From a virus: a DNA stretch of 58,634 nucleotides. A model generated the notes under the pieces. It saw nothing but the letters and a program-made list of their open reading frames with translations. It ran no database searches and was not told where the DNA came from. Below, one piece after another: positions 1-58,634 of the stretch. The stretch is from positions 1 through 58,634 of IMG/VR virus record IMGVR_UViG_3300033552_000007; one strand, given 5' to 3'. The stretch's first letter is position 1. Every line of letters starts with the position of its first letter. The translations under genes were made by a program, and so were the position numbers.

Positions 1-127
1 ATTAAAACATCGCAAACCAGAACTGCCAAAAATAGGCATTTGCTACAACTGTAACGAACCGGTTAAATCAAACGCCAATTACTGCGACAAAGATTGTAGG
101 TTAGATCATGAGCGCCGCACTGAAAAC
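1..127. repeat. Terminal direct repeat, copy 1 (circle overlap)
   Basis: Bases 1-127 are identical to 58508-58634. Exactly 127 bases is a common maximum k-mer size of short-read assemblers, so this is most simply the overlap left on a circular contig and not a physical phage end. A single open reading frame continues through the junction, which supports circular or circularly permuted DNA. Confidence 0.95.
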
Positions 128-142
128 AAGAAAGGAAAGTAA
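2..142 (+). CDS. Small zinc-finger protein, C-terminal part (continues from 58455)
   Basis: This is the end of a 65-residue protein whose start lies at 58455; closing the circle restores one frame. The protein carries CYNC followed by YC and DC, a four-cysteine zinc-binding pattern, in a basic and acidic short chain. Such mini zinc-finger proteins are common in phages next to lysis genes, but their role is unknown. Its stop codon overlaps the endolysin start (TAATG at 140-144), so the two are translationally coupled. Confidence 0.75.
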   Translation, partial: LKHRKPELPKIGICYNCNEPVKSNANYCDKDCRLDHERRTENKKGK

Positions 143-624
143 TGTACGAACCAAAATACCTAACCCTTGCACGCATGAATATTGGTTTACGTGAATTAAC
201 AGGCCGAAATGACCATCCATTAATTCTAAGTTGGTGGGCTAAGTTCAATTCAAAGTGGCTTTATAAGCAAGCATGGTGCGGCTTATTTGTTGCCCATTGT
301 TTGCATGCGTATGGCCATACTATCCCCGCAACATTTTATCGCGCTAAATCGTTTTTAGATTGGGGCGTTCCTATTGCGTTACCGTGCTTGGGTTGCATAG
401 TAATTTTTGATCGTAAAGGAGGTGGGCATGTTGGCTTTGTAGTGGGTAAAGACAATGCAGGGCGCTTGTTGGTTTTAGGCGGCAATCAAGGCAATAGAGT
501 TTCAATAGAGCCGTTTAAAAATGACCGAGTGCTAGGTTATCGCATACCGCAATACTTTACTGGGGAATTAAAGAGCTTGCCAATTATGAGCAATAGTTTA
601 GCCAGTTCAGCCACCGAGGATTAA
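142..624 (+). CDS. Endolysin, CHAP/NlpC-P60-like (TIGR02594-type) peptidase
   Basis: This is a 160-residue cell-wall hydrolase candidate that would cleave peptidoglycan peptide or amide bonds at lysis. Cys46 lies in AWCGLFV, His96 in GGGHVGFV and Asn115 in GGNQGN, matching the Cys-His-Asn triad of the CHAP/NlpC-P60 fold and the small TIGR02594 family. No signal peptide or membrane segment is visible, so it needs the holin (17652) to reach the periplasm. It is followed two bases later by the spanin gene. The start overlaps the upstream stop. Confidence 0.85.
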   Translation: MYEPKYLTLARMNIGLRELTGRNDHPLILSWWAKFNSKWLYKQAWCGLFVAHCLHAYGHTIPATFYRAKSFLDWGVPIALPCLGCIVIFDRKGGGHVGFVVGKDNAGRLLVLGGNQGNRVSIEPFKNDRVLGYRIPQYFTGELKSLPIMSNSLASSATED

Positions 625-626
625 TC

Positions 627-1160
627 ATGATGATACTTTCTATTGCATGGCGCTTTCTTGCTAAATACTGGCCTATTATTTTAGCCATGGTGATACTTGG
701 GTATTGCCTGTATAAATATAACAGCGCTACGGACGAGCGCGACAAAGCAATCAATGAATTAGCGGCTTTTAAGCAAGCAATTGGCATAAAAGTACGTGAA
801 CAAGAGATTGAAAACGTCATTAAGCTGCAAATTGCCAAAACAGAAGTTGTGCAAGCAACGACTACTCACATCAAACAGATCGAGGCCATTAAAAATGATT
901 ATTCAAAACGCAACAAAGTTAATGTTGATACTATCGCTAACCTTCGTGACAGCTTGCGCGCCCAAGTTGCAAGTGATACCTACTCCATGCCCGAAGCTTA
1001 CACCGATACCAAAAGAACTACCGAAGAGTGGCGAAACGACTACGGAACCGTTGTTAAGCAATACGAAACGTTAGTTGATGCGTGTAAGATAACAACTTCT
1101 GATTTTAATCTGTTGCGTGAGTGGGCCGACATTAGCTGCGATCAAGTTGGGTGTGAGTGA
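627..1160 (+). CDS. Rz: Inner-membrane spanin (Rz-like)
   Basis: This 177-residue protein has one N-terminal membrane segment (about residues 14-29) followed by a long charged, helical periplasmic domain, the layout of i-spanins. These link inner and outer membranes and fuse them in the last step of lysis. It contains a nested o-spanin gene in the +1 frame (895-1074), the classical Rz/Rz1 arrangement. Its 3' end overlaps the convergent integrase gene by 29 bases. Sequence identity to lambda Rz is not evident; the call rests on architecture and position. Confidence 0.8.
   Translation: MMILSIAWRFLAKYWPIILAMVILGYCLYKYNSATDERDKAINELAAFKQAIGIKVREQEIENVIKLQIAKTEVVQATTTHIKQIEAIKNDYSKRNKVNVDTIANLRDSLRAQVASDTYSMPEAYTDTKRTTEEWRNDYGTVVKQYETLVDACKITTSDFNLLREWADISCDQVGCE
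895..1074 (+). CDS. Rz1: Outer-membrane spanin lipoprotein (Rz1-like), nested in Rz
   Basis: This is a 59-residue lipoprotein entirely inside the i-spanin gene in the +1 frame. The start at 895 follows a GAGG Shine-Dalgarno at 882. A hydrophobic signal sequence ends in the lipobox-like FVTAC, giving a mature proline-rich lipoprotein of about 39 residues, typical of Rz1. An upstream ATG at 796 would add 33 non-hydrophobic residues before the signal and is rejected. Partner of the 627-1160 product. Confidence 0.8.
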   Translation: MIIQNATKLMLILSLTFVTACAPKLQVIPTPCPKLTPIPKELPKSGETTTEPLLSNTKR

Positions 1161-2136
1161 TTTTTTGCATTTTATCCGCAAGCTCTTCTATGGTCGGATT
1201 GAAGTAAACGTTTTGCAGTATGCGTAAATCCTTGATACCAACTATTTTGGCTAACTGCATTACGTCATAACCGTTATTGCTTAATCTACTAATAGCCTCA
1301 TGCCTAGTATCGTGCCAGTGAAGATCATCAATTAACGCTTTGCTTTTTGCTTTACGAAACAAGCTATCAATTTGCGATGATCTAAGATTGAACACAAGCA
1401 CTCCATCGCGCGGCAATTCTTCTAAGATTGATTTTGCAACCTGGCTTAATGGCACATCGCGCTTGGTTCCGTTTTTACTCATGGCAATGTGTACGTGTCT
1501 ATCAAAAACGTGTTTCCATAAAAGGTTACTTACTTCACCGGCCCTCATAGCCGTTTCAATTGAGAAAATAAAGGCAGCGCCAACTCTTGAGCTTATATTA
1601 ACTGGCTTACCGTCATAGCCCAAGGCTTCTAATACCCGCTTTATTTCATCACCACTAATTCGCCTTGATCTTGCTTCTGGCGATTTTGGCCTTCTCACTT
1701 CTTTAAATGGATTGTTCTTTAGCCAGCCCCATTCTTTGATTGCTACGTTGCAGGCATGGCTTAATAAATTCCATTCTCGCAATACCGTGCCATCCGATAC
1801 TACTTTAGAGCGCGTATCGCGCCATTTAGCTGCGTCTTTAGCACTCAAGGCCCCAAGCTTTACATTGGCCAGTGGCATTTTATTAGTATTGTTTATCCTT
1901 ATTCGTTCCCACGCTTCACCACGTTTTTTTATACTCTCTTCTTCAAGGTAGCGCGTGAGTAGATCGCTAAAGGTTTTATTCGGCAACTTGCCTAGTACAC
2001 CATCTTCAATATCGGTTTCTATAATCCTCGCCCATGTAGTTGCGGCGGCTTTAGTTAAAAACACCTTGCTTTTACGCACACCTTGCTTGAAAATGAACGC
2101 CCGCCAGCCGTCTTTGTGAGGTTTAATTGAGGCCAT
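1132..2136 (-). CDS. int: Tyrosine-family site-specific integrase
   Basis: This 334-residue recombinase would integrate the phage by recombining attP with a host att site. The catalytic set is visible: Arg198 (ETAMRAGE), a beta-hairpin Lys near 221-225, His275 and Arg278 (HDTRH), and Tyr311 (NVYFNPT). The N-terminal part (about 1-60) looks like an arm-binding domain and 60-145 like the SAM-like core-binding domain. It is transcribed leftward, with attP-like DNA and an excisionase immediately upstream. Its 3' end overlaps the spanin gene. The Shine-Dalgarno is weak (GGATTC), and an iteron-like repeat sits right behind the start codon. Confidence 0.95.
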   Translation of the reverse strand: MASIKPHKDGWRAFIFKQGVRKSKVFLTKAAATTWARIIETDIEDGVLGKLPNKTFSDLLTRYLEEESIKKRGEAWERIRINNTNKMPLANVKLGALSAKDAAKWRDTRSKVVSDGTVLREWNLLSHACNVAIKEWGWLKNNPFKEVRRPKSPEARSRRISGDEIKRVLEALGYDGKPVNISSRVGAAFIFSIETAMRAGEVSNLLWKHVFDRHVHIAMSKNGTKRDVPLSQVAKSILEELPRDGVLVFNLRSSQIDSLFRKAKSKALIDDLHWHDTRHEAISRLSNNGYDVMQLAKIVGIKDLRILQNVYFNPTIEELADKMQKITHTQLDRS

Positions 2137-2139
2137 GGC

Positions 2140-2350
2140 GTGAGTGAATCCGTGTGTGAATTGTGAGTGATGAATTATGTCATCATGTGGGATAGTGTGT
2201 AAATACGTGAGTAAATATGTGTGATTTTAAATAGGTTAAATATGCTTAGAACCAAGTAAAACAAAGGGTTTAGAGGTGTTTTAGTGGTGCCCGGAAGAGG
2301 CACTCAAAACCCTTGTTTTACGCCACATTTAAAGGTGCGTGAGTGATTTT
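2140..2350. repeat. Iteron-like repeats GTGWGTRAWT upstream of int
   Basis: Related decamers occur at 2140, 2152, 2163, 2195, 2207, 2219 and 2339 (for example GTGAGTGAAT, GTGTGTGAAT, GTGAGTGATG, GTGTGTAAAT, GTGAGTAAAT). Within the clusters the spacing is 11-12 bp, about one helical turn. They lie between the integrase start and the excisionase gene and flank the attP-like core, as expected for integrase arm-type or excisionase sites. Confidence 0.7.
2256..2321. other. Candidate attP core
   Basis: The segment TGGTGCCCGGAAGAGG (2285-2300) reads, on the other strand, like the 3' end of a bacterial tRNA-Leu gene (CCTCTTCCGGGCACCA), a frequent integration target. It is bracketed by imperfect inverted arms 2256-2272 (GTAAAACAAAGGGTTTA) and 2306-2321 (AAAACCCTTGTTTTAC). 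An inner dyad GTGCC/GGCAC lies at 2288-2303. The position between integrase and excisionase fits attP. The target tRNA is recalled from general knowledge and has not been searched. Confidence 0.5.
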
Positions 2351-2356
2351 TTACTG

Positions 2357-2551
2357 TCACGCTGCAAGCTCAATATCGTAGTATTTATATATCTCATGGC
2401 GTTTAAAAAACTTTTGGCCTGTTTTACCTTCACGGCGAGGCTTTGGGTAATCTGGGTGCATAGAATCACGCTCATTAATCACCCTGGCACTACGATTGCC
2501 GCCAAATATCTCGTTTGATATATCTTCTGATGTCATAAATGCTGGTTTCAT
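2357..2551 (-). CDS. Excisionase / recombination directionality factor (AlpA-like)
   Basis: This is a 64-residue basic protein with a winged-helix pattern: a helix-turn-helix near SEDISNEIFGGN, then a RVINERD segment and a basic stretch PKPRREGKTGQKFF. That layout is typical of AlpA/Xis-type factors, which bend att DNA and push integrase toward excision. It sits directly beside attP and integrase and is the last gene of the leftward early operon before them. The function comes from fold pattern and position. Confidence 0.65.
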   Translation of the reverse strand: MKPAFMTSEDISNEIFGGNRSARVINERDSMHPDYPKPRREGKTGQKFFKRHEIYKYYDIELAA

Positions 2552-2560
2552 TTCATCCCC

Positions 2561-2896
2561 TTATTTCAAATATCTATCTGCAAGTCCAGTAGCAACTAAC
2601 ATTTCGTTTAGCGATATGCCATCTGCAATCCATATTTCAGCTAACAATCTGCCGTACTTATCGCTTTTGTAAGTGTCAATCACATACGTTTCGCCTATCT
2701 TGATCGTGTCTAGCACAAACTGCTTAGCCTGCACTGCCAGCGCGCGCTGTACTGGATCAGTTGAGTTAAGCTCTGGCGCATTGATGCCATACAAACGTAA
2801 ACGATGCTTCATGCCAACGTAGAAGCCCAAATCCACAAGCATATCAACTGTGTCAGCATCCACTACATTCAATAATTTTGCTTTGTATTGATACAT
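2561..2896 (-). CDS. Thermonuclease (SNase-like)
   Basis: This 111-residue protein matches the staphylococcal nuclease core: VDADT (Asp15), RLRLYGINAPE (Arg34, Glu42) and KYGR (Arg83). These correspond to the calcium-binding and catalytic Asp/Arg/Glu/Arg set. It has no signal peptide of its own, so it would act in the cytoplasm unless exported with its neighbour. The role in the phage (host DNA degradation or recombination) is inferred. Its start overlaps the upstream stop by one base (TAATG). Confidence 0.85.
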   Translation of the reverse strand: MYQYKAKLLNVVDADTVDMLVDLGFYVGMKHRLRLYGINAPELNSTDPVQRALAVQAKQFVLDTIKIGETYVIDTYKSDKYGRLLAEIWIADGISLNEMLVATGLADRYLK

Positions 2897-3132
2897 TATT
2901 TTTCATCCTTAAAATCTATTGCTTTAACTGGAACAAATGTATAGTCGCCATAACCAACTTCTACCCGATGATAGATTTTCAAATCATCACCTGTAGGGCA
3001 GGTTGTATTAAGCTCGCACTTTCTGTAATACATGCCGTGATAGCCTCTTATAAAATATTCATCCGTCATTAATTCAGGTTCTTTCTCACAACCCATCAAC
3101 GATAAAGCCAGTAGTGCGATTAATGGTTTCAT
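2896..3132 (-). CDS. Small lipoprotein
   Basis: This 78-residue protein begins with a signal peptide ending in LSLMGC, a good lipobox with Cys15 as the lipidation site. The mature part is short and tyrosine-rich, with one further cysteine pair (RKC and TTCP). It is probably anchored in a membrane. Because it is in the early operon it could be an exclusion or envelope-modifying moron. No family was recognised. The start overlaps the preceding gene's stop (ATGA). Confidence 0.6.
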   Translation of the reverse strand: MKPLIALLALSLMGCEKEPELMTDEYFIRGYHGMYYRKCELNTTCPTGDDLKIYHRVEVGYGDYTFVPVKAIDFKDEK

Positions 3133-3281
3133 TTACAACCTCTTTTAGGTAAATTATCCCGAACATAAATCATTGGGTTTGGCTTTTTTCTCTCAATAAA
3201 AAAAGAACAAATTAAACGCATAACTAACAAAATTAGGATTGTAGTTATTAATGCAATAAACATTGCAAATAATGGTTTCAT
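3129..3281 (-). CDS. Small membrane protein (50 aa)
   Basis: This is a short gene starting at 3281 and ending in TGA at 3129-3131, overlapping the next start (ATGA). The product begins MKPLFAMFIALITTILILLV and has one strong membrane helix, then a basic tail (IERKKPNP). Its first residues MKPL match those of the following lipoprotein. Tight overlap with its neighbours supports translation. Function unknown. Confidence 0.55.
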   Translation of the reverse strand: MKPLFAMFIALITTILILLVMRLICSFFIERKKPNPMIYVRDNLPKRGCK

Positions 3282-3290
3282 TTCACATCC

Positions 3291-3533
3291 TTAAAATAAT
3301 TTTGCAAAATATTTATAAATATTACTAAAAAATGTTTTTTGTTTATTCTGCATTACTGTTTCAAAATTATTAATAGAAAAAGCCCCATCTTCCCATTCGG
3401 TATAACTTATTTTATCGTTTTGGTCAGTTCGCTTAGTCCTAAAAAGAGCAAACAAAGCATCACCACGCATTTCATATTTCTGCTGCATTTCAACATGAAT
3501 AACATTTACTACATAAGTCGTTGCTGCGTTCAT
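3291..3533 (-). CDS. Hypothetical protein (80 aa)
   Basis: This is an 80-residue protein with no recognised domain, beginning MNAATTYVVNVIHVEMQQ and with a basic, aromatic C-terminus. It overlaps the upstream gene's stop by four bases (ATGA), as is usual in this operon, and is followed by a 9-base gap. Low-GC like its neighbours. Confidence 0.55.
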   Translation of the reverse strand: MNAATTYVVNVIHVEMQQKYEMRGDALFALFRTKRTDQNDKISYTEWEDGAFSINNFETVMQNKQKTFFSNIYKYFAKLF

Positions 3534-3886
3534 TTCACATCCTTAACTTTTGCGAGGGCTTCAAGTGCAATTGCATGTGCAGACGAACCACTGCTAGATA
3601 GCGCCAAAATACCAATAAAATAATTAATGCTTTTATCAATCCTAGCCTGCATCTGCGCTATCTCTGTGCTGTTATATACGCGTTGCTTGGTGCGATACGC
3701 TTCAAGTTCGGTTTGCATCTGCGCGATTTTAGCGGTGCTTTCTGCGGTGGCGGCTTGCCAACTTAGCCAGTTATTTTCGTCAAAATGTGTTATCTCTGAT
3801 TCTGGTATTCCAGCTAATCCTACAGTTGCACATAGCCCTTCTTCAATGGCCCACGCCTCAAAATCTTCTCTCATTTTATCTGTCAT
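3530..3886 (-). CDS. Hypothetical early phage protein (118 aa)
   Basis: The N-terminus MTDKMREDFEAWA followed by WLSWQAATAEST is a recurrent signature of small proteins in the early regions of many tailed phages, of unknown function. The central part (about 45-85) is a predicted coiled coil with two IAQMQ segments. Tightly coupled to the downstream gene (ATGA). Confidence 0.65.
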   Translation of the reverse strand: MTDKMREDFEAWAIEEGLCATVGLAGIPESEITHFDENNWLSWQAATAESTAKIAQMQTELEAYRTKQRVYNSTEIAQMQARIDKSINYFIGILALSSSGSSAHAIALEALAKVKDVK

Positions 3887-3889
3887 TTT

Positions 3890-4036
3890 TTATCCTTTCG
3901 CCACTAAACTTAAAACTAATAATAAAATCGCTAAAATTAAATAAATCCCAGCTAAAACTGTTCTAAATTTTATGGATAAATTTGGCGCTATCATAATATT
4001 TGCCGAAATAACTAAAAAAAGTATAGCGTATGTCAT
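3890..4036 (-). CDS. Small two-helix membrane protein (48 aa)
   Basis: This gene starts at 4036, two bases after the preceding stop, and ends with TAA at 3890-3892. The product is almost wholly hydrophobic, with two membrane helices (about 3-17 and 27-46) and a short loop (PNLSIKFR). It is in register with the operon spacing. Function unknown; similar mini-proteins modulate membranes or serve as exclusion factors. Confidence 0.5.
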   Translation of the reverse strand: MTYAILFLVISANIMIAPNLSIKFRTVLAGIYLILAILLLVLSLVAKG

Positions 4037-4038
4037 AT

Positions 4039-4548
4039 TCACCCTTTCGCTGGCGGTTGTGGCTGATCTATTAGAGCGCGGATAGCATCAGCAATATCAG
4101 CAGGGTGCGTAGATTTGTCTGCGTCATCACAAATTTTAGCCGCTTTCTCTAGTGCGTCACGTACTGTTTGCGGTTGTGGTGGTGCAAGGTAGACAGGTTT
4201 CCATACTGTGTTTGGTTCTTCAATCATCCAGTTTTTAAGATTATTTTCAAAGTTACCAAATTCATCAATATATCCAACTGGCTCACTATTCTGAGGTTGT
4301 GGTGGTGCAAGGTAGACTATGCGTCTAGGGTAAATGTCTTTTCGTAGGCTGTAAAAATCTGCGTGTACTGCTTGCCAAACTTCTGCCCTGTTGTAATCTA
4401 TTTCGTATATCGGCTCACTATTCTGCCTATTCGATAAATCAATGGTTGCGGTTAGTTGGGCCTCGTTTAGCATTAATGAACCATCGTCCGCAATGTCTTT
4501 GCAGTCAGTTGCACCACATTCTTTAGCAATATCTAAAACTGTTTTCAT
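4039..4548 (-). CDS. Hypothetical protein with internal repeat (169 aa)
   Basis: The N-terminal segment (1-35) is followed by two imperfect repeats, each starting QNSEP(I/V) and ending VYLAPPQPQ (about 42-86 and 86-127). A C-terminal helical part ends RALIDQPQPPAKG. Repeated 'EPV...LAPPQPQ' modules are seen in several phage early proteins with no assigned role. The repeat makes the gene prone to expansion or contraction. Confidence 0.6.
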   Translation of the reverse strand: MKTVLDIAKECGATDCKDIADDGSLMLNEAQLTATIDLSNRQNSEPIYEIDYNRAEVWQAVHADFYSLRKDIYPRRIVYLAPPQPQNSEPVGYIDEFGNFENNLKNWMIEEPNTVWKPVYLAPPQPQTVRDALEKAAKICDDADKSTHPADIADAIRALIDQPQPPAKG

Positions 4549-4550
4549 AT

Positions 4551-4631
4551 TTAGTCCTTATTTAATACCATTTTGTTAGCTTCAACATTATGGTCTAGCT
4601 TGCGGTATTCGGTCATTGATTTCATAGCCAT
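4551..4631 (-). CDS. Possible small peptide (26 aa)
   Basis: A short frame starts at 4631 (ATGGCTATG, alternative start 4625) and ends with TAA at 4551, immediately before the next gene (TAAATATG). It overlaps the upstream basic peptide by 10 bases. The overlap at both ends suggests a coupled mini-gene. No homology is recognised. Confidence 0.35.
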   Translation of the reverse strand: MAMKSMTEYRKLDHNVEANKMVLNKD

Positions 4632-4699
4632 GGTTCTCTTTTCCGTTTAGCGCGGTCTTTTTGGGCGCGGCGCTTAGATCCCTTTGGTTGTTTAGCCAT
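4622..4699 (-). CDS. Possible small basic peptide (25 aa)
   Basis: A frame of 25 codons starts at 4699 behind a good Shine-Dalgarno (GAGAGG). The peptide is strongly basic (MAKQPKGSKRRAQKDRAKRK). It could bind nucleic acid; a basic arm like this recalls N-type antiterminators, but it is far from the promoter and very short. Reported for its strong ribosome site. Confidence 0.4.
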   Translation of the reverse strand: MAKQPKGSKRRAQKDRAKRKREPWL

Positions 4700-4774
4700 A
4701 ATTACCTCTCTTGTAATATCCAATCCAATCAGCACTATTGCTAATGCTTCATGGGTTGGGTACTTGTAAACTTC

Positions 4775-5233
4775 TTATTTATTAAAAGATTGCGATATTT
4801 TGTTGAAAAAACCTTGTTTGTCTAGCTCAATAACTTCTTTAGAAGCAACTACAAATCTTTCTAATAAAACAAGTTTTGATTCAAAATCCTTTACAAGAAC
4901 CTTATCAATTCTTGCCATAGCCTCACCAACTTGATTAGAATAATCTTTAGATTTTTGTGTCAGAATCTTTGCATTTTCTATTAATTCTGCTTGGTTATTT
5001 AGTAAATCTTTTACGGCTATCCTGTAATTTTTCGTATGGTCAAAAAGAGTTTTTGTAGATTCCTTAATCAATTTAGTTGCGTTTTCATCAGCTAAATAAC
5101 CAACTTTTGCATTTTCATGATTAGTAGAATCCTTTATGTGATTTAACGCATCATTGACTTGCTCTTGTTTTGTTATTTCAAAATCTGCATTAAATTTTGC
5201 TGATTCTTTAATTCTAGTTAAATCTTTTCCCAT
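4775..5233 (-). CDS. Coiled-coil hypothetical protein
   Basis: This is a 152-residue, lysine/glutamate-rich protein predicted to be almost all helical, with heptad patterns through residues 20-140. The start at 5233 follows AAAGGCGG and sits just behind the exonuclease stop (TAATCATG). An upstream in-frame ATG at 5263 lies inside the exonuclease gene and lacks a ribosome site. Position next to YqaJ suggests an accessory role in recombination; this is inference. Confidence 0.6.
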   Translation of the reverse strand: MGKDLTRIKESAKFNADFEITKQEQVNDALNHIKDSTNHENAKVGYLADENATKLIKESTKTLFDHTKNYRIAVKDLLNNQAELIENAKILTQKSKDYSNQVGEAMARIDKVLVKDFESKLVLLERFVVASKEVIELDKQGFFNKISQSFNK

Positions 5234-5235
5234 GA

Positions 5236-6912
5236 TTAAGCCGCCTTTCTCTTTTGATCCCACTTAGTAAAATCCGCGTCAATCAAATACTTGTGGGCGT
5301 GTAATTCATCTACCTTAAAAGCGATGGCCAACGCCGTTACAATCTCATTAATCGTAGGTACTGCGCCTGCAAAGTATTGCGTGGGCACAATGGCTGGGGT
5401 GAATATGTTGCCAAACTCGGCCTGCATTGTTTGTGGCAAGATAGCTGGCTTAACTTCAACCATTTTGTTGGCTTCAACAATATGGTTAGTTGTAACTGTT
5501 TCAACCGCTTGTTTAGCGAGCATGGCGGCTTCTGCATCAGCTTTAATTTTGGCTTCTTTAGCTTCAAATTCTGCCTTGCAATCGCTTATGCGGGTTTTAA
5601 CTATTAATTTAAAATCTTCATCATCTTTGTAAATAATCTGCTGCAAGTCGTTAAACAAAAATCTGTAATCCATTGAGTTTTGTTTAAACCAAAATACTTT
5701 TGCACGAATATCACGCGCCATGGCATCAGCCGCTATTTTTCCGCTTGCTAGGGCATCGTTTAAACGTGAGTGCATAGTGTCTAATGACTTCACGTTTTTA
5801 AACGATCCTGCGAAGTCTGGCATTGGTAGATTTAAACGTGTTGGCGCAATTTCAGCTTCTAAGGATTGCACATGATCCGTGTAAGCTTGGCGCGTTTTTA
5901 ATACGGCATTGGTCTTAATCGTTTCTTTCTGTTCTTTAACGGCCTTTTCTAAGCGTAAGCCAACTTTGTTAAACGCCTCTTCATAGTTGCTTAGTACGCC
6001 ATCAACCGCGTTTACATCAACCATTTGCGCAATGATGTTGGCGCGCAGTGCTTTAATACGAGTTGCCATATCACGGCAGTTTTTACTATTGGCTTCGGCA
6101 TCTGCAAATTGTTGGTCTGTTGAAAGTTCTGTATTAATCGCGCCTAGATATTCGTCAAACATAGGTGTAATTTCACCTAGATTGCTGGCGGTAATTTCAC
6201 CTTTAACAACCACGCTAGGCACTGGCAAAGCCTTAATGGTTTCAGCTTCTACCTTTTCAACGATAACGGGCGGCACGTAGGTTGCTAAGTCTTTTTCAAA
6301 CTGCGCCCAGCCATCAATAATTTGCTGGCGTAACTCTAAATCTGGCATATACCAAGCGTGCTGTTCTTCAATGAAATAGAAATAATGCTTAGTGCCGTCA
6401 TCATCGGTATAAACATGCTCGGTTTCATTCATGGTTTTTTGCCATTTAGACGCCATGAATAAACATTTTTCGGCGCCACTTACCATGATCTGATGTTCCA
6501 TTTGGGCGCGATACATCAATGGCAAGTCTTGGCCATCGCCGCCATTACCAAAATGGGCGCGCAATTTATCGTTTAATGATTTATGCTCAAAAATTACACT
6601 TTTATCAAACGTAATACCATCAAAAGAGGCGCTAAACTCGCCATCAGTGCCAACAGTAGGCGACAAGCCATCTTGTATGATGGCTTCCGCTAAAGGTCGC
6701 GCCAATGCCTCATAAATATGGCCTAAATTAAAAATATCTTGGGTTTTTTCTGATACTTCTGGTTTTAATCCAGTAGCTAATTCATGCAAAAACTGTTCAC
6801 GTTTTTTGTACTCACTTACACTAAGAACGGTGGCCGTATCGCTGGCGTTTTTGTAGTTAGCACGGTGTTCGTGCCATGCTGCGCTACCTTGTACTAAATT
6901 TACTGTTTGCAT
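5236..6912 (-). CDS. YqaJ-like viral recombinase (exonuclease) with long C-terminal extension
   Basis: The first ~220 residues match YqaJ/lambda-exonuclease-type PD-(D/E)XK nucleases: an initial LVQGSAAWHEHR, then LGHIYEALARPLAEAI, SASFDGI, the Glu-Lys pair in VIFEHKSLN and the QMEHQIMVSG segment. These enzymes resect double-strand ends for the annealing protein encoded upstream (RecT). About 330 further residues are helical, and parts resemble phage DUF1351-type sequences. The extension is longer than usual for the family. The start at 6912 (TAAAATG) is preferred over 6924, which lies within recT. Confidence 0.85.
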   Translation of the reverse strand: MQTVNLVQGSAAWHEHRANYKNASDTATVLSVSEYKKREQFLHELATGLKPEVSEKTQDIFNLGHIYEALARPLAEAIIQDGLSPTVGTDGEFSASFDGITFDKSVIFEHKSLNDKLRAHFGNGGDGQDLPLMYRAQMEHQIMVSGAEKCLFMASKWQKTMNETEHVYTDDDGTKHYFYFIEEQHAWYMPDLELRQQIIDGWAQFEKDLATYVPPVIVEKVEAETIKALPVPSVVVKGEITASNLGEITPMFDEYLGAINTELSTDQQFADAEANSKNCRDMATRIKALRANIIAQMVDVNAVDGVLSNYEEAFNKVGLRLEKAVKEQKETIKTNAVLKTRQAYTDHVQSLEAEIAPTRLNLPMPDFAGSFKNVKSLDTMHSRLNDALASGKIAADAMARDIRAKVFWFKQNSMDYRFLFNDLQQIIYKDDEDFKLIVKTRISDCKAEFEAKEAKIKADAEAAMLAKQAVETVTTNHIVEANKMVEVKPAILPQTMQAEFGNIFTPAIVPTQYFAGAVPTINEIVTALAIAFKVDELHAHKYLIDADFTKWDQKRKAA

Positions 6913-6913
6913 T

Positions 6914-7894
6914 TTATTTCTCACTTTCGGCTTGGTTCATTTGAGTGACAAAATCGTCCTGCACTTTTGTTGCTTCACCTTCCACCACTACAGGCCCAGG
7001 CTCTACCCATAAAGTGATCTCTTCTTTTTGCGATGCGGTTAGTTTTTTAACGGACTTGGTATCAACCCAATTAAAAAATTCCTCTGTCTTGCTGCCAGAC
7101 TTAACGCCTTTAAAGTAGGTTTTTTTCCATCTGTCGGTGTTTTCAATAAAGTCTTGATCCGTGTAATAAACCGTTGGCGCTGGTTCAGTTTGTGTATTTC
7201 TAGGCATGGGCGTAACGTCTTTTTCTTGCGGTGAACCGTCTTGAATTTCGTCCGCCGTGTAAACGCCCAATATGACGCCTGGTGTGTATAGCCTTGCCCA
7301 GCGCTTTTGCGCAAGGTAAGCAAGCTGCTGGCGTGGATCGTCTGCCCATAACGTAGAGTTGCGAACGTTGGCTTGCGTTAATAGCAAGTCTAAGTTGCGA
7401 GGTTCATTTTCACCCCTAAGTGTGGCCCACACCTTAACGCCAAGACCCACTTCGTCTGTTGCCGGCCAGTCTGGGAATTTGTATTTTTTTGCAAAGCCTT
7501 TATCGTCTGTTTTGGTTTTGCTTTCTACTTCTTTAAACTTGCCTAGAATTTTTGGCCAATCGCCATACCATTCAAAGTGAAAATTATCTCTAGTGGCGCC
7601 AGACTGATTAATAGCGGCGGCAACTAACTGCGCCTCATAACCAATAGTGCCATTAACGAAGTGCGTTTTTTGGGCTACTGCAAACGGGTTCATTTTCCAT
7701 TGTGCGGCTTGCATTACTACCGCTAAACAGTTAGCAGGGTTTTTGCGGTATGGCTCTGGTAACGTTAATGTGCCGCCCGACATAAACGTGGCAACATTCA
7801 TCATGTGATTCATTGCTTTTTCATCTAAAACCAAATTGTCTGTATTGATAACCGACAATTCGTTGCTATGCGATTGCTCTAAAACTGCGCTCAT
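6914..7894 (-). CDS. recT: RecT-family single-strand annealing protein
   Basis: This 326-residue protein has the RecT core, including ANCLAVVMQAAQWKMNPFAV, then KTHFVNGTIGYEAQL and AYLAQKRWARLYTPGVILGV. It anneals complementary single strands during phage recombination and replication. The C-terminal 90 residues are acidic and variable, as in other RecT/Bet proteins. It forms an operon with the exonuclease downstream (two-base gap). Confidence 0.93.
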   Translation of the reverse strand: MSAVLEQSHSNELSVINTDNLVLDEKAMNHMMNVATFMSGGTLTLPEPYRKNPANCLAVVMQAAQWKMNPFAVAQKTHFVNGTIGYEAQLVAAAINQSGATRDNFHFEWYGDWPKILGKFKEVESKTKTDDKGFAKKYKFPDWPATDEVGLGVKVWATLRGENEPRNLDLLLTQANVRNSTLWADDPRQQLAYLAQKRWARLYTPGVILGVYTADEIQDGSPQEKDVTPMPRNTQTEPAPTVYYTDQDFIENTDRWKKTYFKGVKSGSKTEEFFNWVDTKSVKKLTASQKEEITLWVEPGPVVVEGEATKVQDDFVTQMNQAESEK

Positions 7895-7898
7895 GGTG

Positions 7899-8090
7899 TT
7901 ACTCCTTTTCCAGTTGAATCATTAATTTTTTATATTGAATTGCTTGGCAAGTATCGTTAATGGCTTCTGTTAAAAACTTGCTATTCTGTGTTTGCTTGTA
8001 AAAAAACAAAGCACACTTAGCGTTACTTATGCGCGTTTCGTAATTGCGCTTGGCGTTTAACAAATCCCATTTTTTGCCGATGTAGATCAT
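7899..8090 (-). CDS. Hypothetical protein (63 aa)
   Basis: This is a small, helical, basic protein with no recognised domain. Its start overlaps the upstream stop (ATGA at 8087-8090) and it ends four bases before recT. Its place between two conserved genes supports it being real. Function unknown. Confidence 0.55.
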   Translation of the reverse strand: MIYIGKKWDLLNAKRNYETRISNAKCALFFYKQTQNSKFLTEAINDTCQAIQYKKLMIQLEKE

Positions 8091-8332
8091 TTGTTGCGCG
8101 CTTTTAGCATTGCGTCTGCGTAGGCATAAGCACCTAGTGCAACTGCTTCGTACTCTTTCGCGTCATCATCAACATTAATAAGAAGAGCATCAGTTTTAGA
8201 TACAATTGCTTGCATCGCTTTAGCCGCAAAGTAATCGCGTAATTCCATGCCTTCACTGAAAGCATACATTCCGCAACCATCTTCGCCATCAAGCCTTAAT
8301 CTTGCGGCTGGAAATGCTGTATTATTTTTCAT
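8087..8332 (-). CDS. Conserved small phage protein (81 aa)
   Basis: It contains the widely seen phage signature GMELRDYFAAKAMQAIV and a C-terminal YAYADAMLKARNK. Proteins with this signature occur in early operons of many siphoviruses and podoviruses; the function is unknown. Coupled to its downstream neighbour by ATGA. Confidence 0.65.
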   Translation of the reverse strand: MKNNTAFPAARLRLDGEDGCGMYAFSEGMELRDYFAAKAMQAIVSKTDALLINVDDDAKEYEAVALGAYAYADAMLKARNK

Positions 8333-8334
8333 AA

Positions 8335-8514
8335 CTAAGCGGCCTCTGGTGATGTAAAAGAAGCCATAACACGGCGACTATCAAGCGATACCACATTGCT
8401 AACCTTAACGTCTGGCTTACACACTAAACGCAGGCCAGCCGCTTTAATGTTGGCCACGTCTGCATCGTCTAACTCACGCTTAATGTTGTTTAATTCGTTT
8501 AAGTAGTTGTTCAT
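8335..8514 (-). CDS. Hypothetical protein (59 aa)
   Basis: A frame starts at 8514 (two bases after the preceding stop) and ends with TAG at 8335, five bases in front of the next gene. The product is mixed helix/strand with an acidic N-terminus (MNNYLNELNNIKRELDDADV) and no recognised motif. The operon-like packing supports it. Confidence 0.5.
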   Translation of the reverse strand: MNNYLNELNNIKRELDDADVANIKAAGLRLVCKPDVKVSNVVSLDSRRVMASFTSPEAA

Positions 8515-8516
8515 GA

Positions 8517-8654
8517 TTAATTCCCTTGCAGTCTATGTTTGCCAGATGAATATAAATAAAACGTATGGCGCACCCATTGCTTCCTCATAAAATTGCATGT
8601 TGGGTAAAGCTCTTTTGAACGAGCAATCAAACCTTTTAAACTTCTGTCTTTCAT
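8517..8654 (-). CDS. Hypothetical small protein (45 aa)
   Basis: The start at 8654 follows AAAGGG and reads MKDRSLKGLIARSKELYPTC; an upstream ATG at 8708 in the same frame lies inside the previous gene and is rejected. Basic, with one Cys and several aromatic residues. No family recognised. Confidence 0.45.
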   Translation of the reverse strand: MKDRSLKGLIARSKELYPTCNFMRKQWVRHTFYLYSSGKHRLQGN

Positions 8655-8664
8655 GATTAACCCT

Positions 8665-8784
8665 TTATTGAGTTGATAAATAAATGAACATAAAAACAGC
8701 GGCGCCAATGATTGCGGCCCTTAAAACGTAAATGCCAAGGCTTTCATCAGTAAGTTCGCTTAATGGATCAAGTAAGTTTTTCAT
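8665..8784 (-). CDS. Small membrane protein, first gene of the leftward early operon (39 aa)
   Basis: The product has an acidic N-terminus (MKNLLDPLSELTDESLG) and a single membrane helix (about residues 19-36). It is the first gene after the leftward early promoter, behind a leader hairpin, so it should be among the earliest expressed proteins. Candidate exclusion or host-modifying factor; no homologue recognised. Confidence 0.5.
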   Translation of the reverse strand: MKNLLDPLSELTDESLGIYVLRAAIIGAAVFMFIYLSTQ

Positions 8785-8798
8785 CTTGTACCGTTTCG

Positions 8799-8823
8799 TT
8801 AATGCCGCGTTTTGCGGCGTTAA
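8799..8823 (-). promoter_or_regulatory. Leader hairpin at the 5' end of the leftward early transcript
   Basis: Arms TTAATGCCGC and GCGGCGTTAA flank a GTTTT loop: ten pairs with one G-U in RNA. The expected start site of the leftward promoter is about 8820, so the hairpin forms at the very 5' end of the transcript. It lacks a U-tract and so is not a terminator. It could stabilise the message or act on polymerase, as put RNAs do; that is inference. Confidence 0.5.
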
Positions 8824-8826
8824 GTA

Positions 8827-8855
8827 ACGATAGGCCTAACTATCAACAATGTCAA
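8827..8855 (-). promoter_or_regulatory. Leftward early promoter (PL-like)
   Basis: On the minus strand TTGACA (8850-8855) is followed after 17 bases by TATCGT (8827-8832), a good sigma70 promoter directed into the 8784-2357 operon. Two repressor-operator-like dyads overlap its -35 and -10 elements. Confidence 0.75.
8829..8844. promoter_or_regulatory. Operator OL1
   Basis: The dyad GATAG-N6-CTATC (perfect 5-bp arms) covers the -10 element of the leftward promoter. The same pattern recurs at 8854 and, on the rightward side, at 9416 and more weakly at 9382, pointing to one dimeric repressor acting on both promoters. Confidence 0.65.
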
Positions 8856-8869
8856 TAGGTAACTCTATC
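8854..8869. promoter_or_regulatory. Operator OL2
   Basis: On the minus strand this reads GATAGAGTTACCTATT and overlaps the -35 of the leftward promoter. It matches the rightward operator GATAGAGTTGCCTATA (9416-9431) at 14 of 16 positions. The centre is 25 bp from OL1. Confidence 0.65.
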
Positions 8870-8885
8870 ATTTTTTACGTGCAGA

Positions 8886-8912
8886 CGAAAAAAAAGGGCT
8901 TGTTAGGCCCTT
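8886..8912 (-). terminator. Intrinsic terminator of the repressor gene
   Basis: On the minus strand AAGGGC, a 7-base loop and GCCCTT are followed by a run of T. It lies between the repressor stop (8945) and the leftward promoter, insulating the two transcripts. Confidence 0.85.
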
Positions 8913-8944
8913 GTGGTACGTTTTGATACTTAATGAGATTGTTA

Positions 8945-9265
8945 CTAGCGCTGGATCATCGCTTTAGCCGCGATAAGAATTGCGGTTTGCGCTTCTGGTG
9001 TCATTTGATCTAATACCGCCATCATTTCGGATTTTAGATACCTAACATTATTAAGGTCTTGTTCGCCCTTACCAGTAATTAAGTATTCGGGCGTGGTGCC
9101 TAACGCTGTTGCAATCTTAATAAGAATATGCGCTCGATGCTCAGTAATCGTTTCGCTTTCGTAATCAGATATTGTTGGTTGAGATACGCCTGCTAACCTA
9201 CTTAGTCCACGTTGTGACATATTTTTATCAATTCTCAATTTTTTAATTCTTGCGCCGATAGACAT
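8945..9265 (-). CDS. CI-like repressor (XRE helix-turn-helix), short form
   Basis: This 106-residue protein has an XRE-type HTH at about residues 16-36 (MSQRGLSRLAGVSQPTISDY) and a short helical C-terminus (EAQTAILIAAKAMIQR). It is half the length of lambda CI and lacks the S24/LexA autocleavage domain, so RecA-triggered self-cleavage is not expected. It is transcribed leftward, ends in an intrinsic terminator and has a Shine-Dalgarno AAAGG before the start at 9265. Flanked by matching operators on both sides, it is the likely lysogeny repressor. Confidence 0.8.
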   Translation of the reverse strand: MSIGARIKKLRIDKNMSQRGLSRLAGVSQPTISDYESETITEHRAHILIKIATALGTTPEYLITGKGEQDLNNVRYLKSEMMAVLDQMTPEAQTAILIAAKAMIQR

Positions 9266-9381
9266 ACATTAATCCTTTTTTTCTGTGCTGTACACCACTT
9301 AATATGACATAAATGTGACAAATATATTTTTATTGAATAATTCTGGATTGTTTCCCAGCTTATTATTATATAAGCCAACCA

Positions 9382-9397
9382 AAAAGAGTGGGCTATC
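9382..9397. promoter_or_regulatory. Operator OR2 (weak match)
   Basis: AAAAGAGTGGGCTATC matches 12 of 16 positions of the operator consensus GATAGAGTTRCCTATY; the right half-site is intact. It lies upstream of the rightward promoter, 34 bp from OR1. Confidence 0.4.
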
Positions 9398-9406
9398 AAT
9401 AAAAAC

Positions 9407-9435
9407 TTGCAAAGTGATAGAGTTGCCTATAGAAT
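9407..9435 (+). promoter_or_regulatory. Rightward early promoter (PR-like)
   Basis: TTGCAA (9407-9412) and TAGAAT (9430-9435) are 17 bases apart. The cro start codon is at 9444, only eight bases beyond the -10 element, so the transcript would begin at or next to the A of ATG. Operator OR1 fills the spacer. Confidence 0.7.
9416..9431. promoter_or_regulatory. Operator OR1
   Basis: GATAGAGTTGCCTATA lies between the -35 and -10 of the rightward promoter. It is nearly identical to OL2 read on the opposite strand, so a protein bound here would directly block cro transcription. Confidence 0.65.
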
Positions 9436-9443
9436 TAGACCCT

Positions 9444-9626
9444 ATGACACTAGACCAACTTATAAAACACTTCGGCTCACAGCGAAAAGCGGCTAAAGCG
9501 CTTGGTTTATCACAACCATCTATATGCGCATGGGGCCATGGCATACCTTTTGGTAGGCAATGCCAAATCCAATTGTTAACCGGCGGCGTCTTGCAAGCTA
9601 ATCCAATACAGAAAAAAGCGGCATAA
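9444..9626 (+). CDS. cro: Cro-like / YdaS-type repressor
   Basis: This 60-residue protein begins MTLDQLIKHFGSQRKAAKAL and carries the Cro/YdaS helix-turn-helix (KAAKALGLSQPSICAWG). It is the first gene of the rightward early operon and would compete with the CI-like repressor at the shared operators. No ribosome site precedes the start, and the promoter position predicts a leaderless mRNA. A longer frame from 9315 would begin upstream of the promoter and is rejected. Confidence 0.85.
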   Translation: MTLDQLIKHFGSQRKAAKALGLSQPSICAWGHGIPFGRQCQIQLLTGGVLQANPIQKKAA

Positions 9627-9628
9627 CG

Positions 9629-9853
9629 ATGGCAGAAGACCTCTACGATGCGCGAATCAAGATGACGGTACTCACTGCAAAGTGGGTGGCTGCCGAGGTC
9701 GCGGCTACCGGAACTAAACAACCAGAAATTCTTAGAGAAGCTTTGCATTTGTACGCCCAATCAAAAATTAATGAGTTCAATTTACGCCATAAATCTTATA
9801 CAGCAAAGGGATTGCTCGGGGATAACTGGGGGATTAGGGAAGGTAAAGAATGA
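9629..9853 (+). CDS. Hypothetical protein after cro (74 aa)
   Basis: This small protein occupies the place where CII-type regulators are often found. The N-terminal part (MAEDLYDARIKMTVLTAKWV) looks strand-helix and could be a ribbon-helix-helix or HTH protein, but no clear motif is visible. It starts two bases after cro and overlaps the next gene (ATGA). Confidence 0.5.
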   Translation: MAEDLYDARIKMTVLTAKWVAAEVAATGTKQPEILREALHLYAQSKINEFNLRHKSYTAKGLLGDNWGIREGKE

Positions 9854-9948
9854 ACTGCACTAACGAAACCTTATTGATTGTTTACCTTTTAATCGGCGTA
9901 GCAACTGGCGCTTTTCTAATGTGGGTTTGGATGAAGGACTACGAATGA
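9850..9948 (+). CDS. Small membrane protein (32 aa)
   Basis: The start at 9850 overlaps the upstream stop (ATGA) and the stop overlaps the next start (ATGA at 9945). The product has one membrane helix (about residues 8-27) and a short charged tail (MKDYE). Overlaps at both ends argue for translation. Function unknown. Confidence 0.5.
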   Translation: MNCTNETLLIVYLLIGVATGAFLMWVWMKDYE

Positions 9949-10205
9949 TTAACAACAATACACAAGCAGGCCGATTGCTAGAGCATTTACAAGCTGGCGG
10001 CACAATTACCAGTTTAGAAGCTTACACAGCGCTAGGCATTACACAGCTAGCCGCACGCTTAACCGATATTGAAAACGATGGCTACAAGTTAAGCCGAGAA
10101 TGGATCACTGTTGAAAATCGCTTTAATGAAGATTGCCGCGTGATTCGCTATTCGCTTGATACAAGTGTTGCTGAAAATGCGGACTTATTGAAGGTGGCGG
10201 CTTAA
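9945..10205 (+). CDS. Helix-turn-helix protein (HTH_39-like)
   Basis: This 86-residue protein contains the pattern QAGRLLEHLQAGGTITSLEA then ITQLAARLTDIENDGYKL, typical of the winged-helix 'HTH_39' phage family that usually sits just before replication genes. Probable DNA-binding regulator. The start at 9945 (ATGA overlap) is chosen over 9921, which lies inside the previous gene. Confidence 0.7.
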   Translation: MINNNTQAGRLLEHLQAGGTITSLEAYTALGITQLAARLTDIENDGYKLSREWITVENRFNEDCRVIRYSLDTSVAENADLLKVAA

Positions 10206-11060
10206 ATGAACTACTACGAACGGCACTTAGGCGATTATGCGCGTGATACAGGGCATTTAACTATGCTTGAGCATGGCGCTTATACATTGCTTATGGATCG
10301 TTATTACGTTAGTGAATCTGGCATACCAGAAGATCAAGCACACAGATTGGCGCATGCCCGTAGTAAAGAAGAAAAACTAGCCGTTGATGCCGTATTGAAA
10401 GAGTTTTTTAAGTTAAAAGATGGCGTTTGGATTAAAGGCCGCATTGAAGAAGAAATAACCAAAGCCCAAACCAAAATTAAAGCGGCCCAAGAAAATGGTA
10501 AGCGTGGTGGACGCCCTAAATCAAACCCAGATGAATCTAAAAATAAACCCAGTGGGTTATCGTTGGGTTCTGAAAATGAAACCCAAGGCAAAGCTCACCA
10601 ACCACCAACCACCAATCACCAATCACCAGGTATTAATAAACCCCCCCTTGTAGAAGTTTTACCAGTTGTGGAACCAACACCAATTGGGCGGGTTTGCGTT
10701 GCCATCAAACAAGTTTACGACTTGGCAAATAGGCCGATTATTGACATGAACCAAGACAACCCAACGTTTACAGCCTTGTTGGAAGCAGGCGCGACAGTTG
10801 GTGAGTTTACTGCCGCCGCAAAGCGATCAGCAGATACGGGCAAAGGGTTTGGTTATTTAATTGCAATTGTTAAGCGAGAGCGCGAAGAAGCGTTGAATCT
10901 CAAGCTTCACGTTGGCGCTTTACCAGCAACAAACAGCCGTGAAGCAGGCCGCAACATCGCAGCCAAATCATTCTTTACACCCGAATACACCCAGCACTTG
11001 CAGGGCAATCAACCAAACCTAGTGGAGTTAGAAAATGAAGTCAGAGCCATTGCAAATTGA
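10206..11060 (+). CDS. DUF1376 (YdaU-like) replication initiator candidate
   Basis: This is a 284-residue protein. Residues 1-90 match DUF1376 (MNYYERHLGDYARDTGHLTM...LLMDRYY), a domain of phage replication genes standing in for lambda O. A basic segment KRGGRPK (about 99-105) and a low-complexity linker (about 105-145) follow. The C-terminal part (150-284) is helical. The DNA encoding the linker carries tandem heptads and inverted repeats, as in phages with the origin inside the initiator gene. It overlaps the next gene by 26 bases. Confidence 0.75.
   Translation: MNYYERHLGDYARDTGHLTMLEHGAYTLLMDRYYVSESGIPEDQAHRLAHARSKEEKLAVDAVLKEFFKLKDGVWIKGRIEEEITKAQTKIKAAQENGKRGGRPKSNPDESKNKPSGLSLGSENETQGKAHQPPTTNHQSPGINKPPLVEVLPVVEPTPIGRVCVAIKQVYDLANRPIIDMNQDNPTFTALLEAGATVGEFTAAAKRSADTGKGFGYLIAIVKREREEALNLKLHVGALPATNSREAGRNIAAKSFFTPEYTQHLQGNQPNLVELENEVRAIAN
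10522..10627. other. Candidate replication origin inside the DUF1376 gene
   Basis: A cluster of AACCCA/TGGGTT elements in both orientations (10524, the palindrome AACCCAGTGGGTT at 10546-10558, 10563, 10580) is followed by four tandem heptads (AACCACC twice, AATCACC twice, 10600-10627) with a related fifth unit before them. The layout recalls iterons within lambda O. The encoded linker is low-complexity, which is consistent with DNA-level constraint. Confidence 0.45.
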
Positions 11061-11508
11061 GTGGGTTACTAAGATTTTCATGCGCTTGCATGGCCGTTTT
11101 GGTAACGCGTTTTTTGATAAATTCCGCATTGGCGAATTGAATCAAACAGGCCAAGACCTTGGTGTTGAAAACGCAAAGCAAGTCTGGTCGCAAGAATTAA
11201 CAGGCATCAGCGCAGAGCGAATCAAGGCCGCCCTAGATTCAAATTACGAGTACCCGCCAAGTTGTGACGAGTTCAAAGCAAATTGCAAGGTTAAAGCCCA
11301 GCAGCAGGATTACAAAGCTTTGCCAGCTCCGAACAACAAAGAAGCGAACAAAGAATACGCCGATAACGTGGTGCAATTCATCTCGCAAAACGATAAGCCA
11401 AAACAGGATTATCGCGCATGGATTAAAAGGGTAATGGCTAACCCTAGCGCATGGCCAGAAATAACGATCCAGAAAGCCAAAGAAGTGTTGGCAGAGCAGG
11501 CGGCGTGA
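11035..11508 (+). CDS. Replication protein P-like helicase loader candidate
   Basis: This 157-residue protein lies immediately after the replication initiator and overlaps it, the position of lambda P. N-terminal features (WVTKIFMRLHGRFGNAFFDK) and WSQELTGISAERIKAAL resemble phage P-type proteins that load host DnaB. No ATPase motif is present, so it is not a DnaC-type loader. The assignment rests mainly on context. Confidence 0.55.
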   Translation: MKSEPLQIEWVTKIFMRLHGRFGNAFFDKFRIGELNQTGQDLGVENAKQVWSQELTGISAERIKAALDSNYEYPPSCDEFKANCKVKAQQQDYKALPAPNNKEANKEYADNVVQFISQNDKPKQDYRAWIKRVMANPSAWPEITIQKAKEVLAEQAA

Positions 11509-11705
11509 AATGCGCCCACTGCGAAACCAACAGCCCACTTTACAACATGACGCAAATTTGTTGTTTAGCGCGCCATGTTGTAAACGGCTTTTACCCAAGC
11601 ATTGAAGCCAGAAAGAGTTACCCGCAACAGTTGGCCAGTAGATACAAAGTTGATTTAAAAGATTTGATTAATGCAGTTAACGAAACGAAAGGTACGAAAT
11701 GTTAA
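11505..11705 (+). CDS. Small cysteine-rich protein (GTG start)
   Basis: A GTG at 11505 overlaps the upstream TGA (GTGA) behind GCAGG. The 66-residue product starts VKCAHCETNSP and has a later CC pair, suggesting a zinc site. The frame stays open upstream to an ATG at 11451, but that lies within the previous gene and is less likely. Function unknown. Confidence 0.5.
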   Translation: MKCAHCETNSPLYNMTQICCLARHVVNGFYPSIEARKSYPQQLASRYKVDLKDLINAVNETKGTKC

Positions 11706-11914
11706 GCAATGATTTAAGAGCAGAACTAATAGCAGCGTCCAGGATTGAATCATTAATATCGCGTGGTAATTGCTGGGCCAGAAATGATGCGATAAATGAA
11801 ATTACAGAACGCGCAATAGCCAGCCAACCATCTGCTTTTCAAGACATTGTTTTGCGCGATAGAAAAAAGAAGTTGAAAGAAAAAACTGCGTTAGTTAATT
11901 CTTTGATCGCATAA
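11699..11914 (+). CDS. Hypothetical protein (71 aa)
   Basis: Helical protein ending in a basic stretch (RDRKKKLKEKT). It overlaps the preceding gene by seven bases. No domain recognised. Confidence 0.5.
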   Translation: MLSNDLRAELIAASRIESLISRGNCWARNDAINEITERAIASQPSAFQDIVLRDRKKKLKEKTALVNSLIA

Positions 11915-11916
11915 AA

Positions 11917-12105
11917 ATGATAACGATTAAATCGAATATTGAGTTTTTGACTAATTACGTTAATACACGAAGAGGCGTAGAAGGTAGCGATAAGTACATC
12001 AGTGGGATTGAAACTAATCGGCACCTTGACTACGCCATTGAATCATTAATACAAATGCAATCCATCATTGACGATGCCAATACAAGCGAGGTGCAACGTG
12101 GCTAA
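11917..12105 (+). CDS. Hypothetical protein (62 aa)
   Basis: Mixed-charge small protein starting MITIKSNIEFLTNYVNTRRG. It begins two bases after the previous stop and overlaps the next gene's GTG start by eight bases. No domain recognised. Confidence 0.45.
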   Translation: MITIKSNIEFLTNYVNTRRGVEGSDKYISGIETNRHLDYAIESLIQMQSIIDDANTSEVQRG

Positions 12106-12475
12106 ATCATATAAAACATCACTAATTTTAACTATTGCCAGCATAGCAATAGCCTTTAACGCCCACGCAGACGATGGCGCACACGATGAGCCTGTCGTAA
12201 CACAAAACCCGTTAATCGGCACTACTAGCAATCCTAGCCCTATACGCAATGTACCGACTGCCATAGCGCCAAGTGTGAATAATTCGCAAATTTGCCCGAT
12301 GGTGATGCAAGGCAGTAAAGCTGGCAGTGTTTTCTTTTTCAGCGCCAGCGGCACGCATAACCCAGACATAGTGGCTTTGTGTGTGGCTTGGCACTTAGAC
12401 CAGCTGGACGTAGTGGAGCGCATAACTTGTGAGGCTAGCCCTGCGTACAGGCGCGCTAATCCTAATTGTAAATAA
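12098..12475 (+). CDS. Secreted cysteine-containing protein
   Basis: The GTG start at 12098 with GAGGTG upstream gives a clear signal peptide: a basic N-terminus, SLILTIASIAIAFNA, then cleavage near AHA-DD. The mature ~100-residue protein has four cysteines (QICP, ALCV, ITCE, PNC) that could form two disulfides in the periplasm. An export signal is unusual among replication genes, so this is probably a moron acting on the envelope or on superinfection. An alternative ATG at 12068 would bury the signal peptide and is rejected. Confidence 0.6.
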   Translation: MAKSYKTSLILTIASIAIAFNAHADDGAHDEPVVTQNPLIGTTSNPSPIRNVPTAIAPSVNNSQICPMVMQGSKAGSVFFFSASGTHNPDIVALCVAWHLDQLDVVERITCEASPAYRRANPNCK

Positions 12476-12506
12476 ATTAATTAACGCATTGGAATAAGGC
12501 TAAAAA

Positions 12507-12683
12507 ATGATAACGATTGAGTTGTGCAAAATCTGCGGTAAAGAGCTTGCGAAAGTGACTGAATGTGCTTGGACTAGCTGCCCTAAGTGGTTAGTGGACT
12601 GGGATGAAGAGCGCATGGATCGCATCGGCCAAAACGGTAATGATGCGGCAGTTTACGATGAAGTGAAAGCAAAAAATGATTAA
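12507..12683 (+). CDS. Small zinc-finger-like protein (58 aa)
   Basis: The product starts MITIELCKICGKELAKVTEC and contains two further cysteine positions (TEC, SCPKW), forming a C-x2-C...C...C pattern. It overlaps the next gene by eight bases. The gene ends acidic. Role unknown. Confidence 0.5.
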   Translation: MITIELCKICGKELAKVTECAWTSCPKWLVDWDEERMDRIGQNGNDAAVYDEVKAKND

Positions 12684-12813
12684 CAAAGTCCTTTGCAAAA
12701 CCTGTATGCGCTTTAAAGATCCTGCAACTACTGTCACTCGCTTTGATGCCTCCGGCCGTAAGAAAGTACGTTGTGCGGAGTGTGTGGCTAATATTAAGGC
12801 GGCTAAAAAGTGA
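12676..12813 (+). CDS. Small zinc-ribbon protein (45 aa)
   Basis: CKTC and CAEC, 26 residues apart, form a compact four-cysteine zinc ribbon in a basic 45-residue chain. The start overlaps the previous gene and the stop overlaps the GTG of ninB. Such mini-proteins cluster in the nin regions of lambdoid phages. Confidence 0.55.
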   Translation: MINKVLCKTCMRFKDPATTVTRFDASGRKKVRCAECVANIKAAKK

Positions 12814-13259
12814 ACCAGATTGTTTTGCATAACGCTACTCAAGGCCACCAAGCTATTACCAAGCTTTGGCCCACGATCAAAATTGACTTAATTGCCGGAC
12901 ATAAAAAGTTAATTGAGGTGCGCGACATTGAGGACAAGTTAAGCGATCAACAAAGACGTTATTACCATGGCTACATTTTAAATGAGGTAGCCAAGCAGGT
13001 AAAAGTTGATGGTAATCAGTACAGCCTAGCAACATGGAAAGAGCATTTTAGAAAAACGTATTTAGGCAGTAAGCGCATTAAAACGGTGAACCCGATTACA
13101 GGTAAGAAAAGCCATTACATGAAACGAGTAAGCAGCGAGGATTTAGGCGTGCGCGGCTACACCAGGCTTATTGATTTAGTAACCAATGTGGCCACGGCAG
13201 ATTTAGGCGTGAATTTTTACATTGATTTTGATACATGGATTGCAGAAAACGAGATATGA
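12810..13259 (+). CDS. ninB: NinB-family recombination protein
   Basis: This 149-residue protein starts at GTG 12810 (GTGA overlap). The pattern KLSDQQRRYYHGYILNEVAK followed by WKEHFRKTYLG matches NinB (Orf), which in lambda binds single-stranded DNA and replaces RecFOR functions. It is the anchor of the 'nin' cluster here and works naturally with the RecT/YqaJ pair. Confidence 0.85.
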   Translation: MNQIVLHNATQGHQAITKLWPTIKIDLIAGHKKLIEVRDIEDKLSDQQRRYYHGYILNEVAKQVKVDGNQYSLATWKEHFRKTYLGSKRIKTVNPITGKKSHYMKRVSSEDLGVRGYTRLIDLVTNVATADLGVNFYIDFDTWIAENEI

Positions 13260-13747
13260 AAAAACAATCAAAGCGCACCGCGCGCCCTGTAAACAAACAC
13301 GCGTTTTTAATCGTGATTCAAGGTGTTAAGCCTTTAACAGAAGAGCAGAAATTGCTGCTGTTTAAACGCACGATTAAAGCTCTTAATTCCATGCAGTTCG
13401 GCGTGAATCTTACTAAGTACGATTTTACATCGCTATGCGACATGCTCAATGTATCACTATTGCTGGCCGAGAAAGGCAATGGCCGCGATTCACTGCCAGA
13501 GCTTTACGAAGCGCGCGAGGCCCTTCAAGACGCAACGCAGCGCTTTATCAATACAGAGAAGCTGGGATTTTACGGCCCCGAATTGAAAGCCGTAAAGGTG
13601 GCGCTAACCATTCATCAAGCACAGCTTGAGCTTTGCACATTTGGTGAATTGAATGAGGCTTTAAACGAGCAAGAGAGGCGTATTGCAAAGGGTAAGACTT
13701 ATAACCGTGATGGTGATTTAACAATACAACAGAGGATAGCAGCATGA
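13256..13747 (+). CDS. Conserved hypothetical protein (163 aa)
   Basis: Basic N-terminus (MKKQSKRTARPVNKHAF) followed by a helical body. The start at 13256 overlaps ninB (ATGA); an upstream ATG at 13235 is inside ninB. I recognise no catalytic motif. Neighbours suggest a role in recombination or in regulating the late switch. Confidence 0.55.
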   Translation: MKKQSKRTARPVNKHAFLIVIQGVKPLTEEQKLLLFKRTIKALNSMQFGVNLTKYDFTSLCDMLNVSLLLAEKGNGRDSLPELYEAREALQDATQRFINTEKLGFYGPELKAVKVALTIHQAQLELCTFGELNEALNEQERRIAKGKTYNRDGDLTIQQRIAA

Positions 13748-13986
13748 AAAATATTGAAGTAGCAATTTATGAACAAAATAACGAAGAAATAAAAGACATA
13801 GTTACTTTTGTTTTAGAGAAAAAAGGCATTACGTTAAAGGATTACGATATGGAAATTCTTAGTAAAAAACAGCGCCATCGCTTATTTTTAGCGGCAAAGT
13901 TGATGATGATTACTTTTGGCACGCCAGAAGAATTGGAAGAAGAATATCACCCATCGCCATTGTGTGATGGCTGCGGTCTTTTATAG
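13744..13986 (+). CDS. Hypothetical protein (80 aa)
   Basis: Acidic protein with a C-terminal CDGCGLL motif, so a possible metal site. Coupled to the previous gene (ATGA at 13744). No family recognised. Confidence 0.5.
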   Translation: MKNIEVAIYEQNNEEIKDIVTFVLEKKGITLKDYDMEILSKKQRHRLFLAAKLMMITFGTPEELEEEYHPSPLCDGCGLL

Positions 13987-14013
13987 CAATGTTGATAACG
14001 AGAGTAAAGCGGC

Positions 14014-14280
14014 ATGAAAGTATCTGAACGCTTGCACCTTGCCAAAGTGGCCGCGCTTGGTTGCATTATTTGCCAACGCCAAGCAGAAATCCATCATATC
14101 CGCCATGGCGTAGGTATGGGCCAGCGCAGTAAGCACGATAAAGCAATCCCACTATGCCCAGACCATCATCGTACAGGTGGCCACGGCGTAGCTTTGCATG
14201 CAGGGCAAAAAACGTTTGAGGCTAATTTTGGTACTGAATTACAACTTTTAGAAAAAACGATTGGATTAATTAATGTGTAG
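14014..14280 (+). CDS. Ref-like RecA-dependent HNH nuclease
   Basis: This 88-residue protein has CIICQ, then the IHHIRHG motif and LCPDHHRTGGHGVALH, a zinc-bound HNH arrangement matching the Ref (recombination enhancement function) family known from P1. P1 Ref cuts DNA within RecA-bound D-loops. It is shorter than P1 Ref and lacks its extended basic N-terminus. It overlaps the next gene by eight bases. Confidence 0.75.
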   Translation: MKVSERLHLAKVAALGCIICQRQAEIHHIRHGVGMGQRSKHDKAIPLCPDHHRTGGHGVALHAGQKTFEANFGTELQLLEKTIGLINV

Positions 14281-14659
14281 AGTAAACGACACCTCGCAAG
14301 ATTCAATCCCGATTCGCCGCGCTATTCTTGCGTTGCTAGACGGTAAGAAGTTAATCGGCAAAGACATTCACAAACAACTCAACACGCAAGACAGTTACAA
14401 CAGGTTTTCTTATCACATGGAAGTATTAGTAACAGCCGGCAACATTAAAAAAGACGGCAAACAGGGCAATAACTTTTTATATAAAGTGATAAACCCAGAT
14501 TATCAGCCTACTTTTTACGAAAAGGGCGATGAAGAGGAAAGTAGTGAGCCGTTAAGGATTGTTGGCAATAGAACAATTGTGTCATGTGACTACAAAGACA
14601 ATTCAATCACCAGGCAAAAGCATAGCCCGTGGATTGGTTCAAGTTTGGGGGGGTTATGA
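14273..14659 (+). CDS. Winged-helix-like hypothetical protein
   Basis: Residues 12-70 (PIRRAILALLDGKKLIGKDI...YHMEVLVTAGNIKKDG) fit a winged helix-turn-helix, so it is probably a DNA-binding regulator. The C-terminal half is polar with an acidic patch (GDEEESSEP). It overlaps the downstream nuclease start (ATGA). Confidence 0.55.
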   Translation: MCRVNDTSQDSIPIRRAILALLDGKKLIGKDIHKQLNTQDSYNRFSYHMEVLVTAGNIKKDGKQGNNFLYKVINPDYQPTFYEKGDEEESSEPLRIVGNRTIVSCDYKDNSITRQKHSPWIGSSLGGL

Positions 14660-15069
14660 TTATAGGAATTGATGCCGATTTTGTAGCAAGCGGCGTAGCT
14701 ACTCTTAACCAAGAATCTAAGCGCATTGAAATGACAAATTTAACGTTTGTTGAATTACTTTTGTACGTGAGAAAGCACAAGGACGATATTGCGTGCGTTT
14801 ACCTTGAGGCTGGCTGGCTGAACTTAAAGGCAAGCTGGCACGCGGCAAGCAATATGAGCGTGGCGGCAAAAATAGGCCGTAGCGTTGGACTTAATCACGC
14901 CACTGGCATTTTATTGCAACAGTGTATTGAGGCCGAGCAAATCAAGGTTGTATTGGTAAAACCCACAAAATCAAAGTTGGACGCTGGACAGTTTGCAAAA
15001 TTGACAGGCATTAAGACGCGCACTAATTCAGAAACGCGCGATGCCGCAATGCTTGTTTTCGGTAGATAA
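14656..15069 (+). CDS. RuvC-like (RNase H-fold) nuclease, putative Holliday-junction resolvase
   Basis: This 137-residue protein has the three acidic positions of a RuvC-like fold: Asp6 in IIGIDADF, Glu51 in VYLEAGW and Asp129 in TRDAAMLVFG. It occupies the place of RusA/Rap-type resolvases in the nin region and would resolve recombination or replication junctions before packaging. The start at 14656 follows GGGGGG and overlaps the upstream stop; 14629 is inside the previous gene. Confidence 0.7.
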   Translation: MIIGIDADFVASGVATLNQESKRIEMTNLTFVELLLYVRKHKDDIACVYLEAGWLNLKASWHAASNMSVAAKIGRSVGLNHATGILLQQCIEAEQIKVVLVKPTKSKLDAGQFAKLTGIKTRTNSETRDAAMLVFGR

Positions 15070-15085
15070 ATTACAGGGCCTATAA

Positions 15086-15526
15086 ATGAGTGAATATAAC
15101 AAAAAAGATATGCAGGATTTAATCAAGCGCCATTTAGATTGGCTTTACACGCGCCGATTTTACGCACCGCCGCAACAGGTTAATATCCTGGCAAGGCTTC
15201 AAGTAGACAGGCGCAGAAGCACTGAACCACCAGACGCGCGTAATGATTCAATGTGTGCGGCCTATAATTTAATAATTGAAGATGCAGCAAAATGTGACAC
15301 GGCTTACTTTAAAGCCTTTTTCTTTGTGTATTACAAAGATTTTCGCATTGATCCGCAAACAGGAAAGCCAACGCTTTTAAAGACGCTGGCTGATGAACTT
15401 GGAATTGATGCAAGCAGTGTGTACGACAGAGCAAAGATTGCAGCGACTTACTACTACAACCTTACAATTAAGCTGAATGACTTAAACGCTAAGTTGCAAA
15501 GAGAAGTAGAGGAATTTATTGACTAG
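15086..15526 (+). CDS. Q-like late transcription regulator (putative antiterminator)
   Basis: This is the last gene of the rightward early operon. Residues 100-127 (LLKTLADELGIDASSVYDRA) form a sigma-region-4-like helix-turn-helix, and the N-terminal part is basic with aromatic residues (WLYTRRFYAPP). Proteins of this size, HTH and position act as late activators or Q-type antiterminators. The late promoter with an adjacent terminator lies 1.5 kb downstream. The functional claim rests on context; no zinc-finger Q signature is seen. Confidence 0.55.
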   Translation: MSEYNKKDMQDLIKRHLDWLYTRRFYAPPQQVNILARLQVDRRRSTEPPDARNDSMCAAYNLIIEDAAKCDTAYFKAFFFVYYKDFRIDPQTGKPTLLKTLADELGIDASSVYDRAKIAATYYYNLTIKLNDLNAKLQREVEEFID

Positions 15527-15686
15527 GATTAGTATCTTCAAGCGTATTGCGCAACCAGCGCACGCCTAGCGCCTTTAGCTTTGCCCAATGAGCATCGCTA
15601 AGGCGTATGGTACGGTTAAGCGCTTTATCTTCTTTAATCGGTGCGCCAGCGTTAGGGCGTGCGCCGCCGCGTGGTTTAGTTGGCAT
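15516..15686 (-). CDS. Small DNA-binding-like protein ending the leftward mini-operon
   Basis: A 56-residue frame starts at 15686 and ends with TAA at 15516, convergent with and overlapping the Q-like gene by 11 bases. The sequence MPTKPRGGARPNAGAPIKED followed by RTIRLSDAHWAKLKALG is typical of phage and plasmid ribbon-helix-helix or HTH regulators with an 'RGGARPGAG' leader. As the terminal gene of a small operon it could be an autorepressor. Confidence 0.6.
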   Translation of the reverse strand: MPTKPRGGARPNAGAPIKEDKALNRTIRLSDAHWAKLKALGVRWLRNTLEDTNPSQ

Positions 15687-15975
15687 TTTTAATTTCTTTC
15701 AGAATCAATCTGCCTATGTTATCCCTAAATTTGTAAAAAGCGTTTTTATGTTCGTAAGCTTGAAGCATTAGCAATGTTGTTTTTTTACTTAACTCATTGC
15801 TTTCATGATCGAAATAAATCCTAAAATCATCTTGTATATCGAATACACCAAGAACCGAGCATACCGCCATGTAGTTGATAGATAAGTAATGCTTTTCGTT
15901 AGCCTCGCACCAATCCCAAACCTTACTCAAGCTTTTGTTTGAAAGCGCCACAAAGCGCTTTTCTTTATTGTCCAT
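15676..15975 (-). CDS. Hypothetical protein (99 aa)
   Basis: Mixed alpha/beta pattern with aromatic residues, starting MDNKEKRFVALSNKSLSKVW. It overlaps the downstream gene by 11 bases. No domain recognised. Part of the four-to-five-gene leftward unit between early and late regions. Confidence 0.55.
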   Translation of the reverse strand: MDNKEKRFVALSNKSLSKVWDWCEANEKHYLSINYMAVCSVLGVFDIQDDFRIYFDHESNELSKKTTLLMLQAYEHKNAFYKFRDNIGRLILKEIKNAN

Positions 15976-15984
15976 GATAATTCC

Positions 15985-16188
15985 TTATAAATTTAAGTCT
16001 GGTAAGATTTTAGCTAATGCTTGCAAGCCTTTTGACGCCTCGCATTGCGCCTCGTAGTTATCCATAAAGCCAGGATCAGTTGCATAGCGCAGTAGATTAG
16101 CAAGCGAAGTCATCGCAATTGAAACGGCCAGTAGCGTTTGGTCTGGTTCTGGCAATGCGTTTAAAGTTGGTTTTTGATTATCAGTCAT
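15985..16188 (-). CDS. Hypothetical protein (67 aa)
   Basis: The start at 16188 follows GGAG, just behind the previous stop (TAACATG). An upstream in-frame ATG at 16212 lies in the preceding gene. Helical, slightly acidic; residues 18-45 (LLAVSIAMTSLANLLRYATD) are amphipathic to hydrophobic. No domain recognised. Confidence 0.5.
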   Translation of the reverse strand: MTDNQKPTLNALPEPDQTLLAVSIAMTSLANLLRYATDPGFMDNYEAQCEASKGLQALAKILPDLNL

Positions 16189-16189
16189 G

Positions 16190-16414
16190 TTAATAAACTC
16201 CTGCTTCTGCATCTCTTATTAACTGCAAGCCACCTAAACCAAAGACATTTTCTAAAATATCCACATCATCATCTAAATCATGATTTCTAAGAATAGCTAA
16301 TATCCTTTCATTGCTTGGTTCTTCACTCATTAACGCGCTAGAATTGGCGTTGCTTTCTTTGATTTCGTTGATAATCTGTGTAAGTATTTTGTTCATTGCT
16401 TCTGTGTGTGTCAT
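16190..16414 (-). CDS. Small acidic protein (74 aa)
   Basis: The start at 16414 is preceded by AAGGGAAC; 16441 is possible but has no ribosome site. The product is strongly acidic (for example HDLDDDVDILENVFG), a property shared with many DNA-mimic inhibitors. No family recognised. Confidence 0.5.
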   Translation of the reverse strand: MTHTEAMNKILTQIINEIKESNANSSALMSEEPSNERILAILRNHDLDDDVDILENVFGLGGLQLIRDAEAGVY

Positions 16415-16441
16415 GATGTTCCCTTCTTTTGTGTTAATCAT

Positions 16442-16639
16442 TTAGGCAGCTCTGAAATAACGGCCACATTCAGTACCAAGAACGCCATTCATATCAAGTT
16501 CACCATAAATCATAGGCAGTTCGTTAATATTAATTTCAATTGCATCAAATGGCTTAAATTCTTCACGTTGAGTAAATACTGATTTGTTTGAAATAATGTA
16601 GTTATCAGTACCGTTCCAAACAATTTTAGTGTTAGTCAT
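16442..16639 (-). CDS. Hypothetical protein, first gene of the leftward mini-operon (65 aa)
   Basis: The start at 16639 follows GGAG. Beta-rich, acidic protein (residues 31-50 FDAIEININELPMIYGELD). It is promoter-proximal, so it should be the most highly expressed of this unit. No domain recognised. Confidence 0.55.
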   Translation of the reverse strand: MTNTKIVWNGTDNYIISNKSVFTQREEFKPFDAIEININELPMIYGELDMNGVLGTECGRYFRAA

Positions 16640-16686
16640 TTTAGTATCTCCATTTTGGCTTGCGTGATTGCTTACCTGATGTAGCT

Positions 16687-16714
16687 ATAATATACCTACT
16701 ATTGAATAATGCAA
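16687..16714 (-). promoter_or_regulatory. Candidate promoter of the leftward mini-operon
   Basis: On the minus strand TTGCAT (16709-16714) and TATTAT (16687-16692) are 16 bases apart, directed at the 16639 start. A TTGACA (16715-16720) also lies nearby, but 20 bases from the closest good -10. Confidence 0.4.
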
Positions 16715-16727
16715 TGTCAATTATCAA
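16701..16727. promoter_or_regulatory. Inverted repeat over the mini-operon promoter
   Basis: ATTGAATAAT and ATTATCAAT are inverted copies differing by one inserted base, separated by eight bases and covering the likely -35 region. Plausible operator for the small DNA-binding protein encoded last in the same operon. Confidence 0.45.
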
Positions 16728-16874
16728 TATAAGTTGAATAAATTAGTCATTGTTGTTTTTTAGGATAAAAACCCAATAAAAAGGCTTCCTAAAATTCAGA
16801 AATATTTGATATGATGTTGAAAACGTGGGATCTAAGACTACGTTTTTTGTGTTAATCCTTCCCAGAGCTAATTT

Positions 16875-16899
16875 GCCCCGATGTTTGGGGCGTTTTTTT
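16875..16899 (+). terminator. Intrinsic terminator T1
   Basis: GCCCC, a 7-base loop and GGGGC are followed by C/G and seven T (16893-16899). It directly precedes RNA element 1. Confidence 0.75.
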
Positions 16900-16906
16900 G
16901 GGGATT

Positions 16907-16982
16907 GCGCTAAGAAGTAAGATTATTAGGCATTATTGGCAAGACACGCCGGAATTTCGGTAATAATCTTACTTATTAGTGT
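16907..16982 (+). ncRNA. Structured RNA element 1 (long stem)
   Basis: GCGCTAA (16907-16913), a mismatch, and the 14-base arm AAGTAAGATTATTA (16915-16928) pair with TAATAATCTTACTT (16961-16974), a mismatch, and TTAGTGT (16976-16982). The result is a 21-bp stem closed by a 32-base loop that can itself fold. Element 2 repeats the same architecture with different sequence. The strand is inferred from the G-U pairs and neighbouring terminators. Confidence 0.65.
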
Positions 16983-16987
16983 TTTTG

Positions 16988-17017
16988 TTATTTCATTTGA
17001 TTAAACTTTGGTATAAT
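16988..17017 (+). promoter_or_regulatory. Late promoter (PR'-like, extended -10)
   Basis: TGG-TATAAT (17009-17017) is a consensus extended -10 element; the -35 (TTATTT, 16988-16993, 18-base spacer) is weak. An intrinsic terminator lies about 75 bases downstream, so without antitermination only a short RNA would form, as at lambda PR'. It is the only strong promoter seen before the holin-to-endolysin operon. Confidence 0.7.
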
Positions 17018-17062
17018 ATTTAACAGTGTTATTCCGTCTAGTCTGAAATATGACTTGGCAAC

Positions 17063-17099
17063 AAGCCCTCATACGAGTCCAATCGTATTTGGGCTTTTT
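17063..17099 (+). terminator. Intrinsic terminator T2 just after the late promoter
   Basis: AAGCCC and ATACGA pair with TCGTAT and GGGCTT around a small internal loop (TC/TT), with loop GTCCAA and TTTTTC after the stem. It lies about 75 bases from the predicted start site, giving the late promoter the PR'-tR' layout. Confidence 0.85.
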
Positions 17100-17110
17100 C
17101 TTTTGAGATT

Positions 17111-17232
17111 GCATTAAGAAGTATGGTCGTTGAATGGTATAGAGTGCTGGAGTAATTCAGTTCTGCGCTAATCAATCTGTTCGCTACTGGAAACCGAGAG
17201 CCAGTCAAAACAATGGCCATACTTGTTAGTGT
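17111..17232 (+). ncRNA. Structured RNA element 2 (long stem, paralogue of element 1)
   Basis: GCATTAA (17111-17117), a mismatch, and AAGTATGGTCGTTG (17119-17132) pair with CAATGGCCATACTT (17211-17224), a mismatch, and TTAGTGT (17226-17232). Length, mismatch position and flanks (GATTGC before, GTGT after) equal those of element 1. The paired sequence has changed in a compensatory way. The 78-base loop contains further hairpins such as CTGG...CCAG. Confidence 0.7.
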
Positions 17233-17247
17233 AGCGATATAAATTAA

Positions 17248-17330
17248 GTGGCGAGTTAGTTCAAAGCTTAGAATAACAATCTTAATGATTGTGGGTTGGG
17301 GGCGCAGTTCCGAACTCCCTACATGCCACC
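17248..17330 (+). ncRNA. tRNA-like cloverleaf
   Basis: A cloverleaf can be drawn. It has an acceptor-like stem of 17248-17256 with 17321-17329 (GTGGCGAGT, one mismatch), T8-A9 as TA, a D-stem GTTC/GAAT, and an anticodon arm ACAAT-CTTAATG-ATTGT (U33 present, 'anticodon' TAA). The T-stem GGGGG/CTCCC has a 12-base loop ending TTCCGAA. The long acceptor stem, enlarged T-loop and missing D-loop GG make it an unlikely functional tRNA. It may be a tRNA relic or mimic inside a larger RNA. Confidence 0.5.
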
Positions 17331-17374
17331 GTTAAACGCGGATAGATTTATAAACAGGAACACACTAACAAAAG

Positions 17375-17403
17375 AAGCTCATTCTTAACGGAATGGGCTT
17401 TTT
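17375..17403 (+). terminator. Intrinsic terminator T3
   Basis: AAGCTCATTC and GAATGGGCTT pair over ten positions (one G-U) with loop TTAACG, followed by T5. It would end a transcript of roughly 380 nt from the late promoter if T2 is passed. Confidence 0.75.
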
Positions 17404-17473
17404 GCATTTTCACGCATACAGATTGCACCCAAAGAAGCTCGCGCAAGCGGATAAGAGTAAGGGGTAAACAATT

Positions 17474-17542
17474 ATGTCTGATACACAAAGACAGTCTGTA
17501 GCCGTGAGAGTGACACCCGCTATTCACACCATTGATGATTGA
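17474..17542 (+). CDS. Possible leader peptide (22 aa)
   Basis: A 22-codon frame with a good AAGGGG ribosome site ten bases upstream, starting MSDTQRQSVAVRVTP. It lies between T3 and the holin. No homologue recognised; it may be chance. Confidence 0.3.
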   Translation: MSDTQRQSVAVRVTPAIHTIDD

Positions 17543-17651
17543 GCCGCGCCCAAAAAGCAGGGGAGTAATCACGGTCGTATATTTACGACACACAAGAATA
17601 GCCACGCTTAACCGCTTCTCTCTTCAACAAATTTAATAAGAAAGGCAACAC

Positions 17652-18041
17652 ATGGCTTCACCAGTAGAAAGCGGCGAAGCCGTGACAACATTAGCAGTAG
17701 CAGTAGCCGCGCCTAGCCTGGCTTTGCTATTCACGGCTTGGCCTTTCGGTATTGCCTTTATCGCAAGCTGTGTAGCACTGATCTATGTAGTGCGCATGGA
17801 CTTAGATATTGCGGTAAAGAATATTATCGGCAGCACGCTAATTGGCGGCGCCATTTCACAATTAACCGCTATACCGGTATTGGCGATCATTAAACAAACG
17901 CGCCCAGAGCTTTTAAATTGGGCCGAAAACGCACAAATGCCGATGACAGCGATACTTGCCATCATTATTGGCTTATTGGCGCAACAGCTAATGCCTAAAA
18001 TATTAAACCGCTTAGGTAAAGTGGTGGACGGGGATAAGTGA
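17652..18041 (+). CDS. Holin-like membrane protein
   Basis: This 129-residue protein is the first of the late operon. It has membrane segments at about 13-47 (one or two helices), 57-80 and 96-114 and a charged C-terminus (LGKVVDGDK), as in multi-pass phage holins. It would open the inner membrane to release the endolysin encoded at the other end of the late operon (142-624). The ribosome site is AGAAAGG. An antiholin or other membrane role is possible. Confidence 0.65.
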   Translation: MASPVESGEAVTTLAVAVAAPSLALLFTAWPFGIAFIASCVALIYVVRMDLDIAVKNIIGSTLIGGAISQLTAIPVLAIIKQTRPELLNWAENAQMPMTAILAIIIGLLAQQLMPKILNRLGKVVDGDK

Positions 18042-18042
18042 A

Positions 18043-18375
18043 ATGTTACTTACGTTATCAAAGCTTCTAATTTATGCGTCTTTACTCTTGCTTGCTTTTG
18101 GTTGCATCCAGACAGCCAATAAAATGAATAAAAGCTCTTGTGCATGCGAACGCCACGGAATGGCTGCAGTGATTGTTGGTTGTACCACTTTCTACCTCGC
18201 TTTATTTTACAACTTAACGCGAGAATATCTCATTCTTTCTTTAGTGCCGCTAATATCTGGCATTGCGCTTTGGTTGATTGTCAGCGATCCAAGTTCGCAT
18301 CATAAGTTCGATAAGATCGCTACTGACCTAAAAATGCGCGCAATCATGGCGCTAGAACTGATTAAAAAACTATGA
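18043..18375 (+). CDS. Small multi-pass membrane protein (possible holin partner)
   Basis: This 110-residue protein has three predicted helices (about 6-22, 41-60 and 64-80) and a short cytoplasmic tail. It begins one base after the holin-like gene and overlaps terS (ATGA). Two consecutive membrane proteins before the terminase suggest a holin/antiholin pair. Confidence 0.5.
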   Translation: MLLTLSKLLIYASLLLLAFGCIQTANKMNKSSCACERHGMAAVIVGCTTFYLALFYNLTREYLILSLVPLISGIALWLIVSDPSSHHKFDKIATDLKMRAIMALELIKKL

Positions 18376-18971
18376 CTGATACTAGGGTATTGGCTAAATC
18401 AAAAGAAATGGCTGAAAAAGTAAAGAAATTGAAAGTGGCGCCAAAGCAGAACAATAAAGGCGAATTACAACTTACTGGTAGAGCAAGTTCTTACACTCTT
18501 GAAATTGGTAATGCTATCTGTGAACAAATTGCAAACGGCGTAAGTTTACGCAAAATTTGCATGGCAGAAACAATGCCTGGAGCTTCAAGTGTATTCAGAT
18601 GGTTGAATGAGAATGTTAGCTTTCGGGAGCAATACGCGCGCGCCAAGGAAGAACAAGCTGAAACGCTGGCAGAAGAGATTATCGAGATTGCAGACGATTC
18701 AGCAAATGACACTTACATTGACGATAACGGAAATGTAAGAACAGACAATGAAGTTGTTGCACGTTCCCGCTTAAAAGTTGAAGCGCGTAAATGGGTAGCA
18801 TCAAAATTAAAACCGCATAAATACGGGGATTCAATCAATTTAAACCATTCTGGCAAGGTAGACCTAACTAATGAACAACTTGAATCTAAGCTTGCTCAGT
18901 TATTCAGAAAAGCAGGAATTACTGGCGCTGATGGAGTTGAAGAAATACCGGGCGGATCGACTAAAGATTAA
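18372..18971 (+). CDS. terS: Terminase small subunit
   Basis: This 199-residue protein has an HTH near residues 45-75 (ICEQIANGVSLRKIC ... ASSVFRWLNEN) and the helical REQYARAKEEQAETLAEEII segment. The LKVEARKWVASKLKPHKYGD block is a hallmark of one phage TerS family. It recognises the packaging site and recruits the large subunit. It overlaps the next gene by 101 bases, unusually long. Confidence 0.85.
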   Translation: MTDTRVLAKSKEMAEKVKKLKVAPKQNNKGELQLTGRASSYTLEIGNAICEQIANGVSLRKICMAETMPGASSVFRWLNENVSFREQYARAKEEQAETLAEEIIEIADDSANDTYIDDNGNVRTDNEVVARSRLKVEARKWVASKLKPHKYGDSINLNHSGKVDLTNEQLESKLAQLFRKAGITGADGVEEIPGGSTKD

Positions 18972-19605
18972 AACCTTCTTTCAAGATGAAGGTGATTTTG
19001 GCCGTGCTAACTATCCAAAGCAGATGGAGTTCTTTGAAGCTGGCGATAAATATCGTGAGCGTTGTTTCATGGCTGGCAATCGAGTTGGTAAAACAATCGC
19101 AGGCGCTTTTGAGGTTACATCGCATTTAACAGGCGATTATCCGCATTGGTGGCTTGGTTATTACTTTGATCGTCCGATTAGAGCATGGGCCGCAGGCAAG
19201 ACGAACGAAACCACACGCGATATTGTGCAAGAAAAACTACTGGGCCAAGTGATTGGTTCTGGCCCAACAAAAGGCGTAAGCGGCACTGGCATGATACCAG
19301 GTGACTTAATCGGTGATATTAACTGGAAGCAGGGCGTACCTGATTTAGTTGATAACGTGATGATTAAGCATGTAAGCGGCGAATGGTCTATGTTGGGTTT
19401 TAAGAGTTATCAGCAAGGCCGTGGTTCATTTGAAGGCACCGAGCAAGATTTTATCTGGCTGGATGAAGAGCCGCCAATGGACGTTTACGGCGAATGTTTA
19501 ATAAGAACTGCCACTACAAACGGCAGGATTGTACTGACATTTACTCCGCTTGAAGGCATGAGCGAAACCGTGATGCAGTTTATACCGCAAGGCGTAGCTA
19601 CTTAA
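18871..19605 (+). CDS. terL: Terminase large subunit, ATPase half (split TerL)
   Basis: This 244-residue protein holds the packaging ATPase: Walker A AGNRVGKT (68-75) and Walker B FIWLDEE (194-200) with the catalytic Glu, then the coupling motif LTFTPLEGM (222-230). It stops (TAA at 19603-19605) exactly where the linker to the nuclease begins in normal TerL proteins. The next gene starts in the -1 frame at TAATG. The start at 18871 is favoured because the segment before residue 30 resembles TerL N-termini, though it overlaps terS; 18930 is an alternative. Confidence 0.85.
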   Translation: MNNLNLSLLSYSEKQELLALMELKKYRADRLKIKTFFQDEGDFGRANYPKQMEFFEAGDKYRERCFMAGNRVGKTIAGAFEVTSHLTGDYPHWWLGYYFDRPIRAWAAGKTNETTRDIVQEKLLGQVIGSGPTKGVSGTGMIPGDLIGDINWKQGVPDLVDNVMIKHVSGEWSMLGFKSYQQGRGSFEGTEQDFIWLDEEPPMDVYGECLIRTATTNGRIVLTFTPLEGMSETVMQFIPQGVAT

Positions 19606-20393
19606 TGCCACACGTTACGAGTTCCCGCTATTTAGTAATGGCGGGTTGGGATGATATTCCCCATTTAGACGCAACGGTTAAGCGTGAGCTGCTAGATTCA
19701 ACCCCCGCTTATTTGCGCGATGCCCGTTCAAAAGGCGTCCCGACTTTAGGTAGTGGGCGCATTTTTACCGTTTCAGAAGAATTAATTAGCGTACTAGCGT
19801 TTGCAATCCCTAAGCACTGGCTTAGGATAAATGCGATTGACTTTGGTTGGGATCACCCATTCGGTTCTGTATGGATGGCCTATGATCGCGACACAGACAC
19901 GATGTATGTAACGGATACTTACCGTATGCGTGAATCAACCCCTGTTATCCATGCGGCCGCGATTAAGCCGCGTGGTGAGTGGATTCCAGTTGCTTGGCCG
20001 CATGATGGATTACAAAGCGAAAAAGGCAGTGGAATAGTATTGCAAAGGCAATATCGTGAACAAGGCTTGAATATGCTGGCCAATCATGCGCAATTTGTAC
20101 CAGAAGGCGCAGACGGTGAAACAAGAACTAGCCGCACATCGGTTGAGGCTGGATTGATTGGCATGCTGGATATGATGCAAACAGGCCGCTTTAAAGTGTT
20201 TAGCCATTTGAATGACTGGTTTGAAGAGTATCGCATTTACCACCGCAAAGACGGCAAGGTTGTTAAGTTGATGGATGACTTACTTTCTGCCACTCGATAC
20301 GGCTACATGACGATCAAGCAACACGGCGAAATTGAGCCGAAAGAAAAATTTAAAGCAATACCCCGAAGATTCTCATGGAAAGCAGGCGGTTAA
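19605..20393 (+). CDS. terL: Terminase large subunit, nuclease half (split TerL)
   Basis: This 262-residue protein has the RNase H-like nuclease of TerL: Asp79 in AIDFGWDHP, Asp134 in WPHDG and Asp224/225 in MDDLLSATRYGYM. Its first 60 residues (RYLVMAGWDDIPHL ... RDARSKGVPTLGSG) match the stretch that follows the ATPase in intact TerL. The start overlaps the ATPase stop (TAATG), so translation is probably coupled. The two halves would have to associate at the motor. Confidence 0.85.
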   Translation: MPHVTSSRYLVMAGWDDIPHLDATVKRELLDSTPAYLRDARSKGVPTLGSGRIFTVSEELISVLAFAIPKHWLRINAIDFGWDHPFGSVWMAYDRDTDTMYVTDTYRMRESTPVIHAAAIKPRGEWIPVAWPHDGLQSEKGSGIVLQRQYREQGLNMLANHAQFVPEGADGETRTSRTSVEAGLIGMLDMMQTGRFKVFSHLNDWFEEYRIYHRKDGKVVKLMDDLLSATRYGYMTIKQHGEIEPKEKFKAIPRRFSWKAGG

Positions 20394-22618
20394 TGGATAG
20401 TTTAGATGAAAGCAAGCAAGGCGGAACCGTAGAAACGGACGATAACGCCCTGAGCTTTCAAGAGTACGAAGACATCCTTGACGAGATTAAACAGCAACCT
20501 AACTTTCGTATTGAATCAGACAAGTGCGCGGACTATTACGATGGCAATCAATTAGATTCTGAAACATTAAAAAGAATGGGCGAGCTTGGCATTGCACCCA
20601 TCATTGAAAACTTATTTTCACCTACGATTAACGCCATTTGTGGCTTAGAAGCTAAGACACGCAAAGACATTCGCGTGACTACGGCCAACGATGAAGAGTT
20701 CGCGGACCTAGCGGATGCTATTAGCCAGAAGCTTTTTGAAGCGCAGAAAGAAGCGCAATCAGACCGTGCTAACTCACAAGTATTTAAGTCTGCCGTTGTT
20801 GCAGGCATTGGCTGGATTGAAGTAGGGCGCAACACAGACCCATTTAAACCGCCATACCGTTATGAGTACGTGCATAGAAACGAGATTTTCTATGATATGA
20901 AATTTAAGAATCTGGATTACAGCGATGGATCGTACTTAGTTAATGCGCGCTGGTATCACGTTAAGCATTTGCAACAAGTATTTCCGCAGCATAAAGAAAT
21001 GCTGGAGCATATTGGTAGCGGCTGGATTGACCATGAATCAATCCTTTCTACCCAAAATACAGGCTTATCCAACGCTTTTGAGCAAGAGCGCAAGCTAACA
21101 CTCGATGAAAACACATGGCGCAAGACAAACAGCAAGCGGCTACGTTTAAACGCTGTCTGGTATAAGCGCTGGGTGAATGGCTACATCATTGAATTAAATG
21201 GTGGCTTGGTTGAAGTGTTTGACGAGAATAAACCAATGCACATGCAATCGGCTTATTCCGGTTCAATCGTTCGTAAGGCTAATTACACCACATGGCGCTT
21301 ATCCTGGTGGGTAGGTGCGCATAAGTTAGATGACATTGCGAACCCGTTTAAAAATGGCAAGCTGCCGTTCATTCCATTCTGGGGCCATTTAGAAGATTTA
21401 ACCAATGTGCCGTATGGCGCAGGCCGTGGCATGATTACCATGCAAGACGAGATCAACGCGCGTAACAGTGCGCAGATTTACTTGCTGGCATCAAAACGTA
21501 TCATCATGACCGAAGGCGCAACCATTGATGACATTGAACTGGTCCGCCAGGAAGCAGGCAGGCCAGATGCCTTGATATTGCTTAATCCAAGTGCTATGCA
21601 ACAAGGCGGACGCTTTGATATTACAACCGATGCAGGCTTAAACGCCCAGCAATATCAAGCGCTATTGGATAAACGCCAAGCAATTAAGAACGTTGCCGGC
21701 GTGTATGCGGCCTTTGAGGGTTCAAGCAACAATCAATCGGGCGTGGCTTTAAATGCGGCAACAGAGCAAAGCTCACAAACACTCGCGACTTTATACGATA
21801 GCTACGAAACGTCTAAGGCATTGGCTAATGAATTTCTAATGTCACTCATTATTGAGGATATTGGCGATAAGCCTACGACTGTCACCGTAACCAGTGATTA
21901 CAAACCCGCTAAACAAGTGGGCTTAAACATGGTGGCCGCAGACGGCACGATCAGCAACCAGGTACAAATGGTGCGCTTAAAAGTGGCCTTATCAGACGTG
22001 CCGAACTCTACAAGCCATCGCGTACAGACCTTGCAGTATTACACCCAGTTTATGCAATTTGTACCGGACATTTATAAACCGGTGTTCTTAAAACATATGA
22101 CCAAGCTCATGGACGTTGGCAGTGCGGATAAGAAAGACATTTTAGAAGCGATTGCTAAGATCAATGGTGAAGAGATGCCGATGCAAGCTAAAACGCCAGA
22201 AGAGGCCCAGCAAATTGCCGCGATGAAAGAACAGGCGATGAAGCAGGCTGAAATGGCGATGCAAGATGCTGAACTTAACCTGGCACTAAAAAGCGCACAA
22301 GTTGAGAAGTTGAAAGCCGAAGCACAGCGCTTATTGACTGAAAACAATGGCACGGACGCTGAAAAAGAAGCCTTGCAAGATAAAGTTGAAGAGTATGAGA
22401 ACGACTTGATGCAGGCGGCCAATGAATTTGATACCAAGCGCTTAGAGATTGAAGAGCGTAAGAACACGGCGTTAGAAGTGGCCAAGATTCAAGCCAATGC
22501 ACAGATTCAAATTGCGCAGATGACTAGCCAAGACAAAATTTTGATTGCACAGCTACAGTCCGAGCAAGACGAGATTGAGAAAATACTAGGCATGAATCAA
22601 CAAGCCGCAACACTTTAA
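20393..22618 (+). CDS. Portal protein (P22 gp1-like)
   Basis: This 741-residue protein forms the dodecameric DNA channel of the head. P22-type features are visible: CADYYDGNQL near the start, IAPIIENLFSPTINAICGLEAKTR, RYEYVHRNEIFYDM and FIPFWGHLEDLTNVPYGAGR. A long coiled-coil barrel follows at about 600-740. The start at 20393 overlaps the TerL stop (TAATG). Two terminator hairpins follow the gene. Confidence 0.88.
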   Translation: MDSLDESKQGGTVETDDNALSFQEYEDILDEIKQQPNFRIESDKCADYYDGNQLDSETLKRMGELGIAPIIENLFSPTINAICGLEAKTRKDIRVTTANDEEFADLADAISQKLFEAQKEAQSDRANSQVFKSAVVAGIGWIEVGRNTDPFKPPYRYEYVHRNEIFYDMKFKNLDYSDGSYLVNARWYHVKHLQQVFPQHKEMLEHIGSGWIDHESILSTQNTGLSNAFEQERKLTLDENTWRKTNSKRLRLNAVWYKRWVNGYIIELNGGLVEVFDENKPMHMQSAYSGSIVRKANYTTWRLSWWVGAHKLDDIANPFKNGKLPFIPFWGHLEDLTNVPYGAGRGMITMQDEINARNSAQIYLLASKRIIMTEGATIDDIELVRQEAGRPDALILLNPSAMQQGGRFDITTDAGLNAQQYQALLDKRQAIKNVAGVYAAFEGSSNNQSGVALNAATEQSSQTLATLYDSYETSKALANEFLMSLIIEDIGDKPTTVTVTSDYKPAKQVGLNMVAADGTISNQVQMVRLKVALSDVPNSTSHRVQTLQYYTQFMQFVPDIYKPVFLKHMTKLMDVGSADKKDILEAIAKINGEEMPMQAKTPEEAQQIAAMKEQAMKQAEMAMQDAELNLALKSAQVEKLKAEAQRLLTENNGTDAEKEALQDKVEEYENDLMQAANEFDTKRLEIEERKNTALEVAKIQANAQIQIAQMTSQDKILIAQLQSEQDEIEKILGMNQQAATL

Positions 22619-22629
22619 ACAGTTTTATT

Positions 22630-22647
22630 CGCAGCCCAGCGCACGGG
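22630..22647 (+). repeat. 18-base direct repeat, copy 1
   Basis: CGCAGCCCAGCGCACGGG; it recurs with one difference at 22727-22744. The two copies bracket the tandem terminators between portal and scaffold. Confidence 0.85.
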
Positions 22648-22659
22648 CAACCAAGAACG

Positions 22660-22681
22660 CCAGCCTAGTGCTGGTTTTTTT
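22660..22681 (+). terminator. Intrinsic terminator after portal (first)
   Basis: CCAGC-CTAGT-GCTGG stem-loop followed by seven T. Same strand as the late genes. Confidence 0.75.
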
Positions 22682-22692
22682 ACACCTAACCA

Positions 22693-22715
22693 CCGCTGAA
22701 TAAGCGGCTTTTTTT
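22693..22715 (+). terminator. Intrinsic terminator after portal (second)
   Basis: CCGCT-GAATA-AGCGG stem-loop followed by C and seven T. Only 12 bases after the previous terminator. Confidence 0.75.
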
Positions 22716-22726
22716 AATATCCTTAC

Positions 22727-22744
22727 CGCAACCCAGCGCACGGG
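22727..22744 (+). repeat. 18-base direct repeat, copy 2
   Basis: CGCAACCCAGCGCACGGG; 17 of 18 bases match copy 1 at 22630-22647. Confidence 0.85.
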
Positions 22745-22766
22745 ATGGCTTAGGCCATAGGAGCAA

Positions 22767-23738
22767 ATGATGACAACAGCAACGTATGACGATTTATTAA
22801 ACAACCCTGACAAGTTAGCCAGCATGAGTATGGAAGAGATTGAGGCGTTTACCGCTTCATTGGACGACAGCCAGACAGGTGAACTAAAAGACGGTGAACC
22901 AGTGGAATCGCCTGCCACACCAGAGGTAGTTAATAAGCCAGACGTAGATAATCCAAAAGGCGTACAAGACAAATCGGGCAGTAGCATTATTCCCTATGAA
23001 GTTTTAGTAAGTGAGCGCAACAAGTCAAAAGAACTAGCCGAAAGACAAGCAGAAGCCATTGCGCGGATTGCTGAACTAGAAGCTCAAGTTGCTAATGGCA
23101 AGGCGGCCACAACCAATGCCGAACTGGACGAATCGTTATTTTTAAGTGAAGAAGAACTTGAAGCTTTAGCGGACGAAATGCCAGCAGAGGCAGAACGTAC
23201 GCGCAAGATGCAAGACTTCGCTAGACGCCAGGCCAACGCTTTGCAACAAAAAGAAGCGGACACCCAGCGTTTGCAACAATCTTTGGTGGTGAACACGACC
23301 CAGATTGCCATTGATTCAGTACCTAAGCTTGCTTTTATTCAAGCAACTAAGCCAGCGTTATTCAGCTTGGCCGTAAGTATTGACAATCAATTGCAACAGG
23401 AAGCAGAAACCAATCCAGAAATTGCGGCCATGAGTTTAACCGAGCGCTTTGCTTTAGCGGTAACAAGGCTAGAGGAAGAAATCGGCACTGAAATTGACGT
23501 TAAAAAATCATCTAAGCCAACATCAGAACAATTAAAACAAGCAGCTACACAAGCGAAAACGGCGGCTGACACTAAAGCCAGTACAACCCCATTATCCATG
23601 GCGGACATTCAAGGCGGCGCAATTCCTGCCGCTGATGAATATGCCAACTTCTTTGAGAAGTCGCCACAAGATATGGAAGTTGCATTAAGCAAGATGACAG
23701 AAAGCCAAAAGAACGCGCTCTATGCGCGAATACGCTAA
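22767..23738 (+). CDS. Scaffold protein
   Basis: This 323-residue protein is acidic, highly helical and low in hydrophobics (coiled coil around 85-120 and 150-175) and lies directly between portal and coat, as scaffolds do. The C-terminal block SPQDMEVALSKMTESQKNAL resembles coat-binding ends of other scaffolds. It guides head assembly and leaves before packaging. The second ATG at 22770 has the better distance from AGGAG. Confidence 0.75.
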   Translation: MMTTATYDDLLNNPDKLASMSMEEIEAFTASLDDSQTGELKDGEPVESPATPEVVNKPDVDNPKGVQDKSGSSIIPYEVLVSERNKSKELAERQAEAIARIAELEAQVANGKAATTNAELDESLFLSEEELEALADEMPAEAERTRKMQDFARRQANALQQKEADTQRLQQSLVVNTTQIAIDSVPKLAFIQATKPALFSLAVSIDNQLQQEAETNPEIAAMSLTERFALAVTRLEEEIGTEIDVKKSSKPTSEQLKQAATQAKTAADTKASTTPLSMADIQGGAIPAADEYANFFEKSPQDMEVALSKMTESQKNALYARIR

Positions 23739-23755
23739 TTAAATATACCGAAACG

Positions 23756-23777
23756 ACCCGCCTAGTGCGGGTTTTTT
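23756..23777 (+). terminator. Intrinsic terminator between scaffold and coat
   Basis: ACCCGC-CTAGT-GCGGGT followed by T5. The loop CTAGT is the same as in the first terminator after portal (22660). Confidence 0.75.
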
Positions 23778-23796
23778 CATATTAGGAGTTATACAA

Positions 23797-25086
23797 ATGC
23801 AAACTACAGTACCAGCAAATAGCCCACAGGCCGCCCGTTTAATCGGCGTTGCACTGTTCTCAGAAACCCAACAACAAAATACCAAGCTTCGTATGATGGC
23901 TGGCCCAAAGCCAACTATGGCCGAAGTAGGTAATAAAATTGAGAAACAACAATCATCACCAGATATGCCGTTGATTGAGATCTACGATCTTGCCAACACA
24001 GCCGGCCAATCAGTAACCGTTGATTGCTTTAATATCTTAACGGCACAACCGATCATGGGTAGTAAAAATGCCGAAGGTTTAGGCACACCACTTTCATTTT
24101 CAAACATGGAATTGGGCTTAAACCAATGGACATTCCCTGTATCTGGCGGCGATAACTTAGCGCAACAACGTACTAGCATTCAATTGCGTGAGTTAGCCCG
24201 TAAATCGGCACCTGGTTTAGTATCCCGCTATTGGGAGCAACGCCACTTTGTTCATGCAGCAGGCGCGCGCGGTTCACAAATCAATCGTGACTGGACTATC
24301 CCGTTAGAAACAGATCCTAACTACGGCGCTGTAATGATTAACCCAGTTAAGGCCCCAACATTTAACCGTCACTACGTTGTATCTGGTACGGACTTGATTC
24401 AAGGCGGCCAACAATTAGGTTCAATCTCAAGCACTGATACGTTGAAATTGATTCACTTAGATGGTCTACGCAACATCATTGATACTTTACCGTTCACATT
24501 GCAATCTGTGAAATATCAAAGCGATTATGCGTCTACTGATAGCGCGATGTGGGTGTACTTTGCGCCACCAGGCCAATATTCATCTTTATTGCAAGAAGGC
24601 GCCTTACGTTCATTCCAAGCAAATGCTAAAGAACGTGCGACATACTTCAAAGATGCGCGCCATCCATTGTTTGCCGGTGAGTGCGGTATGTGGAATGGTA
24701 TTTTAGTGATTAAACAAACGCGTGCAGTGATTCGCTTCTTAAAAGGTGATTCAACCAACATCATTACTGGTGCCAACAAAGCAACAGGCGTGGAATCAGC
24801 ACAAGTAGTTAATGCGGCTTTGACAAACGGTTTTGAAGTGCAGCGCGGTATCTTAATGGGCGCACAGGCTTTGGCTTGCGTGTACGGTAAAGATTCACGT
24901 TCTGGTACGCATTACTCATGGAGCGAGGTTGATTTAAACCATGGCCGTGATAAAGAGTTCGCTGTGTACGGCATTGAAGGTTCTGCCAAAATTCGTTTTG
25001 ATGTACCTGACGAGTTCGGCGTAAAAATCCCAACAGACAACGGCATTATCGTAGTGGATTGCGCCGCTAAGATCGTAAACGTTTAA
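23797..25086 (+). CDS. Major capsid protein (DUF4043 / N4-gp56 type)
   Basis: This 429-residue coat protein shows the DUF4043 pattern PLIEIYDLANTAGQSVTVD, then TAQPIMGSK-AEGLGTPLSF and the RYWEQRHF segment. It folds as an HK97-type capsid subunit in this family. A strong AGGAG ribosome site precedes it, and it follows the scaffold with its own terminator-flanked leader, consistent with high expression. Confidence 0.85.
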   Translation: MQTTVPANSPQAARLIGVALFSETQQQNTKLRMMAGPKPTMAEVGNKIEKQQSSPDMPLIEIYDLANTAGQSVTVDCFNILTAQPIMGSKNAEGLGTPLSFSNMELGLNQWTFPVSGGDNLAQQRTSIQLRELARKSAPGLVSRYWEQRHFVHAAGARGSQINRDWTIPLETDPNYGAVMINPVKAPTFNRHYVVSGTDLIQGGQQLGSISSTDTLKLIHLDGLRNIIDTLPFTLQSVKYQSDYASTDSAMWVYFAPPGQYSSLLQEGALRSFQANAKERATYFKDARHPLFAGECGMWNGILVIKQTRAVIRFLKGDSTNIITGANKATGVESAQVVNAALTNGFEVQRGILMGAQALACVYGKDSRSGTHYSWSEVDLNHGRDKEFAVYGIEGSAKIRFDVPDEFGVKIPTDNGIIVVDCAAKIVNV

Positions 25087-25092
25087 TCAACA

Positions 25093-25117
25093 GCCCCCTT
25101 AATTGGGGGTTAATCAT
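25093..25117 (+). other. GC hairpin after coat gene
   Basis: CCCCC-TTAATT-GGGGG just after the coat stop, without a strong U-run. It may stabilise the coat mRNA 3' end or weakly terminate. Confidence 0.5.
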
Positions 25118-25134
25118 TTTAAAAAGGAATCAAC

Positions 25135-25548
25135 ATGCCACGTATCAATTTAAACGATGCTGCATTAAAACGTTATACCTCGCCTTTATTGGGCAATTCA
25201 TGGGTAGAAACGTACAAATGCGCACAAGCCGCCGCTATTGGCGACACCATCAATTTCGGTATTATCCCAGCAGGTATTGATGTAAACACAGTCGTTATTG
25301 TGACTGATGCCGTTGCGCTAGGTACTTTGTCGCTAGGTTTTGAGCCTGTAGGCGTAGCGCCAACAGCAAACTCAACCCAGTGGTTCAGCGCGCAATCAAT
25401 CGCAACAGCAGGCCGCTTTGTATCAGTATCACAACCATTGCTTTTTGAAGGTGATGTTCGCATTATCGGCACATTAGGTGGCGCGGCTTTAGTAGCGGCA
25501 AACAAAGTCACTGTATTAGTCAATGGTGAATCAGTAGGTTCATTGTAA
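25135..25548 (+). CDS. Putative capsid decoration protein
   Basis: This 137-residue, beta-rich, alanine/valine-rich protein follows the coat gene with its own AAAAAGG ribosome site. Size, composition and position fit a head-cementing protein, but no family signature is certain. Confidence 0.55.
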   Translation: MPRINLNDAALKRYTSPLLGNSWVETYKCAQAAAIGDTINFGIIPAGIDVNTVVIVTDAVALGTLSLGFEPVGVAPTANSTQWFSAQSIATAGRFVSVSQPLLFEGDVRIIGTLGGAALVAANKVTVLVNGESVGSL

Positions 25549-25561
25549 TTAGAACTTAGAT

Positions 25562-25577
25562 AATCTTAATTAAGATT
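25562..25577. repeat. Perfect 16-base palindrome
   Basis: AATCTTAATTAAGATT between the decoration gene and its terminator. Purely AT-rich apart from two C/G pairs; possible binding site. Confidence 0.6.
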
Positions 25578-25585
25578 TAAACCAA

Positions 25586-25615
25586 AAGGGCGGGTGTAAT
25601 AACCTGCCCTTTTTT
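25586..25615 (+). terminator. Intrinsic terminator after decoration gene
   Basis: AAGGGCGGG pairs with CCTGCCCTT (one G-U) around TGTAATAA, followed by T5. The A-tract before it may also allow leftward termination. Confidence 0.8.
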
Positions 25616-25629
25616 ATAAAGGATTCAAG

Positions 25630-26388
25630 ATGTATATCGGCGTTAAGTATATTGGCAAGAATGAAAGCAAAGAAGATACGATTTGCAACACGGGTGCAGT
25701 CTGGACTAATGGCGAAGTATTTAACTTTGAAGAAGAATCTGCCAAAAAGCTAGCCGTGCATACTGATAGTTTTCAATTGGTGGATATGTCACCAGACGTT
25801 AAAACCTATTCCAACAAGCAGGTGAACACGGTAGATAGTTATGAGCCGTTCCCTAGCCTTGCCACCATGGATAAAGAACAAATTGCGGCATTAGCCAGTG
25901 TTCGCTATGGCATTAAGATTGATATTGAAGGCCGCGAAAAGGACGAGGTAATGTTTGATGCGTTAAATCGCATTAAAGCCGCCAGCTTACGCGCAGACGC
26001 GACAGCACTAGGCACTTCTATCTTGCCGGTTGTTTCATTAACGGTAACGGAAGATGAATACAAAGCTTATATCGCAGGCAAGCTTGAGTTGAAATTGTTG
26101 CCAGTAGGTGCAAAAGCGCCGCAAATGTTAAGCGAAGTTGATCAAGCCGAAGCGGTAGAGGCATTAAAAGATGCAGCCCCAGACCTTAGCATTGGTGATT
26201 TGCCAGAAGAAACGCCATTGGCAGAACAAACGGCAGAGAAAGCCGAGCCAACATTACCAGAGCTATTAGCAAGCCTTAGTTCTAAAAAAGACTTGCAAGA
26301 CTTAGCCAAAGAAAACGGCGTGTCATACGCCAACAGCATGACCGAAGCGCAACTACGCGCCAAGTTATTACGTGAATTGACTAAATAA
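25630..26388 (+). CDS. Head-associated protein with C-terminal HeH/SAP-like domain
   Basis: This is a 252-residue protein. The N-terminal 50 residues (VKYIGKNESKEDTICNTGAVW ... AKKLAVHTDSF) form a small beta domain common in phage head-tail genes. The C-terminal 35 residues (LASLSSKKDLQDLAKENGVS) fit a helix-extended-helix DNA-binding fold. The acidic linker is low-complexity. It may bind DNA at the portal vertex; inference. Confidence 0.6.
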   Translation: MYIGVKYIGKNESKEDTICNTGAVWTNGEVFNFEEESAKKLAVHTDSFQLVDMSPDVKTYSNKQVNTVDSYEPFPSLATMDKEQIAALASVRYGIKIDIEGREKDEVMFDALNRIKAASLRADATALGTSILPVVSLTVTEDEYKAYIAGKLELKLLPVGAKAPQMLSEVDQAEAVEALKDAAPDLSIGDLPEETPLAEQTAEKAEPTLPELLASLSSKKDLQDLAKENGVSYANSMTEAQLRAKLLRELTK

Positions 26389-26717
26389 TGTCAATGCAAG
26401 CAGTCGTTAATTTAGCGCGCCTTGATCTGAATGATGATGACAAGGTGCGTTATCCCGATTCTAAGCTACTGCCTTTTGTGAATAACTTTATCCAAGAGGC
26501 CGTAAAGAATCGGCCCGACTTGTTTTTGGGTAGTTTTTTAAGCTTGCCAGACGATAATTTAAAATTGGTTGATACATTCCCCTTGCCTAACAAATATAAA
26601 CGCGCCTGCGCGGACTTTGTTATAGCCCGTTCTAACTTATTGAACACAGAGGACGGCAAAATACCGCTTGCTTCGGCTTATATGGGTATGTCGGCTAAAC
26701 AAGGCGGTGTTGCATGA
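26388..26717 (+). CDS. Head-tail connector component (DUF6682-like)
   Basis: This 109-residue protein starts MSMQAVVNLARLDLNDDDKV and contains FVNNFIQEAVKNRPDLF, a pattern seen in phage adaptor proteins of this size next to P22-like portals. It overlaps the preceding stop by one base and the next start by four. Confidence 0.6.
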   Translation: MSMQAVVNLARLDLNDDDKVRYPDSKLLPFVNNFIQEAVKNRPDLFLGSFLSLPDDNLKLVDTFPLPNKYKRACADFVIARSNLLNTEDGKIPLASAYMGMSAKQGGVA

Positions 26718-27352
26718 GCCAGATTAACTTTGATTACTTTCTGGATGACGTGGTGCCTAGTGTTATTGGTGCCGAAATTCCATTGATCTTGCTGCACATT
26801 CGCAATGCGGCTATCCGCTTTTGTGAAAAGTCATGGGCGTGGCAATTGGATGGCTTGCCAATTGATGTAATCGGTTCAGAGCCTACCTATCCATTGGTTT
26901 CACCCAGCGATCAAGCTGAAATTGTGAAGATTATGAGCGTTAAATTAAACGGCAAGTTGCTAGACGTTAGTTCACTGCCTGCAATTGAAGCGGTTTATCA
27001 CGATTCATCCTACAGAAAAGGCAATCCGCACAGTTATTGGCAAGATTATGTCGAGCAGTTGAATTTATTCCCCATGCCAGACTTCTCAAAAGAGGCGGGC
27101 TTAACGTATCGCATGGCCTTACGCCCTAGCCGTACAGCGGAAGGCATGGATGGATCAGTGGCTAAACGTTACTTTGATGCAATCAGTGACGGTGCCAAAG
27201 CCAGTTTATTTGAGATTCCAAACAAGCCATGGAGTGATGGCCAAGCGTCTAGCTTTCATTCACAACGATTTAACGTGATGGCCACGCACGCACAGACCGA
27301 AGTTATGCGCGGCTTAGGACGTGGACCTATCCGAGTTGTAGGGCATACATAA
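26714..27352 (+). CDS. Head-to-tail adaptor protein
   Basis: This 212-residue protein has IRNAAIRFCEKSWAW near the N-terminus and a beta-rich middle (LTYRMALRPSRTAEGM). Adaptors of this type sit between portal and tail hub in short-tailed phages. Assignment is by pattern and position. Confidence 0.6.
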   Translation: MSQINFDYFLDDVVPSVIGAEIPLILLHIRNAAIRFCEKSWAWQLDGLPIDVIGSEPTYPLVSPSDQAEIVKIMSVKLNGKLLDVSSLPAIEAVYHDSSYRKGNPHSYWQDYVEQLNLFPMPDFSKEAGLTYRMALRPSRTAEGMDGSVAKRYFDAISDGAKASLFEIPNKPWSDGQASSFHSQRFNVMATHAQTEVMRGLGRGPIRVVGHT

Positions 27353-27660
27353 TGATTAATCATATTATCGGTTCAACATTCAATAAGATTTGCGTCTACA
27401 AAAACGATTTAGGTGTGCCGCAAGACATTACCAATATTGACATTAAAGCGCAGATTTACACGCTTGATCGCGTACTGATTGCAACGCTTTTGATGACAAA
27501 AATATCCCCGTTACAAGGCGTATTTAGATTGCGCACGGAATCTGTTGGATGGCCAGACGGCCAAGCGATCTTTGATATTCGCTTTGTGATTGCTGGCGAT
27601 GTGGCGTTTACAGACAGCACTAAGCTTAATTTGATTAGTAGCTTTACCCAGCCTCTATGA
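27352..27660 (+). CDS. Hypothetical structural protein (102 aa)
   Basis: Beta-rich small protein (for example DIKAQIYTLDRVLIATLLM) resembling BppU-like or fibre N-terminal Ig-like domains of phage baseplates and fibres. Overlaps both neighbours (TAATG, ATGA). Confidence 0.55.
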   Translation: MINHIIGSTFNKICVYKNDLGVPQDITNIDIKAQIYTLDRVLIATLLMTKISPLQGVFRLRTESVGWPDGQAIFDIRFVIAGDVAFTDSTKLNLISSFTQPL

Positions 27661-28145
27661 TTACCAGTATTCAAGACGCGCAACCACGGTACTTGGTAGA
27701 CATTACCGATGCAGTAGACGGCAGCACGATCACGCTGGATAGCACAGTTACGAAAGTGGTTGAGGTGAATAGCCAGGCCACAATCTCAATTACCGAAGCA
27801 ATACCGATTAACTTTATTGCGGCCAGTAGCATTATTGCGTTTAAGTTAATCACCACAGACGAAACAGGCAAAGCAGTTTATGCAGATGCGAACAATTTAT
27901 CGCATGTGCATAGTGTGTTTGGCGTAGCCGCCACATCAGCGGCCACAGGTAACAATATTATCGTGAAGCGTAGCGGCATTATTACCAATACCGGTTGGAC
28001 TTGGACGGCTAAACAATTTTTATACCTTGGTTTAAACGGGGATATTACCCCAAGCCAAGTCGGACTTATTTGTGTGTCTATTGGCTACGCAATTAACGCA
28101 ACAGAAATACTATTAAACATTCAAACAGGAACCATAAGGGGTTAG
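27657..28145 (+). CDS. Fibre-like structural protein (162 aa)
   Basis: The C-terminal half (GNNIIVKRSGIITNTGWTW, YLGLNGDITPSQVG) is a pattern found at the ends of phage fibre and head-fibre proteins. The N-terminal half is beta-rich. Virion-associated, probably a surface module. Confidence 0.6.
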   Translation: MITSIQDAQPRYLVDITDAVDGSTITLDSTVTKVVEVNSQATISITEAIPINFIAASSIIAFKLITTDETGKAVYADANNLSHVHSVFGVAATSAATGNNIIVKRSGIITNTGWTWTAKQFLYLGLNGDITPSQVGLICVSIGYAINATEILLNIQTGTIRG

Positions 28146-28148
28146 ATC

Positions 28149-28652
28149 ATGCCAGCAAAAAGCTTTTTACGATTAGTCAGCGGAGTTATTACTGCAATTA
28201 CAGGAACAGTGACAAGTGCAGGCGCCGCCAATGATGGTGATTTCCCTGTTTTAGACGGCACGGGCCGATTAGATTCAAGCGTTATGCCCGTTGGTATTGC
28301 CGCCGACACTTACACATCAACGGCAGGCGAAATTCTAGCGGCAGGCGCTTTTGTGTACATTACCAGTACAGGCACGATTTCCAATGCAAACGCCGCATCA
28401 GGCGGTAACGCGGCGCGCGGCTTTGTACTAGCGGCTTCGGCGGCAGCGGCGGCGGCCACCATCTTTTTTGAAGGCCGCAATACGGCTTTAGCAACACTTA
28501 CCATTGGCGCACGTTATTACTTATCAGACGCAACAGCCGGCGGCGTGACTGCAACGCCTGTATCTGGTGCCGGTAAAAAACATCAGTTCTTAGGTTATGC
28601 GGTAACAGCTTCTTCGCTTGACGCTGAAATTGACGACTTCGTAACGATCTAA
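28149..28652 (+). CDS. Alanine/glycine-rich virion protein, paralogue 1
   Basis: This 167-residue protein shares its first ~45 residues (SFLRLVSGVITAITG ... SAGAANDG ... GRLDSSVMP) with the next gene, then diverges to a beta-rich domain (LTIGARYYLSDATAGG). The shared part looks like an attachment module and the rest like an exchangeable head. Confidence 0.55.
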   Translation: MPAKSFLRLVSGVITAITGTVTSAGAANDGDFPVLDGTGRLDSSVMPVGIAADTYTSTAGEILAAGAFVYITSTGTISNANAASGGNAARGFVLAASAAAAAATIFFEGRNTALATLTIGARYYLSDATAGGVTATPVSGAGKKHQFLGYAVTASSLDAEIDDFVTI

Positions 28653-29101
28653 TGGCCACGTTTGTTAGCATCATCAATGGTATTGCAACACTGTTAAGCG
28701 GTATTGCGTCCAGCGCTGGTGCAACAAATGCGGGTGCATTGGCGCAATTGGGCGCAGACGGACGGCTAGATCAAAGCTTAACGCAAGGTGCTGTAACCAA
28801 TACACCTGCCGCCGCAGGAACAGCCACACTGGATTTAGCTGTTTCAAATGAACAACGCATTACCATGCCAGCAGGCAATATCACCATTGCGCTATCTAAC
28901 GACACTAATACTAAGCGCTTCATTATCTCGATTACACAAGATGCGACGGGCGGTAGAACGGTAACTTGGTTCGCTGGTATTAGTTGGGCGGGTGGCGCAG
29001 TGCCAACGCTTACAACAGCGGCAAGCAAGCGCGATGTGTTTGGATTTATCCGCACAGGCGCAGGCACTTACGATGGTTTTATTGTAGGCAATAATATTTA
29101 A
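28652..29101 (+). CDS. Alanine/glycine-rich virion protein, paralogue 2
   Basis: The N-terminus (TFVSIINGIATLLSG ... SAGATNAG ... GRLDQSLTQ) is homologous to the preceding protein, and the C-terminal ~95 residues form a separate beta-sandwich-like domain (LAVSNEQRITMPAGNITIAL). The start overlaps the previous stop (TAATG). Confidence 0.55.
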   Translation: MATFVSIINGIATLLSGIASSAGATNAGALAQLGADGRLDQSLTQGAVTNTPAAAGTATLDLAVSNEQRITMPAGNITIALSNDTNTKRFIISITQDATGGRTVTWFAGISWAGGAVPTLTTAASKRDVFGFIRTGAGTYDGFIVGNNI

Positions 29102-29109
29102 GGGCAATA

Positions 29110-31023
29110 ATGGCTGACAATACTCTACAGAATGGAACGGCGTTAATCGCGACTGATGAAATAACTCAGCTTAACGGAGTAACAGTTCCAGCAGTGCAAG
29201 CGCAACGCGTTAAGGTAATTTTTGGTTCAGACGGTATAGGGCGTGATATAGATCCATCAAACCCATTGCCCGTTTCATTTCCGTCAGGTAAGAACACTGT
29301 CACGATTGCAGATACGCAGGCGGATATTCATGGCCAATTAGTTGAAGTGACGCGAATTTCGCAAATTTCCACTAAGTTTTTTCAGCAAGCCCCATCCAGC
29401 TTTTTAACCGTCACTGTTTCGGGTGGTGCGACAGCAACAGGGCCAACAGCGGGCGCAGGCGTATTCTCTACTAGCACAGCGGTAACGGCGGCATTACTAG
29501 CTCAAACGCCTGTTGGTATTTTATACGCGGCACAGTATGAAGCATGGGCAGTGTTATCAGGTGCGTACACGACACCAACATCGGCCGCCAGCTTTCAACG
29601 GCTTGGCATTTACGATGCAACCAATGGTTACAGTGTTGGTTATAACGGTTTAACTTTCGGTTTATGGGTTCGTGTTAATAGCGTAGATACTTTTATCGCA
29701 CAGACAGCATGGAACAAGGATGTTTTAAACGGCGCGGCTACTAGCCTATTTACAAGTAATAACGCACCAGTGGCATTGGTACCTACGAACATGAATATGT
29801 TTCGCATTAGGTTCGGTTGGTACGGCGGCGTTTCAGCTTTTTTCGAGGTCTACGCACCTGACGGTCATTGGATAATAGTACATCAAGTACGTACAGCCAA
29901 CTCGCAAATCGGTGTGAATATCACAATGCCCGATTTACCCATGACGGTTGAAGTGAATAAAACCGCATCGGACGCAACGAATTTAAGTATCACATGCGGG
30001 GGGTGGGCAGCTGGCATCACTGCCCCTTCTTCTGGCGCAAACTTAGGCGGCCAAAAGTCTATCGCGGCTTTAAATGCGGCGGTTAATATTCCCGTGTCTG
30101 GTATTGGGGAGCTTTCTTTTGCTATTTCAGGCACATGGGTGGCAACACTTTCATTTCAAAGCAGTTTAGACGGATTAACTTGGATTGCTGATTCTGCTTT
30201 AAATAGCATCACTAAAACGTTTGCAACTTCAACCACAATCAATGGCACGTTTAAAGCAGCGGTTTCTTCAAATCGTTTTTACCGATTAATTGCTACAGCT
30301 TTTACGTCAGGTAGCACAAATATTTCATATAGTGGTTCAAATACAAATAATTTTGTCATATCACAATCGCTCATTACAGATAGCAACAATGGCCCAGTAA
30401 CGGTCAAACCAGCGTCAACAGCGGCAGTAGCGGCTGATATGGCTTTAGTAGTAGCATTACATCCTACAACACCTTTACCAGCAGGAACGGCCAGTATAGG
30501 CACAGTCCAGCCGCCAGCGATTACAAAAGGTACTCAAGGCACTGTTGGTATTACTACGCAGGATTTAAAAGATGCAGGCCGCAATCTTACAACCTATTTT
30601 ATGGCACTGCCTATTGTTACAACCGCTGCTGATGCATTAGTTTCTTTAACAAGTTACAAAAATGGTGCGGCTGTTACCGCCGCGACTACGCCAGCCGTAG
30701 TAACTACAGGTAAAACGTTAAACATCACTAGCGTACATATTAACTATCTTTCGGTTGCAACAGGCGGCGGCGTTCGTATTAGTTTACGTGCCAATACTGC
30801 TGGATTAGCGGCTTTAGCTTCACCTGTTGTACAAAGTTGGTTTGTGGGTGGCCCAACTTCCGCAACCGCTGGCTTGTGGGCTAACGTAAGTATTCCCCTG
30901 CCTGATGGTTTAGAGTTTGCGGCAGGAACAGGATTAGCGGTGTCTATTGTGGGCATCAGTGCAACTGGTGTTGCCGCCGCTGCTGGTTACGCTACAGCAT
31001 CAATCACAGGTTACGAATACTAA
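29110..31023 (+). CDS. Large structural protein, probable fibre (637 aa)
   Basis: The N-terminus (LQNGTALIATDEITQLNG ... RVKVIFGSDG) resembles the common first domain of phage surface proteins. The centre (about 120-300) is beta-rich with several tryptophans, and the C-terminus repeats beta-strand patterns (GVRISLRANTAGLAALASP). Probably a trimeric or surface fibre protein; exact place in the virion unknown. Confidence 0.6.
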   Translation: MADNTLQNGTALIATDEITQLNGVTVPAVQAQRVKVIFGSDGIGRDIDPSNPLPVSFPSGKNTVTIADTQADIHGQLVEVTRISQISTKFFQQAPSSFLTVTVSGGATATGPTAGAGVFSTSTAVTAALLAQTPVGILYAAQYEAWAVLSGAYTTPTSAASFQRLGIYDATNGYSVGYNGLTFGLWVRVNSVDTFIAQTAWNKDVLNGAATSLFTSNNAPVALVPTNMNMFRIRFGWYGGVSAFFEVYAPDGHWIIVHQVRTANSQIGVNITMPDLPMTVEVNKTASDATNLSITCGGWAAGITAPSSGANLGGQKSIAALNAAVNIPVSGIGELSFAISGTWVATLSFQSSLDGLTWIADSALNSITKTFATSTTINGTFKAAVSSNRFYRLIATAFTSGSTNISYSGSNTNNFVISQSLITDSNNGPVTVKPASTAAVAADMALVVALHPTTPLPAGTASIGTVQPPAITKGTQGTVGITTQDLKDAGRNLTTYFMALPIVTTAADALVSLTSYKNGAAVTAATTPAVVTTGKTLNITSVHINYLSVATGGGVRISLRANTAGLAALASPVVQSWFVGGPTSATAGLWANVSIPLPDGLEFAAGTGLAVSIVGISATGVAAAAGYATASITGYEY

Positions 31024-31033
31024 GGCGGGATAA

Positions 31034-31105
31034 ATGCTACTACTACTTAGACCGAAACCACTTGTTGCACCAACTAATCCAGCCTTCTTGTTGATGATGC
31101 TGTAA
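31034..31105 (+). CDS. Possible micro-protein (23 aa)
   Basis: A 23-codon frame behind GGCGGG: MLLLLRPKPLVAPTNPAFLL. Hydrophobic, proline-containing. It lies between a fibre gene and a terminator. Tiny frames of this kind occur next to phage fibre genes, but translation here is unproven. Confidence 0.35.
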   Translation: MLLLLRPKPLVAPTNPAFLLMML

Positions 31106-31135
31106 GCCGTTAAACATTTTTTAGATTTAAAACAA

Positions 31136-31159
31136 AGCTCACTTATGTGGGCTTTTTTA
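31136..31159 (+). terminator. Intrinsic terminator
   Basis: AGCTCAC-TTAT-GTGGGCT (one G-U) followed by T6, between two structural genes. Confidence 0.75.
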
Positions 31160-31172
31160 TTGGGGATTCACT

Positions 31173-32222
31173 ATGCAACTACGATTTGTTACTTCGTTAA
31201 GTAACGCGGCACAAGGCAGGGATATAACGGGTAATTTTGTGCGCATGCTTAACGGCACTTCGCACATTATTAGCACGGTTGACTTGGATTACTTTGTTTC
31301 GCGGCCTAACCATTTTGCCGTATCAGCCATTAATGTTGATATAGGGGCTTTTCAATTAGATGCAAACGGTATTCCTAATGGCTTCTTACAACCAGGCGGC
31401 GCCGTTAAGTTGTTCTCCGCGTTGGTAAATGAAAACATTGATTACGCGACTTTTAACTCACAAATTGCGGCAGTTCAAGCAATTAATGCAACTCAAGCAA
31501 GCAGCATTACAAGTAATGCGAGCAGTATTGCAGCAGTTAATACGCTAGTTGCAACGGCATTGGCCAACAACGCATCGCAAAATACTGCCATAACGGCGAT
31601 TCAGACTGTTAATGCAGCGCAAGCAAACAGTATCGCAACGCTTAACACGATAGTTGCAGAAGGGCCATCTACCGCACTTCAAGGAGATATTACTGCGATT
31701 AAGGCGCTTAATTTAAGCCAAACCTCACTTATCACGACCTTGCAAGCATCCGTTGCATCGCTACAAGCGGCAATCATTCCCGCGATCGTTCAGGCAATTA
31801 CAAGCCCGATTGTATTAGAAGGCGCAAACATTGTCTTTACTGTGACATTAAGTAAAGTTTCAACTGGACAACCCTTTGAGTTTGCCCTAACTGGCACGGC
31901 CATTGGAGGCACAGATTACGGGCTGCCACTTGTACTCAATAGTGGAGTGCTTATTAATGGGACTAGCTTCTTTGTGCCAAGCGGAGTGACAATTTTTACG
32001 GCCACTACCATGACTTCACCAGACGTGGTTGCAGAAGCCCCTGAAACCGTGATATTTACTGTTGGCGGCCTGTCAGGCACAGCAACCATTACAGATACAA
32101 CTCCTGCTGTCCAGACCATCGCAGGCACAACAAGCGGCGATACAACCGTGTACACAATCACTTTAGATAAGCCTTCTGTCGCAGGCCAGTTATTCACACC
32201 AGTTTTGTCAGGAGCACTATAA
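31173..32222 (+). CDS. Coiled-coil fibre with Calx-beta-like domain (349 aa)
   Basis: Residues 1-90 form a beta domain. Residues 95-205 are an alanine/asparagine-rich trimeric coiled-coil pattern with repeated 'NA-QA-SI' units. Residues 208-312 (VLEGANIVFTVTLSKVS ... EAPETVIFTVGG) match Calx-beta-type adhesion modules. The protein ends abruptly in a partial copy of a similar domain, just before the adhesin gene. Probably a host-contacting fibre. Confidence 0.6.
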   Translation: MQLRFVTSLSNAAQGRDITGNFVRMLNGTSHIISTVDLDYFVSRPNHFAVSAINVDIGAFQLDANGIPNGFLQPGGAVKLFSALVNENIDYATFNSQIAAVQAINATQASSITSNASSIAAVNTLVATALANNASQNTAITAIQTVNAAQANSIATLNTIVAEGPSTALQGDITAIKALNLSQTSLITTLQASVASLQAAIIPAIVQAITSPIVLEGANIVFTVTLSKVSTGQPFEFALTGTAIGGTDYGLPLVLNSGVLINGTSFFVPSGVTIFTATTMTSPDVVAEAPETVIFTVGGLSGTATITDTTPAVQTIAGTTSGDTTVYTITLDKPSVAGQLFTPVLSGAL

Positions 32223-35200
32223 ATGAGTTTAATTTTTATAGCAGAGGCTATTCCAACCAAATCAGCAAACATTATTACTGCCACGGCAGCTAATATTGGT
32301 ACTGCTGCTGCTAGTAGGCGAGTAGTTGTTTCGTTGATTGGCGAATCTACAAGTAGAATTGCAAGTGCCACAATTGGCGGAGTTGCAGTAATTATTCACA
32401 CAACGGAGGAATTTAGCAGTGGTGGTGCATCTGTATTTTCTGCAATAGTACCTACAGGAACTACTGGGGATATTGTCGCAACTATGGCTGGAACAGTTTT
32501 TGGCGCTCCTATTTTTGTAGTTTATACAATTGATAACGCAGCAGTATTAAATGGTGATGCGCCTAACGTTTCAACAAATGTTTTTAAAGACGCATTATCC
32601 GTTACGATTGATTATGCAAGTTACGCAACCGCATCAAGTCTTTTATCTGTTGGCTTTTTAAGTGGTAATAGAACACCATATACAAACAATAAAAGTTTTG
32701 TACAAAATTCCGCGCTTGATAAACGTTTTGTTGGTAGTTTAAATGGCGATATAGCAGGCAATACTTCAATTACGTTAAGCTGGGCAACTGCATCTCAAGG
32801 TGCAGCAGCAGTTGTTACATGGCCGCCTTCAACCGCAACCGCTGTTCTTAATCCACCTGTTAATACTGTACCAGTTGGGCAAACTGGAGTTGTTAACACG
32901 TCTAAAGCGATTACTGGTGTTCGTGTAAACGACCCCAACAACAACTTATCAAAAACGCAAGTGACAGCTTCATCAGGTAATGTAAGCGTTTCTTTAAATG
33001 GCGCTACAGTTTCAGCTGGTGTAAATAATAGTTCTACCTTTACTATAAGTGGTACTCAAGCACAGATTAATGCGGCACTAGCTACATTAACGTATATTCA
33101 TGCTACAGCAGGTACTTATACTATTACGGTTCTTTCTACCGATAGTAGTGCTACTCCATTAACCGATACAGACACAATAGCTGTTACGGTAAATGCTGCA
33201 AGCCCTCCTGTAAATACAGTACCTGCCGCACAAACAGTTTTAAATAATACGGATCTAGCAATTACAGGGGTTAGCGTTAATGATGCTGATGGTAATTTGG
33301 CATCGACTAAATTGACGGTTTTAAACGGAACAATAACGGTTAGTTTAGCTGGCGGCGCAACAATAAATTTAGGTGCAAATGGTTCAGCAACTCTTACGTT
33401 AATCGGTACGCAAACTCAAATTAATGCAGCGTTAGGCACAATAAGTTATAAAAGTAATTTAACTTTTTCTGGCGCAGACACTTTAACTGTACTTTCAACA
33501 GACAGCTCTGCTACACCATTAACAGATTCAGACAATATTACAATTACAGTAACGCCACAAACAGCACCCGTTAATACTGTTCCTGCAACACAAAATGCGG
33601 GTGTTAATGTGGCTAAATCAATTACTGGCATTAGCGTTACAGACGCAGAAAATAATTTAGCCACCACAAGATTAACAGCGACAGGCGGAACGGTATCAGT
33701 AAGCCTTATAGGAGGCGCAATCATTAGTTTGGGAACTAACAATTCAGCCGCGCTTACAATAAGTGGTACTCAGACACAAATCAATGCGGCTTTAGCTACT
33801 GTCAGTTACACAGGCACGGCTGTTGGTAATCAGACTATTACTGTTTTATCTACCGATACTACAGGCACACCATTAACCGATTCTGATGTGATTAATATCA
33901 CAGTGAAAGACGCTTATTCCATTGCTAACACTGCGTTAAAAGTTACAGGTGAGTTATCAAATGGTGTTGTTTTAGATGCAAATAAAAAATGGGCCGTTCC
34001 CTCCGGAACTACATCATGGACATTCACCGTTCAAAAATTAGCGGCAGAACATACCGCAGAAATCACATTAAGCCTTGAAGGCGTTGCAAGCACAGGCGGC
34101 ACGTCTAACGGTTCTGTTAATCCAGCCACTAATGTATTTATTACCGAGGCGGCCTATCCATTATTAACTCCACAACAACGCACGAATGTAGAAACAACTG
34201 GTGGCGGTCATCCGCTGTTCATTGTTTCTAAAAATGCAGGCGATACAGCTGATGCGTTTGATGTATTAAGTGCGGCAACAAAAGATGGCACTTATAGTAC
34301 CTATTTAATAGACCAATTATTTTCTCCATCAGCTAACGTTATGGGAGAAGTTGGCAGGAATCATTCAGCGTTTTCAATTATTAACGAATCCAACATGCCA
34401 GCCACTATAACTGCTGGTACAAAAGGCTTGTTATATGACACCGCAGGACAGAGTGAATGGCTGGAATTAAGCGACCTTTCAACTAAAACAGATGGGCTTG
34501 GCGTAACTAGTATTCGATTATTAAACGCATCAAAAATGGCTATTTGGGATTCTCCTATGCCTATTAAAGTCGACTTTCAAGATGTGGCGCGTGTTGCCCT
34601 ATTAACTAATCCAGTTGTAGGAGCTGCGGTTATAGCAGACGGGGTGCAACGTTTCTTTAAAATTATTCCTAAAGTAATTGGTGGCGCTAGTGTAAACCCA
34701 GCGTTAGTCACACCAATACCATTAACGATTACTAGCAGAAGCCGTAAACCGTGGCCAGTGCGTGACGTAAGATTTACTCGTAACAATACTGTAGATAAAG
34801 GGTCTTTCCCAGAGGAGGATTTAGACCAAGGGGGTACAGAAATTTTCATTTATCCATCTTCTCGTACTGAAACAGTAACGTCTGGTTTCTACCAACCGGC
34901 GGCAGCATTTGAAACAGGAGTTACTATTCATGTGGACGTTAAAACGGTAGGCGGTGAAACTTTACTGAGAACGCTTACTGCTACAAATGGCACAAATGCC
35001 TCTTACAGTGAAACAAACCGCACTACTGATATTCAGCGATATTCAACACAGTACGAAGTCTACACCAAGAAAAATGGCATTGAATCAGTGCGTTTTATTC
35101 ACGTTGTAAATCAACGCATTACTTACAATAACGCCGTAACAGCTGTAAACGCAACAATTGTGGCAAGCAATATCAGAGGCGCAATTACATTGAAAGCAGC

Positions 35201-35501
35201 TGAAGGCGGTACAGCAGGTACAGGCCAAGAAACTGGTACTTATTTAGTGAAACTATCAGGAACATTATTTCCAACGGTCAACATGGACACAATGACAATT
35301 GAAAATGACGCGGCAACTATATCGTCTTATGACAATAGCACTGGTGAATTAATTGTATTAGCACCACGCGCATTAATTGGTTTTGTAGTAATAGTTCCTT
35401 TCACTGGCACAGGCACAATTACCGTGTTTGCGGGTTCTATATCCAATGACGCTACTTTCAACAGTGATGCAGGTATAACAAGTTCACCAGCAACAATTTA
35501 A
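32223..35501 (+). CDS. Adhesin-like virion protein with three cadherin-like repeats (1092 aa)
   Basis: Three tandem repeats of ~115 residues lie at about 214-563. Each starts (P)VNTVPAxQ and ends ITVLSTDSSATPLTDxDxI, the pattern of bacterial cadherin-like/VCBS adhesion domains. An N-terminal globular part (1-210) and a 530-residue C-terminal part of unknown fold flank them. The start is one base after the previous stop. The protein probably mediates adsorption. The repeats should be variable between relatives. Confidence 0.65.
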   Translation: MSLIFIAEAIPTKSANIITATAANIGTAAASRRVVVSLIGESTSRIASATIGGVAVIIHTTEEFSSGGASVFSAIVPTGTTGDIVATMAGTVFGAPIFVVYTIDNAAVLNGDAPNVSTNVFKDALSVTIDYASYATASSLLSVGFLSGNRTPYTNNKSFVQNSALDKRFVGSLNGDIAGNTSITLSWATASQGAAAVVTWPPSTATAVLNPPVNTVPVGQTGVVNTSKAITGVRVNDPNNNLSKTQVTASSGNVSVSLNGATVSAGVNNSSTFTISGTQAQINAALATLTYIHATAGTYTITVLSTDSSATPLTDTDTIAVTVNAASPPVNTVPAAQTVLNNTDLAITGVSVNDADGNLASTKLTVLNGTITVSLAGGATINLGANGSATLTLIGTQTQINAALGTISYKSNLTFSGADTLTVLSTDSSATPLTDSDNITITVTPQTAPVNTVPATQNAGVNVAKSITGISVTDAENNLATTRLTATGGTVSVSLIGGAIISLGTNNSAALTISGTQTQINAALATVSYTGTAVGNQTITVLSTDTTGTPLTDSDVINITVKDAYSIANTALKVTGELSNGVVLDANKKWAVPSGTTSWTFTVQKLAAEHTAEITLSLEGVASTGGTSNGSVNPATNVFITEAAYPLLTPQQRTNVETTGGGHPLFIVSKNAGDTADAFDVLSAATKDGTYSTYLIDQLFSPSANVMGEVGRNHSAFSIINESNMPATITAGTKGLLYDTAGQSEWLELSDLSTKTDGLGVTSIRLLNASKMAIWDSPMPIKVDFQDVARVALLTNPVVGAAVIADGVQRFFKIIPKVIGGASVNPALVTPIPLTITSRSRKPWPVRDVRFTRNNTVDKGSFPEEDLDQGGTEIFIYPSSRTETVTSGFYQPAAAFETGVTIHVDVKTVGGETLLRTLTATNGTNASYSETNRTTDIQRYSTQYEVYTKKNGIESVRFIHVVNQRITYNNAVTAVNATIVASNIRGAITLKAAEGGTAGTGQETGTYLVKLSGTLFPTVNMDTMTIENDAATISSYDNSTGELIVLAPRALIGFVVIVPFTGTGTITVFAGSISNDATFNSDAGITSSPATI

Positions 35502-35514
35502 TAAAGGCAAACAA

Positions 35515-37599
35515 ATGAAAAAATATCTATTCGGCTTATTGATGGCAATTGGTATTACCGCGCAAGCGGCTGTACCAACTATTAAAATTACAGCCGCCAA
35601 CACAGTATTAAAAAAAGACCAAACGACATTGGTCACCATTGTAGTAAGTGAAGCATTAAGCGGATTTACTTTATCTGATTTAATTTTATCGGCTGGCGGC
35701 GCGCTTACTACCGATGCGGGTGGCGCAACCGCCGCTACTAATTTAACAGTGGCTAATCCAACTACTTATACCGTTTACTATAAAAAAACAGCAGATACGA
35801 TGCCATCAACTATTATCGTTGATGCTAAATCATACACAGCGGTATCAGACGGCGCGCTAGGTACATACGCGCAATTTGGCTTTAATCCTCAAATTACCTA
35901 TTACGAAGAAGGCGCAGGTGGCTTTTTAGTCAACAAAGTTCGCGCTAATCCTCAGCCAATCCGTTTAAGGGTAGGCGAACAATTAGTTAATTCTGCTGAT
36001 AACAGCCCAACTACAAAAACGTTTGAACGCTTTTACGTTATAAATAAAAATTCGTTTATGTCTGTGAATGATAAAACGTTATTTAGAGTGCAAACAGGCC
36101 AGCGCGTTATCGCTAAATTAAATCCTAGCCCAGCAGAGGCTTTAAATCATCAAGGCGTTCATCAACACTCTTCACTACAACCTAAAGGGGCTTATATCGA
36201 AATACGCACCCCTATTGGACATAATAGAATAAGGCTACAGCCGAGTAATGGCAACTGCAATTCTGATGCTAACGGTTTTTATAACACTGCCACTCTAAAC
36301 GGCAATATAAACTGTTTAAGTCAATTTGCATCACAACACCAAGGCGGCGGTGGCGAGTTTAGACTTAGTATTTCACCATCACATATTAACGCTGACGATC
36401 CTATTGTCTTTCCGAACCAACAAGGCAAAGCTCATACGCATTGTTACTTTGCCAATAAATCTGTTAATTACCAAACAACCAATGCGTCATTATTGCATGG
36501 AAGTGTTACGTCAGCGGCAGGGGGTATTATTAACCGTAGTGCATATTGGGCCCCCTGCGTAATTGATACGGCGATAGATACTATTTTGTACCCTACTGGC
36601 GGTAATTTCTATTACAAATCAAGTACAACAATTGACATGACAAAGCCTATTCCTCAAGGATTGATTGGCATTGCTGGTAATCCAGCAGGAACTAGTCTTG
36701 CAACTCGATTAGACGACACGCGTTATAATTGCGCCCCACGTCCGGGTAGTTCAGCGCCATACCTTACGTCTTATGGGGTAATGCCTAGTTGTTCTGGTAA
36801 AGATTATAATGACTTAAATTTGTTTGTAGGTTTCACTTCTTGTTTAGCCGCTGATGAAGCAGACCCAAGCAAAATTAAATTAGATTCCCCAAATCATCGT
36901 TCACATTGGCGGCCATTTAATGATCCACAAGCAAGTAATTTGCCTAATGGCTGTACGACTGCTTACCCACATAAGATAGCTAATTTAGTTCAAAACGTTC
37001 ATTACTACATTCCAAGAGCCGCCAATACTAGAACATGGCGATTAACCAGTGATAACTATAGCGCGTCTTTACCGAGCGGGGCTAGTTTGCACGCCGACTA
37101 TTGGGCTATGTGGAGTAAAACGCCTATTGACTGGATGGCCCGTTTAACGGAACAGTGCAACAACTCTGGCGCAGACTGCCATCAAGACTATTTCGGTCTT
37201 CACGCGGGTATCACCATTGCAAGCATTTCTGTGAGCGGCCAGACAGCAACAATTAATACTGTCAACCCTCACAAATTAACAATCAACAGTTCATTAAGGG
37301 TGCGCGTATCTGGAATCAGCGGCGTTGACGCGGCGCTTTATAATGTTGATAGGTCAAAAATTGAAAATCCACACTCATTAACCACGCCTAAAAAATTATT
37401 ACCTTACGGCTCACAGCCAGCAACTATAACTGGGTTAAATACTTTAACTTACACATTGCCGTCCGTACCTACAGACCTTTTGAAAGATGGTGCTGAGGTA
37501 ACAGGATCTTTATTGCAGTGGGGGGAACGCATGTTACCAACAGCCGACGTGTTTCCTGGTGAAGTTGAATATAACTCATTTTATTACGGCGGTAACTAA
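35515..37599 (+). CDS. Secreted DUF1996-domain protein (694 aa)
   Basis: A classical signal peptide (MKKYLFGLLMAIGITAQA, cleavage near residue 19) precedes an Ig-like segment (25-110). A DUF1996-like domain follows at about 200-540: KAHTHCYFANKSVN (His307, His309), NRSAYWAPC (near 342), HRSHWRPF (near 461) and TAYPHKIANL. DUF1996 is a mostly secreted fungal/bacterial family of unknown function. The C-terminal 120 residues form a beta domain (ASISVSGQTATINTVNPHKL) similar to part of the next protein. A Sec signal is unexpected inside a virion gene cluster. Confidence 0.7.
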   Translation: MKKYLFGLLMAIGITAQAAVPTIKITAANTVLKKDQTTLVTIVVSEALSGFTLSDLILSAGGALTTDAGGATAATNLTVANPTTYTVYYKKTADTMPSTIIVDAKSYTAVSDGALGTYAQFGFNPQITYYEEGAGGFLVNKVRANPQPIRLRVGEQLVNSADNSPTTKTFERFYVINKNSFMSVNDKTLFRVQTGQRVIAKLNPSPAEALNHQGVHQHSSLQPKGAYIEIRTPIGHNRIRLQPSNGNCNSDANGFYNTATLNGNINCLSQFASQHQGGGGEFRLSISPSHINADDPIVFPNQQGKAHTHCYFANKSVNYQTTNASLLHGSVTSAAGGIINRSAYWAPCVIDTAIDTILYPTGGNFYYKSSTTIDMTKPIPQGLIGIAGNPAGTSLATRLDDTRYNCAPRPGSSAPYLTSYGVMPSCSGKDYNDLNLFVGFTSCLAADEADPSKIKLDSPNHRSHWRPFNDPQASNLPNGCTTAYPHKIANLVQNVHYYIPRAANTRTWRLTSDNYSASLPSGASLHADYWAMWSKTPIDWMARLTEQCNNSGADCHQDYFGLHAGITIASISVSGQTATINTVNPHKLTINSSLRVRVSGISGVDAALYNVDRSKIENPHSLTTPKKLLPYGSQPATITGLNTLTYTLPSVPTDLLKDGAEVTGSLLQWGERMLPTADVFPGEVEYNSFYYGGN

Positions 37600-37667
37600 T
37601 GAAAAAACCACATATCTGCCAGCATCGTATTGAACAAATCTTTGCGTTTTACAAAAAAAGTACATGA
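37599..37667 (+). CDS. Micro-ORF between DUF1996 protein and hub (22 aa)
   Basis: A 22-codon frame starting MKKPHICQHRIEQIF overlaps the upstream stop (TAATG) and the downstream start (ATGA), filling the gap exactly. It probably couples translation of the hub gene. Any function of the peptide is unknown. Confidence 0.45.
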   Translation: MKKPHICQHRIEQIFAFYKKST

Positions 37668-39505
37668 CAACCTATGTGATTAATGCCTTCGGTGGAATGG
37701 TGCCGATGGCTTCACCACGTCTGTTAGATACGCGATATGCGACAAAAGCTGTCAATATCAATCTAACGTCTGGTGAGGCCAAGCCTTTACGCGCGCCATT
37801 GCAAATTGGTAACAATATTTTAAGCAAGGTGGGCGTTAAGAAAAGCATTTACCGCTTCGGCCAAGATAGAACCGAGCTTGATTATTGGTTTCACTGGCTA
37901 ACTGATGTGGACGTGGTGCGCGGTAGTATTGCAGACGATACGACAGAGCGCACCTATTTCACGGGTGACGGTGTACCAAAATACACCTATTCACCAATAG
38001 CGGTTCAAGGTGGAACGACCAATTACCCGTTTGCTTCATTTACGCTTGGTGTGATTAAGCCAGACTTGCAAACACTCAATTTAAGTGTGGCAAATCGTGT
38101 CGTTAATTCAATCTCTTTTTCTGGCACTACGGCAACGGCTTTAACGGCATTAGCGCATAAATTAATTACAGGTAGCAAAGCCAACACGTTTGGCGCGACT
38201 GATCCACTTTATAACGGCACGTTTACTGTCACGGTTATTTCGCCTACGCAATACAGCTACACCATGACGGCGGCACCTACAGCCAACGCCAATGGAATAT
38301 TGCGCATGAACTATGGCGGACTACCAGAAAGCCGCGTTTATGCGGTTTCGTATGTGTCTGCTTTAGGTGAAGAGGGCGCGCCAGCCATTACAAGCGGTTT
38401 TATTGAAGTGATCGGGGGCCAGATAGTCACGTTAAACAATATACCGACAGCACCAACAGGCAATTATAACTACGCTAAGAAACGTATTTATCGTACTGCT
38501 ACAGGTTCAGTGCAAACAACCTTGCAATTTGTGGGGGAGGTGGCGCTTGCTATCACTACATTTGTTGATGATAAAAACGGTACAGAGTTAGGCGAAGTTA
38601 TCCCTTCATTAGCTTATGAACAGCCGCCAGCTAATTTAACAAACTTAATCCAGTTCAGTAACGGCATGATGGCAGGCTTATCCGGCAATCAATGTTGTAT
38701 CTGTGTGCCGTATCAGCCGCACGCATGGCCGATTGCTGGGCGTTATTCATTCAACGTTAAGCCCGTGGCATTGGGTTCGTTCGGTAATTCGGTTGTAGTC
38801 TTAACCGAAGGCGTGCCAATTGTCTTAACCGGTTCAAGCTTTGATGCGATGTCAGAAGATAAGGTTAAGGTAGGCCAGCCGTGCGTATCATCGCGCAGCG
38901 TGGTTGAATTAGCCAATGGCGTGATGTGGGCCAGTAACGAGGGCCTAGCGTTTATGAGCAACAGCGGCTTTGAATTAGCCACTAAAACACGCTTTACTAA
39001 TCGTGAGTGGGCGCAATACAAGCCAACTACTATCCGTGCTTATCGCTGGGTGAATCGTTATGTGGGCTTCTACGATACAGGCTTAAAGCAAGGCGGCTTT
39101 GTATTTGATGCTTTTACCCTAGACTTCTTTGAGTTGGATTTTTACGCTACAGCAGGTTATACAGACCCACGAAACGGCGAGCTATACCTAGCCATTGGTA
39201 ACAATGTGCTAAAAATGGACGCCGGCGCTAACTTAAAAATGGAGTGGATCAGCAAAGAATTTGAATCAAGCAAGCCGATTAACTTAGCTTATGCCAAAGT
39301 AGTGGCCAGTGATTATCCTGCAACCTTTAATTTATACGCCGATAAAGCGCTTAAATTTACCAAGCAAGTGGCTAACGATCTGCCTTTTGCATTGCCAAGC
39401 GGCTATAAAACGTCTAACTATAAAATTGGCGTAGTCAGTCAATTTGAAGTTAAAGGCTTTGGCGCTGCTGAAAGTATGGAAGAAATCAAGCAGGCGGTTG
39501 AATAA
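37664..39505 (+). CDS. Tail hub-like / packaged-DNA stabilisation protein (613 aa)
   Basis: The N-terminus (INAFGGMVPMASPRLLDTRYA) and WFHWLTDVDVVRGSIADD, with later GLAFMSNSGFELATK and YRWVNRYVGFYD, match a widespread phage structural family. It occupies the slot of P22 gp10, the plug/hub below the portal. Residues 140-210 contain an inserted beta domain (VVNSISFSGTTATALTAL) also seen at the end of the upstream protein. A structural role is likely; the exact position is inferred. Confidence 0.6.
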   Translation: MTTYVINAFGGMVPMASPRLLDTRYATKAVNINLTSGEAKPLRAPLQIGNNILSKVGVKKSIYRFGQDRTELDYWFHWLTDVDVVRGSIADDTTERTYFTGDGVPKYTYSPIAVQGGTTNYPFASFTLGVIKPDLQTLNLSVANRVVNSISFSGTTATALTALAHKLITGSKANTFGATDPLYNGTFTVTVISPTQYSYTMTAAPTANANGILRMNYGGLPESRVYAVSYVSALGEEGAPAITSGFIEVIGGQIVTLNNIPTAPTGNYNYAKKRIYRTATGSVQTTLQFVGEVALAITTFVDDKNGTELGEVIPSLAYEQPPANLTNLIQFSNGMMAGLSGNQCCICVPYQPHAWPIAGRYSFNVKPVALGSFGNSVVVLTEGVPIVLTGSSFDAMSEDKVKVGQPCVSSRSVVELANGVMWASNEGLAFMSNSGFELATKTRFTNREWAQYKPTTIRAYRWVNRYVGFYDTGLKQGGFVFDAFTLDFFELDFYATAGYTDPRNGELYLAIGNNVLKMDAGANLKMEWISKEFESSKPINLAYAKVVASDYPATFNLYADKALKFTKQVANDLPFALPSGYKTSNYKIGVVSQFEVKGFGAAESMEEIKQAVE

Positions 39506-41163
39506 TGGATGATCTAAACAGCCCAGAACCATTACTGCCAAGCATTACATCGCTAGACGGTATTACTGATCCGGTAGTTAAGAAAGCATTACAGGCGATT
39601 AAAGAAGCGCTTGAAGTACGACTAGGCCAACGTCCGCGCGCGAGCGTGTACGATAAAGCCTTAACGTTGCGCGACATGTACAGGTACAACCTTGCCAGCT
39701 TCACCGTAAATGGCCAGCAAATCATTAACCCGCAGCCCGATAACAGTATGGTTTCGCCCGTGGGAGGTAGTGGTGGCGAATCCGACACAGAACCGGTAGG
39801 GATTGACACATCAATACCAAGCGCGCTGGTGGGCCTAGTTGCCACAGGCACTAAATTGGCCGTGTTGCTTGAATGGACTAAGGGTACATCAAAAGGTTAT
39901 ACCGAAATTCACCGTTCTGGCGTGAATGACATTGGCACAGCCGTTTTAATTGGTACCAGTGATGCCACGCTATACGGTGACATTATTGGGCAAACGGGCG
40001 TTACGTTCTTTTACTGGATTCGCTTTGTATCAACAGCCAACATTGTAGGGCCGTTCAACTCATTAAGCGGCACTACAGCGACAACAGGGCAGATCGGCAG
40101 CAACGATTTAATTAGCGTAGATGGCGCCAAGATTATTGATGCCACCATTTTAAACGCCAAGATATTAACCGTTGATGCCAGCAAGATACGTACAGGCCAG
40201 CTTCTAGCCACTGAATCCATACAGGTAGGTGAATCACTCACCCGTTTATTTATTCAAGGCACAGGCATTATCCGTAGCGCTGGCATGCTGGATTATCTAA
40301 ATGGTAGTGGCTTTTATTTGCGCGCGCTGTCTGGTACGGCGCAGTTTAGTGTTGGTAACGGAACCAATTATATTGGCTTTGATGGTAATAACATTGTTAT
40401 ACAAACGCCGAACTTTCAATTAACCAATAGTAGCCTCACTTTTAACGGTAGCGGTACGTTTGCAGGCAACTTATCGGCGGTGAATGGTACGTTAGCTAAC
40501 TTGCGCATTAATGCAGGAGGCGCGATTAACAGCGGCGCTTTCACTGGCTACGCATGGCCGCCAGCAGGCGGAGTAGGTTTTCATTTAGGCACAGAAGGTT
40601 TGTTGCTAGGCAATGTAAACAACAATCGCTATATCCAATTCACAAAAAACGGTGAATTTTACATGGGGAATGGCACGACTAACCTTGTGTCAGACGCTAA
40701 CGGACTGGTTGTTAATGGCCCGTTGATTGCTACTAACAATGTGTTGAATGATGCGATTACCAGAACAACAGCGGTTGAAACAGCAGCAAGCGTTACCTTA
40801 ACGACAGCCGCTTCTCAAGTGCAGGCGTTAGGCATTACCACTACAGGACTAAAAGTGTTAATTCTATGTAGCGTAAATTGCGAAACAGCAATGAGCAGCA
40901 ATCACTTTGGCCATATATTATTTGATTTATTAATGGATGGTGGCGTGATTACATCAACAACAGGGGGCCGATTAAAAGGTTCGCCAACAGGAACAACAGG
41001 CATTTTTGAAGGTTCAGCAGGTGGCGCCGTATCTTTTGTATTCTCACATGCTCCGCCTGCGGGCGGACATACCTATTCAGTCAATGCCAGAAAAACAGCC
41101 GATGGATCACTTGTTGCAACGGTTTCACACCGCAACCTGTTCGCCATGGAAATTAAACGATGA
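39505..41163 (+). CDS. Tail tip/fibre protein (DUF1983-like)
   Basis: In this 552-residue protein the sequence ISVDGAKIIDATILNAKILT followed by SKIRTGQLLATESIQVG is the 'tip attachment protein J C-terminal' (DUF1983) pattern. Residues ~100-190 look like an Fn3 domain. The C-terminal 150 residues are a separate beta domain likely to contact the host. Its start overlaps the hub stop (TAATG). Confidence 0.65.
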   Translation: MDDLNSPEPLLPSITSLDGITDPVVKKALQAIKEALEVRLGQRPRASVYDKALTLRDMYRYNLASFTVNGQQIINPQPDNSMVSPVGGSGGESDTEPVGIDTSIPSALVGLVATGTKLAVLLEWTKGTSKGYTEIHRSGVNDIGTAVLIGTSDATLYGDIIGQTGVTFFYWIRFVSTANIVGPFNSLSGTTATTGQIGSNDLISVDGAKIIDATILNAKILTVDASKIRTGQLLATESIQVGESLTRLFIQGTGIIRSAGMLDYLNGSGFYLRALSGTAQFSVGNGTNYIGFDGNNIVIQTPNFQLTNSSLTFNGSGTFAGNLSAVNGTLANLRINAGGAINSGAFTGYAWPPAGGVGFHLGTEGLLLGNVNNNRYIQFTKNGEFYMGNGTTNLVSDANGLVVNGPLIATNNVLNDAITRTTAVETAASVTLTTAASQVQALGITTTGLKVLILCSVNCETAMSSNHFGHILFDLLMDGGVITSTTGGRLKGSPTGTTGIFEGSAGGAVSFVFSHAPPAGGHTYSVNARKTADGSLVATVSHRNLFAMEIKR

Positions 41164-41720
41164 AAAACTTTATTGTCTATTCGGTTACAGGTGAAATTAT
41201 TAGGACGGGCAGTTGTTCGGACGATGACCTTGAATTGCAAGCAGGCGTAAATCAGCTTGTGATTGAAGGCGAAGCCAACGATTCTAAACAAATGATCGCC
41301 AACGGTTTTGTTGTGAATAAGCCGCCAGTTAAGCCGCTGCCATTTAACATTGAAGCCGCGCGCGCCATTAAAACCATTGAGATAGTGCAAGCATGTGAAG
41401 TGCATATTGTTTCTGGGTTCTCAAGTAACGCACTAGGCCTGGTTCATTTCTACCCCAGCAACCGTGACGATCAATTAAATTTAAGCGGCACAGTACAACG
41501 CAGCATGTTAGCAGGCGTATTGCCAGCAGACGTATTTTTATTCTTGTGCATGAACGTGGTTAGCGAATGGAATTACAGGCCACACGACATTAGCCAGATT
41601 CAACAAGTAGGCAAAGACGCGTATAGCCATATTCTCAATTCGCGGATTAAGAACGCCACGTTGCAAGCACAGGCTAGCGCGGCAATCAATCAAGCGGCAT
41701 TGGACTTAATCAAATGGTAA
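41160..41720 (+). CDS. DUF4376-like fibre accessory protein (186 aa)
   Basis: The C-terminal half (ACEVHIVSGFSSNALGLVHF ... YPSNRDDQLNLSGTV) matches DUF4376, found in fibre-assembly-type proteins next to tip genes. It overlaps the tip gene by four bases and is followed by a terminator. Confidence 0.6.
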   Translation: MKNFIVYSVTGEIIRTGSCSDDDLELQAGVNQLVIEGEANDSKQMIANGFVVNKPPVKPLPFNIEAARAIKTIEIVQACEVHIVSGFSSNALGLVHFYPSNRDDQLNLSGTVQRSMLAGVLPADVFLFLCMNVVSEWNYRPHDISQIQQVGKDAYSHILNSRIKNATLQAQASAAINQAALDLIKW

Positions 41721-41746
41721 TCAAGCAGCTTCGTAAAGAATACCAA

Positions 41747-41772
41747 GTCCGCATTTACGCGGATTTTTTTTT
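41747..41772 (+). terminator. Intrinsic terminator
   Basis: TCCGC-ATTTAC-GCGGA followed by nine T, after the fibre accessory gene. Confidence 0.85.
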
Positions 41773-41796
41773 GAATATAGAACGTAAAATTAACCC

Positions 41797-42225
41797 GTGA
41801 TTACAGGCAACCAAAAACAAGAGTATTTGGATATGTTTAACGCGGTATTGGGCCTTAATTTAGATCTGGCCGATTTAAAAATGCTGACTGATATTGACGC
41901 ACACGGCAAGCCATTAGCCGTAGTTGGGTTTTTTAACAGCAGTCAATACAACCTTGAAATGTCTATAGCCAGCGTTACCGGCTGGACGGGTACACGATTT
42001 TTTGCCAAAGCCTGTTTTGATTACGCCTTTAACCGTTGTGGCGCTATGCGTATTACTTGTTACGCGCGCGAAAGCAACGTGAAGTCTATCTACTTTCAAA
42101 CAAGATTAGGATTTAAACGTGAGTTTAGTGGAGTGCTAAAGCACTGGTTTGGTAAAGAAGATGGAGTTCAATTTTTCATGTTGAAAAAAAATTGTAAATG
42201 GTTAAAGGAAACTAAAAAATGTTAA
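41797..42225 (+). CDS. GNAT-family acetyltransferase-like protein (GTG start)
   Basis: This 142-residue protein shows the GNAT layout: beta strands around AVVGFFNSSQYNLEMSIASV, then WTGTRFFAKACFDYAFNRCG and the final ARESNVKSIYFQTRLGFKRE motif. Phage GNAT proteins next to internal virion genes are common and may modify host or virion proteins. The start is GTG at 41797; no ATG fits. Overlaps the next gene (ATG at 42219). Confidence 0.75.
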   Translation: MITGNQKQEYLDMFNAVLGLNLDLADLKMLTDIDAHGKPLAVVGFFNSSQYNLEMSIASVTGWTGTRFFAKACFDYAFNRCGAMRITCYARESNVKSIYFQTRLGFKREFSGVLKHWFGKEDGVQFFMLKKNCKWLKETKKC

Positions 42226-43391
42226 GAAATTGGGTATTAGAGATTGCGTTTTCATGGCTAACCAACTACATGGGCGAGTGTGGATTCATTTTATACAAAG
42301 GCCCAAAAGCGCCTAGGACTGATCCAAACGTTGGATTAGCCGCTTTAGAAAACGCCAAGCTAGGTAAAGAGTATTTAGACTTTACCAAGCAAAGCTATAA
42401 AGAGGACGCGCCTAACCGTGACCGTATTAACGCCCTTGCCATTGAAGTGCAAGAAGGCTTTATCAAAGACAGCAATCTTAATCGCACGGATGCCGAAGAT
42501 TACCGCAACTACAATCAAACAGTATTTAGGCCGCTTGAAAAAGACATTGTTAATAATGCCAATGAGTATGACACCGCAGGCAGGCGCGAAGCCGAAGCGG
42601 CCAAAGGATTATCCGATGTAAGGCAGTCGTTTGACAATCAGCGTGATATGACCATGCGCAATAACGAGCGCGCCGGTATTAATCCAAACAGCGGCAATGC
42701 CATGGCTTTGACACAGCAAATGGACGTGCAAGAAGCAATTGCTGGCGCGGACGCGATGAACAAAGGCCGCACCCGTGCCGAAATGACAGGCAACGCCATG
42801 AAAATGGACGCCGCTAGTTTAGGCCGCAATCTACCAAGCAACCAAGCACAGAGTATGCAAATGGCAGGGCAGGCAGCAACAGGCGCAGTCAATACCGAGT
42901 TTTCTAATTCAGCTAACAATCGTGCAGGTTTAAGCATTATTGGATCAGGTTATAACCGTGCCATGGAAGGCTACAGCCAACAAGCCAATATTTTACAGAA
43001 TCAATACAACGGCAAGGTGAGCGCTTACAACGCGCAACAATCGGGTGGCGGTTTAAGTGGCATTGGTTCAATCATTGGTGCAGGCGCCAGCCTTTATACA
43101 GCACTTAAAGACGGTGGCGAAGTTGAGCCGCAACCAGAAGGATTGGCCTTAGTTGGGCCTAACGAACCTATAGCGCATGAAGGTACGGGCGAAGTTGAAG
43201 GCGCCGGCACGCACACCAGCGATTCTATTCTAGCCAAGTTGAGCAATGAGGAATTTGTACTTAACGCTGGCACGCAAAAATTAAGCAAGGAACAGATTAT
43301 TGCAGCCGCTAAGAAAACAAAGTCAAGCGCTGGATTAAAGGTGCTTGAATCAATAAACAATGCAGGCTTAAAGTTCAGAGAGGCTAATTAA
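42219..43391 (+). CDS. Internal virion / ejection protein 1 (390 aa)
   Basis: A helical, alanine/asparagine-rich body (30-270) leads to a glycine-rich membrane-like segment (GGGLSGIGSIIGAGASLY). The C-terminal DGGEVEPQPEG ... GTHTSDSILAKLSNEEFVLNA pattern is typical of phage internal or pore-forming proteins. It sits in a block of three such genes, like the ejection genes of P22 or the internal core of T7. Confidence 0.65.
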   Translation: MLRNWVLEIAFSWLTNYMGECGFILYKGPKAPRTDPNVGLAALENAKLGKEYLDFTKQSYKEDAPNRDRINALAIEVQEGFIKDSNLNRTDAEDYRNYNQTVFRPLEKDIVNNANEYDTAGRREAEAAKGLSDVRQSFDNQRDMTMRNNERAGINPNSGNAMALTQQMDVQEAIAGADAMNKGRTRAEMTGNAMKMDAASLGRNLPSNQAQSMQMAGQAATGAVNTEFSNSANNRAGLSIIGSGYNRAMEGYSQQANILQNQYNGKVSAYNAQQSGGGLSGIGSIIGAGASLYTALKDGGEVEPQPEGLALVGPNEPIAHEGTGEVEGAGTHTSDSILAKLSNEEFVLNAGTQKLSKEQIIAAAKKTKSSAGLKVLESINNAGLKFREAN

Positions 43392-43392
43392 T

Positions 43393-45258
43393 ATGGGCGG
43401 TTTTCTACAAGGATTAGGGCAGATTGCAGAAGGTGCAATGAAAGGTTTTGAATTTGCCGAGAACATGAAAGAAAAAGTATCAACACGTAGAGAAAAGGCC
43501 AGGCGTGCAGACGTTGAAAAGCAATCTAGGGAAGCCGCTAAAAATGGCGAGATCATTTACGAAGATTACGGCCAAAATATTCAATCAGCCGGCACACAGT
43601 TTGCCGCGCCTGCCGCAAAGCCTTCTGCTAATAGCGACTATTCAAGCAGCATGGGCGGCCTTGATTTTATGGACGGTGCCAACAGTGCGGACGTGCAAGT
43701 AACTGCCTTAAAAAATGGTGGCATGGTGCGGAAGTATGCCGAGGGTGGCTTAGTCAGTATGGCCGCAGACCCAGAAGGCGTTTCGTATAAAACGAATATG
43801 GCCGCAGGTTTAAGCGCTGTTCAACCGACTGAACCCGTACAGCAAGCCCAGCCGGCAGAACAAGCCGCCACTCAAGCCCCAGAAGGCCAAGGCGCGCAAC
43901 GTAAAATTGATTTTGGCCGCACGCAATCTAACAAGCTTAACGCCGCACGCGATAAAGCGCTTGAACTAGGCGACTTTGAATTAGCGTCTGAATATCAGCA
44001 AGCGGGTTTCACAGTGCGCGATAACTTGTTTAAAAAAGGCTTGCCCATGGCGCAGCAAGTATTTGCCAAAACGGGTGATGTAACTGGCTACATTAAGCTT
44101 TATAACGACACGCACGATGATGGTTATAACGTGCAAGGCCACACCCAAAACGCCGATGGTAGTTATGCCTTAAAAATGCGCCAACCAAACGGCAGTGTGC
44201 AAGATATGAATATGACATCAGAGGAAATGAATCAGATGGTGTATCAGTTAAGCAACCCAGCCGCGCGCCATGCCGGTGAAATGGAAGTGTTGCAACTCAA
44301 GGCCAAATTAAAAATAGAAACAGACGCAAAAGTTGATCAGAAAAATCGTGAAAATGTCACGCTTGGTAAAGACCAGAAATTAGTTAGTGGTGAAGGTAAA
44401 GAAATTGCAAGCAACATGGTATCTGGCAGCATGGAGGACGTAAAAACCGTTACAGGCGGCTACTTGAAAAAAGGCCCGAACGGACAGCCAGAATTTGTGC
44501 GCACGGATAACAAAGCGCCAACCGATTATGAGCTGTATCAACAAGACCCAGTTAAATACAAGGATTTTAAAAACTCGGGCAATAAAGGTGATGGCGGCAA
44601 ACAGCGAATGGATAATTACAAGTATCTAAACGAGTTGGCGGTAAATGAATTTGGTCAAACAAATGAATTAACTGGCAAGAAAGAAACCACGGAAGAAGTG
44701 CGAAAAATTACCCGTACAGCCCAACGATTGATTGACGCCAACCCTGACCTGCCGCCACAAACTATTCTTACTATCGCTAAAGACGGTAAAGATATTTTTG
44801 AGAAACGAAGGATGCCAAACGGCGAAATAGTAAAAGTGCAAGTGATTCAACATAATGGCGTCACTTACCCATACTCAAATGCAGTAGCCGAGCCGGTTAA
44901 GAAAACCGAAGCCAGCAAACCTAGCCAGCCAGCAACTAAAAGCGAAGCGCCTACTAAAGCGCTACCACCCGCACAGTTACGCCAAACCAAACCCGCCGGT
45001 TTAAGCGTAATGAGCGAAGCGCAAGCCGATGAAGTGATGACGCCAACAGCCAGCGCCCCAGACTTGCAAGCTAATGGTGATGAAACCAGAAAGGCGATGG
45101 ATGAATTGCGCCAAATGGGTACCGTGGATTTAATGAATCGTCAAAGAGATTTGCAAGGTTTAATCAAGTCTGGCCGAGCTAGTAAAGATGCCAAGATGAT
45201 GCTAGATAACGTTACCAAAATGCTAGAAATCAAACGATCAAAAGCGGCACTTAAATAA
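43393..45258 (+). CDS. Internal virion / ejection protein 2 (621 aa)
   Basis: The N-terminus (MGGFLQGLGQIAEGAMKGFE) is amphipathic, followed by a polar, low-complexity Gln/Ala region (about 135-175) and a long helical body. Sequence KNGGMVRKYAEGG resembles the tail of ejection protein 1. The start is one base after the previous stop. Probably released into the host envelope with the DNA. Confidence 0.6.
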   Translation: MGGFLQGLGQIAEGAMKGFEFAENMKEKVSTRREKARRADVEKQSREAAKNGEIIYEDYGQNIQSAGTQFAAPAAKPSANSDYSSSMGGLDFMDGANSADVQVTALKNGGMVRKYAEGGLVSMAADPEGVSYKTNMAAGLSAVQPTEPVQQAQPAEQAATQAPEGQGAQRKIDFGRTQSNKLNAARDKALELGDFELASEYQQAGFTVRDNLFKKGLPMAQQVFAKTGDVTGYIKLYNDTHDDGYNVQGHTQNADGSYALKMRQPNGSVQDMNMTSEEMNQMVYQLSNPAARHAGEMEVLQLKAKLKIETDAKVDQKNRENVTLGKDQKLVSGEGKEIASNMVSGSMEDVKTVTGGYLKKGPNGQPEFVRTDNKAPTDYELYQQDPVKYKDFKNSGNKGDGGKQRMDNYKYLNELAVNEFGQTNELTGKKETTEEVRKITRTAQRLIDANPDLPPQTILTIAKDGKDIFEKRRMPNGEIVKVQVIQHNGVTYPYSNAVAEPVKKTEASKPSQPATKSEAPTKALPPAQLRQTKPAGLSVMSEAQADEVMTPTASAPDLQANGDETRKAMDELRQMGTVDLMNRQRDLQGLIKSGRASKDAKMMLDNVTKMLEIKRSKAALK

Positions 45259-45270
45259 ATAAGGATAGCA

Positions 45271-48200
45271 ATGGCTGAAACCAACCAACAGAAAGTTAGC
45301 AGGATTGCGGTTCAAGAAGGTGTTGATCCAGACTTAGCTTTACGAGTGGCAAGCACGGAATCAGGATTTAATAGCAATGCCGTTAGTCCAAAAGGTGCGC
45401 GCGGCTTGATGCAAGTTATGCCAGCTACTTATCAAGAAGTCATGGGGCCAGATTCAGACCCTAATAATGTTGATAACAATGTGACGGCTGGCCTACGTTA
45501 TTTAGCCAAGCAACTAAAAACATTCAAAGGTGATGAAAGATTGAGTTTGGCCGCTTACAATGCAGGCGCCGGTGCGGTTAAGAAATACGGCGGCATACCA
45601 CCATACAAAGAAACTCAAGATTATGTCGCCAAGATCACCGGCGGCAAAGCACGCGCTACACCCGCAAAGCAAGGATATGAAGTAATTGGCTATAGTGATA
45701 TTGATGGCAACGACATACCACTAGAAAATCCCGTCAAAAAATCCGCGCCAGTAGCCGCAAAGAAAGCCGCGCCTTATGAAGTTATCGGCTATGAAGAAAT
45801 TGAAGCGCCAGCGCCAGCCGTTGCGCCGGTTGCGGAATCAGCCAATGCGACTTATGGCGACCGTGCAAAAGACTTGGGCATATCTACCGTTCAAGGCGTG
45901 GTTGATGTTGGACAAGCCGCTGTAGGTTTAGGTGATATTGTCAGTGGTGGACGAATTGGTAAACTGGCAGAGCAAGCCGGCGTAAAGTTTGAAGAAACCG
46001 ATCAAATACTTGAAGGCTTAAAATCAACCGCAGGCCAAGCCGACAAAGCCGCTTTAGATAATGCGCAAGGCTTTACTGATACCGCAAAAACTATTGTACA
46101 AAATCCAAACATTATCCCAAACGCGATTACGCGCACCATCCCTAGTATTTTAGGCGGTAGCGGAATTGCAAATGCTTTAGTTAAGCTAATGCCAAAAATC
46201 GGCGCAATCGCCGCAGGGGCAATCGGTGAAGGCGTTATTGGCGCAGGTAGTCAAGCAGAAGGCATCCGTTCGCAAACAGACGATGGATTAATCACGCCTA
46301 CGCAATCCGCATTATCGGCAGCAACAGGATTATCAACAGCCGTTATTTCAAGATTTAGCGGAAACTTTGCACAAAAGCTTGGCATTAAAGACATTGATAA
46401 TGTTTTAGTGAATGGTAGCGCCGAGCAAGTAGACGAAATAGTTAAAAAGTCACTAGGTCGCAAGTTGGTAGAAGGTGGTTTTACTGAATCTGTATTAGAA
46501 GAAATGCCGCAATCTGGCATTGAACAAATGCTATCTAACGTAGCGCTTGATAAACCAATTATGGAAGGTGTTGCAAAATCCGCCGCAATCGGTGGATTAA
46601 CAGCCGCCCCAATGGGTGCTGGTGCGCAATTAATTCCACAAGCACCAGCAATCCCCCAAACACGCGGCCAACGCATTATTGCTGAACTTAAAGCCCGTCA
46701 ATCTGGCCAGCCAGCAAGCACTGTTATTGCTGATGAAGTAATACCAGCCAGCCCAGCCAACCCTAGCGAATCAATTAACGCAGCCGATTTATTAGAGGAT
46801 GATAATGTCAGCAACACTGAACAAGGAGCCGCTAGTATTTTGGATAGCGGAATCGCTGGAAATGGGCGTGATAACCCAAGCGGAAGCGCAGTTAATGCAG
46901 TTAATGACGTTAATGGAATACGATCACCCGATATTGGACAGACCGTATCAAGCAATCTGCCTACTGGAAATGCCAACAGTGCAAATAGTCCACTAGACAA
47001 TCCAACGCCAGAGCCAAAAGCAACACTGGACGCACAAACTACCGCCTTTATCGAAGGCACTAAGCCAGCTTTACTAATTACCGAAGGCGAGGCATTACCG
47101 CAGAATCTACCAAATGACATTAAAACGGCTGTTATCCCTAATCGTGGCACACTTATTTATCGTGATGATATTAGCTTACAACAAGCGCTTAACGGCAATA
47201 TGGGCGAAGCTTTAGGTTATGGCATTAACGAGAAGCCAGCACAGCCCACAAGCGTTGTAACAGCGCGTGACGCTAACGGCACAGTCATTCAAGACGTTGC
47301 AACCGATGGCCGCCAAAGTGTGATTGATGCGGCAACGAAAGTAGCGGGCAATGGTACGGTTGAAGTTAGGCCGATTGAAGCGGCACTGGCAGAGCGTGAA
47401 GCAGGAGTTAAGGCCGCAGAAACGCCCGTTGGCAATATTGAAACGCCCGTTGGCATTGAAAATATGCCTAATGTGCCTAACATAACTAATAACCCAATAG
47501 TATCAAATACTTATTTAGGAAGTTCTGGCCGCCTAAAAACGCCTAAAATTGCCCAATCTGATTTAACACAACCAGCAACACCTGTTAAACCCAAAAAGCC
47601 AGCCAAGAAAGCAGGCACACTCTTAGCTACATTACGCGATATTGGCGGCATTGCACTTACTGATAAGCGCGATGTTACCGGCGAAGATAAGCGCTTTATT
47701 GGTGGTGGTTACAATCAAATATTCAAGGGCAGCGCCAAACAAACCTTGCGCGGCGCCATTGAAAGCGGCTTGCTTGATGAATTTTTACCTTACAGCATGC
47801 GCTTGTCTGCACAAACCGCAGATAGTGAAGCGTATGATTCAACAGAAGCGTATGATTACTTAGCGGATAAAATTCGCAACGGTACTCGCACGTTATCTTA
47901 TGAAGCCGAGCAAGAGCTTGAGCAAAAACGTTACGATGAAAAAACCGACACACAAGCCGCCGTTGATTTAATTGCCGAAGAATTTAATGAGGATGAAATA
48001 AATGCAGAACTCCAAATCGCAGGGTACAACGAAAGAGAAGCTCAAAGCCTGGCTACAGACTTTGACGCCAGCAACGAGGATTCAAGTGTTGAAAGCGGCA
48101 CTGGAAGCCAAGCAAGCGAAAAAACCGAAAGCTTAACCAAAGATCAGGCAGATGGCTTTGTAAAAGTAGCCGCAGATTCAATTAAAACATTACGCAAGCA

Positions 48201-51200
48201 AGATGTTGAGCGCGTATTGGACGAAACGCCATCTAAGTACAGAAAAGAATTAGCAGCCTACATTACAAAAAACCGTAGTGATTTAGCCGAAGAAGTAGCC
48301 GATATTGAGGCAGAAGCCCCCGCTTTAGAACTTCAAGGCCAAACTAACGCCGAAATTGAAGCCGACATAAAAGCTACACGCGACCGTGAAGTCAAAGCCG
48401 CAGCCGATGAAGCCAAAGCCAAATCCGCAAAAGACGCGGAAGATTTAAAAACCCAGCAAAAGAAAAATGCCAACGAACGCCCGTTTGAGTTTGGCGAAAA
48501 CATCAAAGACGTTAAGCAAGCGGTTAAAGCTGGCAGTGAGGATATGTTCACGCTGGATGAAAAGAAAAAGGATGAACCAGCCGCACCAGTTGATGCCAAA
48601 GTAAAACAGGCGCAAGATGATTTAGACGGAGCATTAAGTGACTTAGGCAGTATTTTTGGCAAGTCTTTACGCAACAATATCACCCCAGAACAAGAGCAAA
48701 AGTTAATACCAGTATTAACACGCGTATTTGATGCCGCCTTTAGACTTGGTTACTATGAATTTAAAGCGGCGGCTAAATTTGTACTTGATACAATTAGGAG
48801 TAAGATAAGTGAAGAGGTTGCGGATATTGTCACGATTGACCAGTTGCAAGGTGCGTATATCAGCATGGCTGGCAAGTACGGCGACCAAGCAACTAAAAAA
48901 CGTGATGTAGTTAATATTGAAAGTATTGAAGAGTTACAGGAGAGCGATAATGTCAATGACAAGCGTAGCAGCGCCAATTTGGAATCAGATAGCGGACAGC
49001 CAGAGCCTACAAACGGCATGGGCGCGCAGAATGTTCAAGATGGACGGAATGAAAATAGCGGAAGCGGAAAACAAAGAGTATCAAACGCTGAAAACGAAAG
49101 TGATGCCCAAGGTAGCAACAGCTTATTTGACAGTCAAACCATTGTTACTGGAGAACGTGGCAATAGCGAAATTTACACAGGAAAATCCCCAACACAAAGC
49201 GGCCTTGCTAGAGATAGTGACAATCGCGGAAGCGGTGACGGTAGCTTCACAGGAACACCGATTGAACCGCCAGCAACAGAAGGACTTAACGGAACTACTC
49301 AAAGCGGATTATTCGCGCTAAGTGCCAAGCCATTACAGGCCGAAGCTGACCGCGTAGAGCAAAATACAACGCTTGATAATATACGTGAAACGTTGCCACT
49401 ACTGCAAGCTGGCCAACAAGAGGACGTATTTAAAGCCGAAACGCGCTTTGCTGAACCTAAAGGGTTCGGCATGTTATTTACCAACGGAACGGGTACAGGT
49501 AAAACCTTTACAGGGTTGGGCGTAGTAAAACGCTTTGTAAATTCTGGTAAGAAAAATGTATTAATCATTGCCCCCAATGACAAAATTATTGAAGATTGGC
49601 AAAACACAGCCAAACTATTCAATATCACGGCTAATCGCTTAGAAACCACAAATGATGCTGGACGCGGTGTAGTCATCACCACTTATTCAAACATGGGTAA
49701 CAACCTAACGCTTGCTGATCGCAATTGGGATTTAATCGTCCATGATGAAGCGCACTACTTGGCGATGGATAAAGACGGTACAAATACTAACGCACTTAAA
49801 ACGTTGCGCGCCATTACCCAGCACCCGCAAGGCGTTTTTACAAGAACAGAAATGCTACACCGAGATTTGCGCGCAAAAATAACCGCGCTGTATGAAGAGA
49901 AAAAAACGCTTACGATTGCCGCCGCAAGTGATGAACGCAATTATCCAAAACTTGAAAAAGTAGAAGCAGAGATTGAAGCGGCCAACCTTAAATGGAGTGC
50001 GGTGAGTGAGGCCGTTAAAGAAAAAGTAAAAGCCAACCAAGGCGAAGGCCGACCACGCGCATTATTCTTATCGGCCACACCGTTCGCGTATGAAAAAACA
50101 GTGGATTGGGCAAACGGCTATTTGTTTGATTATGACGCTGGCAAAGAACAGGATGGAGCAAGCGGTACGGGCAATAGGTCTTATAACACTGGCAGCAACC
50201 GCGATCAGTTTATGATGCAGAACTTCGGTTATCGCATGCGTTACAACAAGCTAACCGAGCCAGACGCCAAAGTAAACCGTGGTTTAATGCAACGCCAATT
50301 TAATACTTCGCTTAAAAAAGCAGGTACTTTATCGGGCCGCATGCTGGACGTTGAAGCCGATTATGACCGTAAATTTGTATTGATTGATTCTGCTATTGGC
50401 CGCCGCATTGATGAAGCTCTTGGATGGTTTAGAGAAAAGCGAGATTCACTAAAAACTAGTGGCTTAGTAAACCCGCGCGCCAACGCTTATAGCGATGTAG
50501 AAAAAATCATTTCTGACCAGTTTGATTACTTGTCACGCCGTTATTTGTTGGAAGCTATTAAAGCCAAAGAAGTGGTTGTGCATGTTAAAGAACACATGGC
50601 GCTTGGCCGCAAAGTGGTTGTATTCCATGACTACAAGAAAGGCGGCGGCTTTAACCCGTTTAATATTTCAGCGCGCTCTATGGGCCAAGATTGGACAACA
50701 AGCGGCGACACCCAAGCCATTAACGAAATAATTGAAGAGTTTAAATCCGAGTTTAAAGATTTAATCAATGCGCCAGATTTTAAATCATCTTCACCTATTG
50801 ACACGTTTAAACAAGCGTTCCCCGGTGTATTGCTATTTAACGGCGATGTACCAACAAAAGTACGCCGCGCCAATGTCGCTAAATTCCAAGACGATGCCAG
50901 CGGCCCACAAGTAATTTTAGTGCAATCAGCCGCAGGCAAAGAAGGCATTAGCTTACACGATACAACGGGCAAGCATGCGCGCGTATTGTTTAACTTAGGC
51001 CAACCAACGCAGCCGACAACTTCTATTCAGCAAGAGGGCCGCATTTATCGTACAGGGCAAGTAACAGACGCCATGTTCAGATACTTAAACACAGGTACAA
51101 ATTGGGAGCGCTGGGCGTTTGCCACAACGATTGCACAACGCGCCAGCGCCGCCGAGAACTTAGCGCTTGGCGAACAAGCGCGCGCATTAAAAGACGCCTT

Positions 51201-54200
51201 TATTAGCGGCTTTGAAGAATCAGACAGTTATCGTGCTGGTATGGAAAACGAAGGCAAGGGCGGTAAAGAACGTGACAAAGCCGCCAATGAAGCCTTAACC
51301 GAGTATGACCGTGCAAAAGCTTTTTACTACGGCACGCAAAAGAAAAACAGCAAGACCAAAGCCCAAGAGGGCGCTGATTACTTTGCCACACCAGAGCCAG
51401 TAGGCTTGAAAATGGTTGAGCTTGCCGACATTCGCCCAGGCGAAAAAGTGTTAGAGCCAAGCGCAGGACACGGCGCAATTGCAAGATGGTTCCCAGAAGG
51501 CGCAGACAAAACCGCGATTGAGCCTAGCAGCTTCTTACGCCCACGTTTGGCTATGGTATTTGATGGCGCTATCAATAGCGGTGATTTTGAAGATTTAAAC
51601 ACAATCAATAAATACGATGCCATTGTTATGAACCCGCCGTTTGGTACGGCTGGCAAGACAGCAATTGACCACATGGCTAAAGCCTCCAAGCACTTGAATG
51701 ACGGTGGCCGCATTGTGGCGCTTATTCCAGTAGGTTCAACCGATAAGAAATTTGATAAATGGTTTTATGAAACTGAAACTCGCCCGTTAAAACCTATTTT
51801 TGAAAAAGACGGCATGCAAGTGTTTGCCGGTGACACTGTAAAAATGGCTGGCTTTGGTAAAGACTATGAAATTAAAGACGTAGTTATTGACGATATTAGA
51901 GGCACGCAATTTTTTAGAACCAAAGGACAGTCAAAAGATAACGGTATAAATGCAGTAGCGCTTAAATCTGTTGATAAAATTGGTAAACGTACCGAAGAGT
52001 TTAGCCCCACAAAAGGCTTTACATTGGTTGCTGATATAAAGTTACCAAGCGTTACATTTGAGCGCGCTGGCACTGCCGTTAATACGCGCATTGTGGTAAT
52101 TGAAAAGTCAGAGAGCGCGCCGCAAATATCAAACCGTGATTACACGGACGTTACTGATATTAACGAATTGTTTGATCGTATGGAAACACTTGAAATTCCA
52201 GCGCGCGCGAAAGCCAAAGAAGCTGATAACGAAACTGACGCGGCCCCAGCACGCACAACCGGAAGCGAGGCTACACGCCAGAACGATCAAGCCGCGCGCG
52301 AACGTGATGCAAAGGCACTAGAAAGCGGTGCGATTGCGCAAGGGGGCGAGGCAGTTACATTTAAAATTGAAGGTGATAAGTTAATAACAAATGCGCCAGC
52401 CCAAACGATAACAACGTCCAAAGGCAAAGAGCTTGAAGGCGTATTTATTACTGATTCAAGTATTGGTTTATCTGCAATTAAAGAGGTAGATAGATTCACA
52501 TACTATGCAAAAGGCAAAGGCGCTGGCTACTTTGTGCGCTTACGCCATGTAGTGCGCCCAACGAGTGATGATGTTTCATTCAGCAACGCCGGCGCCCCCA
52601 CTTTCTACAGCGCATTAACGCGCGCCATTGATGCCATTCAAACGAAGAAAGCCGACCCTGTTATGTGGAAAGGTTTAATTAAAAACCTTGCACAAAAAGG
52701 CGTTAAGCCTGATGAAATTGAATGGACGGGGGTAACTGATTGGCTGGACTTGCAAACAGGCGCCGTGACTAAAGAGCAAGTGTTGGATTACTTGAATAGT
52801 AATGGCGTTGAAGTTAGCGAAACGATGCTTGGGAAAGATACAGGCACGACAGACCAAGACGTTATTGATTTTCAAGGGATTGAATCTACTGAATGGGCAG
52901 ATGCTAGTAATTCACAGCGCGATGAATGGCGTGAAGAGTTCTACAGTCAATCATCAATGTACGCGCCTGCAACCAAATACAGCCAATACACCGTACCAGG
53001 CGGCACGAACTACAAAGAGTTGTTGTTGACGTTGCCAGAAAAAGCGCCACCAAAATCTATTGTTGAATGGACTGAAAGAATTGCTGGTGAATGGAACGCT
53101 GATGCAGATGGTAGACAGTTTGGCATACTTGAAGAAGATAATAATTCTTTCTACGTGTATGAAAAAGATGGTGCATTAGGTAAAAAAGTAAAGAGCCTTG
53201 ATGACGCTAAATTGCAAGTTGAAAGCGCACTTGTAAAAAATAAAACTACCAAATATAAATCATCCCACTTCGATCAAGCCAACATACTAGCCCACGTCCG
53301 TTTTGACGAAAGATTAGATGCAGACGGTAACAAGGTTTTGTTTATTCACGAACTGCAATCGGATTGGTCTAGTGATGGGCGAAAAAAAGGATTTGTACGC
53401 ACATTATCTAATGTTGAAAAGGCGCGTAGTAAAGAGTTATCTAAAAAAATGGATGACTACATTACTGAAAATGGATCGCTTAAAGCCCAGCGCAATCGTT
53501 ATGGATTAAGTGAAACTGAATTATCTGAATGGTCTTTATTAGATATTCAAGACAAAGGAGAAGGCGTACCACGCGCACCATTCGTTGAAAAAACTGACGC
53601 ATACCTAGCTTTAGCCCTTAAACGCATGATGCGCTACGCAGCCGAAAACGGCTTTAATAAGGTGGCTATTATTAACGGGCAACAGGCCGCCGACCTTTAT
53701 GACCTTAGTAAACAGGTTGATAAAATTCGTGCTTTCAAAAGACCAGAAGGCACATACTTTATTACAGCAGATGGCAGAACACTATCTGATGAAATGAAGG
53801 AATCAGAACTTGAAGGCGCTGTTGGTAAAGATTTAGCAACAAAGATTATCAATGGTGATAATAAAAAATCTGACGGCTTTCAAGAATTTAAAGGTGTTGA
53901 CCTAAAAGTAGGCGGAGAGGGCATGCGGTTTTTTTACGATACTCTTGTGCCAAAAGTAGCCAAAGACGTACTCAAGAAAGTGGGCGGTAGTGTTGAAACT
54001 ATTAGCTTGTCTTCTGGAAAAGAAATCTATGCAATTATAAACAAAGTTACTGGTAATGAAATAGGTGGTGGTTACACCTTAAAGCAAGCTCAAGATAAAG
54101 TTAATAACGACCCAGACAATAAGTATGAATATTACAAAGTATCTGGCGGTGAAAACGCACAAACAGGCTTCACCATAACCCCCGATATGCGCAACAAAGT

Positions 54201-57200
54201 AATGCAAGGATTGCCGCTATTCAGCCAAGGCACCGGCACAGGCGGCCTTTTAATAGACGACATAAAAGCCGCCATCGCTAACGACATTTACGGCCAAGAG
54301 GTAGACATTTACCCAACTATGATGGACGCGCCAATATACGTGCAAACGCAGGCATTAAGCGAACGTAAGTTTGGTATTGAGGGCTTCTATGATAAACGTA
54401 CTAACCGAGTTGCATTAATCGCCAGCAATCTAAGCAGCATTAAACGTGCTAAAGAAGTGGCGCGCCATGAGCTAATCGGACATTACGGCATGGAAAACAT
54501 GCTTAACGATGCAGACCCTAAACTATTATCAAAACTGTTAAACCGTGTTTTATTTGCAGAAAAAAGCGGCAATAAACAAATTATTGAGATCGCTCAATAC
54601 GTAGATGAAACACAGCCTAATTTAAGCGAACAACGCCGCGCCAAAGAGATTATCGCGGTAATGGCCGAGCGCAATATTCAAAACAGTATTACTAAGCGCG
54701 TGATTGATGCAGTGCGTTTATTCTTGAAGAAAATAGGCTTTATTAAAAGCGATGTAACAGACGCTAAGATTGCAGGCTTATTGCGTGATGCGCAGGTTTA
54801 CTTGAAAGGCAAAGGTAGAAGCTTAGTTGAACCTACTATGCAGGCCAGTTTTAGCAATAACGCCACCAAAGACATACCAGATGCCATTATCTTAAATCCA
54901 CTTGGCACAGCAAAAAACGATACCGATTATGAGGCTGCAAAAGCAGGGGATGTAGTGGCCGCAACGCGACTTGCTAAAAAATTAATTACTAATGATGTAA
55001 TTAAACAATTGAAAGAGCAGATTAAAAATGCTGATTTAGTTGTTGGCGTTACTTCTATTGAACAAAGCGGAAAAAATGCGTTGCCAGAAGCGGCGGCTAT
55101 TTTAATTGCAGACAAACTGTCTCTAAAATACGATGAAAACTTATTGCAATTAGTGTCGCCCAAACGTACTGGCATGAGTGGGATGGACAGAATATTTAAT
55201 CGCCCTGTATTTGAAGGTGATGTACAACCTAACGCAAGTTATATTTTAGTAGACGATACCATTACACAAGGCGGCACATTTGCTGCGATGACTAATCGTA
55301 TTAATGAAGGCGGAGCAAATGTCATTGCTAATATTGCATTGACAGGCAAAGATTATAGTAGCAAGATTGCAATATCAGACAGCATGCTAGAAAAAGTACG
55401 TAGTCAATTTGGTGATTTAGAAAATGAATTTAGAGCGATTACAAAATACGGATTTGAAGGCCTTACTCATAGCGAAGCACGGTTCGTTACGCTTGGAAAC
55501 GCTCCTGACAAATTCCGAGATAGAATCATTGCTGAAACTAAAAAGGCGGCGAGCAATACAAATACGTCTACTGCTAAAGCAGGACAAGACGTAAGTTTTA
55601 GTAACAATCCAACGCCGCCTACGGGTGGCGTTTTCACGTCACAACAGCCCTTAAATCCTAACTTTGAAATCCCGCAAACAAGCAAGCTAGATAACGTACT
55701 GCGCAGCGTGCAAGACAAGAACATTGACTTGAAGCGCGTGACAGCTAACATCAAGAAAAGCATTGGCGATATTTCAGATAACATCAATGCCTACTTGCAA
55801 GAAGAGCTTTATCACGGACGCGCGGCCAAACGTACACAAGACTTTCTCAATAATGAATTGAACCCATTAATTACAGCCATGCAAACGCGTGGTGTGACCA
55901 TGGCGGACTTTGAGGAATACTTATGGGCCAGACACGCCGAAGAACGCAATATTCAGATCGCTAAAGTCAATCCAAAAATGCCAGACCGCGGCAGTGGTTT
56001 AACGACTAAAGAGGCTAACGACTACCTTAACAGTTTAAGCGCTGGCCAAAAACGCAACTTTGAAGCATTGGCCGCCAGAGTGGACGCCATTACCAAAGGT
56101 TCGCGCCAAGTGTTAGTTGATTACAATTTAGAATCAGCCGGCACAGTGTTATCCATGGAAGGCGCTTATAAAAACTACGTGCCGTTAATGCGTGAAGATA
56201 TGGATATGGGTTTCGGCCAAGGTACTGGCCAAGGCGTTAGCGTTAAAGGTAATAGCAGCAAGCGTGCAACCGGTTCTAATCGTGCCGTGGTGGATATTCT
56301 GGCCAACATCGCCCAGCAACGTGAGCGCAACATTATTCGTGGTGAGAAAAATCGCGTGGCTACGGCCCTTGTTGGCCTTGCCAAAACGAATCCTAATAAA
56401 GACTTCTGGCAAGTTGATGTGCCGCCAACCATTACCGATATTAACAAAGCCACTGGCATGGTTGAGGTGCGCATTGACCCTAATTACAAAAATCGTAATA
56501 ACGTGGTTGTGGCCCGTATTGCCGATAAGAAAGGCAACATTCAAGAACGCGCCGTGGTATTTAGCGAGCGCAACGAGCGCGCCGTTAAGATGGCATTGAA
56601 TCTTAAAAACTTGGATCAAGACCAATTGGGTGTCGTGTTAAGCAATGCCGCGGTAATAACGCGCTGGTTCTCTAGTATTAACACGCAATACAACCCGATG
56701 TTCGGCGTAGTCAATATTATGCGTGATGTACAAGGCGCGCTGCTTAACTTGAGTTCAACGCCATTGAAAGGCATGCAAACTAAGGTATTGGCTGAAACGG
56801 CTAAAACCATTGGGCCGTTGTATGCTGAAATTCGCGCCATTCAGAAAAACGGCAAGTCTACTAATACGGACGTGGCCAGGCTGTATGAGGACTTTCAGCG
56901 CGAAGGCGGCAAAACAGGTTACCAAGATATGTTCCGCAACGCCGAAGAGCGTGGCAAAGCCATATCAAAAACGCTTGATCCTAATTGGTGGCAAACAACC
57001 AAGCTAGGTAAAGTGGTTTCGTTAAACGGCTTATTAGCTACGCCAGAACAATGGTTAATGCAAAAGCCAGTTAAGTTAATCTTTGATTGGCTGTCTGACT
57101 ACAACGAGGCGTTAGAAAACACAGTGCGCCTAGCGACTTACAAAGTTGGTTTGGATAAAGGATTAAGTAAACAACAAGCCGCCAGCGTTGCTAAAAACAT

Positions 57201-58329
57201 CAGTGTAAACTTTAACCGTAAAGGTACAGTTGGCGCGCAAGTAGGTTCGCTATATGCCTTCTTTAATGCGTCCGTGCAAGGTTCGGCCCGTATTGCTGAA
57301 ACGTTGATGGTAAACGATAACGGCAAGCTATCATTAAGCAAAACTGGTAAGAAAATTATTAGCGGTGGCTTATTGCTAGGCGCTATGCAAGCAATCGCCA
57401 TGGCAATGGCTGGCTTTGATGATGACGAACCGCCAGAGTTTGTGCGCGATAGAAACATCATTATCCCGTTATCCGGTGGCAAGTACGTGGCTATTCCTAT
57501 GCCATTAGGTTTCAATGCGATCCCGTCTATTGGACGCATCATGACTGAATGGGTGTTAAGTGGCGGCGAAGATACAGGCGGACGCGTAGTTCACATTCTG
57601 GACGTATTGTTAAACGTGACTAACCCGATTGGTAACGCTGGGCTTTCTATTCAAACGGTTGCACCTACTTTGATTGATCCATTGGTGGCTTTATCAGAAA
57701 ACAAAGACTTCACCGGCAGAAAGATTGCCAAAGAGGACTTTAACTCTAAGAATCCAACACCAGGCTATAGCCGTGCTAAAGATACGGCCAGCCGATTCTC
57801 TACAGGTATTGCGTACTTTATCAATAGCGCAACGGGTGGCAATAAGTACCGTGAAGGCGCCATTAGCCCAACACCAGACCAGATTGATTATTTATTTGGC
57901 CAAGTGACCGGCGGCGTAGGCCGTGAAGGTAGCAAGATAATTGGTGCGTTAGATTCTCTTGCTATTGGCGAAGATATACCCAACTACAAAAAACCGTTAA
58001 TAGGTAAATTTTACGGCAACGCAAAGAATAACGATGCAGAGCGCACCACTTACTATGACAACGTAGTGGAGTTAAATAAACTTGAGCTTGAATATAAAGG
58101 ACGCTTAGAAAGCAAAGACGAGCTAGACGAATTTAAGACGGACAATCCAAAGGTTAAAGCGATTATGCTGGGTAACAATACCGATAAGATTGTGACTAAA
58201 TTAGTCAAGCAACGTAAACAGTTGCAAGCCAGCGGCGCATCATCAGATCGTATCAAACAAATTAATGAATTGATTGCGTTGAAAATGAAGCGATTAAACG
58301 AGGCCGTTAGAAAAATAGAAGCCGAATAA
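45271..58329 (+). CDS. Giant polyvalent virion protein: transglycosylase-helicase-methyltransferase-zincin-PRTase (4352 aa)
   Basis: Domains in order. Lytic transglycosylase, 14-124 (TESGFNS, ARGLMQVMP, LAAYNAGAGAV). YEVIGY repeats, ~136 and ~168. Hydrophobic segments, 290-334 and 437-457. Superfamily-2 helicase: Walker A GTGTGKT ~1406, DEAH 1492-1495, GKEGISL ~1890, QQEGRIYRTGQ ~1920. N6-adenine methyltransferase: LEPSAGHGA ~2060, NPPF 2121-2124. Large polyvalent-associated region with HELQSDW ~2693. Zincin motif HELIGH 3066-3071. Phosphoribosyltransferase-like loop ILVDDTITQGGT ~3325. C-terminal LPD38-like region ~3790-4150 with a membrane segment (4030-4051). Helicase plus methyltransferase resembles P1 DarB, which protects injected DNA from restriction. 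The transglycosylase would open the wall as T7 gp16 does. The open frame is unbroken. Confidence 0.85.
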   Translation: MAETNQQKVSRIAVQEGVDPDLALRVASTESGFNSNAVSPKGARGLMQVMPATYQEVMGPDSDPNNVDNNVTAGLRYLAKQLKTFKGDERLSLAAYNAGAGAVKKYGGIPPYKETQDYVAKITGGKARATPAKQGYEVIGYSDIDGNDIPLENPVKKSAPVAAKKAAPYEVIGYEEIEAPAPAVAPVAESANATYGDRAKDLGISTVQGVVDVGQAAVGLGDIVSGGRIGKLAEQAGVKFEETDQILEGLKSTAGQADKAALDNAQGFTDTAKTIVQNPNIIPNAITRTIPSILGGSGIANALVKLMPKIGAIAAGAIGEGVIGAGSQAEGIRSQTDDGLITPTQSALSAATGLSTAVISRFSGNFAQKLGIKDIDNVLVNGSAEQVDEIVKKSLGRKLVEGGFTESVLEEMPQSGIEQMLSNVALDKPIMEGVAKSAAIGGLTAAPMGAGAQLIPQAPAIPQTRGQRIIAELKARQSGQPASTVIADEVIPASPANPSESINAADLLEDDNVSNTEQGAASILDSGIAGNGRDNPSGSAVNAVNDVNGIRSPDIGQTVSSNLPTGNANSANSPLDNPTPEPKATLDAQTTAFIEGTKPALLITEGEALPQNLPNDIKTAVIPNRGTLIYRDDISLQQALNGNMGEALGYGINEKPAQPTSVVTARDANGTVIQDVATDGRQSVIDAATKVAGNGTVEVRPIEAALAEREAGVKAAETPVGNIETPVGIENMPNVPNITNNPIVSNTYLGSSGRLKTPKIAQSDLTQPATPVKPKKPAKKAGTLLATLRDIGGIALTDKRDVTGEDKRFIGGGYNQIFKGSAKQTLRGAIESGLLDEFLPYSMRLSAQTADSEAYDSTEAYDYLADKIRNGTRTLSYEAEQELEQKRYDEKTDTQAAVDLIAEEFNEDEINAELQIAGYNEREAQSLATDFDASNEDSSVESGTGSQASEKTESLTKDQADGFVKVAADSIKTLRKQDVERVLDETPSKYRKELAAYITKNRSDLAEEVADIEAEAPALELQGQTNAEIEADIKATRDREVKAAADEAKAKSAKDAEDLKTQQKKNANERPFEFGENIKDVKQAVKAGSEDMFTLDEKKKDEPAAPVDAKVKQAQDDLDGALSDLGSIFGKSLRNNITPEQEQKLIPVLTRVFDAAFRLGYYEFKAAAKFVLDTIRSKISEEVADIVTIDQLQGAYISMAGKYGDQATKKRDVVNIESIEELQESDNVNDKRSSANLESDSGQPEPTNGMGAQNVQDGRNENSGSGKQRVSNAENESDAQGSNSLFDSQTIVTGERGNSEIYTGKSPTQSGLARDSDNRGSGDGSFTGTPIEPPATEGLNGTTQSGLFALSAKPLQAEADRVEQNTTLDNIRETLPLLQAGQQEDVFKAETRFAEPKGFGMLFTNGTGTGKTFTGLGVVKRFVNSGKKNVLIIAPNDKIIEDWQNTAKLFNITANRLETTNDAGRGVVITTYSNMGNNLTLADRNWDLIVHDEAHYLAMDKDGTNTNALKTLRAITQHPQGVFTRTEMLHRDLRAKITALYEEKKTLTIAAASDERNYPKLEKVEAEIEAANLKWSAVSEAVKEKVKANQGEGRPRALFLSATPFAYEKTVDWANGYLFDYDAGKEQDGASGTGNRSYNTGSNRDQFMMQNFGYRMRYNKLTEPDAKVNRGLMQRQFNTSLKKAGTLSGRMLDVEADYDRKFVLIDSAIGRRIDEALGWFREKRDSLKTSGLVNPRANAYSDVEKIISDQFDYLSRRYLLEAIKAKEVVVHVKEHMALGRKVVVFHDYKKGGGFNPFNISARSMGQDWTTSGDTQAINEIIEEFKSEFKDLINAPDFKSSSPIDTFKQAFPGVLLFNGDVPTKVRRANVAKFQDDASGPQVILVQSAAGKEGISLHDTTGKHARVLFNLGQPTQPTTSIQQEGRIYRTGQVTDAMFRYLNTGTNWERWAFATTIAQRASAAENLALGEQARALKDAFISGFEESDSYRAGMENEGKGGKERDKAANEALTEYDRAKAFYYGTQKKNSKTKAQEGADYFATPEPVGLKMVELADIRPGEKVLEPSAGHGAIARWFPEGADKTAIEPSSFLRPRLAMVFDGAINSGDFEDLNTINKYDAIVMNPPFGTAGKTAIDHMAKASKHLNDGGRIVALIPVGSTDKKFDKWFYETETRPLKPIFEKDGMQVFAGDTVKMAGFGKDYEIKDVVIDDIRGTQFFRTKGQSKDNGINAVALKSVDKIGKRTEEFSPTKGFTLVADIKLPSVTFERAGTAVNTRIVVIEKSESAPQISNRDYTDVTDINELFDRMETLEIPARAKAKEADNETDAAPARTTGSEATRQNDQAARERDAKALESGAIAQGGEAVTFKIEGDKLITNAPAQTITTSKGKELEGVFITDSSIGLSAIKEVDRFTYYAKGKGAGYFVRLRHVVRPTSDDVSFSNAGAPTFYSALTRAIDAIQTKKADPVMWKGLIKNLAQKGVKPDEIEWTGVTDWLDLQTGAVTKEQVLDYLNSNGVEVSETMLGKDTGTTDQDVIDFQGIESTEWADASNSQRDEWREEFYSQSSMYAPATKYSQYTVPGGTNYKELLLTLPEKAPPKSIVEWTERIAGEWNADADGRQFGILEEDNNSFYVYEKDGALGKKVKSLDDAKLQVESALVKNKTTKYKSSHFDQANILAHVRFDERLDADGNKVLFIHELQSDWSSDGRKKGFVRTLSNVEKARSKELSKKMDDYITENGSLKAQRNRYGLSETELSEWSLLDIQDKGEGVPRAPFVEKTDAYLALALKRMMRYAAENGFNKVAIINGQQAADLYDLSKQVDKIRAFKRPEGTYFITADGRTLSDEMKESELEGAVGKDLATKIINGDNKKSDGFQEFKGVDLKVGGEGMRFFYDTLVPKVAKDVLKKVGGSVETISLSSGKEIYAIINKVTGNEIGGGYTLKQAQDKVNNDPDNKYEYYKVSGGENAQTGFTITPDMRNKVMQGLPLFSQGTGTGGLLIDDIKAAIANDIYGQEVDIYPTMMDAPIYVQTQALSERKFGIEGFYDKRTNRVALIASNLSSIKRAKEVARHELIGHYGMENMLNDADPKLLSKLLNRVLFAEKSGNKQIIEIAQYVDETQPNLSEQRRAKEIIAVMAERNIQNSITKRVIDAVRLFLKKIGFIKSDVTDAKIAGLLRDAQVYLKGKGRSLVEPTMQASFSNNATKDIPDAIILNPLGTAKNDTDYEAAKAGDVVAATRLAKKLITNDVIKQLKEQIKNADLVVGVTSIEQSGKNALPEAAAILIADKLSLKYDENLLQLVSPKRTGMSGMDRIFNRPVFEGDVQPNASYILVDDTITQGGTFAAMTNRINEGGANVIANIALTGKDYSSKIAISDSMLEKVRSQFGDLENEFRAITKYGFEGLTHSEARFVTLGNAPDKFRDRIIAETKKAASNTNTSTAKAGQDVSFSNNPTPPTGGVFTSQQPLNPNFEIPQTSKLDNVLRSVQDKNIDLKRVTANIKKSIGDISDNINAYLQEELYHGRAAKRTQDFLNNELNPLITAMQTRGVTMADFEEYLWARHAEERNIQIAKVNPKMPDRGSGLTTKEANDYLNSLSAGQKRNFEALAARVDAITKGSRQVLVDYNLESAGTVLSMEGAYKNYVPLMREDMDMGFGQGTGQGVSVKGNSSKRATGSNRAVVDILANIAQQRERNIIRGEKNRVATALVGLAKTNPNKDFWQVDVPPTITDINKATGMVEVRIDPNYKNRNNVVVARIADKKGNIQERAVVFSERNERAVKMALNLKNLDQDQLGVVLSNAAVITRWFSSINTQYNPMFGVVNIMRDVQGALLNLSSTPLKGMQTKVLAETAKTIGPLYAEIRAIQKNGKSTNTDVARLYEDFQREGGKTGYQDMFRNAEERGKAISKTLDPNWWQTTKLGKVVSLNGLLATPEQWLMQKPVKLIFDWLSDYNEALENTVRLATYKVGLDKGLSKQQAASVAKNISVNFNRKGTVGAQVGSLYAFFNASVQGSARIAETLMVNDNGKLSLSKTGKKIISGGLLLGAMQAIAMAMAGFDDDEPPEFVRDRNIIIPLSGGKYVAIPMPLGFNAIPSIGRIMTEWVLSGGEDTGGRVVHILDVLLNVTNPIGNAGLSIQTVAPTLIDPLVALSENKDFTGRKIAKEDFNSKNPTPGYSRAKDTASRFSTGIAYFINSATGGNKYREGAISPTPDQIDYLFGQVTGGVGREGSKIIGALDSLAIGEDIPNYKKPLIGKFYGNAKNNDAERTTYYDNVVELNKLELEYKGRLESKDELDEFKTDNPKVKAIMLGNNTDKIVTKLVKQRKQLQASGASSDRIKQINELIALKMKRLNEAVRKIEAE

Positions 58330-58409
58330 GAGCTTCAACAATAGCAACAACAATAATCGCCCACAGTACAAACAGTAATAATTGACCCATTCCGAAATAA
58401 TACTTTAAC

Positions 58410-58433
58410 AAGCCGCCATTGTGCGGCTTTTTT
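58410..58433 (+). terminator. Intrinsic terminator after the giant gene
   Basis: AAGCCGC-CATTGT-GCGGCTT followed by T. It separates the giant gene from the zinc-finger/endolysin/spanin group; antitermination would be needed to express lysis genes from the late promoter. Confidence 0.8.
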
Positions 58434-58454
58434 ATGGCCAAAAGAAAGGTAAAA

Positions 58455-58634
58455 ATGAACGTAGACGATAGCGCAACCCAACAAGAGGAATTTGCGCGCG
58501 AAGCAGCATTAAAACATCGCAAACCAGAACTGCCAAAAATAGGCATTTGCTACAACTGTAACGAACCGGTTAAATCAAACGCCAATTACTGCGACAAAGA
58601 TTGTAGGTTAGATCATGAGCGCCGCACTGAAAAC
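58455..58634 (+). CDS. Small zinc-finger protein, N-terminal part (continues at position 2)
   Basis: The start at 58455 follows AAAGAAAGG. The protein begins MNVDDSATQQEEFAREAALK and runs off the window end. Joined across the circle it is 65 residues with CYNC...YC...DC cysteines, ending at 142. See the C-terminal entry at 2-142. Confidence 0.75.
   Translation, partial: MNVDDSATQQEEFAREAALKHRKPELPKIGICYNCNEPVKSNANYCDKDCRLDHERRTEN
58508..58634. repeat. Terminal direct repeat, copy 2 (circle overlap)
   Basis: Identical to bases 1-127; see copy 1. Confidence 0.95.

Follow-up and report, generated by a model that had tools for sequence, protein, structure and literature searches.

Polyvalent proteins of the phage type, as described by Iyer (2017), are encoded near virion genes and combine peptidoglycan enzymes such as lysozyme, a methyltransferase–helicase dyad, zincin, phosphoribosyltransferase (PRTase), and LPD domains; they are predicted to be injected, and LPD38 is listed among them as phage-only (PMC5512222). 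DarB of phage P1, for which others have shown both anti-restriction and presence in the virion, is packaged through an N-terminal signal at ~40 copies per virion, is believed to be delivered by P1, and is treated as a component of defense against restriction, not as an entry factor (PMC9024508). The 3764-aa protein of Serratia phage Parlo was published with an N-terminal transglycosylase, a helicase, and a methyltransferase, and was termed a DarB homologue (PMC6606913). CSP3 orf43 was described with the same three domains (PMC10269572), and for JC1 gp69, a homologous protein of 4515 aa, mass spectrometry of CsCl-purified virions detected 51 unique peptides (PMC9144972). For neither JC1 (PMC9144972) nor CSP3 (PMC10269572) was an equivalent of the P1 helpers DarA or DdrB reported.

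Here, we examined a viral record of 58,634 bases, referred to as the window, which carries a giant polyvalent protein gene of its own. The original prediction, made from the sequence, had claimed one unbroken 13-kb frame of 4352 residues. The ORF proved to be intact, and from its base composition the chance of zero stops across 4352 codons is ~e^-266. Each of the claimed motifs (Walker A, DEAH, NPPF, HELIGH, and a PRPP loop) was present at its place; Pfam SLT, ResIII, Helicase_C_4, and LPD38 bore out the proposed transglycosylase, DEAH helicase, and C-terminal virion region; and the domain searches on which the helicase, methyltransferase, and PRTase calls hung all gave matches. Along the chain, the order is SLT, helicase, methyltransferase, an unnamed domain that we call EIQSDW, zincin, PRTase, and a C-terminal LPD38 region, with the domains backed by HMMs, conserved motifs, and a structure model. 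PADLOC matches (mad2, PbeA, ShosT, and MTase_II) were at domain level only.

Features of the giant gene and its late-gene neighbors in the window
Feature	Position	Strand	Residues	Basis or remark
Internal virion / head closure protein gene	37664..39505	+		phrog_511
GNAT-type acetyltransferase gene	41797..42225	+		Pfam Acetyltransf_3, E=0.0023
Virion structural protein gene	42219..43391	+		phrog_8003
Giant polyvalent protein gene	45271..58329	+	4352 aa from ATG	Intact ORF; homologous giant ORFs
SLT lytic transglycosylase domain	45289..45660	+	7-130	Pfam and PDB matches
Ala/Gly-rich region	45835..46737	+	189-489	Common to other giant phage proteins
Low-conservation stretch	46768..48567	+	~500-1099	No family matches
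Region ahead of helicase	48568..49377	+	1100-1369	Kept in close relatives only
SF2 helicase/translocase, SNF2/Strawberry-notch type	49378..51330	+	1370-2020	Pfam, PDB profile
N6-adenine methyltransferase	51331..52206	+	2021-2312	PHROGs; HMM built here
Short conserved module 3' of methyltransferase	52267..52584	+	2333-2438	HMM built here, 51 ORFs
Unnamed EIQSDW domain	52570..54234	+	2434-2988 (555 aa)	Conservation, AlphaFold model
Zincin-like metallopeptidase	54253..54834	+	2995-3188	HELIGH at aa 3066 (position 54466)
ComF/APRT-type PRTase	54871..55485	+	3201-3405	PHROG, Foldseek
C-terminal virion-type region	55648..58305	+	3460-4345	LPD38 at 57424-57996

Gene neighborhood and comparison with named phages

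Terminase, portal, major head, internal virion, and structural genes lie upstream of the giant gene, which is preceded by the GNAT gene and then two further late genes. The second of these (43393-45258) gave zero matches in the phage collection searched. The GNAT aligns with counterparts from Parlo, ZX1, Skulduggery, and Atu_ph08, and the block of GNAT, virion protein, and giant genes recurs, apart from small insertions, in Parlo, Skulduggery, and BcepIL02. The terminase large subunit is encoded in two adjacent ORFs, with the ATPase part at 18871-19605 and the nuclease part at 19605-20393, which may reflect either a genuine split or a frameshift. A late protein in the tail-gene region (35515-37599) combines DUF1996 (E=1.8e-21) with a bacterial Ig-like domain. 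A temperate phage is suggested by integrase, RecT, and YqaJ genes at the left of the record. Also at the left end is a weak CHAP-type endolysin candidate (142-624), while the giant gene reaches almost to the right end (58329-58634). As lysis genes come after the giant gene in Parlo and BcepIL02, the record could represent a circularly permuted genome whose opening point lies between the giant gene and the endolysin candidate.

The same order of SLT, helicase, methyltransferase, and zincin is seen in the counterparts from Parlo (gp81), Klebsiella phage ZX1, and Pseudomonas phage Skulduggery, which show 43-45% identity over a ~950-aa core and are likewise encoded after GNAT and virion genes; with HMMs built here, neither a PRTase nor EIQSDW nor a C-terminal region like that of the giant protein was found in them. 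BcepIL02 gp70 has SLT, methyltransferase, helicase, LPD3, and LPD38. It shares with the giant protein an SLT N-terminus (43% identical), the zincin and LPD38 ends, and the joining of methyltransferase and helicase in one chain, but its methyltransferase precedes the helicase, its core gives no BLASTP alignment, and it contains LPD3. No PRTase or EIQSDW match was found in the Bcep22-like giant proteins (BcepIL02 gp70, JC1 gp69, and CSP3 orf43).

P1 DarB likewise joins an adenine methyltransferase and an SNF2-type helicase in one packaged protein, but it is 2255 aa long with the opposite domain order. SLT, zincin, PRTase, and LPD38 were not found in it, and it gave no BLASTP alignment with the giant protein. 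DarB proper follows the order LPD36, methyltransferase, helicase; in the giant protein the helicase comes first and LPD36 is undetected, so we regard it as DarB-like in make-up and not as a DarB orthologue. It fits among polyvalent proteins, which combine at least two disparate activities per polypeptide: SLT, helicase, methyltransferase, zincin, and PRTase are joined here, the gene lies downstream of portal, major head, internal virion, and structural genes, and LPD38 supplies a phage-only domain. Like the Bcep22 and Parlo proteins, it is a late protein within 3700-4700 aa having an N-terminal transglycosylase with a methyltransferase and a helicase. The virion-type polyvalent character originally proposed, with its DarB-like pair, agrees with the slot syntenic with BcepIL02 and Parlo and with the JC1 homologue in virions (PMC9144972).

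Comparison with the Iyer architectures, which the original prediction had recommended, finds the PRTase, zincin, and helicase–methyltransferase modules already catalogued there (PMC5512222). The differences are that LPD36 is undetected before the methyltransferase here and that EIQSDW has no Pfam name. PRTase domains have likewise been described in phage polyvalent proteins (PMC5512222). The claim that the chain matches no described protein is for the most part wrong: the transglycosylase–helicase–methyltransferase(–zincin) series is known from Parlo (PMC6606913) and CSP3 (PMC10269572), and the claim holds only for the addition of PRTase and EIQSDW to an SLT–helicase–methyltransferase–zincin chain, for which no match was found in the named phages. 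What is new here is this exact combination, with PRTase and EIQSDW added, and the breadth of EIQSDW.

The N-terminal third and the helicase–methyltransferase core

Pfam SLT matched at aa 13-116 (E=1.9e-25), and the same domain aligned with PDB lytic transglycosylases (E=2e-11) so that their ES motifs coincided; the catalytic Glu, in ESGF, is conserved. The Ala/Gly-rich region that follows (~300 aa) is also conserved, with ~39% identity to the 'PLxRFG' proteins of F116/H66. Searched against PHROGs, it matched PHROG 30335 (E=2e-46) and, weakly, phrog_2206 (N4-type virion RNA polymerase) and phrog_10089 (DarB-like). Neither this region nor EIQSDW had been in the domain list of the original prediction. 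Profile searches found no families in the low-conservation stretch, over which relatives align little, and the region ahead of the helicase was matched by BLASTP/phmmer in loci L002, L003, and L006.

The helicase carries Walker A (GTGTGKT) at aa 1406 (position 49486) and DEAH at aa 1492 (position 49744). Pfam ResIII matched at aa 1393-1505 (E=7e-13) and Helicase_C_4, the Strawberry notch C-terminal family, at aa 1864-1981 (E=1e-8), and the helicase profile matched the SNF2/Rad54-family PDB entry 1z63 (E=2.6e-7). In the methyltransferase, the TP motif (FATPEP) and NPPF at aa 2121 (position 51631) are intact and conserved. Its assignment as an adenine methyltransferase was weak in Pfam (MTS, E=0.0014) and strong in PHROGs, where DNA methyltransferases matched aa 2023-2170, and the HMM built here also retrieved P1 DarB (E=4e-10).

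The EIQSDW, zincin, PRTase, and C-terminal modules

Twenty residues of the EIQSDW domain are invariant among 70 sequences. At least 538 related stretches occur in IMG/VR, and at the collected loci the domain is carried by 94 ORFs, the majority >1000 aa. Scattered weak matches aside, no Pfam or NCBIfam family was found across the 70 members. The AlphaFold model was confident (pLDDT 83.7, pTM 0.77), and no PDB entry matched it at E<=0.001; GNAT or acyl-CoA-binding folds made up about two-thirds of the top 50 PDB matches, with E values of 0.2-1.6. Significant matches in BFVD were large phage proteins, several of which have polyvalent-type domain annotation. Profile comparison with the GNAT family of the record itself and with GNATs of two bacterial genomes gave no support for EIQSDW being a GNAT (hhalign probability ~1% or lower, below significance), a negative made weaker by some GNAT rows being in wrong frames; a GNAT identity therefore remains a lead. 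A tentative reading, about which we are more doubtful than confident, is that EIQSDW represents an enzyme family still lacking a name, perhaps built on a GNAT-like acyl-CoA core, that is found in hundreds of giant phage proteins, is delivered at infection, and modifies host targets. Being widespread and confidently folded, with no significant PDB match, EIQSDW is the part most worth pursuing and holds most of the interest.

The zincin HMM built here matched 51 ORFs, and the metalloprotease call made from HELIGH is sustained by HExxH and a downstream Glu, both invariant in 15 aligned sequences. In the adjoining PRTase, the PRPP loop ILVDDTITQGGT lies at aa 3325 (position 55243), and the region matched PHROG 22413 (E=8e-53). 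We modeled aa 2990-3440 using AlphaFold (pLDDT 84, pTM 0.56), and the best Foldseek match to this model was Helicobacter pylori ComF (7p0h, E=5e-6), followed by many APRT and OPRT structures and by ShosT. Because of these matches, the predicted PRTase fold, already suspected in the original prediction, is strongly supported. A VDDTxTQGGT-type loop and an Arg (KRT) are kept in five PRTase sequences, which gives the DD motif and conserved Arg that PRTases of invasive elements have in common with ComFC; we read the Arg of KRT as the conserved Arg of that description.

Within the C-terminal region, Pfam LPD38 matched at aa 4052-4242 (E=1e-39). The region is 26% identical over 815 aa to BcepIL02 gp70 and 43% identical to Methanosarcina virus MetMV (MK170447.1, locus L102), in which it forms part of a 3002-aa protein that also has a zincin. 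As the archaeal host of MetMV was assigned by computed predictions only (PMC7164591), a bacterial host is worth reconsidering.

Proposed action and modularity of the family

Considered as one whole, the locus is probably best explained by a DarB-like giant polyvalent protein that would be packaged and ejected with modules directed at the wall, DNA, and host, and the best reading places it with the DarB-like giants of Bcep22/Parlo/Lastavirus-type short-tailed phages. We infer injection and anti-restriction from the homologues. As the domain order is reversed relative to P1 DarB and BcepIL02 and the cores give no BLASTP alignment, the proposed anti-restriction is an argument from analogy and from the common methyltransferase family. 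The protein would be made late and packaged in the head alongside the DNA; on infection it would be ejected into the cell, and the N-terminal transglycosylase would open the peptidoglycan. The Ala/Gly-rich and C-terminal LPD38 regions may serve packaging or passage. The helicase–methyltransferase pair would track along the entering DNA, methylating or masking it so that restriction fails, and the zincin could cut the chain, allowing the PRTase and EIQSDW modules to act separately. Ejection, this order of events, self-cleavage, and these roles of the PRTase, EIQSDW, Ala/Gly-rich, and LPD38 regions are thus all put forward as predictions. So read, the protein would add a well-resolved case of phages placing enzymes for entry through the wall, for protecting DNA, and for acting on the host in a single packaged chain.

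The helicase–methyltransferase pair might instead act mainly as a motor for DNA internalization, drawing the genome in as a translocase, with methylation secondary or regulatory. This would suit a wall-cutting domain in the same chain and the weak match of the N-terminal region to the N4-type virion RNA polymerase giants, which are ejected, but the methyltransferase has kept its motifs intact and they are conserved, and P1 DarB, in which these two activities also occur together, is assigned to anti-restriction and not to entry (PMC9024508); we consider such a motor unlikely. It is quite improbable that the protein is not ejected and has a structural or assembly role, its transglycosylase serving lysis or assembly and its enzymes acting in the producing cell, given JC1 gp69 in purified virions (PMC9144972), the believed delivery of the related DarB by P1 (PMC9024508), the injection predicted for phage-type polyvalent proteins (PMC5512222), and the separate endolysin candidate in the window. 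A fusion of several genes by assembly or annotation, which the extreme ORF size might bring to mind, is refuted by homologous single ORFs in dozens of genomes of other viruses and prophages, isolate phages among them.

Of the loci collected in scans with the helicase–methyltransferase core, 53 came from bacterial genomes and 40 from IMG/VR. The 51 complete non-redundant relatives span 2172-6028 aa (median 3770), and helicase and methyltransferase are present in all 51, a constancy that comes in part from the search itself, since that core was used to retrieve them. Other modules vary: 34 of the relatives have a zincin, 31 the C-terminal region, 12 an SLT domain, and 8 EIQSDW. The family thus displays its modularity, with a helicase–methyltransferase core and exchangeable ends. 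By the HMM built here, SLT is present in only 12 of the 59 N-complete relatives, so wall cutting is not essential in the wider family. We rejected the idea of an invariable N-terminal wall enzyme, as Pfam SLT was found in 8/45 relatives and a glucosaminidase in 1/45, making such an enzyme optional.

Locus L064 has nearly the same module set as the giant protein, without the PRTase. A PRTase occurs together with the helicase–methyltransferase core in loci L052 and L153, and with a zincin in L184, L185, and L186, in differing orders. The giant proteins of L185 and L186 have the Ala/Gly-rich region, PRTase, and zincin with no helicase or methyltransferase match, which suggests that the PRTase–zincin pair travels as a unit.
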